Of a DNA stretch of 57,317 nt, positions 1 through 57,317 are shown piece after piece. Location of the stretch: positions 1 through 57,317 of the forward strand of contig NZ_CACZDK010000033.1 in NCBI RefSeq assembly GCF_902779965.1, in the 5' to 3' direction. The translations under genes and the position numbers were made by a program. This stretch comes from Fibrobacter succinogenes (GTDB taxonomy: Bacteria; Fibrobacterota; Fibrobacteria; Fibrobacterales; Fibrobacteraceae). Below the pieces are notes generated by a model, which did no database searches, was not told the origin of the DNA, and was given only the letters and a program-made list of their open reading frames with translations. The first letter of the stretch is position 1, and each line of letters starts with the position of its first letter.

Positions 1-86
<86 letters not shown>

Positions 87-92
87 ATTCAC

Positions 93-134
93 GGGCCCCT
101 TGAGCAAGACGCTCGAGGGGCCCTTTCTTTTTTT
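93..134 (+). terminator. Rho-independent terminator of the rRNA operon
   Basis: A 13-bp stem (93-105 with 111-123, one G-U pair) with loop AAGAC is followed by a T-rich tract at 124-134. It directly follows the 5S rRNA. Confidence 0.9.
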
Positions 135-833
135 GTGCCGCCCGCGCGCATCCCGCTGCGACAACCACATTCGCGCGCGTCCCGTAACAGCGTACACATC
201 CCGGATTGCGAACATGCCTGTTGTACAGGCGCAACACTCTCCGGTACGATCACGTCATCCTGGCATTCTGCGCTGCACACCAGGCAGGTCCCTGGGTCCG
301 TCGATATACGATACTTGGCGACGTGTTGCTCTAGTAGAGTTTGGTTCGAAGGAGTTGGGCCGGCATGGCCTCCCACCGTCCCGTGGGATATCGGGGCCTT
401 TTTCCGCGGTTCCCTTTGCGCTCTCATGCATTGCGCATTTCATGGTATAGTCCTGCAAGGGGCGCTCCGCTGCGAAGCAGTCATTCTGCAGAGTTGGCGT
501 TTGCTCCTATTATTCGACGGTGGAGAACGTTATAGATTTTTTCAATCCCTTTCGCGTTTTCTGGGCGATGCTTTACTGCACGGGTGTTTCATGACGTTTT
601 ACGACAGTTCGATAATTTCCTTATTGAATTAATTTATTCTTGATTTTGCAACCAAGATGAATCTTATACTTTGTATAAAATGCCTTTTTTACGCTAATTT
701 GGCGCATATTTGGGGAAAGCAATTCCTATATATAATTTCTTGTCAAAAGATTTAATTTTTTTTTAATATTTTTGTTTTTTTACATTAAAATGATATATTT
801 TACAAATAGGGTGTGGAATAACCGAGAGAGTGA
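135..833. other. Gene-free stretch between the rRNA operon and the fibro-slime genes
   Basis: About 700 bases with no convincing coding region. Short overlapping open frames on both strands have no start context and no recognisable protein. Two small dyads are visible: GCCTGT-tgt-ACAGGC at about 213-227, and a GGCC/CCCAC hairpin ending in GGGGCC plus five T at about 365-405 that could be a terminator. Composition changes from GC-rich before about 530 to very AT-rich after 600. The AT-rich part is probably the promoter region of the first fibro-slime gene. Confidence 0.5.
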
Positions 834-842
834 GTGTACCTT

Positions 843-3800
843 ATGAGACACCTGTATTTAGCTTTTTGTGTTTTCGGCGCTTTCGCGTCCTCTGCCTTTG
901 CTGATTTGACTGTTCACGTACAGTCAAGTTATGATGTAAGCAGCAATTTGGTTCCACATCTTGTTCTTAATTCAGAGCAGCCCGATGTATCGGAAAAATC
1001 TTCTACCCTTATGGTGGATGAACAAAGCGATATGTGGTATGCTTTTACTTGGAAAAAGTCGCTTTCTGATTTTAAGGCTTCGGATACCTTTACCATTAAG
1101 TGGTGCTCTTCCACCGCGACAAGCTCTGCAACGTGCAGCGATTTTGGCGATGGCATTACTTATAATGTCCGTGATTTCTTTGATGGGAGTAAGGAAGCTT
1201 GGATTTATACGGTTCAAGCTACAGAAACGTTCTCGAAGTCCTTTAATGAACCTGGCTCAAAGATTGTCTGGTTCAAGAGTCCTTGGGGCAATAAAGCGCT
1301 CCCGCAGATGATTTTTGAGCAAGATACAGTTTTGATGCATTATTCGGAAGATGCTGATAAATGCGGATGGTTCTATGGCGCTATTACACAAGACATGCTC
1401 GCTAAATATGTGCTTCGTACGGCGCACTTCAATCGCTTCAATGCTCCTTGGATGTCTGTTCCTCAAGACAAAAAGCAGATTATTGATCTTGAAAATGCGC
1501 TGAAGAAAGATACTGTCTACGTGGACGGTACTGAGGCAACGCCTTCCGTTAGCAATAAGATGGGTACGGTCGGCGAGTGCTTCGATAAGAGCCGCACTTT
1601 GCATGTCTACAACCCGTGGCGCAACAATAGCATCTACCGCGATAGTACTGTTTATTTGACTATCGATGGTGTCTGGCAGGATTCTGTAGCGGCTACCGGA
1701 GGAAACGTTGCTGGCCCGGCTGCAACTGGCCTTTCTTTTGATGCAGATTACAAGTACTGGCTTTCCGTGACATTCCCGGATTCTGTCGTTTCTTCGCTGG
1801 CATGGAAAGCTCCAGATGCCAAGGTGCAGATTACCCGTAGCTTTAAGGAAAATATACCGATTACCTATTTCAGTAATAATAAGCGTCCTTTAGCTGGTGA
1901 TTTGTTCCCGTCTGGTGTTTATGAAGCCTGGTTCTTCACAAGTTCTAAAATGGGTGAAGTGGATATTTCTTATGCGCCGCTGGATCGTAAAGTTGTGCGT
2001 TTGTTGAGCCCGTGGAAGAATACGCCGACTTCGTTTGTAGTCGATGCAAACAATGATGTCGTGAAAATGTCTGCTTTCTCGAAGGATACTTGCGGCTGGT
2101 TCGAAGGCATTTACTATAAGCATGCTGCGGATTGGAAGGTGTACTTCAAGCAGAGCTTCGGGCTTGAAAAGTACGATATGACGGGAGTTATCCGCGAGGG
2201 CAATGAAGTTGAAGTTCTGGTGAATCTTGATTCCTTGATGAGCAAGCACGATACGGCCTGGGTTTATCCGTCCGATAAGAACAAGAACTATAGCCGTCCG
2301 GATGCGTCTTCGAAATATCCGGTTGGCCGTCTTGGTGATTGCCCGCATATGAAGATTTCTGCAATGCTTTTGGACTGGGCCGGTGAAAGCTATCACGATA
2401 GCATTGATATTGACTTTGGCCATACTCATAGCGGTAACAGTTATACTCAGGTCATTATTGATACCGCTACATATCGTACTTGTAATTCCGGTGATAAAAT
2501 TAAGGGAATGGTCCAACAAGTGCTTGTGGATGGACGCCCGGCTCGTGTGGATTCCACGAAGTTCCCGTGGGATAAGTGCGCTGCAGGCCATGAAATCGAC
2601 AAGTGGTTTAAGCCGGAAGTCGTTGCAACTGTGGGTGGTAAGGAATATACGAACTCCGTATGTAAGGATATTGAACTCCAGCTTGATGACGAAGGTTTCT
2701 GGTATGCCGATTACACGAACGAATCTGGCGACTGCAATGATCCTGTAAGTCCTGGCTTCTTCCCGTTGGATGACTTTGAATATCTTGACGCGGCAAAGAC
2801 CATTAAGAATCCCAAGTTCGACTGGAATGTCGAAGGCTATGTCAACCATGGCGATGGCTGGAAGCTTGATACCTGCAAGCATAACTATAGCTATGCGATG
2901 TCCGTTTCTGCAAGCTTCAAGTATGTAAAGGGTCAGTACTTTGAATTCCGTGGCGACGATGACGTGTGGGTCTTTATTAACAACAAGCTCGTCGTGGACA
3001 TTGGCGGTATTCACGAAAAGGTGGAAGGCTCTGTTGACCTCGATACACTTAATCTCACCGAAGGCCGCGAATACCCGTTCCATATTTTCTATGCGGAACG
3101 CAATGCGACGGGTTCGAACTTCAAGATGCGTACTTCTATCAACTTGCAGAAGCAGAACACTTATCTTCCCTCGATTGACGATTCCAAGACAAATGATATA
3201 ACTGGTATTCTCAAGTTGAAAATGGATGCTGTTGCAGTTAGCTGCGACCCGAGCGCTCAAACGGATGTCGAAATTACGGAAGCTCCTTCCATATTCTACC
3301 TCGATGGCGGTAATTTTTCCGAAGCGGCTGAATTGAGCGTTGGTACGAATTTTGGTGGTATCCAGATTAACGAAGATAAGGCTGGCTTTAATATCAATAT
3401 CGATGAAATCGTGAAGCAGCGTTCGCTTGCTCCGGGTAAATACACGCTGTACTTCTTCTTGGAATCGGATATGAGCTTGAATGATTCCTATGAATTCACG
3501 ATTCCTGAATATCCAAAGCCGGAAATTGCCTTTGTTGATGTATTCAATCCGTCGACTGATGGTTCTTTGAAAAAGTTTGATCCGACAAACAAGAACTTGA
3601 GAGGTGAAACAATTATCACGGGTAAAAACGATACCTTGATGACTCATGTGCGCTATCCAGAAATGAGTTACCTCGAAATCGTGGTGACATACATGGGTAA
3701 CATTTGCACAGATTGTTTTGTCGTGCTAGACTTGAAGCCGAGTAATGGCAACTTGACGTTCTATAATGAAATGGATCAGCAGATCAATACCGTTGAAACC

Positions 3801-5198
3801 GATGAAACGGGACGTGCTCGATTCTATGTGTTTGGCGAAGGAGCTGTTAGTGGAGCCTCCTTTAGCGTCGTTGGCATTAGCGGTGTCAAGAATACGCTCA
3901 AGTGGGATAATATCAACTTCAAGGATCCTGAGGTTCCACTTGCGAAGACGGGTGGTATTTACGACCGCAATGGTGATGGTATCGCGGATAGTATTTATAT
4001 ACCGTTTGAGTTCGGTGCTTTTGCCGATCATGATTTGGATGCAATTGCCTGGAATTTTGGCAACAAGGATTGGCATGAGTATAGTTCCATTAAAGATATT
4101 TCAGACTTCATTAAGAATGATTCTACGGTTGTTTTTACCGCTGAAAAATTGATTGATTCTGTTTATACGGGTGAATCAAAGACTATTGTTGATGGTAATT
4201 TCCGCTACCACTATGTTTATTATGATGCAGCTTCCGCATCGACTCAGGAATCGGAAACGCTTTATACAAAGATTCAGGATAAAATTGGTGCCATTATCCT
4301 TGAAAAGCCGATGCTCAAGATTGTATCGGATAAGATGGTAAAGGTGACAATCCAGCTTTCGGAAGGTTGTAACAATTCATCCCTTGGTAATCCGCGCTTT
4401 ATCGAGCTGAAGGGCAAAAATGACGAAGATATTTCGCCAACACAATATAAGGTCATTTCAGTGACTCCAATAGATGAAAGCGATTACTATGATTTGTTAT
4501 TCCAGAAGAGTCCTGATTTGATTGTTCCTGAAGTGGGCTTCAAGATTCGCCTTATTCCGGGAGTTTTGCCGGATTTGAGTGGCAATACACCGCATAAACA
4601 GAATCCGTGGCGCCGTATTGAAGGCGAACAGCCGCTTGAAACGGAACGTCCGAAGGTCGTGACTATCAATCCGGGCATGTTTACTAAGGATAATCCGTGG
4701 CCGGGTGATACGAACGATGTTATTCCGGTTCGTGTAGATAAGGAACTTACGCTCAAGGAAATCATTCAACAGGAAGGCTTGCCTGGTGTTTTGGTCAAGT
4801 TCCAACTTGAGGATTATGCCACGACACAGTTGTTTGACGCCGGTAATATAAAGCCAGGCACTCCTGAATATGAGAAAATCTTGAGTACTGTCAGGGTAAA
4901 ATGGGATATCGAATTCTTCTCAAGCCTTGGTCAATACGTGAACTGGGTGAAGGGCGAATACGCATGTAACGACAAGAAGATTTTTGAGACGGACTGTATC
5001 CAAGATGCGGGGAACATGTTCTTCGAATGGGATGCTATGAGTAACAAGGGTCGTATGGTCGGAACGGGCGTGTATATTGCCAAGTTCAAGTTCAAGATTT
5101 TCTCGGATAAGGATGTTGTGGGCAAGGGCGAAGAAACATTCACGTTCGGTATCCGTCGTAACGACAAATACAAGACTAGAACCAAGAAGATTAAATAG
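843..5198 (+). CDS. Fibro-slime domain surface protein, paralogue 1
   Basis: A secreted protein of about 1,451 residues. ATG 843 is preferred over GTG 834 because it begins the signal peptide (MRHLYLAFCVFGAF, ending ASSAFA) and GAGAG lies upstream. Three N-terminal modules share an SPWxN-type core near residues 140, 250 and 383. Residues about 500-770 form the fibro-slime domain, with PA14-like motif FRGDDDVWVFINN near 700 and NATGSNFKMRTSI at its end. A DRNGDG calcium-loop-like motif lies near 1040, and the last 60 residues (GTGVYIAKFKFKIF) resemble a FlgD-like or sorting domain. Fibro-slime proteins are known as abundant surface proteins of Fibrobacter linked to cellulose adhesion; that role here is inferred from family. 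A paralogue follows after 133 bp and a terminator. Confidence 0.9.
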   Translation: MRHLYLAFCVFGAFASSAFADLTVHVQSSYDVSSNLVPHLVLNSEQPDVSEKSSTLMVDEQSDMWYAFTWKKSLSDFKASDTFTIKWCSSTATSSATCSDFGDGITYNVRDFFDGSKEAWIYTVQATETFSKSFNEPGSKIVWFKSPWGNKALPQMIFEQDTVLMHYSEDADKCGWFYGAITQDMLAKYVLRTAHFNRFNAPWMSVPQDKKQIIDLENALKKDTVYVDGTEATPSVSNKMGTVGECFDKSRTLHVYNPWRNNSIYRDSTVYLTIDGVWQDSVAATGGNVAGPAATGLSFDADYKYWLSVTFPDSVVSSLAWKAPDAKVQITRSFKENIPITYFSNNKRPLAGDLFPSGVYEAWFFTSSKMGEVDISYAPLDRKVVRLLSPWKNTPTSFVVDANNDVVKMSAFSKDTCGWFEGIYYKHAADWKVYFKQSFGLEKYDMTGVIREGNEVEVLVNLDSLMSKHDTAWVYPSDKNKNYSRPDASSKYPVGRLGDCPHMKISAMLLDWAGESYHDSIDIDFGHTHSGNSYTQVIIDTATYRTCNSGDKIKGMVQQVLVDGRPARVDSTKFPWDKCAAGHEIDKWFKPEVVATVGGKEYTNSVCKDIELQLDDEGFWYADYTNESGDCNDPVSPGFFPLDDFEYLDAAKTIKNPKFDWNVEGYVNHGDGWKLDTCKHNYSYAMSVSASFKYVKGQYFEFRGDDDVWVFINNKLVVDIGGIHEKVEGSVDLDTLNLTEGREYPFHIFYAERNATGSNFKMRTSINLQKQNTYLPSIDDSKTNDITGILKLKMDAVAVSCDPSAQTDVEITEAPSIFYLDGGNFSEAAELSVGTNFGGIQINEDKAGFNINIDEIVKQRSLAPGKYTLYFFLESDMSLNDSYEFTIPEYPKPEIAFVDVFNPSTDGSLKKFDPTNKNLRGETIITGKNDTLMTHVRYPEMSYLEIVVTYMGNICTDCFVVLDLKPSNGNLTFYNEMDQQINTVETDETGRARFYVFGEGAVSGASFSVVGISGVKNTLKWDNINFKDPEVPLAKTGGIYDRNGDGIADSIYIPFEFGAFADHDLDAIAWNFGNKDWHEYSSIKDISDFIKNDSTVVFTAEKLIDSVYTGESKTIVDGNFRYHYVYYDAASASTQESETLYTKIQDKIGAIILEKPMLKIVSDKMVKVTIQLSEGCNNSSLGNPRFIELKGKNDEDISPTQYKVISVTPIDESDYYDLLFQKSPDLIVPEVGFKIRLIPGVLPDLSGNTPHKQNPWRRIEGEQPLETERPKVVTINPGMFTKDNPWPGDTNDVIPVRVDKELTLKEIIQQEGLPGVLVKFQLEDYATTQLFDAGNIKPGTPEYEKILSTVRVKWDIEFFSSLGQYVNWVKGEYACNDKKIFETDCIQDAGNMFFEWDAMSNKGRMVGTGVYIAKFKFKIFSDKDVVGKGEETFTFGIRRNDKYKTRTKKIK

Positions 5199-5222
5199 AA
5201 TTTTTGGACAATAGTATTTGGG

Positions 5223-5246
5223 CCTGCCCGCTGGGCAGGTCTTTTT
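5223..5246 (+). terminator. Terminator after fibro-slime gene 1
   Basis: CCTGCCC (5223-5229), loop GCT, GGGCAGG (5233-5239), then TCTTTTT. It separates the two fibro-slime genes into individually terminated units. A possible promoter box TATCTTTA at 5290-5297 lies before the second gene. Confidence 0.85.
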
Positions 5247-5331
5247 GCTTTTTTTTCATTATGAAGTTTGTAATTCTATGAATTGAATATATCTTTAGAC
5301 AGAAGTGTGGGAAGAATAAAGAGGGTGTTGA

Positions 5332-8300
5332 ATGAAACACTGTTGTTTGGGTATTGCCGCCTCGTTGACATTAGTGGCCTCAGCATGGGCCGATTTGACA
5401 ATTCATTTGCAGTCGCCATTCCGCAATGATGCGACGGCTTCAAGCTATACTCCGCATATTGTTGGTGGCGTAACGGATTATAATCCGGGTTTTGGCGCTA
5501 TGTCCAGAACGATGATGCAGAGCGAAGGCGACGATTGGTACGTTTATACATGGAAGGGCAAGACGATTGCCGATTTCCAGGATTGGCAGGATTTTGAATT
5601 CAAGGCGTGCCCCAATACCGACGACAATAATTACAATAACAACAATTGCGTTTCGTGGACTGGCGGCGGGAAGAACAGAATTACGTCGTTCTTTGGTACC
5701 GAAACGGAAATTTGGCTTTATACGGATGCGGCGGGCAAGTCCTATGAAAAGTCTTTCATGGCGCCGGGTTCAAAGATTGTTTGGTTCAAGAGTCCGTGGG
5801 GCAACAAGGTCTTGCCTCAGCTTATTTTTGGTACCGATTCCATATTGATGCGTTTTAACGAGGGCGACAAGGATAAGTGCGGCTGGTTCTATGGCGCACT
5901 GACACCTTCCATGATTGCGTCCAACCCGATTTCGGTGGGGTACTTTACGCGTTACAAGGCGCCATGGTACGTTGTTCCTGCAGATAGGGATTCTTTTGTT
6001 GTCTTTGGATCGCTTTTCCAAACGCAAGACACGGTTTTTGTGGATGGTACGGTTGAAAATCCTGTGGCTTCTGAAAAGATTGGGACCCCGGGCGAATGCT
6101 TTGACGCAACGAGGCGTTTGCATATTTATCACCCGTGGCGTACGAATTCGACTTATCGCGACAGTACGTTCTTTATCAAGATTGATAATAACATTTTGAA
6201 TGAACCGACGGGACTCAGCACCGAAGGCGAATACAAGTATTGGCGCCATATCGATTTTGCTGATACGCTTGTGGGGTCTTCGCAGTGGAATTCTCAGGGA
6301 ACTTTTGTGCAGATTTTACGCGGAAAGAACGATTGGCCGCAACACCCGTATTTCCCGGAAATGTCGCGCCCGCGTGCAAGTGAGCTTTTCCCGACGGGTG
6401 TTTATGAGACATGGCTTTATACCTCGACTTCGCTTGAAACGCTTGATTTGGTGTTTTATCCGCCGGAACCTAAAGTTATCCGTTTGAAGAGCCCGTGGGA
6501 AAATCAGTCGCCGTCCATGATTATTGAGTCTACGAATGATGTCATCAAGATGGGGCCTCTTGCGGATACTTGTGGCTGGTACACGGGTACGGTTTACAAG
6601 CATGCAACGGACTGGAAGGTTTACTTTAAGCAGACCTTTGGCATGGAACGCTATGGCGGCAAGGGCGTTGTCGCAGAATTGGATAACCTTGATTCCTTGA
6701 TTTCGCTGGATTCCTTGATGGCGAAGCACGATACGGTCTGGGTGTACCCCAATCCGAAACAGCGTTATGAGCCGAAAGATACGACGCGCTATCCGGGAAT
6801 TCTTGGTATTTGCCCGTCGCTCAAGATTTCGGCACTTGTTCTCGATTGGGCCGGCGAATCGCATGAGGATAGCATAGATGTTGATTTTGGCGGCATTTAT
6901 GGTGGTAACGACTACACGACTGTTGTTGGCCTCGACCAGAATGGAGAATTGACAGAATTTAAGACGTGCGGTGGCCATGTGCCAGGCATGGTGCAGGATA
7001 CGCTTGTGAATGGCGCGCCTGCGCGTGTGGATTCCCTTGTCTATCCGTGGTCGCTGTGCTCGGCGGCGCATGAAATAGAGAAGTGGTTTGTTCCGCAAGT
7101 TGTGGCGCATGATGCTGCGGGCAGGGAATACAAGAACGGCGTTTGCCGTGACATCAGCCTTTCGCTTGATGAAGAAGGCTTTTGGCAGGCCGACTTTACG
7201 AACGAAGAAGGCGACTGCAACGATACGATCAATCCGGGATTCTATCCGATTGACGACTTGGAGTATCTGGATTCTGCAAGGACTGTGCGCAACCCGAAAT
7301 TTGACTGGAATGTCCAGGGCTGCCGCCACAACTATAGCTTTGCGATGAAGGTTTCTGCGCAGTTCAGGTATGTGAAGGGGCAGTACTTTGAATTCCGTGG
7401 CGATGATGATGTGTGGGTGTTTATCAACAACCGCCTTGTTGTCGATATCGGCGGTTGCCATAGTCCTGTTGAAGGTGGCGTGAACCTGGATACAATCGGC
7501 AAGAACGATCCATCGCTCAAGTTGATTGAAGGTCGTGAATACCCGTTCCATATATTCTTCTCGGAACGCAATGCGACGGGTTCGAACTTCAAGATGCGCA
7601 CGTCGATTAACTTGCAGACGCAAAAGACGTATTACCCGGTCGAAGAAAAGACAACGGACGGAACGATTAAATACACCATTTTGCAGTTGCTGATGGATGA
7701 ATCGATCAGTTGCGATGTGTCGAGCACTTCGAAAATCGATACGATGCCTGCACAATCTTCGTTTGTGCTGTTCGGCGATGACGAGCGGATTCCGTCGGAG
7801 GGCATGGAGCTTTTGCCGGGATCTATTGCGGGTATCAATATTGATGCGAACATGGCTGGCTTTGTGATAGATACGGTGGAGATTGTGCGTAACCGTTCGT
7901 TGGCGCCGGGCTCGTACATGTTGCAGTTCTCCTTGGCTAGCGATCCGAGCCAGTCTAGCGAAGTGTTCTTTACGGTACCGGCGTACCCGCTTCCGGACAT
8001 TGCGTTTATCGACGTGTTTAGCGGTTTTGAAAAGCCTACCGCGTTTGACCCGACTGGTATTAGCTTGCGCGGCCTGACCTTTGACGGCTCCGTAAACGAT
8101 ACGCTCCTTACGCATGTGGCGTACCCCGATACGGTTCCTTTGCAAGTGGGCGTGTTTTATATCGCGAGCCTTTGCAAGGACTGCTTTGCGGCTTTGGATT
8201 TGAAGACTTCGTTCCCGATCAGTTTCTTGGACGAAAAGAAGCAGAGGGTGAACAGGTTGATTACAGATTCGACGGGTGTAGCGAAGTTCTATGTCGTTGG

Positions 8301-9612
8301 CGATTCCTCGGTGACAAACGCAAGCTTTGAAATTTCTGGAAGCGGTGTCGCAAACGTTATTACGTGGAAGAACATCCACTTCAAGGAACCGCCTGTGCCG
8401 TTTGCAAGCTTGGGCGAAGCTCACGACCGCAATGGCGATGGCGTGCTCGATAGTATTGCTGTGGTGTTCAACAAACCGTTTGGCGAGACTATCCCTGATA
8501 CGATTGCGTGGTCTTTTGGCAGTGACGATTGGCATACGGTCGCCTCTGTAGAAAATGTGACCCAGTTGATGCGTGATGAAAAGAGTTTGTCTATCTATGC
8601 GGATAGCTTGTTGGATAAAGTCTTTACGGGCGCCGCGAAGGACTCCTATCAAGGTTCCTTCAGGTATCACTATACGTACATGGACAAGGAAACGGGACAG
8701 ATGGCGCAGCTCAACTTGGATGGGCTTGCGATTGAAGACCGTATAGGTGCTATTCTTGTGGATAAGCCGATTGTGAAGCCGGTTGGTGAACGCATAAACA
8801 AGCTAACGGTGTATATCAGCGAGGCGACGCAGGTGGGAGTGCTCAATGGAACGCAGTTCTTGGAATTCAAGGACAGGACCGGAGAAATGGTGGACCCGAT
8901 GCTTCTCACGGTTATATCTATTTCACCGAATAGGAATAGCAATTATTATGATGTGCTGTTCCAGAAGAAAGATGAAAGCATGGTTCTTCCGGAAGTGGGC
9001 TTTATGGTGCGCCTGATTCCGGGTGTGTTGCCTGATTTGCAAGGGAACGTGCCGCACGTGGATAATCCGTGGCTCCGTATCGAAGGTGAACAGCGCGTTG
9101 GTGTGGAATCGCCGGGTGTTGTTGCGATTGATCCTGTAGACTGGGCTCCGGAAAAGTGGCCGCATGTTAATGATGTTGCTCCTGTCCGCGTTGACGTGAC
9201 GAAAAAGATTGATGATATCGTGGCAGAAACAGGACTCCCAGGCGAGCTGATTAAGTTTGACTTGAGCGAAGTTGGAAAGTCTTTACTGATGAATTCGAAT
9301 GGTAGCAGGGACTCTGTGCTTGCGAAAGCGAAAATCAAGTGGGAGGTGGAATACTTCTCGACGCTTGGGCAGTTTGTCAATTCGCAGAGCGGTGTCGTTG
9401 CCTGTAACGACAAGAACGTATTCGGTACGGACTGCGTGGAGAATCCGGGTAACGTGTTCTTGATGTGGGACGCTCACACAAGCAAAGGGCGCTGGGTCGG
9501 AACGGGTGTGTATATCGCGAAACTCAGGTTCAAGATTTTCCAGGATGATAAAGTTGTTGGAAAGACAGACGATACCTTTAACTTTGGCGTCCGCCGTCAC
9601 GGCAAGAAATAA
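5332..9612 (+). CDS. Fibro-slime domain surface protein, paralogue 2
   Basis: A 1,426-residue paralogue of the preceding gene, colinear over nearly its full length. It has a signal peptide (MKHCCLGIAASLTLVASAWA), the same SPWGN, HPWRT and SPWEN modules, the PA14-like motif FRGDDDVWVFINN near residue 685, NATGSNFKMRTSI, DRNGDG near 1030 and the VGTGVYIAK C-terminal module. It lacks an insertion of about 10 residues (around GDGWK) present just before the PA14-like motif in paralogue 1. ATG 5332 has GAGGG 6-10 bases upstream. It probably sits on the outer surface and binds plant polymers or matrix; that is inferred from family. Codon choice is more GC-rich than in paralogue 1, so the duplication is not recent. 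Confidence 0.9.
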   Translation: MKHCCLGIAASLTLVASAWADLTIHLQSPFRNDATASSYTPHIVGGVTDYNPGFGAMSRTMMQSEGDDWYVYTWKGKTIADFQDWQDFEFKACPNTDDNNYNNNNCVSWTGGGKNRITSFFGTETEIWLYTDAAGKSYEKSFMAPGSKIVWFKSPWGNKVLPQLIFGTDSILMRFNEGDKDKCGWFYGALTPSMIASNPISVGYFTRYKAPWYVVPADRDSFVVFGSLFQTQDTVFVDGTVENPVASEKIGTPGECFDATRRLHIYHPWRTNSTYRDSTFFIKIDNNILNEPTGLSTEGEYKYWRHIDFADTLVGSSQWNSQGTFVQILRGKNDWPQHPYFPEMSRPRASELFPTGVYETWLYTSTSLETLDLVFYPPEPKVIRLKSPWENQSPSMIIESTNDVIKMGPLADTCGWYTGTVYKHATDWKVYFKQTFGMERYGGKGVVAELDNLDSLISLDSLMAKHDTVWVYPNPKQRYEPKDTTRYPGILGICPSLKISALVLDWAGESHEDSIDVDFGGIYGGNDYTTVVGLDQNGELTEFKTCGGHVPGMVQDTLVNGAPARVDSLVYPWSLCSAAHEIEKWFVPQVVAHDAAGREYKNGVCRDISLSLDEEGFWQADFTNEEGDCNDTINPGFYPIDDLEYLDSARTVRNPKFDWNVQGCRHNYSFAMKVSAQFRYVKGQYFEFRGDDDVWVFINNRLVVDIGGCHSPVEGGVNLDTIGKNDPSLKLIEGREYPFHIFFSERNATGSNFKMRTSINLQTQKTYYPVEEKTTDGTIKYTILQLLMDESISCDVSSTSKIDTMPAQSSFVLFGDDERIPSEGMELLPGSIAGINIDANMAGFVIDTVEIVRNRSLAPGSYMLQFSLASDPSQSSEVFFTVPAYPLPDIAFIDVFSGFEKPTAFDPTGISLRGLTFDGSVNDTLLTHVAYPDTVPLQVGVFYIASLCKDCFAALDLKTSFPISFLDEKKQRVNRLITDSTGVAKFYVVGDSSVTNASFEISGSGVANVITWKNIHFKEPPVPFASLGEAHDRNGDGVLDSIAVVFNKPFGETIPDTIAWSFGSDDWHTVASVENVTQLMRDEKSLSIYADSLLDKVFTGAAKDSYQGSFRYHYTYMDKETGQMAQLNLDGLAIEDRIGAILVDKPIVKPVGERINKLTVYISEATQVGVLNGTQFLEFKDRTGEMVDPMLLTVISISPNRNSNYYDVLFQKKDESMVLPEVGFMVRLIPGVLPDLQGNVPHVDNPWLRIEGEQRVGVESPGVVAIDPVDWAPEKWPHVNDVAPVRVDVTKKIDDIVAETGLPGELIKFDLSEVGKSLLMNSNGSRDSVLAKAKIKWEVEYFSTLGQFVNSQSGVVACNDKNVFGTDCVENPGNVFLMWDAHTSKGRWVGTGVYIAKLRFKIFQDDKVVGKTDDTFNFGVRRHGKK

Positions 9613-9613
9613 A

Positions 9614-9657
9614 TGCGCCTATGGCGCAGTTGGCAGAACTTAGTTGTTAGAACTTAG
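9614..9657 (+). repeat. Mini-hairpin plus ACTTAG-tract element
   Basis: Two bases after the stop codon of fibro-slime 2 lies a perfect hairpin TGCGCC-TAT-GGCGCA (9614-9628). It is followed by GTTGGCAGAACTTAG and a second degenerate copy of AGAACTTAG. The same hairpin-plus-word layout recurs after other genes in the window. Confidence 0.7.
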
Positions 9658-9694
9658 AAAAAGTATATAAACGTTTTATCAACAGTTCGGGAAT

Positions 9695-9752
9695 AAAACC
9701 TCGCAGAAAGTAACTCTTTGAAACTTAACGGGTTACATGCGAGGTTTTCTTT
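9695..9752 (+). terminator. Long two-stem structure, probable terminator or small RNA
   Basis: A perfect 11-bp outer stem (AAAACCTCGCA at 9695-9705 with TGCGAGGTTTT at 9738-9748) encloses a 5-bp inner stem GTAAC (9710-9714) / GTTAC (9732-9736). A T-rich run follows. The 32-base interior is unusually long for a plain terminator. The rest of the gap to 9950 is AT-rich and holds nothing else that I recognise. Confidence 0.5.
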
Positions 9753-9950
9753 ATGTCTGCTTTTTATTTACAAAGAGGTGTTGATAGATGTTGAAAACTT
9801 TTAAAATTTTCAAGTTTTTTGTAGCATTTTCATCATGATTTATTGCCAAACGTTTCTTTTTTATTTACATTAACAAAAAATGCGCATTTTTGGCTAATGT
9901 GGGTTCGCCAGGAATGTCGCTGACTCATGGAACCCGCAAGGTTGAATGGA

Positions 9951-11090
9951 ATGAAACTGATTTTCAAGACTCTTGCTGCAGGACTTTTCGCCTTCTCTAT
10001 GGCGAATGCTCAGGATGATGTTCCTGCCGATGCCGCTTTGGCCCCTGCTTCTGACAAGCCGACGATGGCTAGAAGCGAACTCCCGGTGGGTGCCGATATT
10101 TCGAACCGTTACCTCGAACGCGTTTTCTACCACTGGAAGGACAACAAGGAAAAAGGCATCATCAAGGTGTTTATCCACACGGATGAACTTGCCGAAGAAC
10201 GCGAACCGGATGTCTTGAATTACGACGTGCTTTACAGAGATGCCGACGGTAATGTCCTTTTCTGGAAAGACCATGTTGCAAAGTGCGTCAAGTGCTTTGG
10301 TAAGCCGGTTGTCGATGGCCCGACCCCGAATACTCCGAAGGCTCTCGTGTATGACTGGGATCCGAAGAAGATTGACGATACCACCAAGACGATGCTCGAA
10401 GGCGAATTGCCGGCTGAAGTTTACATGATCACGAAGGACAACGATATCAGAAACCTCAAGTCCCGCTGGATTGGCCCGTCGGACAAGGAGCAGGGCGAAA
10501 GCGAGTTCGTGCGCGCTTACCGCTTGGGTTCTATCATAAAGCACAACGACAAGAACGCTTTCCCGATGGCTTTCGTTTACAAGAAGGGCGGCAAGTTCTT
10601 CTATGTGCCGGAAGGATACGGCTATATCGACCAGGGCGTTTACAGGGGCGTTGCCTTCCCGGAAAAGTTCTACGAAGTTGAAGTGACCGACTTCAAGGAA
10701 ATCGTGGGCAAGTCTCCTATCGAAGAAGTTCAGGAAGCTATCAAGCGCGGCCCGACTCCGGTCAAGATGGCTGACCTCCCGAAGCAGACTTGGAAGGGCC
10801 CGAAGATTGAAAAGGAACTCAAGGCTCTCGTGAAGGGTTACAAGGTCAAGAAGCTCATCATCACGAGTGACTCTTGGGAATACCGCAGAAACTTCTTCGG
10901 CTTTGTCCTTTACAGATGGGTCGGATTTGACATTGTCTATGATGGCAAGAACAAGGACGGCAAGAAGGCTACCATGTACAAGTCTGGCTTTATTGCAAAG
11001 CAGATGAGCAATGGCAGCGGCTTTGATAAGAAATTGATCATGACGGGTTCTCCGGTTTCTTGGAACCGCGAAGTTCTCGACTGGAAGTAA
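9951..11090 (+). CDS. Secreted protein of unknown function
   Basis: A 379-residue protein whose family I do not recognise. ATG 9951 is chosen because it begins a clear signal peptide (MKLIFKTLAAGLFAFSMANAQ) and has GAATGGA just upstream; the frame could open earlier at 9927 but without a leader sequence. The mature part is rich in Lys, Asp and Tyr, has only one CVKC pair and no membrane segment, so it should be periplasmic or outer-surface. Codon use is biased towards highly expressed type codons (AAG, GAA, CTC, CCG), suggesting abundant expression. It stands alone, followed 10 bases later by the 153-bp inverted-repeat element. Confidence 0.8.
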   Translation: MKLIFKTLAAGLFAFSMANAQDDVPADAALAPASDKPTMARSELPVGADISNRYLERVFYHWKDNKEKGIIKVFIHTDELAEEREPDVLNYDVLYRDADGNVLFWKDHVAKCVKCFGKPVVDGPTPNTPKALVYDWDPKKIDDTTKTMLEGELPAEVYMITKDNDIRNLKSRWIGPSDKEQGESEFVRAYRLGSIIKHNDKNAFPMAFVYKKGGKFFYVPEGYGYIDQGVYRGVAFPEKFYEVEVTDFKEIVGKSPIEEVQEAIKRGPTPVKMADLPKQTWKGPKIEKELKALVKGYKVKKLIITSDSWEYRRNFFGFVLYRWVGFDIVYDGKNKDGKKATMYKSGFIAKQMSNGSGFDKKLIMTGSPVSWNREVLDWK

Positions 11091-11099
11091 TCTCTGGTC

Positions 11100-11252
11100 G
11101 CCTCTAAAAAATTTATTTTCAAAAATTTGGCTGCGACACATCGTGCAGTTTCGTCACTCAAAGTGGTAAAGACCTCCAGTATTCACCACTTTTCGTTCCT
11201 GCCTGCACTCGGTCTCGCTCAAATTTTCTTAACCAAAGCATTTTTTAGAGGC
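11100..11252. repeat. 153-bp element with nested inverted repeats (MITE-like or structured RNA)
   Basis: The ends are perfect 13-bp inverted repeats (GCCTCTAAAAAAT 11100-11112, ATTTTTTAGAGGC 11240-11252). Inside are AAAATTTG (11122-11129) with CAAATTTT (11220-11227), and an inner hairpin AAAGTGGT (11160-11167) with ACCACTTT (11185-11192). The three stems are concentric. There is no open frame. It could be a miniature transposable element, a dispersed repeat or a small RNA. Confidence 0.5.
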
Positions 11253-11279
11253 TCCCTTATTTTTGAATGATTTAATAAG

Positions 11280-11317
11280 GTGACTCCCATTGGCTTGGGG
11301 GTCGCTTTTTTGTTATT
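11280..11317 (+). terminator. Probable terminator
   Basis: GTGACTCCC and GGGGGTCGC form an imperfect stem around ATTGGCTT, followed by six T. It lies between the secreted-protein gene and the next gene, so transcripts reading through the 153-bp element would end here. Confidence 0.55.
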
Positions 11318-11363
11318 ATATGTTATTGAGAATATTTTGAATGGATGCTAATGGGGTAATTGA

Positions 11364-12158
11364 ATGAACAAATTATTGCTTATCATTGCTATTTTTGCGG
11401 AAATTTCTTTTGCTGTATCCCCAAAGACGAATGAAATAATTTTCAAGTCTTTGAAAATTGATGTGTCGCAAATTGGCGATGAAATATGCGATTCTATTTA
11501 CGCTGGTTTGCCAAAGTATGAAGCTGCTAGATATCGTGCTTTATGCGTTGCAATGGGTGATGTTATTGAATATAATTCACCGTTGGATTATTCAGTTGTT
11601 TTTTCTTTAGATATAAATGAAGCTGCCTATTTAAAGGTGAGAAGGGAAAATCAGACTTGTAAGGATATTTCTACAGGTGCTGTAGCCGAAGGCACGCCTG
11701 GAACGGCTCTGTTTAGCGAAGTACTTTTTGCGGAACTTATGCGTTTGCAGAAATATGGAGTGATTCAAAATAATCGTGATTCATTGGAAGCTTTCCTACT
11801 TCAAGAAATCGATAAAATGAAGAATGTGTCTGGATGTAAAGATATTGATTTGGTGTATTATACTGAAGAAGAAGGAGCCTACTATTTAATTGGACCTGAA
11901 ATGGCGAATTGCTGTTCTTTAGTTGATACGTCAAAAACATCCTTGCCGTTGGTTAAATTCAATTCGATAGGTGTTCGTGCAACAAAAATAGGCGAGAACA
12001 GGTTTTACTTGAAAGGTGTGAAAAGTGACGATGCTTATACGTTGTTTGATTTGAATGGAAGCGTTTTGCAACAAGGATGGGCGCGTTCGGGAATAATCCA
12101 AACGCCGATGCTCCCTGCAATTTTAAGAATTCAAGAGAAAACGATAATGCTGAAATAA
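11364..12158 (+). CDS. Secreted protein with sorting-like C-terminal tail, function unknown
   Basis: A 264-residue protein with signal peptide MNKLLLIIAIFAEISFA and a mature domain I do not recognise. Residues about 40-200 contain four cysteines (in DEICDS, RALCVA, QTCKD, SGCKD) and a CC pair near 195. The last 60 residues contain YTLFDLNGSVLQQG followed by ILRIQEKTIMLK. That arrangement (a DLNG or DMKG turn, then a basic beta-strand end) is typical of type IX secretion C-terminal sorting domains; the assignment is inferred. The gene is more AT-rich than its neighbours. ATG 11364 follows ATGGGGTAATTGA, a poor ribosome binding site. Confidence 0.7.
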   Translation: MNKLLLIIAIFAEISFAVSPKTNEIIFKSLKIDVSQIGDEICDSIYAGLPKYEAARYRALCVAMGDVIEYNSPLDYSVVFSLDINEAAYLKVRRENQTCKDISTGAVAEGTPGTALFSEVLFAELMRLQKYGVIQNNRDSLEAFLLQEIDKMKNVSGCKDIDLVYYTEEEGAYYLIGPEMANCCSLVDTSKTSLPLVKFNSIGVRATKIGENRFYLKGVKSDDAYTLFDLNGSVLQQGWARSGIIQTPMLPAILRIQEKTIMLK

Positions 12159-12179
12159 AGCAATTATCTTCACATTGAC

Positions 12180-12236
12180 CGAGTTTTAATCGCTGATTCC
12201 TAATCACTAACCACTGACTACTGACCACTAAAAATC
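12180..12236. repeat. CACTA-word tract before the ABC-F gene
   Basis: A run of related words, ATTCCTAATCACTAACCACT followed by GACTACTGACCACTA, between the two genes. The same vocabulary occurs at 34416-34462, 54612-54650 and 56240-56305. Confidence 0.6.
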
Positions 12237-12244
12237 TATCTTTG
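12237..12244 (+). promoter_or_regulatory. TATCTTTG promoter-like box, 5 bases before the start codon
   Basis: Matches the Bacteroidetes -7 consensus TAnnTTTG. Only five bases separate it from the GTG start at 12250 and there is no Shine-Dalgarno sequence, so a leaderless transcript is predicted. Confidence 0.45.
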
Positions 12245-12249
12245 ATTTC

Positions 12250-14136
12250 GTGATTCAAATTCAGAATGTATCTAAGTCTTTTGGCATGCAGGTCCTTTTG
12301 GACGGTGCTAGCATGCTTGTTGCCGACCATGAACGCGTCGGTCTTGTGGGTCGCAACGGTTGCGGCAAATCGACCCTTTTCAAGATGATTCTTGGGCAGG
12401 AATGTCTCGATGGCGGTAACATCGACATCCCGAAGGGCTATACGATTGGCTATTTGCAGCAGCACATCAAGTTCACGCACCCGACGGTTCACGAAGAAGC
12501 GTGCAGCGTGCTCAAGGTGAATGAGGACGGTTGGCTCGAAGAACACAAGGTCGAGGCGATTCTCTTTGGTCTTGGCTTTGACGAAGAGAGTATGCAGAAG
12601 GACCCGATGCTTTTGTCGGGCGGTTTTCAGATCCGTTTGAATTTGGCGAAGGTCTTGGCGTCGGAACCGGACATGCTTTTGCTGGACGAACCGACGAACT
12701 ACCTGGACATTGTTTCCATGCGTTGGCTCAGCCGCTTTTTGCGCGCATGGAAGGGCGAAGTGCTTTTGATTACGCATGACCACCACTTTATGGACGAGGT
12801 CTGCACGCACACGGTGGGGATTCACCGCCACAAGATGCGCAAGGTCAAGGGAACGGTCGAAAAGCTGCGCGAGACGATTGCCGAAGAAGAAGAAGTGGCA
12901 ATGCGCACGCAAGAAAACGAGCAGCGCAAAAAGGAACAGCTCGAAAAGGTTATTGAGCGTTTCCGCTACAAGGCGGCAAAGGCTGCGATGGTGCAGTCAA
13001 AGATTAAGGCTGCGGCAAAGCTTGCGACGGGCGAACGCCTTACGCACGAACGCAATTTGGATTTCAATTTCAAGAATGCGGAATTTCCGGGCAAGCGCAT
13101 GTTGCAAATCCATGGATTGCATTTTGCGTACAAGAACGAGGACGGTTACGGCCCGGAGCTGATTTCGGATTTGGAAATGGAAGTGTTCAAGGGCGACCGC
13201 ATTGCGATTATCGGCCCGAACGGTCGCGGTAAAACAACTCTTCTGAACTTGATTGCGAAAGAATTTGAACCGACCCAGGGTACAATCAATTACAACCCGA
13301 ACCTCAAGATAAATTACTTTGGACAGACGAACATCAATCGCCTGAATCTTGAAAATACGGTCGAAGAAGAAATTGCATCGGCAATTGCGGATGTGTCGCA
13401 GAAAAGCCGCGCCCGTAGCCTTGCTGGGCTTATGATGTTCAGCGGCGATAACGCGGTGAAGAAGGTCAAGGTGCTTTCGGGTGGCGAACGCAGCCGTGTG
13501 CTGTTGGGCAAGATTTTGGCGAACGAAAGCAACATGCTTTTGCTTGACGAACCGACGAACCACTTGGACATGGAAAGCATCGAGAGCTTGATCGATGCGC
13601 TCGAAGATTATGATGGTACCGCACTTGTCGTGACGCATGACGAAGAACTTTTGCACGCTTTTGCGACGCGCCTCATCGTCTTCGACGGTGGTAAGTGCCG
13701 TATCTTCGAAGGCTCTTACGCGGACTTCCTTGAAAAGGTTGGCTGGGCTTCTGAAAAGAAGCCGGGCGGCGCGAACTCTGCAAACATCAAGGTCTCGAAT
13801 ATCGACGTCACGGACGATAAGCCTGTAAGCTCGACGCCGCGCACCAAGGAAGACCGCAGGGCGCGAGCAGACTACATTGCCGAACGCAGCAAGGTCATCA
13901 AGCCGCTTGAAAAAGAAACCGCACGCCTCGAAGCCGAAATTGCAAAGGCCGAAGCGATTGGCGGCGAACTCGAAGCAAAGCTCGTTGCCGCTTCGGAATC
14001 TGGTGATGGCAACGCCATTACCGCCATTGCAAAAGACATGGATGACAACAAGAAGCTGACCGAAGAGCTTTACGCCGCCTGGGAAAAGGCAAGTGCCGAA
14101 CTTGAAGCTGCGAAAGATAAGTACAAATTAGATTAG
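12250..14136 (+). CDS. ABC-F family ATPase, YheS-like
   Basis: A 628-residue protein with two ABC ATPase domains and no membrane segment, the mark of ABC-F ribosome-associated factors that act on stalled ribosomes. Domain 1 has Walker A GRNGCGKST (residues about 35-43), signature LSGGFQIRLNLAK and Walker B MLLLDEPTNYLD. A charged linker (about 200-270, with QSKIKAAAK) follows. Domain 2 has Walker A GPNGRGKTT, signature LSGGERSR and LLLDEPTNHLD. A coiled-coil C-terminal tail is rich in Glu and Lys. The LSGGF-type first signature and the linker point to the YheS branch. GTG 12250 is the start that begins the MIQIQNVSKSFG strand. It is monocistronic and ends facing the opposing gene at 14179. 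Confidence 0.92.
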   Translation: MIQIQNVSKSFGMQVLLDGASMLVADHERVGLVGRNGCGKSTLFKMILGQECLDGGNIDIPKGYTIGYLQQHIKFTHPTVHEEACSVLKVNEDGWLEEHKVEAILFGLGFDEESMQKDPMLLSGGFQIRLNLAKVLASEPDMLLLDEPTNYLDIVSMRWLSRFLRAWKGEVLLITHDHHFMDEVCTHTVGIHRHKMRKVKGTVEKLRETIAEEEEVAMRTQENEQRKKEQLEKVIERFRYKAAKAAMVQSKIKAAAKLATGERLTHERNLDFNFKNAEFPGKRMLQIHGLHFAYKNEDGYGPELISDLEMEVFKGDRIAIIGPNGRGKTTLLNLIAKEFEPTQGTINYNPNLKINYFGQTNINRLNLENTVEEEIASAIADVSQKSRARSLAGLMMFSGDNAVKKVKVLSGGERSRVLLGKILANESNMLLLDEPTNHLDMESIESLIDALEDYDGTALVVTHDEELLHAFATRLIVFDGGKCRIFEGSYADFLEKVGWASEKKPGGANSANIKVSNIDVTDDKPVSSTPRTKEDRRARADYIAERSKVIKPLEKETARLEAEIAKAEAIGGELEAKLVAASESGDGNAITAIAKDMDDNKKLTEELYAAWEKASAELEAAKDKYKLD

Positions 14137-14149
14137 TTGGCAGAAGGGA

Positions 14150-14173
14150 GATGCCCGATCAAGTCGGGCATGA
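14150..14173. terminator. Hairpin between convergent genes (GTCAT-type repeat)
   Basis: ATGCCCGA-TCAAG-TCGGGCAT forms an 8-bp stem at 14151-14171 and continues into GAC. It lies in the 42-bp gap between convergent genes and may serve as a bidirectional terminator. It belongs to the ATGAC-ended repeats seen elsewhere in the window. Confidence 0.5.
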
Positions 14174-14178
14174 CAAGT

Positions 14179-15129
14179 TTATTCCGCTCTTTTACGTGGC
14201 TTGAGCGTCATGCCGTTGCTGCGGTAATATTGGATGTCTGTAAGGACTTGGCCTACCCAGTAATGCTTTTGCGGGTCCTTGCGCCAGTTCTCGAATTTGT
14301 TGCGGTGTTCTGCATCGGGATAGAACTGTGCGATGGCATCGGCGAGCGTGGGCGATGTCGCGAGGACTTTGTGGAGGCGGCGGGCGCCTATGTCGATTTG
14401 TTCTAAACCTTTGCCTGTGTCGAGTGCGAGCAATCCAGACGAATTGTTTTTGCCGTGATAGTTCATCTGGAATCCGGAAGTGTGATGGATGATGGACATG
14501 AGAATGGCTGGGTCCGTGCGCTCGCGCAGGCAGGCTTCAAGCACGGGGAGATTGCAAAGGTGTTCGTTGTCCCAAGGCTTTCCGAGGTAAGTGATTTTTA
14601 GCGTGTGCGTGGTGCTGTCGGAAATGATGACGGATTCGTAACGGATGCCAAGATCGCGTTGTAGCGCTTTTATCAAGCGAATTCCCCTGCTCGTGAATTT
14701 CTTGTAGCCAATCATCTTTATCTGTAATGTATCCTTGATAGATTCTAGGATTGGCGTTGTGGGGCGCGTGACGATGAAGTTGTAGTTGTTGATAACTGTG
14801 GGGAGGATGTAGGCGAGTTCTGGCGCAGCGCTGTCGAGGTCGCAGTTCATGTCGATGATGAGTTCGCCAAGGTCGCAGAGTTTTTGAATGGCGGACGTGG
14901 TGTACTTTTGGTATTCCTGTTTTTCGTCAATGGTGGGGCGCGGTTCTTCTTCGGGGTGCGTGGCGTAGGCCGTCGCGATTGCTGCAATCCCAAGAATCCA
15001 AGCGATGAGAGCGAGCTTGACCTTAATGCTTCTCCAAAAAATACGAATAACTGCACGACCTTTTTTGGTCATGCAGATGCAGATCAGCCAAAGGATGGCA
15101 AGCCCTATCCAAAGGAAAACCAAGTTCAC
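14179..15129 (-). CDS. Membrane-anchored protein resembling lytic transglycosylases, catalytic Glu apparently absent
   Basis: A 316-residue protein. Two hydrophobic helices at the N terminus (residues 3-20 and about 37-55) anchor it in the inner membrane. The C-terminal third reads like an SLT domain: DPAILMSIIHHTSGFQ, then SSGLLALDTGKGL, then IDIGARRLHKVL and IAQFYPD, in the order of Slt motifs I-IV. The expected Glu of motif I (xESGFN) is Thr here (HTSGF, near residue 216), so lytic activity is doubtful. The start is GTG 15129 without a visible Shine-Dalgarno; an internal start is possible. It follows a RavA-like ATPase gene by 54 bp on the same strand, suggesting a two-gene operon. Family assignment is tentative. 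Confidence 0.5.
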   Translation of the reverse strand: MNLVFLWIGLAILWLICICMTKKGRAVIRIFWRSIKVKLALIAWILGIAAIATAYATHPEEEPRPTIDEKQEYQKYTTSAIQKLCDLGELIIDMNCDLDSAAPELAYILPTVINNYNFIVTRPTTPILESIKDTLQIKMIGYKKFTSRGIRLIKALQRDLGIRYESVIISDSTTHTLKITYLGKPWDNEHLCNLPVLEACLRERTDPAILMSIIHHTSGFQMNYHGKNNSSGLLALDTGKGLEQIDIGARRLHKVLATSPTLADAIAQFYPDAEHRNKFENWRKDPQKHYWVGQVLTDIQYYRSNGMTLKPRKRAE

Positions 15130-15183
15130 GTGACCAATATAGGCAAATATTGGTAGCTTCGCGGAATCTTGACTGAAATAATA

Positions 15184-16737
15184 TTACTTTTCGCCGCCTG
15201 TTTGAGCTTGTTGTTCTGGCGCTGTTTGGAATATGAGATGTGATCTTCCAACCCCGCTAGACGTTTTGAGCATGTTGTTCGAGAATTTGGCAATCGTTTC
15301 GCCGGCCTTCTTGATAGTCTTGATGATGTTTGCCGTGTTGTCGAACTGGGCTTTAATTTCGTCCTGGACGGTGTTAAACATTTGCGTGAAGCAGAATAGG
15401 TCGTCCTTGGATTCGTTGAAAAGTTTATATGTGTTGCGGAGCGCAACGAGATTCGTCGCTTCGCGTTCCATAGATTCCTTGATTTCTTTGATCAATGCAT
15501 CGCGGATAGTTTTCTTTTGCTCGATAATTTCGGGAGCGTTCTCTCTCAAAATGTATGTCGGGAGCGTGCCGAATTCTTCGAACTTTGCAGAAACGCTGCT
15601 GTTTGTCTGGAAGACTGAACCGCGAAGGCCGCTCGAACGGACTTGCGGATCGATGGAAATTGTGCAGTTCGATGTTCCGTGGTAGTTGCAACGGACGCGC
15701 TTTTCGACTTGATGAAGTTCGTTGTAGGGGTTGAAATCGATGTCGGTTTCGATATATTTGTGTGGTGCGTAAAGCGGTACGGTTTCACCTGTAATGGTGA
15801 TGCGGTAGGCGAGACAATCTTCGCCGTTGAACGGTTTGGTCTCGTAAAGGTTGTTCGAACTGTGGATAAGGTGGTTCACGCGCATGAGCAGGTCGTCTGC
15901 ATCGTAGGGCTGTTCGAGAAGGCTCGGCGTGTTCTTGTACAGTTGCGCTTTGAGAATTTGGCGGTAACTTTCAGAAATGGCGGAGTTCGATGCGCTGCGT
16001 CCCCAGATGGAGGTTCCCAGGAAGAATGTGTCTATGAGCTTTGTTTCGTTGCGGTCGTTGAGGTAGGCGATAGCCTTGATCATGTTCGAAAGGGCAATCC
16101 ACCTGCGGATGGAAACATAGACTCCATTGCGTGTGCAAGATTCTGCGACTTTGCCGATAACGGCAAGTGTGTTCGGAGAGAGCGTGACCTTGCTTATATC
16201 CTTGAGCCACTGGGCCTGCTCCTCGGCGCTGATGGCGATATCGCTTGGAATGTCGACGTCGCTTTCGTGTCCTTGAATTTGAAGCAACGTGCAAAGGGCG
16301 TCGGACGAAATAGTTTCAGGGAGCGAGATGGTGAGAGTGACCTGGTCCGTCACTTCGGATCGGCTCAATGCTGATTCTGGCTTTTGGCTGCCTGAAATGA
16401 TGATAGATCTTTTTCCGTGATCGTGAATTGCAATTTGAAGATTGCTCTTGATCTGTTCATCGTTTGGCGAAAAATTATCAAAAATAATTTGGGTGAAATC
16501 GTTCAAGTTGTCTGGGAGCTGTTTTTGTTTTTTACCGAGTCTTAAAACTTTTGCATCCTTGAATGCGCTTGAAATTCTGCGGATAATGAGGGATGTGCCG
16601 CAACCCGGGCGACCGTACAAATAAAAAGGTTCCTGAATGAGCGTGGTGAGGAAGCCCAACTGCACATGATATTCTCTTTCGGGAATATTTTTTGTAATTA
16701 TTTGAAGAAGTTCGGCGAAACGTTGACGCAGGTTCAT
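15184..16737 (-). CDS. MoxR/RavA-like AAA ATPase with degenerate nucleotide-binding motifs
   Basis: A 517-residue protein. The first 230 residues align by eye with MoxR/RavA-type AAA proteins: FYLYGRPGCGTSLIIRRI corresponds to the Walker A strand and helix, followed by a sensor-like region IIISGSQKPES. The Walker A lysine is replaced (GRPGCG-T-S, residues 42-49), and Walker B reads IIFDN (85-88) instead of hhhhDE, so ATP hydrolysis is doubtful. Residues about 290-420 hold a beta-rich domain, and about 395-490 is predicted coiled coil rich in Lys and Glu. ATG 16737 has AGGGAG upstream. It probably forms an operon with the transglycosylase-like gene downstream. Confidence 0.65.
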   Translation of the reverse strand: MNLRQRFAELLQIITKNIPEREYHVQLGFLTTLIQEPFYLYGRPGCGTSLIIRRISSAFKDAKVLRLGKKQKQLPDNLNDFTQIIFDNFSPNDEQIKSNLQIAIHDHGKRSIIISGSQKPESALSRSEVTDQVTLTISLPETISSDALCTLLQIQGHESDVDIPSDIAISAEEQAQWLKDISKVTLSPNTLAVIGKVAESCTRNGVYVSIRRWIALSNMIKAIAYLNDRNETKLIDTFFLGTSIWGRSASNSAISESYRQILKAQLYKNTPSLLEQPYDADDLLMRVNHLIHSSNNLYETKPFNGEDCLAYRITITGETVPLYAPHKYIETDIDFNPYNELHQVEKRVRCNYHGTSNCTISIDPQVRSSGLRGSVFQTNSSVSAKFEEFGTLPTYILRENAPEIIEQKKTIRDALIKEIKESMEREATNLVALRNTYKLFNESKDDLFCFTQMFNTVQDEIKAQFDNTANIIKTIKKAGETIAKFSNNMLKTSSGVGRSHLIFQTAPEQQAQTGGEK

Positions 16738-16806
16738 GTTAACTCTCCCTAGTTCATACTTTTAAAAATACAATAAAAAAGGCGAAGTGTTAATTAAAAT
16801 TTGCTT

Positions 16807-17757
16807 TTAATGAGGCTGTTCGGTTGGCTTGTTGATAGTACTGTGGATAATGGCTATAGTTCTATTTGTAATAGTCATCTTCTGAATCGTAATGTGGAGT
16901 TTGGGGTGGGTAAGTAGCGCTTGTGGAAGTCGGCAAGCGTCTTTTTGCGATATGATGATGTCACTGTTTTTTGAAAGTTCGGCTTCGATGATTTGTGCGA
17001 AATGCTTGTCGTGGTCGGGGCGAGTTATGGATTTTTTGATGGCTATGCCGAATCTGTTTCCGAATGCGTGGACGTCTTCGATAAAACGTTTGGGGGCGCC
17101 GAGTCCGCAAATGATTTTTGCGGTAAGAGGAGTGCCGGGAGTGAAATTTGTAATGGACTCAATGGAAAATCGGATATCGGGAGCGTTTGCATCGAAGCAG
17201 TTAAGGTGGACGATTTCGTTTTCGCTGTGGTCTTGTTTTAGGCTGCGGAATTTTCCGGCGGGCATAAGGCTTGTCCAGGAGTCTGGCGGTTCTTGCCAGT
17301 CCAAGCAGAAACGGATGGCGCCTGTAAAACGGGAGTCTTCGAACCCGTCGTCGCAAATGATGATATCGAATTTGTCTTGAATTTCTTTTGCCGTAGCGTA
17401 GCGGTTTTTGGTCGCAAGGACGCTTATTTCATGAATGATTGGCTGAGTGTTGCTTTGTAATGTTGTATGCAAATTCTGTGCCAGATCTAATTGGAGTTCC
17501 TGTTTTAATAGGGTAAATTCATCCCATGCGGCGCAATGGCAAAGGATTGCTATTTTTTTACCTTGTTCTTGAAAGTACTTTGCGAGCCAGATGGTGAAAG
17601 GCGTCTTTCCTGCGCCACCGGCCAAATAGCTCCCGACGATAACGACGGGAATCCGCAGCTGCGGCTGCGGACGCAAAAAGAATTTGTGATGCAGTTTGTA
17701 TGCAATTCTGTAGAATGCGGCTGCGATAAGGCGGAAAAACTTCGTTACGAGTATCAT
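16807..17757 (-). CDS. lpxK: Tetraacyldisaccharide 4'-kinase LpxK
   Basis: A 316-residue inner-membrane-associated kinase that adds the 4'-phosphate to the lipid A precursor, the sixth step of the Raetz pathway. The N-terminal helix is followed by the family P-loop region VIVGSYLAGGAGKTP (GAGKTP at about 48-53), and IIICDDGFED near residue 135 matches the conserved DDGFQ motif (here DDGFED). Length fits the family (about 310-350). It lies 53 bp downstream of aroC on the same strand; other lipid A genes are not nearby. It supports a Gram-negative outer membrane. Confidence 0.9.
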   Translation of the reverse strand: MILVTKFFRLIAAAFYRIAYKLHHKFFLRPQPQLRIPVVIVGSYLAGGAGKTPFTIWLAKYFQEQGKKIAILCHCAAWDEFTLLKQELQLDLAQNLHTTLQSNTQPIIHEISVLATKNRYATAKEIQDKFDIIICDDGFEDSRFTGAIRFCLDWQEPPDSWTSLMPAGKFRSLKQDHSENEIVHLNCFDANAPDIRFSIESITNFTPGTPLTAKIICGLGAPKRFIEDVHAFGNRFGIAIKKSITRPDHDKHFAQIIEAELSKNSDIIISQKDACRLPQALLTHPKLHITIQKMTITNRTIAIIHSTINKPTEQPH

Positions 17758-17810
17758 TGGCTATGCTTTGATACTTTTCATGACGGATTCTTGGCGAAGA
17801 ATGCTTTTAC

Positions 17811-18896
17811 TTAATCGAGGCAATTGCGTTTCTGCTGCAAGTACAAATCGGCAAGGACGAGAGCGGCCATGCTTTCCACAATCACCGGAGCGCGGACTGC
17901 AACACAAGGATCGTGTCTTCCCTTGGCGGCAAGTTCACCATTCTCAAGACCGCGGCCGGCGGTCTTTTGCAACTGCGAAATTGTAGCGGTCGGCTTAAAC
18001 GCCATGCGGCAGTAAATGGGCTCGCCATTCGAAATACCGCCAAGGCTACCGCCCGCATTGTTTGTGCGCGTGTGGTAGGTGTTGCCTTCGACGAAAATTT
18101 CGTCGTTATGCTCGCTGCCGTGCATGCGCGCTGCGGCAAATCCGCTACCGATTTCAAATCCCTTGCATGCTGGTATGGAAAGCATTGCTTGTGCGAGGAG
18201 CGCGTCGAGCCTGTCGAATACCGGTTCGCCAAGGGCTACAGGGACGTTTTTCACGAAAAGCGAAACCGTTCCGCCGATGCTATCGCCATTGGACTTTGCT
18301 TCCAGGATGGCTTCTTCCATTTTTTTGCTGGCGGTTTCGTCCGGGCAGCGCACGGGGGAGGCTTCAATTTGGTCAAGCGTGAGCTTGCTCACATCGAATG
18401 CGGGGCAATCGACTTCGCCAACGGAAGATACCCAAGAGAGAAATTCTGTGCCGGCGACTGCCTTGAGGAACGCTTTCGCGACGGCGCCTGCGGCTACGCG
18501 ACCGATGGTCTCGCGGGCAGAACTTCTGCCGCCGCCGCGGTAATCGCGGAAACCGTACTTGAGGTCGTAGCAGAGGTCTGCATGCCCCGGTCTGTACCAC
18601 TTGGCGATGTCGGCATAGTCTTTGCTATGCTGGTCTTCGTTAAAAACGACGAAAGAAATGGGCGTGCCAGTCGTTTTGCCTTCGAAAACGCCGGAAAGAA
18701 TTTTCACCTGGTCCTTTTCGTTACGGGCGGTCGTGACCTTGCCCTGGCCCGGACGCCTGCGGTTCAGTTCGGCCTGAACCATCTCTTCGGTAATCGGGAG
18801 GCCTGCGGGGCATCCATCGAGGACGGCTCCGACGGCGGGACCATGGGATTCACCCCATGTAGTGACTGAAAATATCTTTCCAAAAGTGCTAGACAT
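17811..18896 (-). CDS. aroC: Chorismate synthase AroC
   Basis: A 361-residue enzyme that makes chorismate from 5-enolpyruvylshikimate-3-phosphate with reduced FMN, the last shikimate step. Family signatures are GESHGPAVGAVLDGCPAG at the N terminus, RRPGQGKVTTAR, RDYRGGGRSSARETIGRVAAG in the middle and the GGISNGEPI region near 285. Length is typical. The start ATG lies only 5 bases after a TATATTTG box (18902-18909 on the minus strand), with no Shine-Dalgarno, so the mRNA may be leaderless. lpxK follows in the same direction. Confidence 0.96.
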   Translation of the reverse strand: MSSTFGKIFSVTTWGESHGPAVGAVLDGCPAGLPITEEMVQAELNRRRPGQGKVTTARNEKDQVKILSGVFEGKTTGTPISFVVFNEDQHSKDYADIAKWYRPGHADLCYDLKYGFRDYRGGGRSSARETIGRVAAGAVAKAFLKAVAGTEFLSWVSSVGEVDCPAFDVSKLTLDQIEASPVRCPDETASKKMEEAILEAKSNGDSIGGTVSLFVKNVPVALGEPVFDRLDALLAQAMLSIPACKGFEIGSGFAAARMHGSEHNDEIFVEGNTYHTRTNNAGGSLGGISNGEPIYCRMAFKPTATISQLQKTAGRGLENGELAAKGRHDPCVAVRAPVIVESMAALVLADLYLQQKRNCLD

Positions 18897-18901
18897 GTCA
18901 C

Positions 18902-18909
18902 CAAATATA
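18902..18909 (-). promoter_or_regulatory. TATATTTG promoter-like box of aroC
   Basis: A minus-strand TATATTTG, five bases before the aroC ATG. It matches TAnnTTTG and predicts transcription starting at or next to the start codon. Confidence 0.45.
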
Positions 18910-19000
18910 GATACTGCTTTAAAAAAACTTTTTTTTGTGAAAAAATTTTACTCACTTGAAAAAAGTTTACTATCTTTTACAATATATAGAGGAGTCTATC

Positions 19001-19576
19001 GTGTCCAAGTTTGGAATGGTCATCACTTTTTTGATTCTTGCGCTTTCGCTGCATGTGCAAGCGCAGTCTCAAAATAATTTTGCGGGCATTCCTTTTGGCT
19101 CCACTCGCGAAACCGTCATTGAAGAAATGATGAAAAAAGGTTACGAACCTTACGGTCAGACTGGTATCGGCGAACGCGTGGTTATTCCCGTGTATATGTT
19201 TGGTGAACTGCCTGTTCAGGTTGATTTCATTTTTAACAAGAACGACAAGTTTTATGCGTTTGAAATTCGCACAGGCCGTGTCGAACGTGCTCGTTTGAGT
19301 AAAACCTTCGAAGCTGTCGCCTACATGTCTGATCAGTTCACGCTCAAGTACGGCAAGCCCTCTGGAGCTCCGGGAATCAATGAAGTATCAACCCTCAAGG
19401 AAAATGTCCATAATCTGTACCAGGAATGGTTCTCGGTTAAGATTTTGGATGCCTATACAGCGGTCATCCAGAAGAGCGGACGTTATTATGCCGTCGGCTC
19501 TGTAACGCACCGCCAGTTGGCTACTGAAGCTGAAAAGCGCGTCCGTGAAAAGCCGGCTGAAGCTCCGGTATTCTAG
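19001..19576 (+). CDS. Exported protein of unknown function
   Basis: About 191 residues. GTG 19001 is preferred over TTG 18956 because AGAGGAG lies 6 bases upstream and it begins a compact signal peptide (VITFLILALSLHVQA). The mature protein begins with FAGIPFGSTRETVIEEM, a motif shared by small exported proteins of Fibrobacter and Bacteroidetes whose role is not known to me. It has no cysteines and no membrane segment, so a periplasmic location is likely. A TTTACTATCTTTTAC stretch at about 18965-18979 is a candidate promoter. A terminator follows. Confidence 0.75.
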   Translation: MSKFGMVITFLILALSLHVQAQSQNNFAGIPFGSTRETVIEEMMKKGYEPYGQTGIGERVVIPVYMFGELPVQVDFIFNKNDKFYAFEIRTGRVERARLSKTFEAVAYMSDQFTLKYGKPSGAPGINEVSTLKENVHNLYQEWFSVKILDAYTAVIQKSGRYYAVGSVTHRQLATEAEKRVREKPAEAPVF

Positions 19577-19601
19577 TCTATATAAAATTATTCGATGAAA
19601 G

Positions 19602-19624
19602 CGGCTCTAAAGAGTCGTTTTTTT
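19602..19624 (+). terminator. Rho-independent terminator
   Basis: CGGCTCT (19602-19608), AA, AGAGTCG (19611-19617), then seven T. It ends the small exported-protein gene. Confidence 0.8.
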
Positions 19625-19707
19625 ATTTGTTTGAACATTTCCCGAAATTTTTTTTGAATATTTATATAACATGGTTGTTTTAGACTTGACAAAGTTTGAA
19701 ATAATTA

Positions 19708-19729
19708 TATATTTGTAATGATTACAAAT
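19708..19729 (+). promoter_or_regulatory. PerR-like operator overlapping the rubrerythrin promoter
   Basis: A perfect 19-bp palindrome ATTTGTAATGATTACAAAT (19711-19729) contains the 7-1-7 core TTGTAAT-G-ATTACAA, very close to the PerR box TTATAATNATTATAA. It overlaps a TATATTTG box (19708-19715), and TTGAC lies 17 bases upstream of that box. A Fur/PerR-type regulator is encoded just downstream, so peroxide-responsive repression of rubrerythrin is inferred. Confidence 0.7.
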
Positions 19730-19766
19730 TTCTTTAACCAATTCCGCATAGCGGAAAGGAGAAAAT

Positions 19767-20324
19767 ATGAAGGTCTGGGTTTGCAAAGTTTGCGGTTACG
19801 TTCACATGGGTCCGGAAGCTCCGGATGAATGCCCGCAGTGCCACGCTCCGAAGAGCAAGTTCTTCGAAAAGGTCGAACAGCCGGCTGCCGGCAAAATCGT
19901 CTGGGCAGACGAACACAAGATCGGTGTGGCTCAGGGCCTCGATGCCGAAGTGGTGCAGGGCCTGCGCGAGAATTTTACGGGTGAATGTACCGAAGTGGGC
20001 ATGTACCTCGCGATGAGCCGTCAGGCCGACCGCGAAGGATTCCCGGAAGTTGCCGAAGCTTACAAGCGTATCGCTTTCGAAGAAGCCGAACACGCTGCCA
20101 AGTTCGCTGAACTCCTGGGTGAAGTCGTCTATGCCGACACCAAGAAGAACTTGGAGCTCCGCGTTGCTGCAGAAGCTGGCGCTACCGAAGGCAAACTCGC
20201 TCTCGCCAAGCGCGCCAAGGAACTCGGTTACGATGCAATCCATGATACCGTTCATGAGATGTGCAAGGACGAAGCTCGCCACGGAGGCGCATTCCAGGGC
20301 TTGCTCGGCCGTTACTTCAAGTAA
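19767..20324 (+). CDS. Reverse rubrerythrin (peroxide reductase)
   Basis: A 185-residue protein that reduces hydrogen peroxide to water in anaerobes. The domain order is inverted compared with classical rubrerythrin: an N-terminal rubredoxin domain with C6-x2-C9 and C22-x2-C25 ([18 protein letters not shown]), then a ferritin-like four-helix domain with di-iron ligands in EEAEHAAKF and [13 protein letters not shown] 19767 has AAGGAG at optimal spacing. A PerR-like palindrome lies in the promoter, and the regulator gene starts 79 bp downstream beyond a terminator-like hairpin. Confidence 0.93.
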
Positions 20325-20334
20325 TTTGAGGTGT

Positions 20335-20368
20335 AGGGGCGGTTCTCTTCATGAGGGCCGCCTTTTTT
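20335..20368 (+). terminator. Terminator or attenuator between rubrerythrin and the Fur-family gene
   Basis: GGGGCGGTTCTC and GAGGGCCGCCT form an imperfect stem around TTCAT, followed by seven T. Some read-through into the regulator gene, 36 bases on, is plausible. Confidence 0.7.
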
Positions 20369-20403
20369 TAGGGTGTTAAGGGAATTTTTAAGAGGGTGTG
20401 ATT

Positions 20404-20811
20404 ATGCAAGAAACGGCAAACATACTCAAAGATCATGGCATCAGGCCTTCGTTGCAGAGGGTCTGTGTCTATCGCTATTTGCGTGGCGTCAAGACGCACC
20501 CGACTGTCGATGAAATTTATTCGGCGCTTTTGCCGGAATACCCGTCGCTTTCACGCACGACAGTTTACAACACGCTTGAGCTGTTGATAACAAACGATTT
20601 GGCAATTTCGCTGGATTTTGGCGACGGCTTTTTGCGCTACGATGCAGATTGCACGCCGCATAGCCATTTCAAGTGCAAAGGTTGCGGTCGCGTTTACGAT
20701 GTGTTCGTGGCACCGCCGGATTGTTCGCAAATGATTCCTGCGGGATTTACTTTGATGGGGACTTCGCTTTACATGTTCGGGCTTTGTGACAAGTGCTCGG
20801 GTAAAAATTAA
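20404..20811 (+). CDS. Fur/PerR family transcriptional regulator
   Basis: A 135-residue metal-dependent repressor. A winged-helix domain (residues about 1-80, with RPSLQRVCVYRYL and SLSRTTVYNTLELL) is followed by a dimerisation and metal domain with the signature HSHFKCKGCG and a C-terminal LCDKC. The two CxxC pairs form the structural zinc site of PerR/Fur-like proteins. ATG 20404 is preferred over GTG 20398, with AAGAGGG upstream. Its position after a reverse rubrerythrin gene with a PerR-type box favours PerR over Fur. The stop overlaps the end of the opposing TrkA-like gene by 4 bases. Confidence 0.88.
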   Translation: MQETANILKDHGIRPSLQRVCVYRYLRGVKTHPTVDEIYSALLPEYPSLSRTTVYNTLELLITNDLAISLDFGDGFLRYDADCTPHSHFKCKGCGRVYDVFVAPPDCSQMIPAGFTLMGTSLYMFGLCDKCSGKN

Positions 20812-21467
20812 TCTTTCAACTTATCGAGCGCTTCGTTCGGTCCGATGAGGAATAGCACGTCGTCTTCTTGCAAGATGACGTCCGCAATGTTACCGATTTT
20901 AGGTGTGGGTTCTTGTGGATCGCGGATGGCAATAACTTGTACGCCGTACTTGTGCGTGAGTGACAGCGCTTTCAAAGTTTTTCCGATAAAAATCTTGGGG
21001 CAGACGAGTTCCACGATGGAGTAGCCTTCCATGAACGGGAGGAAGTCCACCATGTTCGGGCGGTTCAGGCGTTCGGCAAGGCTGATGGCGGCATCGCGTT
21101 CCGGGTGGAAAATATCCGTGACGCCGAGCTTTTCCAAAATGCTTGTGTGCGCGGCACTGCTCGACTTGGCGATAATGTGCTTGACTCCGAGTTCCTTCAG
21201 GTTGAGGATGGTGAGGAGCGAGGCTTCGAGATCCTGGCCAATGCAGACGATAACGCTATCGGCCTTGGTCAGCGACGGGATGGAGGCAAGCTGCTTTTTG
21301 CGCGTGCTGTCTGCAACAACGGCTTGCGAGACCATGCTAGAAATGTCCTGGATTTTTTCGGGATGCGAGTCGATGACCATGACGTCATGACCGAGCGAGG
21401 TCAAATGACGCGCAAGGTAGTTTGCCGAATTTCCAAGACCGATAATAACGAATTGTCTAGAAGCCAT
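20808..21467 (-). CDS. TrkA/KtrA-type potassium channel regulator
   Basis: A 219-residue cytosolic gating subunit of a potassium uptake system. An N-terminal RCK-N Rossmann domain (FVIIGLGNSANYLARHL, then VMVIDSHPEKI with the acidic residue after strand 2) binds nucleotide. A C-terminal RCK-C domain begins near residue 145 (IVELVCPKIFIGKTL). The single-RCK size matches KtrA more than the double-length E. coli TrkA. The partner membrane subunit is encoded immediately upstream on the same strand (21601-23004), with a repeat-filled gap between them. A TATATTTT box lies 4 bases before the ATG. Confidence 0.92.
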   Translation of the reverse strand: MASRQFVIIGLGNSANYLARHLTSLGHDVMVIDSHPEKIQDISSMVSQAVVADSTRKKQLASIPSLTKADSVIVCIGQDLEASLLTILNLKELGVKHIIAKSSSAAHTSILEKLGVTDIFHPERDAAISLAERLNRPNMVDFLPFMEGYSIVELVCPKIFIGKTLKALSLTHKYGVQVIAIRDPQEPTPKIGNIADVILQEDDVLFLIGPNEALDKLKD

Positions 21468-21476
21468 GGGTAAAAT

Positions 21477-21600
21477 ATAGAACTTAGTATTTAGAACTTA
21501 GAACTTAGTGTTTAGAAATTAGAGTGAAAAAAAACGGATTTGATGTGCTTTATCTAAGTTCTGCCGACTAAGTTCTGCCAACTGCGCCCGATAGGGCGCG
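21477..21600. repeat. AACTTAG-word tracts and mini-hairpin between the two potassium-transport genes
   Basis: On the plus strand, AGAACTTAG-type words repeat from 21479 to 21524. From 21554 the reverse-oriented words TAAGTTCTGCC and ACTAAGTTCTGCC follow, ending in a perfect hairpin GCGCCC-GATA-GGGCGC (21584-21599) that touches the stop codon of the TrkH/KtrB gene. Read on the minus strand this is stop, hairpin, CAGTTGGCAGAACTTAG, as after fibro-slime 2. Confidence 0.7.
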
Positions 21601-23004
21601 CTAGCCCACCATTACGTCTTCTTCGGCGTAATAGGCCGTGTCCTGGAGCTTGGCGGCGACTGCGGAGATTAGGAACAAGGGGCCCATGCGGCCGATGAAC
21701 ATCACGCCGCAGATGACGATTTTTCCGACGAGGGAGAGTTCTCCGGTAAGTCCCATCGATAGTCCGCATGTGGCATAGGCGCTCACGACTTCGAAGAGGA
21801 TTTCGAGGAATGGCCCGCTGTCGGCGGAAAATCTTGTGCCGGACGGGATTTCCGTGCAGAGGAGGATGAGCGTTGCTGTTCCGATGACCACGATGGCGAC
21901 GACGAAAATTCGAATGGCCTTGTCGATGGTGTTGTTCGGGATGGTGCGTCCCATGACCTGGGTCTTTTCTCTACCGAGAAGCCTGTTTACGCCAAGGAGC
22001 CCGATGACCGCTGCCGTAGTAATCTTTATGCCGCCTCCGCAGCTGCCGGGGTTTGCGCCGATGAACATGATAATGATGAAGAAGAACAGCGAGGCTTGCG
22101 TGAGGTCGGGAATGTTGATGGAGTTGAGTCCGGCGGTACGGCTTGAGAATGTCATGAACAATACGGACTGGATGTTTTCACCGAAAGTGTGGCCGCTAAA
22201 GAGGTTGTTGTGTTCGGTGAATGCAAAGACGGCGATGCTTACGCCAATGACAATAAAAGTGCCGTAAGTAGCGATGCGCGTGTGCAAAGAAAGGCGTCGG
22301 ACTTCTTTGTGCTTAAAATCGAAGAGGTAGCGGAGTTCTGCAATGGCAAGGAATCCAAAGCCGCCTGCAAGCACGAGAATGCAGGTGGTGATGTTCATGA
22401 CAGGGTTGTACTGGAAGCTGACGAGCGAGTCGGGGAACAGCGTGAAGCCCACACCGCAGAAGGAACTGACCGCTTGGAAAATCGAGCAGAAGACGCGGTC
22501 GTACATTTCCATGGACTCGAACTGCGTGAAATAGACAACGCCGCCAATCAGTTCTAGCCCGAACGTAAAGGGGATGACGGCCCTGAGAATGCGGCCTGCG
22601 TCGATGCTGCCTTCTTGCGTGAATTCGGAAAGGAATACGGACTGGTGGCTAAATCCCGGGTGCATCCCAGCGAGCAAGATAAGCGTTGTAGAGGCGGTCA
22701 TAATGCCAAGACCGCCGAATTGCATCAAGACTACTATAATCCAAAGCCCGGTGTGCGTAAACGTGGAAGGAATATCGACAACGGAAAGACCTGTGACGCA
22801 AACGGCGGACATGGCTGTAAAGAATGCTTCGATTAAACTAATGGGACGACTTGCCGCCTGCGGAAGGGTTAGGAGCCCCGTACCGATAACGATCAGCAGA
22901 AGATAGCCTAGCACCACCAACATGATAGGGTTGGCCTGGGTCCTCGTCTTGAAAACGTTCTCGGATAGCGAGTCCGTGAACATTTGGTACTTTGAACGTA
23001 GCAT
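21601..23004 (-). CDS. TrkH/KtrB-type potassium uptake membrane subunit
   Basis: A 467-residue inner-membrane protein with many hydrophobic helices in the TrkH/KtrB fold. Selectivity-filter-type turns can be seen, such as AVCVTGLSVVD, SFCGVGFTLFP, SRTAGLNSI and ATCGLSMG, with the expected glycines. ATG 23004 (MLRSKYQMF) is preferred to the upstream in-frame start at 23070, because the extra codons would run over a terminator hairpin at 23053-23088. It works with the RCK subunit encoded downstream to take up potassium using a sodium or proton gradient. Confidence 0.92.
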   Translation of the reverse strand: MLRSKYQMFTDSLSENVFKTRTQANPIMLVVLGYLLLIVIGTGLLTLPQAASRPISLIEAFFTAMSAVCVTGLSVVDIPSTFTHTGLWIIVVLMQFGGLGIMTASTTLILLAGMHPGFSHQSVFLSEFTQEGSIDAGRILRAVIPFTFGLELIGGVVYFTQFESMEMYDRVFCSIFQAVSSFCGVGFTLFPDSLVSFQYNPVMNITTCILVLAGGFGFLAIAELRYLFDFKHKEVRRLSLHTRIATYGTFIVIGVSIAVFAFTEHNNLFSGHTFGENIQSVLFMTFSSRTAGLNSINIPDLTQASLFFFIIIMFIGANPGSCGGGIKITTAAVIGLLGVNRLLGREKTQVMGRTIPNNTIDKAIRIFVVAIVVIGTATLILLCTEIPSGTRFSADSGPFLEILFEVVSAYATCGLSMGLTGELSLVGKIVICGVMFIGRMGPLFLISAVAAKLQDTAYYAEEDVMVG

Positions 23005-23052
23005 AAAAGAGAATTTAGTAAAGTTGGATGTACGATTCTCGTGTAAAAAGGA

Positions 23053-23088
23053 AAAGGACCTCGCCTGCATAAGCAGGTAAGGTCCTTT
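23053..23088 (-). terminator. Terminator of the Fibrobacter-paralogous lipoprotein gene
   Basis: AAAGGACC (23053-23060) pairs with GGTCCTTT (23081-23088), and CCTGC (23064-23068) with GCAGG (23073-23077). On the minus strand a T-rich run follows. Confidence 0.8.
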
Positions 23089-23113
23089 GTGTAAGGAGGA
23101 AACTTTTTGAGAA

Positions 23114-24025
23114 TTAATCTTGGACGCAACGGACGCTGAAGCGCTTGGCCTTCGAGTCTACCTGGAAGAACTTCGCCTTATCGTCTGGGTCGTCTTCCTT
23201 GGGCTTGAAGTAATCGGGAGATTTTTCCACGATGATGAGGGCTCCGCTACTTCCACCATTATCATTGTATTTCTTGTCGGTACTTTGCGGTTCGCTGGAT
23301 GTCCAGTGGAAGCCCATGTCACCCAGGAAGTTGCAGTCGCCGTCCTTGCAACGGCCGCTGTAAGTCCAAGGAACACTTTCGTCGTCGAGAGCTGCTTGAG
23401 CTTCTGCACGGTTGGGAAGTCTCCAACCTGTTGGGCATGCCTTTTGAGCCGAGTTGAAGGTGTAGAGTCTGCCGTTAGAGGCACACTTGTCTTGTTGTTC
23501 GTTGTAGCATTCGCTTGTGACACCGGCATAGTCAATGTCTTGCGCCATCCAGAGCTTGCCACCAATCTGCATGAGCTTGTAAGACTTGTTGTCGCGAGCA
23601 TCCGTCATCGTCATGCCATTAATAACGGGCGGCTTGTTCTCGGGAGTGTCGATTGTGATTGCGTTCTGAGAAGAGGACTTCGGAGTGACCTTGGACGAAG
23701 ATGATGGCGGTACCACGGTTGCTTCGCAGCCGGGAGTCCAGCAGAATACCTTTTCTTCGATTAAGTCTGGGTAATCGACGTCCGGTGCCGGAACGTTGAT
23801 GATTTTTTTCTCATAGACGGTGTTGCTTCCGCTGCTGCCGATGGTGACTTCGGACGACGAGGTGGGCGACTGCTGGACAGAGCTGGAGGATGACTGCGTC
23901 ACAGTTGAGGAGGAGGATTCGTTATATCCAACTGGGGACGCTACCGGATTCGGAGCGTCATCAGAACATCCAACCAAATATGTCGTAATCCCTATAACAC
24001 CAATTAATAGGATTCTTTTCTTCAT
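23114..24025 (-). CDS. Lipoprotein with Fibrobacter succinogenes major paralogous domain
   Basis: A 303-residue protein. ATG 24025 begins a lipoprotein signal (MKKRILLIGVIGITTYLVGC) with Cys20 as the lipidation site. A Ser-rich linker (ESSSSTVTQSSSSS and further SSSS blocks) spans about residues 35-130. The C-terminal half is the family domain named after Fibrobacter succinogenes (TIGR02145), with GGKLWMAQDIDY, CPTGWRLPNRAEAQ, GFHWTSSE and the final FSVRCVQD. Its role is unknown; it is a large surface lipoprotein family in this genus. A TATATTTG box lies 7 bases before the ATG, predicting a leaderless mRNA. Divergent from nuoA, with 70 bp between start codons. Confidence 0.9.
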   Translation of the reverse strand: MKKRILLIGVIGITTYLVGCSDDAPNPVASPVGYNESSSSTVTQSSSSSVQQSPTSSSEVTIGSSGSNTVYEKKIINVPAPDVDYPDLIEEKVFCWTPGCEATVVPPSSSSKVTPKSSSQNAITIDTPENKPPVINGMTMTDARDNKSYKLMQIGGKLWMAQDIDYAGVTSECYNEQQDKCASNGRLYTFNSAQKACPTGWRLPNRAEAQAALDDESVPWTYSGRCKDGDCNFLGDMGFHWTSSEPQSTDKKYNDNGGSSGALIIVEKSPDYFKPKEDDPDDKAKFFQVDSKAKRFSVRCVQD

Positions 24026-24032
24026 GATATAC

Positions 24033-24040
24033 CAAATATA
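24033..24040 (-). promoter_or_regulatory. TATATTTG promoter-like box of the lipoprotein gene
   Basis: Minus-strand TATATTTG, seven bases before the ATG at 24025, with no Shine-Dalgarno between them. Confidence 0.4.
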
Positions 24041-24079
24041 GTTTACAAAAATGAATTGATATGGCAAAAACTTTTTTAC

Positions 24080-24087
24080 TATCTTTG
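24080..24087 (+). promoter_or_regulatory. TATCTTTG promoter-like box of nuoA
   Basis: TATCTTTG lies eight bases before the nuoA ATG at 24096, with no Shine-Dalgarno. The divergent lipoprotein gene has its own box 40 bases away. Confidence 0.45.
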
Positions 24088-24095
24088 GAATCACT

Positions 24096-24488
24096 ATGAG
24101 TAATGTTGAAATATTCGACACAACCTTCGCTATGACCGTTCTTGTGATCATGGCTCTCTGCATTCCGACCATTCTTCTGATTGCCAACTGGGTACTCCAC
24201 CCGGGCAAGATCAAGCAGACTATCATCAAGGGTTCTGCTTATGAATGTGGTCTGGCTCACGTTTCCGGCACGGCAAACGAACGTTACCCGGTCAAATATT
24301 ACATGGTCGCCATGCTTTTCTTGGTTTTTGACCTCGAAGTGGCCTTTATTTATCCCTGGACCATCCAGTTCCTCGCTGGCGGTTGGGAATTGCTGTTCAT
24401 CCTTCTCGGATTCCTCCTGATTCTCGAAGCAGGTTACATCTACCTCTTGAAGAAGGGTGTCCTCGACTGGAACAGCGTTAAGGATTAA
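24096..24488 (+). CDS. nuoA: NADH-quinone oxidoreductase subunit A
   Basis: A 130-residue membrane subunit of respiratory complex I. Three transmembrane helices (about residues 11-30, 68-88 and 95-115) are present, with the family signatures YECGL before helix 2 and FDLEVAFIYPW in helix 2. Length matches the family. It stands alone: the gene is followed by a strong terminator and no other nuo gene is in the window, whereas nuoA usually heads an operon with nuoB onward. The rest of the complex must be encoded elsewhere, if it exists. Confidence 0.93.
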   Translation: MSNVEIFDTTFAMTVLVIMALCIPTILLIANWVLHPGKIKQTIIKGSAYECGLAHVSGTANERYPVKYYMVAMLFLVFDLEVAFIYPWTIQFLAGGWELLFILLGFLLILEAGYIYLLKKGVLDWNSVKD

Positions 24489-24521
24489 TCCTTAAATCGT
24501 TGATTATTCTATCTCAAAATG

Positions 24522-24558
24522 GCGGATGCAGGCTTTCAGGTTTGCATCCGCTTTTTTT
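24522..24558 (+). terminator. Terminator of nuoA
   Basis: GCGGATGCA (24522-24530) and TGCATCCGC (24543-24551) form a perfect 9-bp stem followed by seven T. Confidence 0.9.
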
Positions 24559-24636
24559 GTCCCCTAGACCCTTCCTTTGCTTACTAGAACTGTGACTGGA
24601 TCCATCGGCTTTGCCTCAGGATGACGTTTCTAACCA

Positions 24637-25773
24637 CTAGAACGCGTCGCGGACGTACATCGTCATGCCGACGTTCTTGAAATCTACCCATGAAAGTTCG
24701 CAGCGGGCGTATAAGTTTTCCTTCTTGTTGAGGGCGAACCGCCCCCCGAAGCCAAGGCTCCTGTGCCACTTGTTACGCATAAGGTCGCTGAAGTAATCGC
24801 CTGTTTTCCCGCCTTCGAAGAAGATGTCGCCTGCAAGTCGCCAGAAGAGTTTCTTGCGGAATTCTACTTGCATGAACATCGCCTGGTTGCCGTAGAAGTA
24901 GTTCTTTTCGACGCCACGGAACCGCTTGAGCCCGTCAGACCCTGCTAGTTTGTCGAAAGGCGCGTTCCCGTCGACGCGTTGCCAAAGGAAACCGACTGCC
25001 ATGGATGTATTCCAGATAAATTCAGAATAGCCGCGGATGTCAAGTTCTTGATGGGTGTAGTTGTAATCGCCCATTCCTTTGTTGTAAAAGTAGTGCCCCC
25101 ATTGGACTAGGTATCCATGTCGGGCCCAGTTGGTGTTGTCGCGGGTGTCGATGGAAAGGTGGTAGCCGATGCCATTGCGCCATCCATCGCTGTTTTGAGG
25201 TTCCTTAATGCTACCGTGATAGTGGTAGTTGTTGAAGTCGACGTTGGTTTTGTTGATTTCAAGGAACAGCCCGTAATTAAAGTCGGGATGCCATTGTGCC
25301 GTACCAAAATTTGTATTGATATGCGTCTTGATGTAGAAGGTCTGGCGATCGAACTTGCGGTAGTCGTCAATATCGGGATTGTTCTTGCGTGCAAAGTAGT
25401 TGCCAACCCAGTCTTCGTAGTGGAGTTCTACATTGCCCAAAATGCGGTCATTCAAGAGATAGAATTTAGGGGATATGGAGCCTGTCACTTGTTTGCGCGA
25501 GGTCCCGTAAAAGGAAAGGTCCAGCTCGGAGGCATGCCCGCCTTCGAAATCAGGCTTGAAAAATATAATGGCCATGGCGCCAAACTGGTACTGAGTTTCT
25601 TCGGTGTAGCCAAGTACGGGGACGGCAGAAAAACGCTGGAAGTCGTCTGCCGAATCATTGGCTGTTACGGTTGTGGAGCTATCTAATGGGCTTTCCACAG
25701 AGGCCTTTGCGCCTGCCAGAGCAGGTGCCGCGAAGGCTGCAAGTGCTAGTAGCTTTTGGGTCAAGAAACGCAT
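24637..25773 (-). CDS. Omp85/BamA-type outer-membrane beta-barrel without POTRA domains
   Basis: A 378-residue outer-membrane protein. ATG 25773 begins a signal peptide (MRFLTQKLLALAAFAAPALAGA). The mature part consists of alternating aromatic beta-strands, with RDNTNWARHGYLVQWGHYF and LKRFRGVEKNYFYGNQ like the strand and RGY-type loop of Omp85/D15 barrels, and it ends in Phe (MTMYVRDAF) as outer-membrane proteins do. The N terminus is too short to hold POTRA repeats, so it resembles the stand-alone surface-antigen barrels. A minus-strand TATTTTTG box (25780-25787) lies 6 bases before the ATG. Function (small-molecule or protein passage) is unknown. Confidence 0.75.
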   Translation of the reverse strand: MRFLTQKLLALAAFAAPALAGAKASVESPLDSSTTVTANDSADDFQRFSAVPVLGYTEETQYQFGAMAIIFFKPDFEGGHASELDLSFYGTSRKQVTGSISPKFYLLNDRILGNVELHYEDWVGNYFARKNNPDIDDYRKFDRQTFYIKTHINTNFGTAQWHPDFNYGLFLEINKTNVDFNNYHYHGSIKEPQNSDGWRNGIGYHLSIDTRDNTNWARHGYLVQWGHYFYNKGMGDYNYTHQELDIRGYSEFIWNTSMAVGFLWQRVDGNAPFDKLAGSDGLKRFRGVEKNYFYGNQAMFMQVEFRKKLFWRLAGDIFFEGGKTGDYFSDLMRNKWHRSLGFGGRFALNKKENLYARCELSWVDFKNVGMTMYVRDAF

Positions 25774-25847
25774 TTCGCGCAAAAATAGATAAATAAACGT
25801 TTTTTCTATTTTTTGAAGTGAAAAAGTTATTATGGAAGGGTTAATTT

Positions 25848-27704
25848 ATGCCCATTTTGTCGGCTCAGAATATTTTGCTGCGTTTTGGCGGTCCTCCGCT
25901 TTTGGATAATGTCTCGTTCGATATCGAGGCGGGCGACCGCATTTGCCTTGTCGGTCGTAACGGCGAAGGCAAGAGTACGCTGTTGAAAGTACTGACCGGC
26001 GAGATGGATACCAATTCCGGCGAAATCGTGAAGAAGTCGGGGCTCAAGGTTGCGCGCATGATTCAGGAAATTCCGGCGCATCTCGACGGGACAGTTCGCG
26101 ACATCGTTATGGGTCGCGTGTCCGTGGTGAGCGGTGGATCTGTGATTTCCAAGAAGATTTTGGACGATGGTGCGCATAACGCGACTGCCGAGGCGATTCT
26201 TGGCAAGACGGGCATCGATGCAGATGCGCCTTACGATAGCTTGAGCGGAGGCCAGAAGCGCCGTGTGCTTTTCGCACGAGCTGTGGCTGAGGACCCGGAT
26301 TTATTGCTGCTTGACGAGCCGACGAACCATCTGGATATTCCTGCTATCCAATGGCTAGAAGGGATTGTAACGCGTCTTTCTTGTGCGGTGATGTTCGTGA
26401 GCCATGACCGCGCTTTTGTGCGCCGTACAGCGACCCGCATTTTTGAACTGGACCGTGGGCGCGTGCGCAGTTGGGATTTCCCGTACGACAAGTTTGTGCA
26501 ATTCAGGGACCAGGCTCTTGCCGAAGAAGAAAAGGCGAACGCGCTTTTCGATAAGAAACTTGCCGAAGAAGAAGTCTGGATCCGCAAGGGCATCCAGGCC
26601 CGCCGTACGCGCAACGAGGGGCGAGTCCGCGCCCTCATCAAGATGCGCGAAGAACGCGCGGCTCGCCGCTCCCGTACAGGCAATGTGAACATGCAGATTA
26701 CGGAAGCCGACCGTTCGGGGCGCCTTGTTGCGCGCCTCAAGAACGTGAGCTATTCATACGATGGCAGCCCGCTCATTAACGACCTCTCGACGGAAATTAG
26801 CCGTGGCGACCGCATCGGCATTGTGGGGCCGAATGGCTCTGGAAAGACGACGCTTTTGCGCTTGATTCTTGGCGAACTCCAGCCGGAATCAGGTGAAGTC
26901 CGTTTGGGCAGCAACCTCCACATTGCGTATTTCGACCAGATGCGTACTCGCTTGCGCGAAGACAAGTCGCTCATCGAGAATATCGGTGACGGTCAAGCTT
27001 ACATCACGCTGAATGGCGTCAAACGTCATGTGTTAAGTTATTTGCAAGACTTTTTGTTCTCTGCCGATCGCGCCCGAGGCCCGATTAGCGCGCTTAGCGG
27101 TGGTGAACGCAATCGCCTTTTGCTCGCGTGCCTCTTTAGCCACCCGAGCAATGTGTTGGTGCTTGACGAACCGACGAACGATTTGGACATGGAGACCCTC
27201 GACCTTTTGGCGGAACTTTTGGCGGACTATAACGGCACCGTCCTGACTGTCAGTCATGACCGTGCCTTCCTCGATTCTGTGGCCACAGGCATCCTCGCCA
27301 TCGAAGATGGCGGGCGCGTTTTCGAGGCGGTTGGCGGCTACTCCGATTACGAGGCGAACAAGAAGCTCCGCGACAAGGAAGCCGCCCAGGCAGCCCGCCT
27401 GGCCGCCGAACGCGAAGCCGAAAAGCAAGCCCGCTCTAATGCCGGCGCCGGCGCCGCTTCTGCGACCCCCGCGCCTGCAAAAAAGAAAAAGCGCAGCTAT
27501 AACGAAGAGCGCGAATACGCGGCCCTCCCCGAAAAAATTGAAAAACTCGAAAAGGAAATTGCCGATTTTCAGCTAGAACTTTCCAAACCCGAGGTCTACA
27601 CGAATGCGCCCCTCATTGTGGAGCTCCAGAAAAAGATTTCGGATGCCGAGGCGGCTCTCGAACAGGCCTACGAACGATTTGAGGTCCTTGACAATTTGGG
27701 ATGA
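25848..27704 (+). CDS. uup: ABC-F family ATPase Uup
   Basis: A 618-residue soluble protein with two ABC domains, linked in E. coli to ribosome function and suppression of transposon excision. Domain 1: Walker A GRNGEGKST, signature LSGGQKRRV, LLLLDEPTNHLD. The linker has EEVWIRKGIQARRTRNEGRV, nearly as in E. coli Uup. Domain 2: GPNGSGKTT, LSGGERNRLLL, LDEPTNDLD. The C-terminal coiled coil (about residues 550-615) matches the Uup DNA-binding tail. ATG 25848 follows GGAAGGG. It is the second ABC-F gene in the window and is clearly of another subgroup from the one at 12250. Confidence 0.95.
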   Translation: MPILSAQNILLRFGGPPLLDNVSFDIEAGDRICLVGRNGEGKSTLLKVLTGEMDTNSGEIVKKSGLKVARMIQEIPAHLDGTVRDIVMGRVSVVSGGSVISKKILDDGAHNATAEAILGKTGIDADAPYDSLSGGQKRRVLFARAVAEDPDLLLLDEPTNHLDIPAIQWLEGIVTRLSCAVMFVSHDRAFVRRTATRIFELDRGRVRSWDFPYDKFVQFRDQALAEEEKANALFDKKLAEEEVWIRKGIQARRTRNEGRVRALIKMREERAARRSRTGNVNMQITEADRSGRLVARLKNVSYSYDGSPLINDLSTEISRGDRIGIVGPNGSGKTTLLRLILGELQPESGEVRLGSNLHIAYFDQMRTRLREDKSLIENIGDGQAYITLNGVKRHVLSYLQDFLFSADRARGPISALSGGERNRLLLACLFSHPSNVLVLDEPTNDLDMETLDLLAELLADYNGTVLTVSHDRAFLDSVATGILAIEDGGRVFEAVGGYSDYEANKKLRDKEAAQAARLAAEREAEKQARSNAGAGAASATPAPAKKKKRSYNEEREYAALPEKIEKLEKEIADFQLELSKPEVYTNAPLIVELQKKISDAEAALEQAYERFEVLDNLG

Positions 27705-27796
27705 TTTTTTTTAGCTCCCCTAGTGACATTTGCGTAAGGATAATATAGATTTATCCTGATGGGTGTCAGGTGTTTTACTTAGAGGAGTTGAAGAAG

Positions 27797-30700
27797 ATGA
27801 AATCGCTATCTTTGTCTTTGGTGATGGCGTTGGCCGGTGTCACGATGGGTCACGCCGCGACGGTTTGGAGTTTTGATAAGCCTACGGGCAACGATGTGCA
27901 GCCCGAACAAAATTGGTTCAGCTTTGCACAAGGTGGTTCTACTACGGGTAAACTGGTTGATACCCAGGAAGGGTATAAACAGTTTACGGTAGCTTTGGAT
28001 CTGAATTCGAGTGATTATAGCACTGCTGGTTTTGGGTTCGTATGGAAATCTGTGAATGGCCAGGATGCTCCGACAGACCTTTCGGCATATTCTGGTATTT
28101 GTTTCACTTATAAGGCGGATCGTCCTTTCCGAGTGGACTTTAAGCAGCCTACGGTAACGGATTATAATTTTTACGGTGTAGTCCTTCCTGCACAAGAAGA
28201 ATTTGCCGCCAAGTATGTTGACTTCCAGAGCTTGGCTCAGGAAGGTGGCTGGGGCACTACAGTCAGTTTGGATTTGACGCAACAGCAGGCCATCCAGGTG
28301 AACTACAAGGAAGGCATTGCCAAGAATCTTGAGTCAAGCGATTCCGAGAGAAATAAGAACGTTATTACGTTTGCCGCAGTTTCTCTTGGTGAATGCGAAA
28401 CGGTTGTTGAAGAACCGACCCTTAAGCTTCTTGAACCCTATGACAAAGTTCAAACCGTAACTATGAAAGAATCGGATTCCTTGAAGATTCCTCTTTCGAA
28501 GATCTTTGCTGCGAAAGAAGGTGCCGAGGTGACGATTGCAACGTCTTTGACCGCCGCCAACATCTTGACAATGGTCAAGCCTGCAGGGGCTCCGGCTTTG
28601 AAGGATACGCTTGTCTATGTTTCGAAGAACCTCGATAAGGATACTTCTTTGACGCTTACAGTTCTTGCTTTGAGCGGAACGGAATCTGCAAAGACACAGT
28701 TTAATATTACAATTACCGATGAAGGTGAAGGACCGGTTGGTCCGACTTGCCCGGGTGACCCGGAATGCCCCGACGATCCTCCTGCAGAGAACCACCCCAC
28801 AAAGGTGCTTGCTCCGTATGATACTATCGAAGCCGTGGTTAAGAGCATGGACGAGGCGGACACGTTGAAGATTCCTCTTGGTGATTTGTTCGCTGACGAA
28901 GATAACGACAAGCTTACCTTTGTTGTGGAAATGTCTGCCAACTTGATGAAGGTCTTGACTTCGCTCGATAAGGCTACTTTGAAGGATACCATCAAGATTG
29001 TTCCGTCTGGAGTCAAAAAGGATACTTCTGTCGTTATTGCCGTCTCTGCAACGGATGGAAAGTCGGACTTGGTTCATGTCAGCTATGTCGTATCTATTAA
29101 GGATTCGAACACCCCGCCTGTTGCTGTCGATACTTCGTACACGGTTACCGAAGGTGAAGTCTTGATAGTACCCATTGTTCGTGGGCTTGCTGTAATTGGT
29201 TATGATTTGGATGGCGATGACTTCCTCGTTGTGCCTATAGATTCGACCAAGCATGGTAAGTTGACAGATTTTTCTCAGTTGGGCTCGTTTGTCTATACGC
29301 CGGATAGTTCCTTCCGTGGCGATGACACATTGACTTATGTGCTCGTGGAAACTGCAAACCACGATATGATTAGTAACAAGGCTACTGTGGTTATTCATGT
29401 GGAACCGGTTAATGCTAAGCCGACTGTTACAGTTGTTGATAGTACATTCCTCAAGGATACTTTGGCTATTGACATGGACTTTGATGAAGATACCGTCTCG
29501 CAAATCAAGATTTCGACCAAGGCCTTGGTCTTTAGCGATCGTGAAGTGACTGAGGGCACGCAGAAGTTCACTTACAAGGCTATCGGAACGAAAATTGTTG
29601 CAACAGTTGATAGCGTGAATGCAAGCAACTACTTCATCTCCTTGAAGCCGGTGGCCAAGGCTAGTGGTATTGCTTCTATCTTCTTCTATGCATCGGATGG
29701 AAGGGATTCTGTGGGCGTAACCCTTTATGTGAAGTTAGTTTCCCCGAAGGATGTTGCTCAGGCCGAGAAGGATGAATACTCCACGTTTAATGACAGCACT
29801 TTGACTGTGGATGCCAAGAAGGGTGTTCTTGCCAATGACAAATATCCAGAAGGTGTCACGAAAGGCATGGAAGCTGTTGTTGCCCAGATGCCTGCTAATG
29901 GTACGCTCACCTTGAACAAGGATGGTAGCTTTACTTACAAGCCTGAAGCCGGTTTCGAAGGTATTGATTACTTTGGCTACTTTGCTGTTGTCAATGGTAC
30001 GAAGTCCAACGCTGCTATGGTGACGATTGTGGTCGATAAGCGCAACTTGCTCCCGACTGTTGTCGTGGATGCTAAGACGCTTGATACGACTGTGACTGAA
30101 GATTTCCCGACTTCGAGAGCCTTGAAGTACACGAAGTCTGTGGTGGCCTCTTGGTTCAAGGATCCGGAAGGCGATTCGCTGACATTCAGTGCTAAGAGCA
30201 AGGATGGAAAGCTCAAGGTCGAAATTACGGACAAGGGCGTTCTCGAAATCAACTCTGCACCAGATTCTTCGGGCAAGGCTTATGTAGTCGTGACGGCAAC
30301 GGACAAAAAGTCCGGTTCCAAGAGTTTTGAATTCTGCGTGAATATCACTCCGGTGAACGACAAGCCTGTGCTTTTGCATGGCGATACGGTTTATGTGCGC
30401 TCTTCTAATTGGAATGTCAAGTGGAATCTTGCAACGTTTGTTAAGGACGTTGACGGTGACACGCTTACCTACGTGCCGAACGAAACAAGCGCCTTGGCAA
30501 AGTATATGACCATTTCTTTGAAGGGTTCTGAACTTACCGTAACGTCTATTAAGGATCTTGCGTACAAGGAAGGTAACAAATACGCTATCGGCGTCAAGGT
30601 TTCTGACCCGAGCGGTATGAATGTGACGATTCCATTGTACATCATTGTCGATGAAAAACGTGCAGGCCTGAAGCCGCAAATCGCTCAGCCGAAGAACACT

Positions 30701-30874
30701 TGGCAGAATGCTGTGATGGCAAAGCGCGGTACCGTAAAGATCATGGATATGAAGGGCCGTGTGATTTGGAACGCCAAGCTGCCTGTGAACCCGGCTGAAG
30801 TCAAGAGTGTTTCTGCTCAGATTCAGGGCCGCAAGATTCTCCGCGTCAACAATCAGACATGGACGATTAAGTAA
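27797..30874 (+). CDS. Large secreted protein with carbohydrate-binding-like N terminus and cadherin/VCBS-type repeats
   Basis: About 1,025 residues. ATG 27797 is chosen because AGAGGAG lies 9 bases upstream and it starts a signal peptide (MKSLSLSLVMALAGVTMGHA). Residues about 22-200 form a beta-sandwich-like module (TVWSFDKPTG, YSGICFTYKAD) resembling CBM11-type binding domains. A Pro-rich, Cys-containing linker (CPGDPECPDDPP) lies near 318. Several cadherin-like or Big-type repeats follow, recognisable by NTPPVAVDTSYTVTEGE, SFVYTPDSSFRGDDTLTY, GSFTYKPEAGFEGIDYFGYF and DVDGDTLTY. The final 70 residues (KIMDMKGRVIWNAKLPV, then GRKILRVNN) resemble a type IX sorting domain. Probably a surface adhesin or polymer-binding protein. 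Confidence 0.82.
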   Translation: MKSLSLSLVMALAGVTMGHAATVWSFDKPTGNDVQPEQNWFSFAQGGSTTGKLVDTQEGYKQFTVALDLNSSDYSTAGFGFVWKSVNGQDAPTDLSAYSGICFTYKADRPFRVDFKQPTVTDYNFYGVVLPAQEEFAAKYVDFQSLAQEGGWGTTVSLDLTQQQAIQVNYKEGIAKNLESSDSERNKNVITFAAVSLGECETVVEEPTLKLLEPYDKVQTVTMKESDSLKIPLSKIFAAKEGAEVTIATSLTAANILTMVKPAGAPALKDTLVYVSKNLDKDTSLTLTVLALSGTESAKTQFNITITDEGEGPVGPTCPGDPECPDDPPAENHPTKVLAPYDTIEAVVKSMDEADTLKIPLGDLFADEDNDKLTFVVEMSANLMKVLTSLDKATLKDTIKIVPSGVKKDTSVVIAVSATDGKSDLVHVSYVVSIKDSNTPPVAVDTSYTVTEGEVLIVPIVRGLAVIGYDLDGDDFLVVPIDSTKHGKLTDFSQLGSFVYTPDSSFRGDDTLTYVLVETANHDMISNKATVVIHVEPVNAKPTVTVVDSTFLKDTLAIDMDFDEDTVSQIKISTKALVFSDREVTEGTQKFTYKAIGTKIVATVDSVNASNYFISLKPVAKASGIASIFFYASDGRDSVGVTLYVKLVSPKDVAQAEKDEYSTFNDSTLTVDAKKGVLANDKYPEGVTKGMEAVVAQMPANGTLTLNKDGSFTYKPEAGFEGIDYFGYFAVVNGTKSNAAMVTIVVDKRNLLPTVVVDAKTLDTTVTEDFPTSRALKYTKSVVASWFKDPEGDSLTFSAKSKDGKLKVEITDKGVLEINSAPDSSGKAYVVVTATDKKSGSKSFEFCVNITPVNDKPVLLHGDTVYVRSSNWNVKWNLATFVKDVDGDTLTYVPNETSALAKYMTISLKGSELTVTSIKDLAYKEGNKYAIGVKVSDPSGMNVTIPLYIIVDEKRAGLKPQIAQPKNTWQNAVMAKRGTVKIMDMKGRVIWNAKLPVNPAEVKSVSAQIQGRKILRVNNQTWTIK

Positions 30875-30914
30875 GCGCCAGAGCGCGCAGTTACTAGTCG
30901 ATAGTTACTAGAGT
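30875..30914 (+). repeat. Mini-hairpin plus TTACTAG tract
   Basis: GCGC-CAGA-GCGC (30875-30886) begins at the base after the stop codon. It is followed by AGTTACTAGTCGATAGTTAC and TAGAG. It is nearly identical in its word part to the tract after the nitroreductase gene (48798-48842). Confidence 0.65.
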
Positions 30915-30917
30915 GTC

Positions 30918-30946
30918 ATGCTCACCTTCGGGTGGGCATTTTCTTT
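30918..30946 (+). terminator. Terminator with UUCG tetraloop
   Basis: ATGCTCACC (30918-30926), TTCG, GGTGGGCAT (30931-30939), then TTTTC. It ends the cadherin-like protein gene. Confidence 0.85.
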
Positions 30947-31036
30947 ATTGATTTTTTTTGTCTTTGTTTGAAAATGTAGATTGTGAATTTTGATTTTGTA
31001 TAAAATATTATTATTTTAATCTTAGGAGAACTTTGT

Positions 31037-31318
31037 ATGAAAGTTAAATATTTGATATTCGCTATAGCATTTGCGTTGCTAAACGTGGGGTGTTCGGAGA
31101 AGAAAGAACACCCAAGCGATTTGAATAAGCGAAGTGAAGAAACGAAAACTGTTTTGGAGGATAGTAGCAGTGTTATTGATATTCGATTGGAAGGACCAAA
31201 GAGCAGGCCGACACATGGTAAATTATGTTTGGAAGGCTGTAGGAATTTGCCGTGTGATGAAAAAGTTCGTTGTGTTATGCGCAATTGTCCTGATATCAAA
31301 GCTGAGTGCGAATTGTGA
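31037..31318 (+). CDS. Small Cys-rich lipoprotein overlapping the next gene
   Basis: A 93-residue protein with lipoprotein signal MKVKYLIFAIAFALLNVGC (Cys19) and TTAGGAGA ahead of ATG 31037. The C-terminal 30 residues carry five cysteines in the pattern CLEGCRNLPC, CVMRNC and a final CEL. No family is recognised. Its last 62 bases also encode the start and signal peptide of the next gene in the +1 frame. A frameshifted single gene is possible, but each reading frame begins with its own export signal, which favours two coupled genes. Confidence 0.65.
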   Translation: MKVKYLIFAIAFALLNVGCSEKKEHPSDLNKRSEETKTVLEDSSSVIDIRLEGPKSRPTHGKLCLEGCRNLPCDEKVRCVMRNCPDIKAECEL

Positions 31319-33065
31319 TTTGATTGATTCCTACACGGTTGCTGTAGAGTATAATACTTTGCTTGAACGAGAATGTTCGTCTCTTATGGGTGGAGGCGGA
31401 ATCTATTACGGCAAAATTGTAGAAGCCAGTGAATCGTCACCAGTTTCTTGTGATGGAATTGAACGTAGTGATGGCTATGTTATAATCTATGGTTGCAATA
31501 CGTGTACATCGAAAAAAGTCCAAGATCGTTTAAAACAAGATACCGTCGCTTGCACTAAGCAATGCAGGATGACAAGGAATAATTGCGTGTATGACGGCAT
31601 TTCAAACGATTGGGGTGGATATTACAATACTGATCAACATCCATCCTGTAGTCCGCTGAAAAGCACATCTCTTCCCGGCTGTGCCGAGTCTAGTTCTTCT
31701 GTAGGTGAAGATGAACAAAGCAGTTCTTCTGAGACTCCTGTCAGCTCCGAAGCAGAAAGTTCCTCATCCGAAGAAGAGGAACTGGAATCTTCTAGTTCCT
31801 ATGCAATAAGTTCTTCGTCCGGTGAAGATGTAGAATCGTCTAGTTCCGAAGACGAAATCGATTCATCGTCCAGCGAAGACGACGATGATGATGACGAAAG
31901 TAGTTCCAGCAGCGTGGGTGATATTATTCCGTGCTACAAACCCAATCTTGACGGCAAGTGTTCTGTGTTTACCTACGTGAGTCGGTCTCCGATGCCTATG
32001 GTTGGGACTCTCAAATTTAATGGTGACCCTGATGATGGCTTCATCGCGTATTATAGCGATGGTGAAGGATATCTAACTTTCAATTCCAACGTTCCAGCAC
32101 AAAAAAAAGGAAATTTTTATTATGACTGTTACTACGACTCAAATAATTGCGGGCAGGGTGATGATTTGCCGCCGAAGATTGAAGGGGATGTATATTACTG
32201 TGTTCAGGGGGAGCCTACGTCTATGGGGTGTGCAACGCCATCGTATGCAACATCTATTGCTATTACAGAAAACTTGAAGTACAGAAGAACTCATGTTAGT
32301 CCGCCTAATATTACGGATGAGCAAGTTTTAAAAATTGCGAATGAAGCTGCGCGTACGTATTCGGATGTTATGATTTTTTGCATTCTGAACGGGGTTGAGA
32401 GAACTTTTGGAACGTTTGAGTTACCGAAAAAAGAAAACAGAACGATAGAAGATGTTTTTGATTTTATTAGGCCTAGACTTGATTATTGTCGGTCGCGCGA
32501 TCGGTCATCTAGTAGTCAAATATCATCAAGTAGCTCTAGCGCAAAATCTTCTTCGTCGAATGTAAAATCCAGCAGTAGCTCAAAGACCATTGAAATTTCG
32601 TCATCATCAATAGAGGATAAGTCGAGTAGTTCTGTTAATAGTGAACGGTCTTCTTCTTCGAAATTAGTAGAATCGAGTAGTTCAAAACAAATGTCTTCGT
32701 CAAGTGAAGGAAATGTTTTTGTAGCGGGGGCCGATCAAGAATATACTCTAGGAAAAATATATAGTAGCGGATTACACAATATGGAACCGGGAAAATGTTA
32801 TTCGCTGAATCCAGAGCGAGGAACTCAACGCGGCTGGATTAGTTCAAATGCGCAAGACTCTTGGTGGTGGATTGAAACGCCTTGCGAAAAAAATGGCAAG
32901 GGGTTATACAAAAGGGTTTCTGGTCATGTCGGTGGCGAAAGTGATGCTGTTTTAGAATCTTCTCAAACAACGCGGGCTTATTATAATGTTCTTGGTCGCA
33001 AAATGGGCAGGAATAAAGCTTTTGGGGAAAAACAGCCGGTTTACAGTAAAAAAATTCGAAAATAG
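31257..33065 (+). CDS. Secreted protein with two poly-Ser linkers and a sorting-like tail
   Basis: About 602 residues from ATG 31257, which begins a signal peptide (MKKFVVLCAIVLISKLSANC) with AGGAA upstream; the frame is open back to 31134 but that part is not leader-like. A Cys-rich N-terminal domain (residues about 20-140, about 10 Cys) is followed by an acidic Ser linker (repeated SSSSE blocks, ending in a run of Asp, about 150-225). A middle domain has CYKPNLDGKCSVF and YYDCYYDSNNCGQGD. A second Ser linker lies at about 420-490, then a 110-residue C-terminal domain with a tail (YYNVLGRKMGR) resembling type IX sorting signals. Function is unknown; the layout is typical of Fibrobacter surface proteins. 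Confidence 0.7.
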   Translation: MKKFVVLCAIVLISKLSANCDLIDSYTVAVEYNTLLERECSSLMGGGGIYYGKIVEASESSPVSCDGIERSDGYVIIYGCNTCTSKKVQDRLKQDTVACTKQCRMTRNNCVYDGISNDWGGYYNTDQHPSCSPLKSTSLPGCAESSSSVGEDEQSSSSETPVSSEAESSSSEEEELESSSSYAISSSSGEDVESSSSEDEIDSSSSEDDDDDDESSSSSVGDIIPCYKPNLDGKCSVFTYVSRSPMPMVGTLKFNGDPDDGFIAYYSDGEGYLTFNSNVPAQKKGNFYYDCYYDSNNCGQGDDLPPKIEGDVYYCVQGEPTSMGCATPSYATSIAITENLKYRRTHVSPPNITDEQVLKIANEAARTYSDVMIFCILNGVERTFGTFELPKKENRTIEDVFDFIRPRLDYCRSRDRSSSSQISSSSSSAKSSSSNVKSSSSSKTIEISSSSIEDKSSSSVNSERSSSSKLVESSSSKQMSSSSEGNVFVAGADQEYTLGKIYSSGLHNMEPGKCYSLNPERGTQRGWISSNAQDSWWWIETPCEKNGKGLYKRVSGHVGGESDAVLESSQTTRAYYNVLGRKMGRNKAFGEKQPVYSKKIRK

Positions 33066-33149
33066 GGATAATAAGTATAATTAGTTGCCTCTAGGTAAAA
33101 AATTATCCTAGAATGAAGTGAAAGGTTTTGGTTAAACTGCTAAAAAGCA

Positions 33150-33176
33150 AAGGCTCCGGATGCGGAGCCTTCTTTC
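33150..33176. terminator. Bidirectional terminator between convergent genes
   Basis: AAGGCTCC (33150-33157) and GGAGCCTT (33164-33171) with T-rich flanks on both strands. It serves the Ser-linker gene and probably ackA. Confidence 0.75.
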
Positions 33177-33200
33177 GTTACAAGTGTAATCCAGCAGATA

Positions 33201-33226
33201 GGCCCGAAGGGCCCCCTGTCTACTGC
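33201..33226. repeat. Mini-hairpin and CTACTGCCTAC words at the end of ackA
   Basis: GGCCC-GAA-GGGCC (33201-33213) is followed on the plus strand by CCCTGTCTACTGCCTACTTC, which runs into the ackA stop codon. This is another copy of the hairpin-plus-word layout. Confidence 0.55.
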
Positions 33227-34408
33227 CTACTTCACAAGTGCTTCGGTGTCGAGAGCGATAAGCAATTCTTCGTTTGTTGCGACGACGATTGCCTTCGGCG
33301 TGCCATCCTTCGTGATGAGGTGGTTGGATTCCTTGCCACTCTTGAGGTTGCGTTCTTCATCAACTTGGTAGCCAAGGAGCTTGAGGTTGTCGAGAGCCTG
33401 CTTGCGAACGTAGAAACTGTTTTCGCCGATGCCGCCCGTGAAAACGATAGCGTCGATGCGCGGGAGAGCCATGGCAAGACCACCGATTTCACGAGTGAGG
33501 CGGTAGCAGAAAACGTCGAGAGCGATTTGGGCGCGCTTGTTGCCTTCGCTTGCGGCCTGCGTGAGCGTGCGCATGTCGTTCGAGAGGCCGGAGAGGCCGA
33601 GCAAGCCGGATTCCTTGTTCACGAGGTGATCGAGCTTGTCGATGGTGCCGTATTCTTCGCCGTACTTCTTTGCGATGTAGAAGAGGATGGCCGGGTCGAG
33701 GCTACCGGAGCGGGTGCCCATGATAAGGCCTTCGAGCGGGGTGAAGCCCATCGTGGTATCGACGCACTGGCCGTTCAAGATGGCGGAGCAGCTGGAGCCG
33801 TTGCCGAGGTGAGCCGTGATGAGGCAAGTTTCTTCGGGCTTGGTGCCGAGAACCTTGCAAGCTTCGGCAGTCACAAAGCGGTGGCTTGTGCCGTGAGCAC
33901 CGTAACGACGGATGCCGTCTTTTTCGTAGAACTTGTACGGGATACCGTAGAGGTAAGCCTTCTGCGGCATAGTCTGGTGGAAAGCTGTATCGAACACAGC
34001 GACTTGCGGGAGGCCCGGGAAGAACTTGGTAGCGCATTCCATGCCGGTAGCGTGTGCCGGTTCGTGGAGCGGTGCAAACAGCGTGATGCTGCGGATGTAG
34101 TCGATAACTTCTTGAGAGACCTTTTCGCTCTTGATATATTTACCGCCATGCACGACGCGGTGGCCGATAGCTTCGATTGTAGAGGTGAGCTTCTGTGCAT
34201 CGAGGAACTTCTTGACCTGATCGACGGCTTCGGCATGCGTGGGGCAATCGAAGTTGAAGTCGATGTTGCCTTCGGGGCCCTTTGCTTTAGTGTGACCGTT
34301 GACGCCGATGTTTTCAACGAGTCCGCTTGCAATGGACTGCTTGGTCTGTGTGTCGATGACGGCGAACTTCACCGAGGATGAGCCGCAATTAAGAACGAGT
34401 ACGCGCAT
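33227..34408 (-). CDS. ackA: Acetate kinase
   Basis: A 393-residue enzyme that makes ATP and acetate from acetyl phosphate, important for energy yield in a fermentative anaerobe. Family signatures: VLVLNCGSSSVKF at the N terminus, GHRVVHGGKY near 105, AHLGNGSS near 200, TRSGSLDPAI near 235 and FTGGIGENS near 325. Length is typical. The usual partner pta is not adjacent. Acetate is a known fermentation product of Fibrobacter. The ATG at 34408 has no obvious Shine-Dalgarno; the upstream region holds repeat tracts. Confidence 0.97.
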   Translation of the reverse strand: MRVLVLNCGSSSVKFAVIDTQTKQSIASGLVENIGVNGHTKAKGPEGNIDFNFDCPTHAEAVDQVKKFLDAQKLTSTIEAIGHRVVHGGKYIKSEKVSQEVIDYIRSITLFAPLHEPAHATGMECATKFFPGLPQVAVFDTAFHQTMPQKAYLYGIPYKFYEKDGIRRYGAHGTSHRFVTAEACKVLGTKPEETCLITAHLGNGSSCSAILNGQCVDTTMGFTPLEGLIMGTRSGSLDPAILFYIAKKYGEEYGTIDKLDHLVNKESGLLGLSGLSNDMRTLTQAASEGNKRAQIALDVFCYRLTREIGGLAMALPRIDAIVFTGGIGENSFYVRKQALDNLKLLGYQVDEERNLKSGKESNHLITKDGTPKAIVVATNEELLIALDTEALVK

Positions 34409-34415
34409 GTTTTTA

Positions 34416-34462
34416 TCAGTGGTTAGTGGTTAGTGTTTAGTAGGCAGTAGACAGTAGGAAGG
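34416..34462. repeat. GTTAGTG-word tract upstream of ackA
   Basis: Repeated words CAGTGGTTAGTGGTTAGTG, TTTAGTAGGCAGTAGACAG and TAGGAAGG. It is the reverse complement of the CACTAACCACT and CTACTGCC vocabulary seen elsewhere. Confidence 0.6.
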
Positions 34463-34507
34463 ATTTTCTGAACTTATTACTGTTCGTTTAGGTGTTGTCC
34501 TAAAGTC

Positions 34508-34584
34508 GTCATTCTGAGGCGTAGCCGAAGAATCCAGTTGTTTCTTGATAATTCTCTGGATCCTTCACTGTCGTTCAGGATGAC
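34508..34584. repeat. GTCATTCTGA...TTCAGGATGAC palindromic element
   Basis: Ends GTCATTCTGA and TCAGGATGAC are near-complementary. Inside, GAATCCAG and CTGGATCC form a second arm. It is the clearest member of a dispersed family with relatives at about 14151, 24588-24625, 35256-35340, 42627-42657 and 55955-56020. Confidence 0.7.
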
Positions 34585-34679
34585 GAAGTGCGGAATGGAC
34601 CTAATACTTGCCACCTGTTTTTTCAAATAATAGGAATTTTGACGCGGAGTTGCGAGTGGAAAATTCTAAATTGACGTTG

Positions 34680-35225
34680 ATGCTTAATAAAATTAAAGTT
34701 TTTGACAACCGCGTTTCGGTTTATTGGACGAATCGGCATTTTTCGCAAAAGGTAAACGGCTGGCTCCGCTTTTATGTGCGCCTAGGTGATGGCTATATCT
34801 GGGCTCTGTTTATTGCGTTTTTGGTTTGGAAAATCGGTTGGCAAAGTTTCTTGCCGATTCTTTGGCAGGCTCTTGTTTCGCTTGCGATGAGCCTTGTGAT
34901 TTATGAAGGCGTTAAGCTCAGCACCAAGCGTCCGCGCCCGTTTGCAGCAAATCCACAAATCAAGGCCGAAGTTCCGCCGCTTGATAAGTACAGTTTTCCG
35001 TCGGGCCATACGATGAACAATTTGGCGGTGGCAAGTACGGTGTTTTATTGCGTGCCGCAGTATGGCTGGGTCATGATGCTTTTGCCGCTCACGTGGGGGC
35101 TTTTGCGCGTGTACTTTGGCGTGCATTGGTTCTCGGATATTGTTTGCGGATTCTTGCTTGGCGTCTTGAGCTTTGTGCTTGGGCATGCTCTGTGGATTCC
35201 GATTTCTGCCGCCATAGGTGCTTGA
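34680..35225 (+). CDS. PAP2-family membrane phosphatase
   Basis: About 181 residues. ATG 34680 (MLNKIKVFDNR) is the likely start; the frame is open further upstream without a ribosome binding site. The three PAP2 phosphatase motifs are complete: KLSTKRPRP (K-x6-RP), YSFPSGHT (PSGH) and RVYFGVHWFSD (R-x5-H-x3-D). Four to five hydrophobic helices surround them. Likely substrates are lipid phosphates such as undecaprenyl pyrophosphate or phosphatidylglycerol phosphate; which one cannot be told from the sequence. Confidence 0.88.
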   Translation: MLNKIKVFDNRVSVYWTNRHFSQKVNGWLRFYVRLGDGYIWALFIAFLVWKIGWQSFLPILWQALVSLAMSLVIYEGVKLSTKRPRPFAANPQIKAEVPPLDKYSFPSGHTMNNLAVASTVFYCVPQYGWVMMLLPLTWGLLRVYFGVHWFSDIVCGFLLGVLSFVLGHALWIPISAAIGA

Positions 35226-35368
35226 TTCTTCTAAGTTCTGCCAACTAAAATTTCACTGGATCCTGCTCCTTCGAACCTAAGAATTGTAGGGTAATAAATT
35301 ACCAACAATTCTATATCAGCCCTACAGGCTTCAGGATGACGTCCCTAAGTTCTGCCAACTAATACCCT
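35226..35368. repeat. Repeat-filled gap: TAAGTTCTGCCAACT words and a GTCAT-type element
   Basis: TAAGTTCTGCCAACTA occurs at 35233 and again at 35345. Between them, CTGGATCC (35256) to AGGATGAC (35333-35340) is a GTCAT-type element. It contains a long hairpin: AGAATTGT with ACAATTCT and GGTAAT with ATTACC (35280-35312). Confidence 0.65.
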
Positions 35369-36046
35369 ATGACTAACGACTTTCTCCCCGCTTCAGATTT
35401 TTTTGCCCAGGTTGACTGGAATTCGAAAATTTATTTGCTGTTGCGCCATGCCGAACGCAACCACATTACGCCGCAGGATAAGGATTTCGGGGCGCATGTA
35501 GGGCTTACGGAACGTGGGCGCCGTCAGGCGGTTTCGTTGGGGCGCGTTTTCCCGGCATTTGGCGATGCTGTGTATTTTTCGAGTCCGGTCGGACGCTGCG
35601 TGGAAACGGCGCAGTGCATTGCGGAAGGCCGAAAGCTTGCAGGATATATGGATGGCGCGGGCGCCTCAATAACTGTCACGCCGCTTGATGCTTTAGGCGA
35701 TTTTTTTGTTCGTGATGTGCCTGCTTACGAGCAGACGTTGAGGGAAGGCTTTTACGAAGGAATATGCAAGTGGCTTGAATCGGGTGAGCATGACGCGTTT
35801 TACCCGCTTCATGAGCGTGCCGAACAGATGCGCGAGATGATGTTTGCGAAAGCTGATTCCCGTTTCAACATCTTCGTGACGCATGACGCATGGATTGTTC
35901 CATGCCTTTCGCATTTTTGCGGTCTCAAGTTTGAACCGAAATGCTGGATGAATTTTTTGACGGGGCTTGCCTTTGAAGTTCCCGAAAAAGGCAATATCAA
36001 GGTGGCTCCTGTAACCGCGATGGAAACCGGCTGGCTGCATTTCTAG
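35369..36046 (+). CDS. Histidine phosphatase superfamily protein
   Basis: A 225-residue protein of the phosphoglycerate-mutase-like fold. The catalytic motif is LLRHAERNH (residues about 28-36), with the downstream phosphate pocket FSSPVGRCVETAQ near 72 and the second catalytic His in FVTHDAWIVP near 173. The substrate cannot be assigned; such proteins include sugar phosphatases, SixA-like and cobalamin phosphatases. It is monocistronic and bordered by repeats upstream and an AT-rich inverted repeat (about 36077-36118) downstream. Confidence 0.85.
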   Translation: MTNDFLPASDFFAQVDWNSKIYLLLRHAERNHITPQDKDFGAHVGLTERGRRQAVSLGRVFPAFGDAVYFSSPVGRCVETAQCIAEGRKLAGYMDGAGASITVTPLDALGDFFVRDVPAYEQTLREGFYEGICKWLESGEHDAFYPLHERAEQMREMMFAKADSRFNIFVTHDAWIVPCLSHFCGLKFEPKCWMNFLTGLAFEVPEKGNIKVAPVTAMETGWLHF

Positions 36047-36144
36047 TAACGTTATCCTATTCTTAATATAACATGTAAAATAAATAAAACATTTGTTGTA
36101 AACGAATGTATTTTATTACTTTATGCATAAGAGGTGAGCGGTGA

Positions 36145-36387
36145 ACCTGTGGCGAACAGGAATATGATGTGAAAACTCATTTCTGTTACGAAGGCGTGCC
36201 GTACGAGCTTTGCGGTGGGCAAAGATATGCTCCAGATGATCAAATCTGTGAGAATGGAAAAGTACGTGGCGTATATGGAGAAAAAAAGATTGTCTACGAT
36301 TTTGAATCGCAGACTTGCAGAGGAGGGAAAATCTATAGCTGGTGCGGTAGCAAACGTTATGATCCAGAAACGCAAACTTGCCCATAG
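36145..36387 (+). pseudogene. Fragment of a Cys-repeat protein (CGxxxYDPETQxC modules)
   Basis: The frame opens after TGA 36142 and reads CGEQEYDVKTHFC, LCGGQRYAPDDQIC, YDFESQTC and WCGSKRYDPETQTCP, which are 2-3 copies of a Cys module. A GTG at 36169 could start a 72-residue product, but it has no export signal and the first module already begins upstream of it. It looks like the remaining C-terminal end of a larger secreted protein whose 5' part is lost. Confidence 0.55.
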
Positions 36388-36515
36388 CGTAAATGGGTAG
36401 TTGTTAAGGTTGCTTCGCAACAGCTCCGAGTTACTAGTAACTAAGTCCTAATAACTAGCCCGTAGGGCGAAGTAACTATTAACTAGTAACTGTGCCGAAG
36501 GCACTTAGTAACTAA
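36381..36515. repeat. Array of three hairpin-plus-TAACT modules
   Basis: Perfect mini-hairpins GTTGC-TTC-GCAAC (36409-36421), GCCC-GTA-GGGC (36458-36468) and GTGCC-GAA-GGCAC (36492-36504) alternate with tracts of TTACTAGTAACTAAG and AAGTAACTATTAACTAGTAA words. CCCAT/ATGGG (36381-36397) may be a fourth hairpin, at the stop codon. Confidence 0.75.
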
Positions 36516-36534
36516 AAAAATATACATTAAGTCT

Positions 36535-37518
36535 ATGATGCAGTCGAATTGCTATAGACGTATTTTTGTACTTGGTTCTGGTTTCAGCAAGTCCTTCTCG
36601 CCGCAGATGCCTACGCTCCGCGATTTAAACGAGCTTATCCCTTTTGGAATCCCGGACGAGTTTCCGCATTTCCGCGATTACTGCAAACGCTTTTTGGCGC
36701 TGTGCAATGGTGATGACGAGTACTTGGGCATTGAGCCTTTAGCGACGTCGATTCTCTCGGCGCAGATTTTTCCGGGCGAGCGCGAACGGCTTTACCATGC
36801 ATCGCTGCGCTTCGAACTTTTGCGTTTTATTGCAAGCGTTATCCGTAACGACAATGCACTTGATGAACCGGCGGCTGCGATTCTCAAAAAATTTTTGGTC
36901 TCGTGCGAAAACGATTCTACATCGGGTTCTCGCGAGACGCTCTTGCTTTCGTTCAATTACGACACGTTGATTGAAACGGCGATAGCAAACGATGCAGAAT
37001 TTTTTGAAAAAGTTTCTGTAGATTATGGCGTCAAGATTGACCCTGCTGACCGTTCTGCAAAACGCGGCCTGAAACCCCATACGATTGACCTTATCAAGTT
37101 GCATGGGTCGCTCAACTGGTTCCCGGTCAAGGGCGCAAGTGATGAACTCGATTTGAAAAACGTTTGCGTAGTTGAACCGCAAGATCGTAGTTTCCCGATT
37201 TACTGCGAAGATACGCCGATATTTATTCCGATGGCCCATGCGAAGGAATCGTTCTTGCGCGGGAGCCTTTTCAACTTGCTATGGTCCAAGGCCGATTACT
37301 ACCTGAAAAATGCCGAAGAGATTTACTTTATCGGTTACGGTTTCCCGAAGACGGATATCAATAATTTGGAATTCCTGTTGCGCCACCGCGACCGCTTTAA
37401 GAAGGCGGTTGTGCTCGATAGCGTCGATCGCCATGACTTGTTGCGTTTGCAAAAACTTTTAGGCGAAGACCTCGTCGAATCGTGTGACGCAAAAAAATTC
37501 TTGGAAAAACTGAAGTAG
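36535..37518 (+). CDS. SIR2-like domain protein
   Basis: A 327-residue protein with the SIR2-like NAD-binding fold: FVLGSGFSKSFS (residues about 11-22), LLLSFNYDTLIE near 142, LIKLHGSLNWF near 188 and IYFIGYGFPKTD near 263. These are the hallmarks of the stand-alone SIR2_2-type family, many members of which are NADases in anti-phage systems. No partner gene (HerA, Argonaute, TIR or similar) is next to it: the neighbours are a repeat array and an AlgX-like gene. A defence role is inference only. ATG 36535 is followed by a second ATG; there is no Shine-Dalgarno. Confidence 0.82.
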   Translation: MMQSNCYRRIFVLGSGFSKSFSPQMPTLRDLNELIPFGIPDEFPHFRDYCKRFLALCNGDDEYLGIEPLATSILSAQIFPGERERLYHASLRFELLRFIASVIRNDNALDEPAAAILKKFLVSCENDSTSGSRETLLLSFNYDTLIETAIANDAEFFEKVSVDYGVKIDPADRSAKRGLKPHTIDLIKLHGSLNWFPVKGASDELDLKNVCVVEPQDRSFPIYCEDTPIFIPMAHAKESFLRGSLFNLLWSKADYYLKNAEEIYFIGYGFPKTDINNLEFLLRHRDRFKKAVVLDSVDRHDLLRLQKLLGEDLVESCDAKKFLEKLK

Positions 37519-37547
37519 TTGGTCCTCAAATTTTATTTTATCGCGAT

Positions 37548-38522
37548 TTAAAATTCCGGCGCTTTGAAATGTCCGTAGAGTTCGCGGCCGTCGAATACCC
37601 AGACGACAGCTTTTTTGCCTTCTAAAAAGCTTTCTTTGCCTTTGAACATTTGCGGACCGATGTTGCCTCCGCCGACTTTGCTGATGGAAAACGTTTCGAC
37701 GCTTGTCGCTGCTGCGATGTATGCGCCGATTTGCGCTCCGTAAGATTTGCCCTGGCTTACGTTGCTATCGCCGATGATGATGATGGGGGCTTTTTTGGAA
37801 CCGCGGTACTTGTAGCCATCGGTACCCAAAACTTTTTTCTCTTTTATTTTGTATTCAATTTCTTCGCCGTGGAGTAGGTCGTAGAGGTTCCCGGTGCCAT
37901 CGACAATGGTATCGTGTAGCGGGTAGTGCTTGCGGTTCATGCCGTAGAGGAGCGGAGCGATGGAATCCGCTGCCATGTTTGCGAGCACTAGTCTTGCATG
38001 GCCCGTGCAGTGGCTTTCATATGGTTCGAACATGGACGTTTCGTTGCCCTGGTTCTTGTGAAGCTCCTTGATTTTATCGAGCGCGTCGATGACGGTAACT
38101 TTATTTTTGCGGAGCTTCTGAACCCACTTCTTGTATTGCGGAAGGTTGATACCTTTTTTCGCCTTGTCTGAATATTGTTCGGGAACGGCTAAGAGTTTGT
38201 CGGGGACGGGAACGACGATGAGCTTGATGCCTCGCGCTTCGAGCGAATCCTTGAAGGCGATGATTTGCGGCGTGTTGTCGTTCCAGCGCTTGGTGGCGTT
38301 TAATAAACTCTCTTGCAAAAAGAGCCAGCCGTCCTTGCCTTCGACTGCGCATGCGACTTCTTCGGTGGTGCTGCCGCATTTTTTCATGTCGCGCACCATT
38401 TGCTTTTGCAGTTCAGATGCGGTGGTCGGAGCGCTAAAGGCATGCTGTGTGCACAAAGCGAAAAGCGCCACGAGGGCGCTCTTCGTTACTTTAAGCCATT
38501 TGCTGACGGATGAATCAATCAT
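37548..38522 (-). CDS. AlgX/AlgJ-like SGNH-fold exported protein
   Basis: A 324-residue protein with a signal sequence or anchor (residues about 12-31, ALVALFALCTQHAFS). Features of the AlgX/AlgJ/DltD-like family are GKDGWLFLQESLL near 63, a long variable middle, and IIIGDSNVSQG (block I GDS serine) near 245. The region that carries the catalytic Asp-x-His in AlgJ/AlgX (DTHW) reads YESHCTGHAR here, with Glu in place of Asp. Such proteins move acetyl groups onto exported polysaccharides with an MBOAT partner, but no MBOAT gene is in the window. Confidence 0.65.
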   Translation of the reverse strand: MIDSSVSKWLKVTKSALVALFALCTQHAFSAPTTASELQKQMVRDMKKCGSTTEEVACAVEGKDGWLFLQESLLNATKRWNDNTPQIIAFKDSLEARGIKLIVVPVPDKLLAVPEQYSDKAKKGINLPQYKKWVQKLRKNKVTVIDALDKIKELHKNQGNETSMFEPYESHCTGHARLVLANMAADSIAPLLYGMNRKHYPLHDTIVDGTGNLYDLLHGEEIEYKIKEKKVLGTDGYKYRGSKKAPIIIIGDSNVSQGKSYGAQIGAYIAAATSVETFSISKVGGGNIGPQMFKGKESFLEGKKAVVWVFDGRELYGHFKAPEF

Positions 38523-38606
38523 TAAATGCCTTGGAATGCATTGACCCTATCGGCTTCGCTTCAAGGATTGCATTGCCTAACCCCTATAAAACCTAATACT
38601 TAAAAT

Positions 38607-39446
38607 CTACTTAATCAGCGATTCTCCGGATTCGACGCTCTGGTAGATGAGGGTGTTTATGGTCATCGGACCGACACCGCCCGGTACCGGAGTGTATGCG
38701 GATGCTACATCTTCGAGACCCTTTTCGATATCGCCCACGCCGCCCGGATGGTAACCGGCGTCCACGACGACTGCACCCGGCTTGATCCAGGACTTCTTGA
38801 TGAATTCCGGCTTGCCGACGGCGCCGACCAAGATATCTGCTTGCTTCACGAATTCCGGGAGGTTTTCGGTCTTGCTGTGGCAAATGGTCACGGTGCAGTT
38901 TGCGTTCAAAAGCATCATGGCCATCGGCTTTCCGAGGATGGCGCTACGGCCAACGACCACGGCGTGCTTGCCAGCGAGAGGAATGTTGTAAGCCTTGAGG
39001 AGACGCATGATGCCGGCCGGCGTTGCGCAACCGTAAGCCTTCTCGCCCATGGACATGCGGCCAAAGCCGAGGCATGTCACGCCGTCCACGTCCTTGCGGG
39101 CGTCAATTGCTTCGAATGCGGCGCGTTCGTCGATGTGGCGCGGAACCGGGTGCTGCAAGAGGATGCCGTGCACGTTCGGGTTCTCGTTGAGTTCCTGAAT
39201 CTTGTTTAAGAGTTCTTCGGTCGTGGTGTTCTTGTCCATCACCACGCGGATGCTTTCCATGCCCACGCGAGCGCAGGCGTTGCCCTTCATCTTGACGTAA
39301 GTGGCGCTAGCCGGGTCGTCGCCCACGAGAATCGTTGCAAGAATAGGGGTCTTGCCGGTCTTTTCCTTGAGCTTTGCCACGCGGGCGCTGAGTTCTTCTT
39401 CAGTAGTCTTGGCAAGAGCCTTGCCGTCTAAAATGAGTGCTGCCAT
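38607..39446 (-). CDS. folD: Bifunctional methylenetetrahydrofolate dehydrogenase / cyclohydrolase FolD
   Basis: A 279-residue enzyme that interconverts 5,10-methylene-, methenyl- and 10-formyl-tetrahydrofolate. Family motifs: [17 protein letters not shown] near 48 (with the catalytic Tyr and Lys), [13 protein letters not shown] near 95, [11 protein letters not shown] near 118, and the NADP site [13 protein letters not shown] near 163, ending [14 protein letters not shown] near 255. Length is typical. ATG 39446 has GGAG upstream, and a TAAATTTG box (39464-39471, minus strand) lies 17 bases before the start. Confidence 0.97.
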
Positions 39447-39529
39447 AAAATCTCCATTTTTTGCAAATTTAAAAAATTTGGGTGGACCGCCAAAGGTGTT
39501 TTTTTAAATAGTAAAAAAAGTACGTTATG

Positions 39530-39745
39530 CGGGCGGGGCCCCAGCTCAGAGTGGATGCTTTCAGCATCAGCAATTACGGCTCAGCTATGTTTGCACAAGT
39601 GCAACCGCAGCATTCGCCTTTGATGCTCTTTTGCGAAGGCCGCACAGGCCCCTCCCTGCACCCTCCCCATCCTGGCGCAAGCGCCAACCTTACGGCTCAA
39701 CCATGGCCATACAAGTATGGCCGCGGCACTCGCCTTGATCGGTTG
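39530..39745. repeat. Tandem GC-rich repeat with covarying hairpins
   Basis: Two units about 116 bp apart. Unit 1: hairpin GATGCT-TTC-AGCATC (39554-39568), TTACGGCTCA (39574), hairpin TTGCAC-AA-GTGCAA (39591-39604), then TTCGCCTTTGATGC. Unit 2: hairpin TGGCGC-AA-GCGCCA (39673-39686), TTACGGCTCA (39690), hairpin GGCCATAC-AA-GTATGGCC (39705-39722), then CTCGCCTTGATC. The stems differ but remain perfect. The 450-bp gap has no other gene. Confidence 0.7.
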
Positions 39746-39852
39746 TGGCCGACGCTTTTATTCTCACAACGATAGCTTGTTGTCGTTTTAGTTGATTTGC
39801 TATCGCGCATTTTGAGTTGGAAAAAAGCTAAGGAATAATCTTTAAAAAACAA

Positions 39853-39875
39853 AGCCCGCTTGTGGCGGGCCCCCA
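39853..39875 (-). terminator. Terminator of the small membrane protein gene
   Basis: GCCCGC-TTGTG-GCGGGC stem flanked by A-rich sequence on the left, so on the minus strand it is followed by TTTGTTTTTT. Confidence 0.75.
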
Positions 39876-39896
39876 AAAAAATTTATTTAAGTTGAA

Positions 39897-40151
39897 TTAA
39901 AATTTATTCCCAAAGAACGATGGGATGATGATACCGACGATAATAGCCCAAGGATAAGAGAGAGAACCCCTGAGCCAACCGGTTGAGTAAACGGGTTCTG
40001 GTTTCTTTAGGAATTGCAGCTCGTTATTGCTTTGCAATGTGGATTCAGCTACAACTTTTACTAAAGAATCTTTAACGTTATTAATGGATTCATCGAACAG
40101 CCTCTTTTGGGCTGCGGCCGAATCGAGATAACACTTAAAGCTGTTTTTCAT
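39897..40151 (-). CDS. Small protein with C-terminal membrane helix
   Basis: An 84-residue protein of unknown family. The N-terminal 55 residues are hydrophilic and probably helical. Residues about 65-80 (SYPWAIIVGIIIPSFF) form one membrane helix followed by a short GNKF tail, so it is tail-anchored. AGAAGGGAAG lies upstream of ATG 40151 and a terminator follows the stop codon, which support a real gene. Confidence 0.6.
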   Translation of the reverse strand: MKNSFKCYLDSAAAQKRLFDESINNVKDSLVKVVAESTLQSNNELQFLKKPEPVYSTGWLRGSLSYPWAIIVGIIIPSFFGNKF

Positions 40152-40325
40152 TCTGTACTTCCCTTCTGATATTTCAAGATAGTAAATAAATACCTAATTT
40201 TAAAGGGGAAATGTGTGAATTATTTTACAATTGTAAAAATTAGAGATTTAAGTCACAAATTTTTTCGTTTTTTTTCGCCAAAAAAGGTATCTTTTTTTTA
40301 AAAGTTTAGGATTGGAAACATTTTT

Positions 40326-41141
40326 ATGAAAAAAATTTGTTATTTGCTGGCATTTCTTGCGGTGAATGGGCTTGTAGCCTGCTGTGGTGGTAAACCTGCA
40401 CCAGCTGTTAATCCGAGCCCTGTACCTGCTCCAGCCGTGAAACCGGCTCCCGTTGTTCCCGATTTGTCGCCATTGCCAGAACCTGCTCCAGTTCAAGAGC
40501 AGAAAGTGTTCTTGAATAATGCCGTTGACCGCTATAGTTATGCGCTCGGTGTTGATTTTGGCAGGGCCGTTTCTAATATCAACGTGCCTGTAAAGTTTGA
40601 TGTCCTTGTGGATGCCATGCGCGATGTCCTTGATTCTAGCCGTGAAGTTCTCATGACGGATTCGCAGTCCGAGGCCGCTCTTCAAGACCTGCTGAACCAG
40701 ATGCAGGTGCAGAAGGAAATCGATGAGTCGGCTGCTTCACGTAAGGCGCTTTGCGATCAGGCCGCATTCCTTGCAAAGAATATCCAGGATCCGCGAATCT
40801 GGGTCACGAAAAAAGGTGTGCAGTATTTAATGCTCAAGGAAGGAACTGGAGTTAAGCCCAAGGCAAACGATAAAGTTCGAGTTCATTATGTGGGCACTCT
40901 TCTCAACGGAACGGAATTTGACAATAGCGTCAAGCGCGGCGCCCCGATGGAGTTTGAGGTGTCGGCTGTGATTGAAGGCTGGCAGGATTTGCTCATGGAC
41001 ATGAAAGTTGGCGAAAAGGTAAGGGCCTGGATTCCAAGTCATCTTGCTTATGGTGAAGCTGGTGCTCCGCCATCTATTCCGTCTAATTCGCTTTTGGTAT
41101 TCGAAGTGGAATTGCTGCAGGTGTTCCCTTCCAATAATTAA
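40326..41141 (+). CDS. FKBP-type peptidyl-prolyl isomerase lipoprotein
   Basis: A 271-residue exported folding helper. The signal is MKKICYLLAFLAVNGLVAC with lipidation at Cys19 or Cys20. A Pro/Ala/Val-rich linker spans about residues 25-60. A helical FkpA/Mip-like dimerisation domain (SYALGVDFGRAVSN, about 65-150) precedes the FKBP domain (about 160-268). The latter has KVRVHYVGTLLNGTEFDNS, VIEGWQDLLMDMKVGEK and PSHLAYGEAG, with the active-site aromatic and Asp residues retained. It should act on periplasmic or outer-membrane proteins. Confidence 0.92.
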   Translation: MKKICYLLAFLAVNGLVACCGGKPAPAVNPSPVPAPAVKPAPVVPDLSPLPEPAPVQEQKVFLNNAVDRYSYALGVDFGRAVSNINVPVKFDVLVDAMRDVLDSSREVLMTDSQSEAALQDLLNQMQVQKEIDESAASRKALCDQAAFLAKNIQDPRIWVTKKGVQYLMLKEGTGVKPKANDKVRVHYVGTLLNGTEFDNSVKRGAPMEFEVSAVIEGWQDLLMDMKVGEKVRAWIPSHLAYGEAGAPPSIPSNSLLVFEVELLQVFPSNN

Positions 41142-41194
41142 CTTTGTGGGCGAGAGCCGGTTCGCACGAAAAGTGCTAAATATTTGTTCAAATG

Positions 41195-41222
41195 GCGAAG
41201 GATGTTCTGTCCTTCGCTTTTT
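41195..41222 (+). terminator. Terminator of the FKBP gene
   Basis: GCGAAGGA (41195-41202), TGTTCTG, TCCTTCGC (41210-41217), then TTTTT. argA starts 20 bases later behind its own TACTTTTT box (41230-41237). Confidence 0.85.
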
Positions 41223-41242
41223 CTGTTGCTACTTTTTAGGCC

Positions 41243-42601
41243 ATGAATAACGCAGCGTCTGATTTTTATTCTCAACACTTCGAAGTGGCCGGATTCATCC
41301 GGGAAGTGTTTGGCTACATGGACAGGTTCAAGGGCCAGCTTTTCGTCTTGAAGATCGACGATAGCTTGATGGACCATCCGATGTTCCCCGTGCTGATGCG
41401 CGATATTGCCCTTTTGCACAAGGCGGGCATTCGCATTATCATTGTGCCGGGAACGCGAAATAGCATTGACGCTCAGCTCAAGGCCTGGGACCTTGAAACG
41501 GAATTCCATAACGGCGTAAGACTTACGAACGAAGAAGCGCTCCCGCTTGTGGAGCAGGCGTCTTTGGGTGTTGCGCAGCGCATCATGAGCCACCTTACGG
41601 CGAGCGGTCTCAGCGGCATTCAGGGCAACTGGATTCTGGCGCGCAGCATGGGCGTGATCAACGGTGTCGATTATATGCGCACCGGACGCATCGAACGCAT
41701 CCAGCGCGATTTGCTGGAACAGCTCATGGACGAGAAGTTTGTGCCTATCATTCCGCCGATTGGCTGGAACAAGATTGGTCATGCATATAACATTTCGAGT
41801 ACGGAACTGGCGACGGAACTTTGCAAATACTTGAAGGTCGGAAAGCTCTTCTTTATCGGAAGTGAAAGTGGCATCAAGCTTGAAGGTCTTGTGACCGGCA
41901 AGAACACGAAGTATCTGGAACCGACGGATAACGGGCTCATTTCAGCAATGGATGTGGACCAGGCAAAGGAACTTTTGGAACTCAATTCCGATGTGCTCGA
42001 CTTTGCGCAAATGGATTACTTGATGAATGCCATCCATGCTTGCGAAGCCGGTGCAAACCGTGTGCATTTGTTGAGCGGTGAATTTCAGGGAAGCGTTCTG
42101 CAAGAAGTTTTCTCGGCGCGTGGTGACGGAACCATGGTGTACGCGAACCAGTATTCGTGTATCCGCCCGGCGAATATCGAAGATATTCCGGATATCTTGC
42201 GCATTATGCAGGACTACATTGCAAAGGGCTATTTGGTTCCGCGCACGCAGGATTCCATTTCCGAAAAGTTGGAAGATTATGTTGTCTATAGCATCGACAA
42301 TAGCATCCACGGCTGCGGAGCGCTCCATGCATTCGAAGACGGAATGGCCGAAGTGGCAGGAATCGCCGTTGGCGCGAACTACCGCAAGTCGGGTATTGGC
42401 GATGCGATTGTGCGCCACCTGATTTCGCTTGGCCGCATGAAGGGCTATAAGAAGTTGTTCCTGCTTACGACGCAGGCGCTCGATTGGTTCTACCAGCTTG
42501 GTTTCGAAGACGGAACAATCGAAGAATTGCCAAAGAGCAAGCGTGAACATTACAATCAAAAGCGCAAGTCCAGAATCTTGATGCTCCCGCTGGATAAGTA
42601 A
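41243..42601 (+). CDS. argA: N-acetylglutamate synthase (ArgA type)
   Basis: A 452-residue enzyme for the first step of arginine synthesis, acetylation of glutamate. An N-terminal amino-acid-kinase domain (about residues 1-285, with QLFVLKIDDSLMD, IIIVPGTRNSID and FVPIIPPIGWNKIG) is fused to a GNAT domain (about 300-440) with the acetyl-CoA loop VGANYRKSGIGDAIV and DWFYQLGFEDG. The length and order match E. coli ArgA (about 443 residues). The start codon has no Shine-Dalgarno; TACTTTTT lies 5 bases before it. No other arg genes are adjacent. Arginine feedback inhibition is expected from family. Confidence 0.93.
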   Translation: MNNAASDFYSQHFEVAGFIREVFGYMDRFKGQLFVLKIDDSLMDHPMFPVLMRDIALLHKAGIRIIIVPGTRNSIDAQLKAWDLETEFHNGVRLTNEEALPLVEQASLGVAQRIMSHLTASGLSGIQGNWILARSMGVINGVDYMRTGRIERIQRDLLEQLMDEKFVPIIPPIGWNKIGHAYNISSTELATELCKYLKVGKLFFIGSESGIKLEGLVTGKNTKYLEPTDNGLISAMDVDQAKELLELNSDVLDFAQMDYLMNAIHACEAGANRVHLLSGEFQGSVLQEVFSARGDGTMVYANQYSCIRPANIEDIPDILRIMQDYIAKGYLVPRTQDSISEKLEDYVVYSIDNSIHGCGALHAFEDGMAEVAGIAVGANYRKSGIGDAIVRHLISLGRMKGYKKLFLLTTQALDWFYQLGFEDGTIEELPKSKREHYNQKRKSRILMLPLDK

Positions 42602-42626
42602 TCCGCGGACATTTCGCAATCGCTGT

Positions 42627-42657
42627 CATTCCCGTCCCGGAACAAGTCCGGGATGAC
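42627..42657. repeat. GTCAT-type palindrome downstream of argA
   Basis: GTCATTCCCGTCCCGG-AACAAGT-CCGGGATGAC forms an imperfect hairpin; it may act as the argA terminator. Confidence 0.6.
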
Positions 42658-42705
42658 AATCGGGAATCTCCATTTTGTTAAATAGTTCCTCCTTTCAAAA
42701 ATCCC

Positions 42706-42723
42706 TCCGGCCTTAAGGCCGGA
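42706..42723. repeat. Perfect 18-bp palindrome before the lipoprotein operon
   Basis: TCCGGCCTTAAGGCCGGA, followed by TTATCTATTTTAT. It could be a terminator stem or a protein-binding site 62 bases before the first gene of the operon. Confidence 0.5.
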
Positions 42724-42784
42724 TTATCTATTTTATATACTCTGTGCAAAATAGAGTTTGTATATTTACAAAAAATAGGGAGAA

Positions 42785-44566
42785 ATGATGAGAGTGTCTA
42801 AGGCTGCATTTGCGTTGCTCTTTTCGCTGTTGTTTTTGATGGCATGTTCTGATAACGGTAATGATGGTGGAGAAATCCTTGCCCGTTACGATGAAAATGG
42901 AGTCCAGTATTCCCCGACGGAAATAGATGGCATTGTGGGGTATATGCCTTCGATGAAGGCGGAGTCTGTCAGGATTGTAGTTGTCGATGCATCGCTAAAT
43001 CCGGTGGATTCTTTTGAGGTGCCGATAGATTCGCTGGATTGGAATTCTACTGGATTCAAGGTGGGCTCACGTGACTACGAATACCCGTATGTGAAACTCG
43101 TGACGATTTTCCCGCTAGGAAAAAACGGGAAAATGGAGTTTCCGCAGTATTTGAACTTGCAAAGGTATAACTCGAATATCTTTTTGCAGTTCTATGGCGC
43201 CTTGATTTCTGGACGTGTTGAAACACTAGTCCGTAATAAGGGCCTTTGCCTGCGTGATGCGAAAGAACAGGCTTACAAGGAACTCAACAATGCATTGGGA
43301 GAATCTATTGGAAGTCCTGAAAGTAGGGCTTTTTACGACCGCGATGATTATGGAAAACAGGGACTTTTTGACCTATGGGGTTACATCCTTTGCAGGCATG
43401 AAATCTCGGATAGCTTGTTCTATAGCGACTTCAAGGAACTGCGTGATTCCTTTGCTAAGGATGGGACGGTTAGCGCTTCGATAAAGGTGCGAGCGGCCGA
43501 TGCCTGGCTTTCGACTTTTAAGATTTCGTCGGATTCTATGGAGCGTGAACTTTTTAAAAGTTCAAGTCGCGATACGTTTTCAGTTCTGAAACGTTTGGAT
43601 ACGGCCTTCTTTAAATGGGCATATGGGTTTGATGCTGCCTGGAAAGATTCCGTCAAGATTGAAAATGAACATAGCGAATACAATGGACGTATGTTTGTCT
43701 ATGAGGAAAGATGCAACTTGAGTTCTTGCGGATGGCGCCTGAAGGCCCCGCTTGAAGAAAAGATTGGTGCCTGTCTGTATTTCAGGAGTCGTTATGCGGA
43801 ACTTGATGGGGTCTTTTATTTATGCCGCGATGAATCGTTTGTGTGGGAACCTGTAAGCGATGTGGATACCATTTTGAGCTACAAGTACATCAGGTGTGAG
43901 GGAAAATCTTATGGCGATTATGGCGAAATAGGTTTCTATAAAGATAATATGTATGTTTGCGATTGTGAATCTGCGAACAAGTGCAATTGGACCGAAGTCA
44001 AAAAGGACTTTAAGGCAACCGTGCTGGATACGCCGACGGTCAGTGTCTTGGCTACACAGCTTTATGGCGAATGCAGGGGACATGATGGCGAAAAGCATGT
44101 GATGGATAGTATTCTAGTGCGTTGTCACTGGTCAAAGTGGCTTAAAGTCGATACGCTCTCATACTACATGGGAATTTGCAAAAATAGTTCCAATAGGGAT
44201 GAATTTGGCCAGATGGAAAATGGTGATTACTATAAGTGCAGGGCTTATGGCGGAGAGAAGTGGGAACGGTGCACGTATGCCGATGTAAAAGGGGACTTGT
44301 GCAACTGGGTGACTGCCGATATCTATAAAAAATATGATGACAAGTATTTCCATTGTAAAAATGAAAAATGGAACGAGGTCTCAGAAGAGGACGTTTATGC
44401 GCCTGTCGTGAAGGGCGACTCCTGCACTTCCAAAAACGAAAAGGAAATAAAGAAGTACGGTGAAGAATTCTTTGTTTGCCGTAGGATTGTTACGGAAGGT
44501 AAGGAACTGTATTACTGGCAAATTGCAAATGAGTCGGATCTGGAACTTTATAAGGACGAAAACTAG
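42785..44566 (+). CDS. Cys-module lipoprotein, tandem paralogue 1
   Basis: 593 residues, first of three tandem paralogues. The lipoprotein signal (KAAFALLFSLLFLMAC) is followed by SDNGNDGGEILARYDENG, a beta-rich domain (about 35-120: GVQYSPTEIDGIVGYMPSM, KMEFPQYLNLQ) and a helical domain (about 130-290: CRHEISDSLFY, ADAWLSTF). The C-terminal 270 residues are about six modules, each with two cysteines 20-25 residues apart and an aromatic end (patterns like KGDxC, then KYDDKYFHC, then KWNEV). I do not know the family; a surface location and disulphide-bonded modules are inferred. AGGGAGAA precedes ATGATG at 42785. The next gene begins 9 bp after the stop. Confidence 0.75.
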   Translation: MMRVSKAAFALLFSLLFLMACSDNGNDGGEILARYDENGVQYSPTEIDGIVGYMPSMKAESVRIVVVDASLNPVDSFEVPIDSLDWNSTGFKVGSRDYEYPYVKLVTIFPLGKNGKMEFPQYLNLQRYNSNIFLQFYGALISGRVETLVRNKGLCLRDAKEQAYKELNNALGESIGSPESRAFYDRDDYGKQGLFDLWGYILCRHEISDSLFYSDFKELRDSFAKDGTVSASIKVRAADAWLSTFKISSDSMERELFKSSSRDTFSVLKRLDTAFFKWAYGFDAAWKDSVKIENEHSEYNGRMFVYEERCNLSSCGWRLKAPLEEKIGACLYFRSRYAELDGVFYLCRDESFVWEPVSDVDTILSYKYIRCEGKSYGDYGEIGFYKDNMYVCDCESANKCNWTEVKKDFKATVLDTPTVSVLATQLYGECRGHDGEKHVMDSILVRCHWSKWLKVDTLSYYMGICKNSSNRDEFGQMENGDYYKCRAYGGEKWERCTYADVKGDLCNWVTADIYKKYDDKYFHCKNEKWNEVSEEDVYAPVVKGDSCTSKNEKEIKKYGEEFFVCRRIVTEGKELYYWQIANESDLELYKDEN

Positions 44567-44575
44567 AGGTTTGTG

Positions 44576-45979
44576 ATGAACTTTGTAAAAGCGTCTTTGC
44601 TGTTTCTTGTTTTGGGGGTGGTCGCATGCTCTAGCATTGATGGCGATGACGAAGTCATTGCTCGCTACGATGATGGCGTCCAGTATTCCCCCACGTTTTT
44701 GCGTGGAACGGTCAAATACCTGAAAGACCTGAAACCGGAAAAGGTCAAGATTGTAAGCGTTGATGCAAAGCTCAATCCTATCGATTCTATTGAAGTGCCG
44801 GTTGAAAAGAATGATGACGGGGAGTATGCCTTTAAGGTGGATGATCGTGATTATGAATTCCCGTTTGTAAAGATTGTGCCGGTGTTCCCGCTGGATAAAA
44901 ATGCAAAGATGGAATTCGCGCAGTATGTGCGCTTGAGAGAATACAATATTGACATCGCGCTGAATCTCCCAGAGGCGGTGATGTCTGGGCGTATTGAAAC
45001 GTTGATGCGTGAAAAGGAACTGGATTTCGACTCGGCGCGGGCGCGGGCGATTTATGAAATGCGTCAATCGTTTAATACGATGTCCGATGTCATGTCTTAT
45101 GAAATGTATGTCTATGAGTATATTGCAAACGAGGCTAGGCTTAACGGGCTCTTGATGTACATTTATTGCCGCCATGAAATTTCGGATAGCGTTTTCTATA
45201 GCACGTTCAAGGAATATCGTGAAAAGTTTGCCAAGTCGGGAATTGCGGACTCCGCTTTGCTTGTAAAGTCTGCGGATGCGTGGCTTTCGACTTTTGAAGT
45301 TTTTGACGATATGGATGGGCATACTCAATTTAAAAGTTTGTCGAGGGATTCTGTCTTTGGGGTGAGCTGCTGTGATTATAACCTTCTTAGGCGTGCCTAT
45401 GGAGCTCCTGTGCAGTTGACCACGGAGGTCTGGGAAACGGGTTCAGAAATATATTCCCGTATTGAAAACAAGTCTAGCTTGTATTATGGACGTACCTTTG
45501 TCTATGATAAGGCTCTTGGCTTTTGGCGCCTGCAAACATTGCTAGAAGATTCAATTGGAATTTGTTTGTATGGAAAGGATTCTGCTGCTGTGAGCAATGG
45601 CGCTTATTATCGCTGCAGGCTTGGCTCTGCGGTGTGGAATGTAGAATCTAATCGTGATACTATTTTGAATAAAATGTATGGATATTGTAGGGGGCGGTCT
45701 ATATCCGATGGTGAATCGGGTTGTTTAGGAGATTCTCTATTTGTTTGCGAATGTGATAGCTCGAATAAGTGTGACTGGACGGACAAGTATGTAAATACGG
45801 TGTTCCAGAAAGGTGATAAGCTGTATAACTCAGTGTTGAATGCAAAAGCGGTTCGAGAATTTGGGAAGTGTTCGAGTGAGCATGACGGCGAAGTAAAAAA
45901 GCTCGATAGCGTATCTGTGAGTTGCAAATGGTATGCGGGCTCGTATGCGAATAAATGGCGTTTAGTCGAGGGCGAATAG
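44576..45979 (+). CDS. Cys-module lipoprotein, tandem paralogue 2 (shortest)
   Basis: 467 residues. ATG 44576 is preferred to GTG 44573; AGAGGT lies upstream. Lipobox VVAC is followed by SSIDGDDEVIARYDDGVQYS, the same beta-rich start as its neighbours. The helical domain again has CRHEISDSVFY and ADAWLSTFE. Only about three two-Cys modules remain at the C terminus (IGICLYGKDSAA, FVCECDSSNKCDW, GKCSSEHDGE), so the protein is shorter by module loss rather than truncation of the core. A CC pair near residue 263 (GVSCCDYN) is not in the other two. It is translationally close to both neighbours. Confidence 0.75.
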   Translation: MNFVKASLLFLVLGVVACSSIDGDDEVIARYDDGVQYSPTFLRGTVKYLKDLKPEKVKIVSVDAKLNPIDSIEVPVEKNDDGEYAFKVDDRDYEFPFVKIVPVFPLDKNAKMEFAQYVRLREYNIDIALNLPEAVMSGRIETLMREKELDFDSARARAIYEMRQSFNTMSDVMSYEMYVYEYIANEARLNGLLMYIYCRHEISDSVFYSTFKEYREKFAKSGIADSALLVKSADAWLSTFEVFDDMDGHTQFKSLSRDSVFGVSCCDYNLLRRAYGAPVQLTTEVWETGSEIYSRIENKSSLYYGRTFVYDKALGFWRLQTLLEDSIGICLYGKDSAAVSNGAYYRCRLGSAVWNVESNRDTILNKMYGYCRGRSISDGESGCLGDSLFVCECDSSNKCDWTDKYVNTVFQKGDKLYNSVLNAKAVREFGKCSSEHDGEVKKLDSVSVSCKWYAGSYANKWRLVEGE

Positions 45980-45984
45980 GCGGT

Positions 45985-48192
45985 ATGATGAATTTTAAAA
46001 GTTTTGTTTTGACGATGTTTGCGGCTTTGTGTTTTGCCGCTTGTTCTGATAATGATGAAGGTGGTGTCATTGCCCGTTTTGACGAAACCGGATATCAGTA
46101 TTCGCCACACTCGATAAGTGTTGTTGTCGAGTATTTGCCGACGATGAAGCCTTCGGCGGTTCGTGTTGAGGTTGTCGATGAGCAACTGAATGCCGTGGAT
46201 ACGATTGAGCTGTCGAAGGATTCTACGGATTGGAAGGGGAACCGTTTTTCTATGAGTTCTCAGGAAATTGAATATCCACTTTTGAGGATTGTAACGGAGT
46301 TCCCGTATGGTGAAAAATCTAAGATGGAATTTTCGCAGTATTACCGTTTAGGGACGTCGCGTTATAACGAAAATAGTCAAAATATTTTTATGGCACTTGC
46401 GGCTTCGCGCATTGAACATTTTGTAAAGAAGGAAGGCTACAGTTTTGCAGATGCCGAGGATTCGGTGTTGAACGAGATGTCGAAAAGATTTGGCCTCAGC
46501 GCGTATACAATCAAGACCTATGAATTCCCTTCTTACAACATTGGATTTGATGATTTGCTTATATATGTTCTTTGTCGTCACGAGATTTCAGATAGCCTGT
46601 TCTATAACGACTTTAAGAAGTTGCGCGAATACTATGGCGAGAAGAGCTTAGTGGATTCGGCGATGGCTATTACAGCTGCTGATGCGTGGCTTTCGACTTT
46701 TGAAAATGTTCCTGATACAGGTTCGCACGAGACTGTATTTCGAAGTATTTCGAGGGATACAGCCGTGGGCTTGAAGAATATGCAGAAGGACTTTTTTAGC
46801 CAAGTTTATGAAATAAAATTCACGACGAAAGATTCTGTGAGAATCGAAAAAAAGTCTAGTAAGTTTTATGGGGAATGCTTTTATTATGACCGTGATGGCT
46901 ATAGCGAGTATGATGCACAATGGAGATTAAAAAATCCCATCGAAGATACTATTGGACTGTGCCTGCGTATGACAAAGTCTCTTGCCGTGTATAAGGATAG
47001 TGAATATTTATGCGAAAATGGCTCGAACATTTGGAAAAAGAATGTGCACCATGATGAACTGCTGTATAGCTATTATGGATCTTGTGTGAGTTCCAAGAAT
47101 GGCGAAGCTGTTTTTGCGAGGGATTCGTTGTTTATTTGCGAATGCGACAAATCGAATAATTGCGCCTGGAACGATAAGTACGCCGGCAAAGAAGTCTCTC
47201 GAAAAGATTCTGCGATTTTTGCAAAATATATCGAAGCGAAAGCGGTCGAAAAATTTGGAGGGTGCTATACCAATGGTTATGGCGCTACGAAAAAGCTGGA
47301 TGAATTATATGTGCAGTGCATTAATTCAAAATGGCTTGAGGTGGATTCGTTGACGTATCATATCGGCCACTGTGCAAAGGATAATGTGAGAGGGAAGTAC
47401 CTCGGGATTTATTATGGGTGCCGTAATTTTGCTGATTACGGTGCTGGCGATACCGTGTGGGCTGAAATCCCTTGGCCTGTCTATGCGGGAGAACCGTGCA
47501 CTGCCAAGACGCTAAAAAAAGTATCTAGAGATAGTGCGAATTATTTTATTTGTGAAAAGAGTGATGAGAAAAAGGACGATTCCAGCGCGGTGTACAAATG
47601 GCGCAAGCTTGATAGTGCAGAAGTGATTCCTCCTGTGATTAACATGGATACGTGTGAAAATGTTTTCACCTATAACTATCTGAAAAAAGTTTACGATGGC
47701 GAATTTTACATGTGCGAGGATGGCGAATGGCATTCTGTAGACAAGGAAAAACTTACGCCTCCAGAAAAGGCTGGGGATATTTGTACCTGGGAGTTGCTTA
47801 ATACCGTAAAAGGGTACGACGGGAAATACTATCAATGCACGGCGTTGAACATGTGGTTTGCTGTAGATTCTGTAACGTCAGTCGGCTATGCGTATCGCGA
47901 TAGCATTGGTAGTTGCGATACTCTTTCGAATGAAACCTTGCATTGGAACGAGAAAACCTCGGCGCTTTGGGGGTGTGTCAAGGATGGAGACGGATTGCGT
48001 TGGGGAATGGTTAAATTGAAAGAAACGGAAAAGTGTTCGTTGCCGGACCCTCTAGACTTGAGCCGTTTTGCTGGGGGAACGCTTAATAGCCCCTATAATT
48101 ATTCTGTGGATCTTGATGGGACTGTTTATAACTTTGTGCCGTCTTTAAGTGGTGAATGGATTTTGAAAAGCATAGAAAAGCCAGAAGAATAA
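45985..48192 (+). CDS. Cys-module lipoprotein, tandem paralogue 3 (longest)
   Basis: 735 residues. ATG 45985 (or the adjacent ATG 45988), with TAGGCGG upstream, begins the lipoprotein signal KSFVLTMFAALCFAAC; the frame extends to 45955 inside the previous gene but lacks a leader there. It has the same core as its neighbours (ARFDETGYQYSP, CRHEISDSLFYND, ADAWLSTFEN). The C-terminal 400 residues hold at least eight two-Cys modules, the clearest being KKVYDGEFYMCEDGEWHSVD and VKGYDGKYYQCTALNMWFAVD. The array is the longest of the three. It is the last gene of the operon; no terminator is obvious before the nitroreductase gene 16 bp on. Confidence 0.75.
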   Translation: MMNFKSFVLTMFAALCFAACSDNDEGGVIARFDETGYQYSPHSISVVVEYLPTMKPSAVRVEVVDEQLNAVDTIELSKDSTDWKGNRFSMSSQEIEYPLLRIVTEFPYGEKSKMEFSQYYRLGTSRYNENSQNIFMALAASRIEHFVKKEGYSFADAEDSVLNEMSKRFGLSAYTIKTYEFPSYNIGFDDLLIYVLCRHEISDSLFYNDFKKLREYYGEKSLVDSAMAITAADAWLSTFENVPDTGSHETVFRSISRDTAVGLKNMQKDFFSQVYEIKFTTKDSVRIEKKSSKFYGECFYYDRDGYSEYDAQWRLKNPIEDTIGLCLRMTKSLAVYKDSEYLCENGSNIWKKNVHHDELLYSYYGSCVSSKNGEAVFARDSLFICECDKSNNCAWNDKYAGKEVSRKDSAIFAKYIEAKAVEKFGGCYTNGYGATKKLDELYVQCINSKWLEVDSLTYHIGHCAKDNVRGKYLGIYYGCRNFADYGAGDTVWAEIPWPVYAGEPCTAKTLKKVSRDSANYFICEKSDEKKDDSSAVYKWRKLDSAEVIPPVINMDTCENVFTYNYLKKVYDGEFYMCEDGEWHSVDKEKLTPPEKAGDICTWELLNTVKGYDGKYYQCTALNMWFAVDSVTSVGYAYRDSIGSCDTLSNETLHWNEKTSALWGCVKDGDGLRWGMVKLKETEKCSLPDPLDLSRFAGGTLNSPYNYSVDLDGTVYNFVPSLSGEWILKSIEKPEE

Positions 48193-48207
48193 TATTACAT
48201 TTAAAAT

Positions 48208-48798
48208 ATGAATACACTGGAAAATATCAAGACGCGTCGCAGTACGCGGAAGTTCAAGGCTCAGCCTGTTGAAATCGAAAAATTGCAAGCCATTGTCGAA
48301 GCAGGGCAGTTCGGCCCGACCGGCGGAAATTGCCAAACGAACCACTTCTTTGTGATTTCGGATGCGGCGGTGATTGCAAAGCTCAAGGAACTTGTGCAGT
48401 CCGCATTTGCTGCGATGGAACTTCGTGATGACCTTTACAAGAGCCTCAAGAATTCCATCACGCTTTCGCGCAAGGGCAATTATTCTTTCTGCTACACGGC
48501 GCCTGTGCTTATCGTCGTTGCGAACAAGAAGGAATACGGTAACAATATGGCCGATGTCGCCTGCGCTGTCGAAAACATGATGCTTGCCGCAAATGAACTC
48601 GACCTCGGCAGTTGCTATATCAATCAGCTCAAGTGGCTGAACGAAGACCCGACGCTTCTCTCATACTTGCGCGGCCTCGGCCTTAAGGAAGATGAACGCG
48701 TTTACGCCTCTGTTGCAATTGGCTATGCTGATACGGAATCGGGACTCCCGAACCGTACGGAAACGCCTCGCGTCGGTAACGAAGTCGAGTGGGTGTAG
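48208..48798 (+). CDS. Nitroreductase family protein
   Basis: A 196-residue FMN-dependent oxidoreductase. Family motifs: TRRSTRKFKAQPVE at the N terminus (FMN phosphate contacts RRSxRxF), GQFGPTGGNCQTNHFFVIS near 35, and the late LGSCYINQLKW region near 135 followed by SVAIGYAD near 172. Physiological substrates of such enzymes are varied (quinones, nitro compounds, flavins) and cannot be assigned. A TACATTTA box lies 4 bases before the ATG. A mini-hairpin begins at the last base of the stop codon. Confidence 0.9.
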   Translation: MNTLENIKTRRSTRKFKAQPVEIEKLQAIVEAGQFGPTGGNCQTNHFFVISDAAVIAKLKELVQSAFAAMELRDDLYKSLKNSITLSRKGNYSFCYTAPVLIVVANKKEYGNNMADVACAVENMMLAANELDLGSCYINQLKWLNEDPTLLSYLRGLGLKEDERVYASVAIGYADTESGLPNRTETPRVGNEVEWV

Positions 48799-48842
48799 CG
48801 GCTATGCCGCAGTTACTAGATACTAGTCAATAGTTACTAGAG
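48798..48842 (+). repeat. Mini-hairpin plus TTACTAG tract after the nitroreductase gene
   Basis: GCGGC-TAT-GCCGC (48798-48810) uses the G of the TAG stop as its first base. AGTTACTAGATACTAGTCAA and TAGTTACTAGAG follow. This nearly matches the tract at 30887-30914. Further on, ATACCTCA words at about 48901 and 48932 flank GCC-GAA-GGC. Confidence 0.7.
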
Positions 48843-48958
48843 ATTATCGATTTAACTTTTTTCTATCTTTACACCGCCTTGGTGATTCTTGGTGTTTTCT
48901 ATACCTCAAAGGATGCCGAAGGCGGCCGACCTCATACCTCATAGCTTGCGGGTACATT

Positions 48959-49525
48959 ATGGATTTTAAGAAAATGGAAGACGGCTTCCGGATGATTCTG
49001 GAAGGCATGGGCGAAGACCCGAACCGTGAAGGCCTTATCGATACGCCGAAGCGTGTTGCTAAGATGTACGCTGAGCTCATGACAAGCCTTACGGGCGAAA
49101 TGAAGGCCGAAGACATCCTCAAGACCCGCTTCCACGAGAAGTACGATGAAATGATTATCGTGCCGGACATCCAGTTTGCAAGCATGTGCGAACACCACTT
49201 TTTGCCGTTCACGGGCAAGGCCCACGTGGCCTATATCCCGGGTGATTGCGTGGTCGGCCTCTCGAAGATTCCGCGCGTGGTGGAATATTACGCCCGCATG
49301 CCGCAGATCCAGGAACGCATGACGCGCCAGATTGCAGAACTCATCCAGAAAGTGCTCCAGCCGAAGGGTGTCGCGGTCGTTTTGGAAGCGAGCCATATGT
49401 GCATGACGATGCGCGGTGTGAAAAAGCCGGGTGCCATGATGGTCACGACGCAGCTTTTGGGTCGTTTCAAGACCGACGAAAAGACTCGCGCTGAGTTCAT
49501 GTCCCGCATTTACGCTCCTAGATAG
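48959..49525 (+). CDS. folE: GTP cyclohydrolase I
   Basis: A 188-residue enzyme that converts GTP to dihydroneopterin triphosphate, the first step of folate (and pterin) synthesis. Signatures: [13 protein letters not shown] near 22, the zinc and active-site motif [19 protein letters not shown] near 77, [23 protein letters not shown] near 100 and the second zinc ligand [10 protein letters not shown] near 145. Length is typical of FolE type 1. ATG 48959 lacks a clear Shine-Dalgarno; TATCTTTA at about 48863 is a possible promoter box. It is not adjacent to folD or other folate genes. Confidence 0.97.
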
Positions 49526-49606
49526 TCCATAATGCTTTTTGGGGCCCTATCCCGGATTAAAACCGGGCGAAATTTGGGGGCTGAAATTTTGTTTTACGCA
49601 GTTTTG

Positions 49607-49638
49607 CCGGATACTTTCGTTCCGGCTTTTCTTTTTTT
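49607..49638 (+). terminator. Terminator downstream of folE
   Basis: GCCGGA (49607-49612), TACTTTCGT, TCCGGC (49622-49627), then TTTTCTTTTTTT. A weaker stem CCCGG-ATTAAAA-CCGGG lies at about 49553-49569. Confidence 0.75.
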
Positions 49639-49779
49639 AGGGGCGTTATGGATTTTTTGTCAATAAAAGGAATTTTACATATATAAATCCTCCTCTCTTT
49701 TTGATTTAGTTTAAAAAATAGCCTCCTTAAAGGCTAATGGATGGGTTGTAAGGTTTTTGAAAAAATGAGGAGTACAAAG

Positions 49780-51078
49780 ATGAAATCAAAAATCTTAAAA
49801 ACGATGGTGTTGGTGAGCTCACTGGCATTCTTCAATTGCGGAGATGAATCAGTCTCATCTGCTATTTCCAATTATGGAGAACTTTCGTCTAGTTCTGGTG
49901 AAGTCCAGCTGGGCGATGGGGCCTCTTCTAGCTCTGCGGAACAAGCTGGTCAGCAACAGGGCGAAATCTCTGGAGTTTCGTCCAGTTCTACGGGGACGGC
50001 TGAAACGCTTAGCTCTAGCAGTGTTGATGAAAGTTGCTTGGCTTCTAGCTTGCCTGATGCTTGCGGCTCGGGCTCGAATCCGACATCTAGCAGCGATGTT
50101 GCACCGGGCTCCAGTGCTGACGTTCAGGATCCTGCATCCAGCGCCGATGTGCAAAATCCGGCCTCTAGCTCTGATAAGGCTCCTGTCGTAAGTTCCAGCT
50201 CCGAGAAGGCTCTGGCATCATCTAGCTCTGCAAAGGTGGAAAGCTCCAGCTCCGAAAAGAAGGTAGAATCTAGTTCTAGTGCCGAAGCCCCGAAGGGCAT
50301 TTTCCTTGCTAGCGGTAAGGAAGAAGAAAAGGACCAGATGCAAGTGGAATACAAGACTCGCACCGGCTGGGATGGCGGTGGAATCCTCTCGTATCCGAAG
50401 CAGCTTTCTTCGACGCAGAAGCACGGTGTCGTGGTTTGGGGACCGGGCGGCGGTACCGAACCGGGCGCATACGAAGGCATGATCCGTCGCTTGGCTTCTC
50501 ATGGCTTTGTGGTAATCGCCCTCAAGGAATCTCCGGGTGATGCTTCTCAGGCTATCAAGGCCTTGGATTGGCTCGACAAGCAGAACAAGGATCAGAATAG
50601 CCCGCTGTTTGGCAAGCTCGACATGAATGTTGTCGGTTGCTCCGGCCACTCCATGGGCGGTCTCGAATCTGAACAGGCTGTTATCAAGGACAAGCGCGTG
50701 CTTACGGCGTTCCTCAACAACAGTGGTGACTGGAATGGTGCAGGTGCCAACAAGGTCGCAACGGACAGAACGATTGCAATTCTTTTCGGTGAAGTCGGTA
50801 TGGAAAAGGACAACGCCAAGAACGACTACAACAACGCTGGCGTGAAGGCTCCGGCTTGCCTCATCGAAATGACGGGTGGCCCGCGTAACTCCGAAGGCGG
50901 TTACGGTCACGGTTCCGGCTCTTGGGACGGCATGGCTGCAACTGTTGCATGGATGCGTTGGCATCTCGGTGGCGAAACGGAACGCAAGACTGATTTCGTC
51001 GGCAGCAGTGGCAAGTACATTGACGGCTCCATTATTGGCAAGCAGGGTAAATGGAAAACCCAGTGCAAGAACTTCTAA
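49780..51078 (+). CDS. Alpha/beta-hydrolase lipoprotein with poly-Ser linker, paralogue 1
   Basis: 432 residues. ATG 49780 (AGGAG upstream) begins lipoprotein signal MKSKILKTMVLVSSLAFFNC. A Ser/Ala/Glu linker of about 150 residues (blocks of SSSS, ASSADVQ, KVESSSSEKK) separates the anchor from the enzyme. The catalytic domain (about residues 175-430) has VVVWGPGGGTEPGAY (oxyanion-type loop), the nucleophile elbow GCSGHSMGG and a candidate catalytic His in GYGHGSGSW. It resembles dienelactone-hydrolase, chlorophyllase or PETase-like esterases. Release of acetyl or aromatic esters from plant polymers is plausible but inferred. A paralogue follows. Confidence 0.85.
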   Translation: MKSKILKTMVLVSSLAFFNCGDESVSSAISNYGELSSSSGEVQLGDGASSSSAEQAGQQQGEISGVSSSSTGTAETLSSSSVDESCLASSLPDACGSGSNPTSSSDVAPGSSADVQDPASSADVQNPASSSDKAPVVSSSSEKALASSSSAKVESSSSEKKVESSSSAEAPKGIFLASGKEEEKDQMQVEYKTRTGWDGGGILSYPKQLSSTQKHGVVVWGPGGGTEPGAYEGMIRRLASHGFVVIALKESPGDASQAIKALDWLDKQNKDQNSPLFGKLDMNVVGCSGHSMGGLESEQAVIKDKRVLTAFLNNSGDWNGAGANKVATDRTIAILFGEVGMEKDNAKNDYNNAGVKAPACLIEMTGGPRNSEGGYGHGSGSWDGMAATVAWMRWHLGGETERKTDFVGSSGKYIDGSIIGKQGKWKTQCKNF

Positions 51079-51117
51079 TTAAACAATAGAAATTTCCACA
51101 CTCCAACAACCAAAAAG

Positions 51118-51146
51118 TCCCGATCCATGCGGTCGGGATTTTTTTT
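51118..51146 (+). terminator. Terminator between the two hydrolase genes
   Basis: TCCCGATCC-ATGC-GGTCGGGA followed by eight T. A related but degenerate hairpin follows the second copy (about 52572-52600). Confidence 0.85.
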
Positions 51147-51334
51147 ATTTGCAATAAATTAGATTTTACTTTTTGCGAATTGTAATTTTGAAAATTAAAC
51201 CATTTGCAGATGGTGTGTTTTAAATAAATTAACTGCTTGGATTTTTTATCCACGAGACTTTGTTCAAAATGAAGAAAACCTGCGGAAATATAAGGTAATT
51301 TCTAATCAGGTTATGGTAAATAGGAGAACAAAAA

Positions 51335-52540
51335 ATGAAATCCAAACTCTTAAAGACAATGGTGTTAGCGAGCTCGCTAGCCTTCTTCAATTGTGGTGAC
51401 GATGCTGCCACATCTGCAATTTCGAATTATAGCGGACTTTCGTCTAGCTCTGCTGCAGAAGTTCAGCTGGTCGATGATTCGTCTAGTTCTACATCCGATG
51501 TTCAGGGTGGTGAATTAAACCAGCAAGGTGGCACCGAAATTTCCTCTGCTGCAGAATCTAGCAGCGCGACTGCTCATAATCCGGAATCTTCTGCTGATGT
51601 TGCCGCAAGCTCCAGCTCTGTAGCGGCTCCATCATCTAGCGCAGATGTTGCTCCGGCAAGTTCCTCTAGCGAAGCTAAGGTTGAAAGCTCCAGTTCTGAA
51701 AAGGTCCCTGCTGTTAGCTCATCTAGCTCCGAAAAAAAGGTCGAATCATCTTCGAGCGAAGCCCCGAAACAGTCCGGCATTTTCCTTGCCGATGGTAAGG
51801 AAGAAGAAAAGGACCAGATGGAAGTCAACTACATCGAACATACCGGTTTTGACGGCGGTGGAATTCTTGCTTATCCGAAACGCCTTTCTAGCGACAAGAA
51901 GCATGCTGTTGTCGTTTGGGGACCGGGTGGCGGTACTGAACCGGGCGCATATGGTGGAATGATCCATCGTCTCGCTTCTCATGGCTTTGTTGTGATTGCG
52001 CTCCGCGAATCTCCGGGTAACGCTTCTCAGGGCAAGCCTGCTCTTGATTGGCTCGAAAAGAAGAATAACGATCCGAACGATCCGCTTTACCAGAAACTTG
52101 ACATGACGAAGGTCGGTTGCTCCGGCCACTCCATGGGCGGCCTCGAATCCGAACAGATGGTGATTCAGGACAAGCGCGTGATTACCGCCATGCTCAACAA
52201 TAGCGGTGACCTTGGTCATTCTGCAATGGCGAAGGTTCCGACCGATAAGACCATTGGCATTGTCTATGGAAACAACGGTATGGAACGCCCGAATGCCGAA
52301 GCCGACTACAACAATGGCGGCGTGAAGGCTCCGGCTTGCTTGATCATGATGGAAGGCGCTGACTGGGGGCATGGTTCTGGTCCGTGGGGCGGCATGGCTG
52401 CAACGGTTGCCTGGATGCGTTGGCACCTCGGTGGCGAAGATTTCCGCAAGGCTGATTTTGTCGGCGCCAGTGGCAAGTACATTAATGAGCGTATCATTGG
52501 TGGCGATGGCAATTGGAACGGCAAGTGTAAGAACTTCTAA
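51335..52540 (+). CDS. Alpha/beta-hydrolase lipoprotein with poly-Ser linker, paralogue 2
   Basis: A 401-residue tandem duplicate of the previous gene. ATG 51335 has AGGAGAAC upstream. The signal is MKSKLLKTMVLASSLAFFNC with Cys20 lipidated, then a shorter Ser/Ala linker (about 115 residues). The catalytic domain has VVVWGPGGGTEPGAYGGM, the GCSGHSMGG elbow and WGHGSGPWGG carrying the likely catalytic His. Anchor and enzyme domains are highly similar between the copies, while the linkers differ in length and block order. Both genes have their own ribosome binding site and terminator, so dosage or substrate divergence rather than an operon is indicated. Confidence 0.85.
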   Translation: MKSKLLKTMVLASSLAFFNCGDDAATSAISNYSGLSSSSAAEVQLVDDSSSSTSDVQGGELNQQGGTEISSAAESSSATAHNPESSADVAASSSSVAAPSSSADVAPASSSSEAKVESSSSEKVPAVSSSSSEKKVESSSSEAPKQSGIFLADGKEEEKDQMEVNYIEHTGFDGGGILAYPKRLSSDKKHAVVVWGPGGGTEPGAYGGMIHRLASHGFVVIALRESPGNASQGKPALDWLEKKNNDPNDPLYQKLDMTKVGCSGHSMGGLESEQMVIQDKRVITAMLNNSGDLGHSAMAKVPTDKTIGIVYGNNGMERPNAEADYNNGGVKAPACLIMMEGADWGHGSGPWGGMAATVAWMRWHLGGEDFRKADFVGASGKYINERIIGGDGNWNGKCKNF

Positions 52541-52571
52541 TTTTTCATTCTAAACACTCCAAAACACCAAG

Positions 52572-52604
52572 CGTCTCGATCCTTGTGGTCGGGACGTTTG
52601 TTTT
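52572..52604 (+). terminator. Probable terminator of hydrolase paralogue 2
   Basis: GCGTCTCGATCC and GGTCGGGACGT pair imperfectly around TTGT, then TTGTTTTG. It looks like a decayed copy of the terminator at 51118. Confidence 0.6.
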
Positions 52605-52652
52605 GTGTTATGGAATGACTTTGGGGGAAAATGATTTGTTGGCTGCTGTGAA

Positions 52653-52721
52653 AATAATTCTCTTATTTTAAAGAGAAAACTGTATATTTTGATATATATT
52701 CTGTAATATTAGAGAATTATT
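52653..52721 (+). promoter_or_regulatory. Inverted-repeat operator region of the HipBA-type locus
   Basis: AATAATTCTCT (52653-52663) and its exact reverse complement AGAGAATTATT (52711-52721) flank the AT-rich promoter area, with a further AGAGAA at 52672-52677. Centres of the outer copies are 58 bp apart. Binding by the downstream antitoxin for autoregulation is inferred. Confidence 0.55.
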
Positions 52722-52775
52722 AATTGTGTTTTTCGGAAAAAAATAGTATATTGATTATAAACGGAGGGTGTGTTT

Positions 52776-53216
52776 ATGGAAAAGCTTCATTCGCAATATT
52801 CTGCACAGACGGATGAATCGATTCTTGCTCTTTTGGGAAAGCGATTGGCGTCGTTTAGGGTCAGGAATAACTGGACCCAGGCGGATCTTGCTAAAAAAGC
52901 TGGCGTTGGCAAGGGAACGGTGGAGCGCATTGAACGTGGTGAATCAGTGCAGGTTTTGAACTTGGTCAAGGTATTGCGTGCTTGCGGCAATGTAGATGTG
53001 TTTTTGAACATATTCCCTGATGAAACCCCTTCACCGATGCAACTTTTGTACATGGGCAAAATGAAGCTCCGTCAGCGGGCAAGAACGTCGGGCAAAAAGG
53101 CTCGGGTTAGCAATGCTGTTGCGGATAATTCCGCTGAATATACTGCTTTTGACGATGATTCCGATGGCGATATGCAAGAGCGCAAAACAGCTTGGGTTTG
53201 GGACGAGGATAAGTAG
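52776..53216 (+). CDS. XRE-family antitoxin, HipB-like
   Basis: A 146-residue DNA-binding protein. ATG 52776 has GGAGGG 7 bases upstream and is preferred to GTG 52770. The helix-turn-helix (residues about 15-72: LGKRLASFRVRNNWTQADLA, AGVGKGTVERIERGES) is of Cro/HipB type. The tail is basic, then acidic (DDDSDGD), and ends WVWDEDK. It is longer than E. coli HipB (88 residues). The HipA-like gene begins 9 bp after its stop. It should bind and repress its own promoter and neutralise HipA. Confidence 0.85.
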   Translation: MEKLHSQYSAQTDESILALLGKRLASFRVRNNWTQADLAKKAGVGKGTVERIERGESVQVLNLVKVLRACGNVDVFLNIFPDETPSPMQLLYMGKMKLRQRARTSGKKARVSNAVADNSAEYTAFDDDSDGDMQERKTAWVWDEDK

Positions 53217-53225
53217 CGGTAAGAT

Positions 53226-54521
53226 ATGATTGCGGTTGAAGTCAAACTTTGGGGAACGACTATCGGGGCGCTCTCGATGGAAAAGGGTGAGACTGTTGCC
53301 CGTTTCGAATATGCTCCGACTTTTGTCGGGGCAGGTGTGGAGCCATCGCCGATGGTGATGCCGGTGTCCAAGCAGATTTATTCGTTCCCGTTGCTTTCGC
53401 GGACGTTCCATGGCTTGCCAGGACTTTTTGTGGACTCTATACCAGATAAATTTGGAAACAAAGTAATTGATTCCTGGCTTGTGCGACAAGGGCGTGATCC
53501 TGAAAGCTTTACCGCACTCGAACGCCTTTGCTATACGGGAAACCGCGGCATGGGGGCATTGGAGTTTTTGCCTTTGCTTGGGCCCGATTCTGCAGAAAGC
53601 GAATCGCTGGATGTTGAAAACTTGAGATCCTTTGCGGCCGAAGTCTTGAATCAACGAAAAACTTTTTCGACGAAATCGCTGAGCCGAAAAAAGCAAAAGT
53701 CCTTTGAGGAAATTCTGCGCGTAGGAACTTCAGCGGGCGGCGCCCGTGCAAAAATTCTCGTGGCTTACAATGAAAAAACAGGTGAGATGCGTTCGGGGCA
53801 AGTGGCGACTTCGCCTGAATTCAGTTATTGGCTTTTGAAACTCGATGATGTCGAGAACAATAGCGACAAGGAATCCGCTGATCTGTTCGGTTATGGCGCC
53901 ATTGAATACTCGTATTCGCAGATGGTGAAGTCCGCGGGCATTGACATGACGGAATGCAGACTTTATGAATGCTCTGGTCATAAGCACTTTATGACGCGAA
54001 GATTTGACCGTTTGGATGGTGGGAAAAAATTGCATTACCAGTCGCTTTGCGGACTTGCCCATTACGATTTTAATTTGCCCGGAGCGTATAGTTACGAACA
54101 AGCGTTGGATATTGTCAAACGGCTCGGTTTGGGTTACGATGCCTTGGAAGAAATGTATCGCCGTGCGGTGTTCAACATTTGCGCAAGGAACCAGGATGAT
54201 CATGCGAAAAATATCGGGTTCCTCATGGATAAGCGTGGCGTGTGGACGCTTGCGCCGGCGTTCGATATGACTTACGCCTACAATCCAGAGGGGGCATGGA
54301 CGGGTTCGCACCAGATGACGTTCAATGGTAAGCGCAGCGGATTTACACTTGACGATTTCAAGGCGGTTGCGAAATTCGCAGGGCTCAAACAGGGGCGTTT
54401 TAAGAAAATCCTTGCCGAAGTCGAAGATGCCGTGCGCCAGTGGCCAAAATTTGCCAAGCGAAATGGCGTTCCGGCAAAGATTATTCGCAATATTGAAAAA
54501 GCGCAAGAATTTGTAAAGTGA
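53226..54521 (+). CDS. HipA-like serine/threonine kinase toxin
   Basis: A 431-residue protein of full HipA length. The N-terminal subdomain (VEVKLWGTTIGALSM, FPLLSRTFHGLPGLFVDSIP) matches the HipA couple domain. The kinase core has GTSAGGARAKIL near 166 (phosphate loop region), catalytic NQDDHAKN near 321 and metal-binding PAFDMTYAY near 346. In E. coli, HipA phosphorylates glutamyl-tRNA synthetase and causes persistence; the target here is unknown. All visible catalytic residues are intact. It is co-transcribed with the upstream HipB-like gene. Confidence 0.9.
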   Translation: MIAVEVKLWGTTIGALSMEKGETVARFEYAPTFVGAGVEPSPMVMPVSKQIYSFPLLSRTFHGLPGLFVDSIPDKFGNKVIDSWLVRQGRDPESFTALERLCYTGNRGMGALEFLPLLGPDSAESESLDVENLRSFAAEVLNQRKTFSTKSLSRKKQKSFEEILRVGTSAGGARAKILVAYNEKTGEMRSGQVATSPEFSYWLLKLDDVENNSDKESADLFGYGAIEYSYSQMVKSAGIDMTECRLYECSGHKHFMTRRFDRLDGGKKLHYQSLCGLAHYDFNLPGAYSYEQALDIVKRLGLGYDALEEMYRRAVFNICARNQDDHAKNIGFLMDKRGVWTLAPAFDMTYAYNPEGAWTGSHQMTFNGKRSGFTLDDFKAVAKFAGLKQGRFKKILAEVEDAVRQWPKFAKRNGVPAKIIRNIEKAQEFVK

Positions 54522-54653
54522 TGAAGGAGACAATTCAATAGTTTGCTACAGTGAAACTATTGATTTTCAGGGTTTAAATTTTTAATATTATCAGTGAAAA
54601 CAGTTTGCGGACACCTACCTAACCACTGCCCACTAAACACTGTTTGCTGTATT

Positions 54654-55886
54654 ATGAACGCTGCTATCCTTACTAATGAGTTTCCGCCAGAAATCTATGG
54701 CGGTGCAGGTATTCACGTCAAGTTCTTGAGTCAGGAACTTTCGAAGCTCTGCCACATCGAAGCCCGCTGCTTTGGCCCGCAGAACGACGATGCTGACAAT
54801 ATTCGTGCCATTGGTTTTAGCCAGAAGCTCGAACACAATCCGGCAGACGAACGTTTCAAGAAAATCTTGAAGCCGCTGGACATCAATCTTCAGTGGATGT
54901 CTTCGCTCAAGGATATCGATGTGATTCATTGCCATACGTGGTATAGCCATTTCGGTGGCGTGGTGGCAAGTCGCCTTTTGCAGTGCCCGCTCATTCTCAC
55001 AACGCATTCGCTCGAACCGCACCGTCCGTGGAAGGCCGAACAGCTGGGTGTCGGCGGCTATAACATGAGTTGCTGGATTGAACGCACCGCTTACGAAGCC
55101 GCTGATGGTGTGATTGCCGTGAGCGAAGGCATGAAACGCGATGTGATGAAGCTTTATGGTGTGCCGGAAGATCGTGTGAAGGTTATCTACAATGGTATCG
55201 ATCCGGACTTTTACAAGCCTACTTTCGATGAAGAAATCTTGAAGAAGTGGGGCGTGGATCCGAAGCGTCCGTTTGTGCTGTTCGTGGGGCGCATTACGCG
55301 CCAGAAGGGCATTAGCCAATTGATTCAGGCTATCCCGCAAATCGACAAGAACGCCCAGGTTGTGCTTTGCGCCGGTGCGCCGGATACGCAGGAACTTGCC
55401 GACGAATGCAAGAGCTTGATTGAAAAGGTTCAGGCAACGCGTGATGGCGTCGTTTGGATTCAGGATGCTGTACCGCATACGGAACTCCGCGTGCTCTATA
55501 GCCATGCGACCGTGTTTGCGACCCCGTCGCTTTACGAGCCGTTCGGCATTATCAACCTCGAAGCCATGAGCTGCGGCACTCCGGTTGTGGGTTCTGCAGT
55601 CGGTGGCATCCCGGAAATCATCGTCGATGGCGAAACGGGTTACCTTGTGCCGCTCAAGGCTGTGTCTGCGACGAACTTTGAACCGGCCGACCCGAAGGCC
55701 TTCCAGACGGACTTTGCGAACAAGCTTAACAAGATTCTCGAAAATCCGGAACTTGCGAAGAAAATGGGCGAAGTCAGCCGCAAGCGCGCTATTGACGTGT
55801 TCAGCTGGAAGACGATTGCCAAGCAGACATTCGACTTCTATCAGGAATGCATCGAACGCTACAAGCGCGAAGGCAAGCGTGTCTAG
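54654..55886 (+). CDS. glgA: Glycogen synthase, actinobacterial/Coryne-type GT4 family
   Basis: A 410-residue glycosyltransferase with GT-B fold. ATG 54654 (MNAAILTNEFPPEIYGGAG) is the natural start; the open frame upstream only covers a repeat tract. Motifs: NEFPPEIYGGAGIHV (donor loop), DVIHCHTWYSHFGG near 88, LTTHSLEPHRPWK near 122, VLFVGRITRQKG near 215 and the GT4 E-x7-E motif in EPFGIINLEAMSCGTPVVGSAVGG near 300. This matches the short Coryne-type GlgA that uses ADP- or UDP-glucose to extend alpha-1,4-glucan. Fibrobacter is known to store glycogen. A hairpin and repeats follow. Confidence 0.9.
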   Translation: MNAAILTNEFPPEIYGGAGIHVKFLSQELSKLCHIEARCFGPQNDDADNIRAIGFSQKLEHNPADERFKKILKPLDINLQWMSSLKDIDVIHCHTWYSHFGGVVASRLLQCPLILTTHSLEPHRPWKAEQLGVGGYNMSCWIERTAYEAADGVIAVSEGMKRDVMKLYGVPEDRVKVIYNGIDPDFYKPTFDEEILKKWGVDPKRPFVLFVGRITRQKGISQLIQAIPQIDKNAQVVLCAGAPDTQELADECKSLIEKVQATRDGVVWIQDAVPHTELRVLYSHATVFATPSLYEPFGIINLEAMSCGTPVVGSAVGGIPEIIVDGETGYLVPLKAVSATNFEPADPKAFQTDFANKLNKILENPELAKKMGEVSRKRAIDVFSWKTIAKQTFDFYQECIERYKREGKRV

Positions 55887-55896
55887 AACTTGGCTC

Positions 55897-56093
55897 GGTC
55901 GCCATTAGGCGACCTCTTAGAGCTTAGAACTTAGTAGAGTCTTCCTTTCCTTTGTTGTCATTCTCGACCCTGTCATCCTCGGAGCTTGTCATTCTCGACC
56001 GAAGGGAGGGAAACCATCATTTCTCGTATCTACGTTTGGGAGGGTATCCATTATTTCATAAAATCAAAAGGTGGCTTCAGGCCACCTTTTTTG
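55897..56093. repeat. Repeat cluster downstream of glgA, ending in a terminator
   Basis: Hairpin GGTCGCC-ATTA-GGCGACC (55897-55914) and AGAGCTTAGAACTTAGTAG words come first. Then TTGTCATTCTCGACC occurs twice (55955-55969 and 55986-56000). A terminator-like stem GGTGGC-TTCAG-GCCACC followed by TTTTTT lies at about 56068-56093. Confidence 0.65.
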
Positions 56094-56533
56094 CGTTCTC
56101 ACATCGTGTGCATAAAATACAAGCGTATTCAGAACTGTATGGATCTCCTAGTGGAGGATGACGGCTCCGAGGATGCTTTCACTTCATACATCTATGGGAT
56201 GGCTTGCTTCCCCTCTACGAGGGTCGCAATGACGTAAACACTGTTTACTAACCACTGTTTACTGCCAACTTCCTACTTCCTACCGCCTACTTCCCACTGC
56301 CCACGATCTTCTCCACAATAGCGCCGGTGGTGAGGAGTTTTGGCAGTACAATTTGTTTATACATAAAATCTTGATTTTATTTGTGTAAATTTATATATTA
56401 AAAGACAATTTATTACAATAGATGACGATAATAATAATTCTTCAAAAGGAATTCTTGGCCCAATTATGATAACAAAAAATGCAATATTGGAGTATTGTTT
56501 TGAAAGAAATTATAAATTGGATGGGGATGTAAA
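56094..56533. other. Gene-free stretch with repeat words
   Basis: No convincing coding region. A GGATGACGG / GAGGATG segment at about 56143-56180 resembles the GTCAT-type repeats. From about 56238 a CT-rich tract (ACTGTTTACTAACCACTG, CTTCCTACTTCCTACCGCC, CTACTTCCCACTGCCCAC) repeats CCTACT and CCACT words. The remainder is AT-rich and is probably the promoter of the following lipoprotein gene. Confidence 0.5.
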
Positions 56534-57143
56534 ATGAAGGTCCTGTTACTGATTCTTAGTATATTTGTTTTTTGGGGTTGCTCTACAGAAGAATGGAATG
56601 CTGGTTGCTCTTCAGATTCAGGCAACTTTGGACATGACGTGCTCTTGACAAAATATTATGCGTTTGATAGGTATTTTTATAATGGTGTTTATGAAAAGAA
56701 TACAACTTTGACATTCTCTGCAACGAGTAAGGTTGTTTTGGATCTTCGAAAAGATTCTGTATTTTCAAAGATTGTTATTGATTCCTTGAATGATACATTG
56801 GAAATACAGAATGGTCATTTTTCAATCCATAAAATGCCTTATAATGATTGGATTAAAAAAAAAGGAAGCATATAGTTTTGCTTTAACAGTAGATTCGACA
56901 ATGAAAAAATGGAGAGTGAATGAAAGAAATGAAATAGAAAAAATAGATTCGGTTTCCAAGTTTTATGAATCAGAGGTAAATAACGATTCACTTCTTTTAA
57001 ATGTGTCTGTTGATGATTCTTGCTTTGTTCTTGCGGATTTTGAAATTGACGATATGTATTGTAACGATAAGTATTTTGTTAGGTCTAGTCGAAAATTCTG
57101 TGCGAATTCATCTATGAGGGACTCTTCTATTATAACGAAATAA
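56534..57143 (+). pseudogene. Lipoprotein gene split by a frame change at an A9 tract
   Basis: Frame 1 starts at ATG 56534 with lipoprotein signal MKVLLLILSIFVFWGC and stops at 56875, soon after the nine-A tract (56855-56863). The +1 frame continues from there to 57143 with a coherent Asp/Ser-rich protein (EAYSFALTVDSTMKKW, VNNDSLLLNVSVDDSCFVL). Loss of one A would join them into about 202 residues. It may be a decayed gene, a phase-variable gene, a slippage site or a sequencing error. Function is unknown. The region is AT-rich compared with its neighbours. Confidence 0.65.
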
Positions 57144-57225
57144 ATGAATAAAAAGGTGTTAAATATGAAGATAAAATTTATTTTGAATTAAAGTATATGT
57201 GCAAAAATGGCCCCGTCATTTGATG

Positions 57226-57317
57226 TGAACCCCGAAAGTTGGACACAACTTTCGGGGTTTTCATGTATAAGAAACACACAGAAGAAGAGTGGGCAAAAGC
57301 CTTGGAAATGTTCCAAG
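57226..57317 (+). mobile_element. Left end of an IS3-family insertion sequence, cut by the window edge
   Basis: TGAACCCCGAAAGTTGGACA at 57226 is typical of IS3/IS150-group termini. It forms a perfect 13-bp dyad (57228-57240 with 57247-57259) around GGACAC, directly before the first transposase frame. A stub MKIKFILN-stop at 57165-57191, just outside the element, may be the start of a gene disrupted earlier. Confidence 0.75.
57263..57317 (+). CDS. IS3-family transposase OrfA, N-terminal part only
   Basis: ATG 57263 opens MYKKHTEEEWAKALEMFQ and runs off the window. A charged helical start leading into a helix-turn-helix is typical of OrfA in IS3/IS150-group elements. The rest, including OrfB with the DDE domain, would lie to the right. 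Confidence 0.65.
   Translation, partial: MYKKHTEEEWAKALEMFQ

Follow-up and report, generated by a model that had tools for sequence, protein, structure and literature searches.

What are the perfect short hairpins that stand at stop codons in this stretch of Fibrobacter succinogenes DNA, each adjoining a tract of ACTTAG- and TTACTAG-like words? The stretch, here called the window (57,317 nt), is contig C33 of a draft genome (G000, 4.09 Mb). A preliminary description had read hairpin and words as a dispersed 3'-UTR element with covarying stems, either a repeat family or a structure serving mRNA stability or termination. The sequence base for our analysis was approximately 0.86 Mb of G000, together with 0.8 Mb from G004 and another 0.8 Mb from G064. 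All genomes used are drafts, and a single genus (Fibrobacter) was examined in depth. The hairpins named earlier at 9614, 21584, 30875, 48798 and 55897 are all present as described, and lie among the following features of the window.

9614-9628, + strand: mini-hairpin TGCGCC-TAT-GGCGCA, one base past the TAA (9610-9612) of the gene at 5332-9612.
9628-9657, + strand: AG-heptad array AGTTGGC AGAACTT AGTTGTT AGAACTT AG.
21479-21524, + strand: left arm of the AGAACTT class; a TrkA-domain gene (20808-21467, - strand) has its start codon 11 bp away.
21554-21583, - strand: right arm of the AGAACTT class (AGTTGGC AGAACTT AGTCGGC AGAACTT AG), facing the left arm.
21584-21599, - strand: mini-hairpin GCGCCC-TATC-GGGCGC (GCGCCC-GATA-GGGCGC in + reading), located at the stop codon of TrkH and directly abutting the right arm.
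30875-30911, + strand: hairpin GCGC-CAGA-GCGC (start approximate, about 30875), then AGTTACT AGTCGAT AGTTACT AG, directly past the TAA of the cadherin-like gene (which ends at 30874).
33201-33233, - strand: words AGTAGGC AGTAGAC AG that lead into hairpin GGCCC-GAA-GGGCC (33201-33213); ORF 33227-34408 ends close by, as read from the sequence.
34418-34459, + strand: arm of the AGTGGTT/AGTAGG class, adjoining the start of ORF 33227-34408 (- strand).
35231-35359, - strand: AGAACTT/AGTTGGC words in two blocks around a GGATCC...GGATGACG repeat, in the spacer 35226-35368.
36429-36513, no strand assigned: AGTTACT-class words in either orientation, among which lie two mini-hairpins (GCCC-GTA-GGGC and GTGCC-GAA-GGCAC).
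48798-48810, + strand: mini-hairpin GCGGC-TAT-GCCGC; the nitroreductase stop, TAG, contributes its last base as the opening G.
48811-48840, + strand: array AGTTACT AGATACT AGTCAAT AGTTACT AG.
48902-48945, - strand: GAGGTAT-class arm with a CCGCCTTCGGC hairpin, ahead of the next start codon.
55887-55936, + strand: hairpin GGTCGCC-ATTA-GGCGACC (55897-55914) with TAGAACTTGG on its 5' side and TCTTAGAGCTTAGAACTTAG on its 3' side, behind the glycosyltransferase (glgA-like) gene.
56243-56294, - strand: AGTAGG-class arm at the opposite end of the spacer 55887-56533.

The TrkH, cadherin-like and nitroreductase gene identities were confirmed by Pfam, and the gene behind the 55897-55914 hairpin scores as a GT4/glycogen-synthase-like glycosyltransferase. 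A scan of the window against Rfam 15 returned nothing above gathering score except 5S rRNA, whose gene lies at 1-88 with its 5' end cut by the window edge. Folded as a single copy, 9600-9665 was not exceptionally stable (z -0.1), a consequence of the hairpin's very small size. The two facing arms at 21479-21524 and 21554-21583 together fold as a long stem (z -5.2). The window also carries tandem paralogous genes at 49741-51078 and 51335-52540, with stretches 77-80% identical, and three more related genes in a row at 42785-48192.

ACTTAG, TTACTAG and CTACTGCC all belong to tandem arrays of degenerate heptads of the form AG-N5, for example AGAACTT, AGTTGGC, AGTTACT and AGTAGGC. The preliminary description had missed this strict 7-bp periodicity anchored on AG, together with the mirrored 5' arrays and the occurrence of hairpins in other fixed contexts. 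Across 457 kb with our own gene calls, 60 kb of spacer held 87 chains of at least four AGs at period 7, compared to 0-4 at any other spacing from 4 to 12; coding sequence in the same 457 kb showed no comparable period-7 AG excess. The genome contains 41 AGAACTTAG pairs, with 0 in the reversed control. Arrays are mosaics sharing mainly the AG, as in the single run AGTAGGA AGTAGAC AGTGGTT AGTAAAC, and GAGGTAT and AGACGAA represent further classes outside the AG reading phase. The word classes were made by hand and picked post hoc, with orientation and class matching checked against reversed reading and shuffles. Heptad arrays frame spacers in the window's genome and in many, not all, relatives, with 3 to 1024 array chains per genome within the genus; among titled public contigs, many of the pattern matches come from Fibrobacter. 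Other families of the phylum (G040, G044, G063, G076, G084) have their own heptad vocabulary per lineage (GGAGTTT, AGCTATG, AGGCTTC, AGCGCGC). Genome G065 gave very high counts for pattern and control both.

Association with stop codons was assessed at 771 gene ends using order-2 Markov simulations. Stop codon, GC hairpin and AG heptads stood in exact register at 14 of these ends (simulated mean 0.015, maximum 1), and AG chains of at least four at period 7 within 80 nt 3' of stops numbered 77 against 0.54 simulated. Hairpin matches ended exactly at the first AG in 11 cases among 162 arrays, with 0-3 at any other position. The 3' order of stop, hairpin and array recurs in many genes, often without a spare base, and the G of a TAG stop often doubles as the first stem base. 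Genes with a 3' arm use a TAG stop in 59% of cases and those without in 26%, indicating that the arm often supplies the stop codon. Arms were found at 90 of 473 3' ends (19%) and at 62 of 585 5' ends (11%), our own gene calls being approximate and start codons in particular possibly misplaced. The enrichment directly 3' of stop codons anticipated by the preliminary description was therefore recovered; its designation as specifically a 3'-UTR element was not, since mirror arms occur at 5' ends. A cassette supplying stops in all frames was considered and rejected: AG words often carry TAG or TAA, the AGACGAA class none. Selection for extra stops is unsupported in eubacteria according to the title of PMC6764699.

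The short GC hairpins are 11-17 nt long with a loop usually of 3-4 nt, and their stems are largely free in sequence yet complementary. They occupy the arm's outer tip against the stop codon, the inside of the arm, or the centre. Hairpins of the same kind appear in other fixed settings, namely GAGGTC-hairpin-TTTGAGGT, TATAATC-hairpin-CTAACT (at many loci and in many genomes), GTCAT-hairpin-ATCCA and GAAAGAAC-hairpin-TACAGACGA. The suggestion of a dispersed compound element and repeat family is supported. In G004:C1 573597-573796, L282 and L286, 40-60 bp of other sequence lies inside the loop of a small hairpin with both stem halves intact, a nested insertion.

Spacer layout was counted in 1.66 Mb from two species (G000 and G004). 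At spacer ends, 152 arms read outward from the gene and 9 read the opposite way. Words at both ends were present in 35 spacers (10.7-10.9 expected), 22 of which shared one class between the arms; shuffling gave 8.4, and 0 of 20,000 shuffles reached 22. The same class was shared by only 2 of 9 pairs of arms flanking one gene and by only 2 of 7 pairs of adjacent spacers. Class sharing within the spacer, and not across the gene or adjacent spacers, identifies the spacer as the unit. A gene-cassette model, with a gene and its own two flanks as the unit, was rejected for lack of class sharing across the gene. Predicted duplex energies were about -32 to -35 kcal/mol for same-class arms versus -21 for different classes, and a spacer's own arms paired no better than same-class arms from other spacers. 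The two arms of a spacer are therefore not copies of each other, and a model in which one arm arises as a local copy of its partner was discarded on the same evidence. Nor is the layout a general bacterial law, with a head-to-head bias of 19:1 loci in Fibrobacter versus 11:8 in other phyla.

Single arms are also common, for example at 9614. Mirrored arms are also found at start-codon and promoter ends, and several of these lie upstream of the promoter. A promoter-like word, TATCTTTG (Bacteroidetes-type TAnnTTTG), was seen a few bases 5' of start codons in many spacers (e.g. window 48861-48868, L174, L175, L177); heptad arms lie either between this word and the start codon or on its upstream side. 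A separate dispersed repeat family, CTGGATCC...GGATGACG / GTCATTCTGA...GAATCCAG, is often found mid-spacer between heptad arms (window 34514-34585, 35255-35340 and many others).

Stem covariation was measured on hairpins retrieved by their flanks only, using GAAAGAAC and TACAGACGA with 9-17 free bases between them and no pairing required. This flank pair was found in 44 of 61 Fibrobacter genomes, with none in the reversed control. Within the alignment, confined to 51 distinct 13-nt inserts, 97.3% of cells were paired (66.7% shuffled) and 66 cells carried two-sided changes (19.4 shuffled). The covariation score was 0.691 compared to 0.149 shuffled and at most 0.081 with the partner slid, so the covariation claimed from six copies in the window is real. 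Only the flanks and the outer and closing pairs are fixed, leaving the inner three stem pairs free. Nine stem cells were non-Watson-Crick, 2 of them G-U (G-T), and in these small numbers there was no sign of RNA wobble selection. A minority of inserts between GAAAGAAC and TACAGACGA are GCTCGC-NN-GCTCGC direct repeats and not palindromes (e.g. G008:C12:121911, G004:C2:434145).

Orthologous hairpins of G000 and G064 had a changed loop in 5 of 6 cases and a changed stem in 1 of 6, a small and selected sample that included the 9614 copy and excluded terminator-like hairpins (e.g. W 5223, changed). The sole stem change was a compensatory double, GTGCC-TAC-GGCAC to GCGCC-TTC-GGCGC. At the nitroreductase site the stem is likewise kept in the G004 ortholog, where the loop is TTT. 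Stem decay was also encountered, with GGCG against GTCG in L264/L266 and CAGTTTCGCCGC against CGGCTTCGCCGC.

These orthologous stems, conserved while their loops drift, would be expected if hairpin and arms functioned at the RNA level, so that the upstream mRNA is protected or terminated at its stop codon, with same-class arms pairing in a register-tolerant manner. The exact stop-codon position and the favourable pairing of same-class arms are consistent with such RNA punctuation. We nevertheless consider it unlikely. Mirrored arms exist at 5' ends, several of them lying upstream of promoters; AG words, and not the U-tract of an intrinsic terminator, follow the hairpins; and G-U is not favoured among the non-Watson-Crick cells. 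Own arms show no pairing advantage over same-class arms of other spacers, and many orthologs have no element. The first three of these observations leave the proposed role in mRNA stability or termination unsupported.

Turnover at orthologous sites is extensive. The KtrA/TrkH spacer (window 21468-21600) measures 16-20 bp in G089, G014, G048, G160 and G129 (L267, L269, L271, L273, L288). In many other genomes it holds unlike, mostly two-armed inserts of AGAACTT, AGTTACT, AGTAGG, GTGTGAA, AATTCGG or AGAGGCT words, with arms typically facing and, in several, a hairpin at the TrkH stop. Another Fibrobacter succinogenes contig (L118) has the same TrkH hairpin and array as the window. The 9614 hairpin and its array were present in three species (G000, G001 and G064) and in no other relative in the ortholog comparison: the empty site reads TAA|CCACAACTTATCAAC, the filled site has 60-odd bp, and about 50 bp of this are identical across the three genomes although the aligned query is only 77-78% identical. 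Presence and absence at these two sites vary between species. No target-site duplication was evident at either empty site (KtrA/TrkH, 9614), and at both a few bases are replaced, not simply interrupted. The element 3' of the nitroreductase gene is shared with G004 only. Two orthologs of window 9610-9640, L296 and L297, carry another kind of repeat (TGGATCC...AGGATGAC...) directly after the same TAA stop; the final ATAA of this repeat, where the old sequence resumes, resembles a short target duplication at a stop codon.

We consider the best explanation, at about even confidence, to be a multi-class family of DNA insertion elements located between genes and built from heptad arms and mini-hairpins. 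The hairpin and word tract would form the gene-proximal end of a dispersed intergenic element, which in full would comprise two facing arms of one word class (AGTAGGA, AGAACTT, AGTTACT, GAGGTAT, AGACGAA and others) between two genes. Such elements are probably mobile. Insertion of a unit is suggested by the class-matched two-armed inserts in an otherwise 20 bp spacer, and growth by slippage by the heptad composition of the arms; the palindromes hint that a cruciform or a folded single strand is what is recognised. In this model, the elements may spread as DNA, with the hairpin serving as a recognition structure in single-stranded or cruciform form; the arms may lengthen and shuffle by slippage; and elements may persist where least harmful, between stop codon and promoter. 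One locus is not explained by a single two-armed insertion: relative to its G004 ortholog, G000 C4 112782-113003 has kept a central terminator-like palindrome (GAGAGCTTTTTAAGCTCTC) while both arms differ in class, AGTAGG in G000 and GAGGTAT in G004.

A purely mutational origin, combining heptad slippage with quasipalindrome correction by template switching in neutral spacers, would dispense with a mobile unit altogether. It presumes that seven is a favoured slippage length, and heptads do occur in unrelated phyla. PMC4679880 describes heptanucleotide repeats as common in bacteria and, citing Mrazek 2007, as outnumbering other long simple repeats in most prokaryotic genomes, with slippage proposed. 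Palindromes kept in both stem arms fit template switching as well. We give this account limited credence: it does not yield the 152:9 outward orientation or class sharing per spacer, nor does it give fixed junctions of the TATAATC-hairpin-CTAACT kind or orthologous sites at which the entire spacer differs.

Structure might also be copied rather than sequence, a new stem and its exact complement arising by fold-back synthesis while the flanks are copied. The inner pairs are near saturation between loci and almost frozen at orthologous sites, which suggests such copying, as slow compensatory drift would not readily give both; we rate it as distinctly improbable all the same.

REPINs, in which a REP-associated tyrosine transposase mobilises inverted doublets, would account for the inverted pairing, the extragenic location and hairpins with compensatory changes (PMC3116915). 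G000 lacks RAYT (Y1_Tnp), as do 41 of 61 genomes and, specifically, the array-rich G006, G008 and G064, and the arms are degenerate heptads where a conserved 16-mer would be expected. This origin is largely refuted for G000 unless a RAYT gene lies in unassembled sequence, and we regard it as very unlikely. Reverse transcriptase (RVT_1), the other mobiliser candidate, occurs in 17 of 61 genomes, and its distribution does not evidently follow array load. The arrays might alternatively bind a nucleoid or regulatory protein that reads AG every 7 bp. This idea is favoured by the strict phase and by Geobacter metallireducens, where paired inverted heptamer/octamer arrays have been put forward as sites for a global regulator (PMC2700814), but it is scarcely credible given at least five unlike word classes with one layout, a load of 3 to 1024 inside one genus and the lack of a candidate protein.

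The preliminary description knew of no account of such an element, but heptad arrays and heptad-embedded hairpins have both been described in other bacteria. In Nostoc, Elhai and colleagues (Genome Research, 2008; cited in PMC3116915) are said to have described SDR4/5/6 as tiny hairpins with compensatory changes, often within tandem heptamers; these repeats, in sequence families of 21-27 nt, are reportedly thought mobile, with nested insertions. The Fibrobacter hairpins likewise show compensatory changes and sit in tandem heptamers. Unlike the cyanobacterial SDRs, those of Fibrobacter (Fibrobacterota) have sequence-free stems without recognisable consensus and are tied to stop codons and mirrored arms. 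Similarity to REPINs and MITEs lies in the inverted paired ends, extragenic location and presence or absence at orthologous sites; the differences are the absence of RAYT from the window's genome, of a fixed terminal sequence, and of target-site duplication at the two sites compared.

Tandem 7-bp intergenic units are shared with STRR/LSSR repeats, whose near-identical units within each array were not found in Fibrobacter. According to the available portion of PMC4679880, the STRR/LSSR and TAACTGA repeats of Beggiatoaceae are similarly 7-bp spacer units split by related 7-bp words, and TAACTGA lies just upstream of start codons (MacGregor 2015), sharing its outward sense with the Fibrobacter 5' arms (complement AGTTATC-type). 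As described there, TAACTGA differs in being one word class mostly at start codons, and the hairpin tip and paired arms of Fibrobacter are not among its reported features. Class 3 sites of Geobacter metallireducens, five tandem heptanucleotides (MTYCTGA) drawn as inverted pairs, resemble the Fibrobacter arms; in the accessible text of PMC2700814 they form one class of proposed regulator binding sites, with no flush hairpin described.

The elements are thus best read as a putative Fibrobacter variant of the heptamer-embedded small dispersed repeats known from cyanobacteria, with a likeness to MITEs/REPINs. What began as an unusual combination of hairpins and words becomes a measurable rule of spacer architecture across the genus, with mirrored, class-matched arms whose hairpin tips dock on stops. 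If mobile, the elements would be among the smallest known mobile DNAs, without a known transposase, replacing DNA between genes and often supplying the stop codon itself. The fast turnover of orthologous spacers makes the search for their generator testable by comparing very high- and very low-load genomes. The spacer rule also brings the reports of cyanobacterial STRR/SDR repeats and of Beggiatoa TAACTGA into a shared framework.
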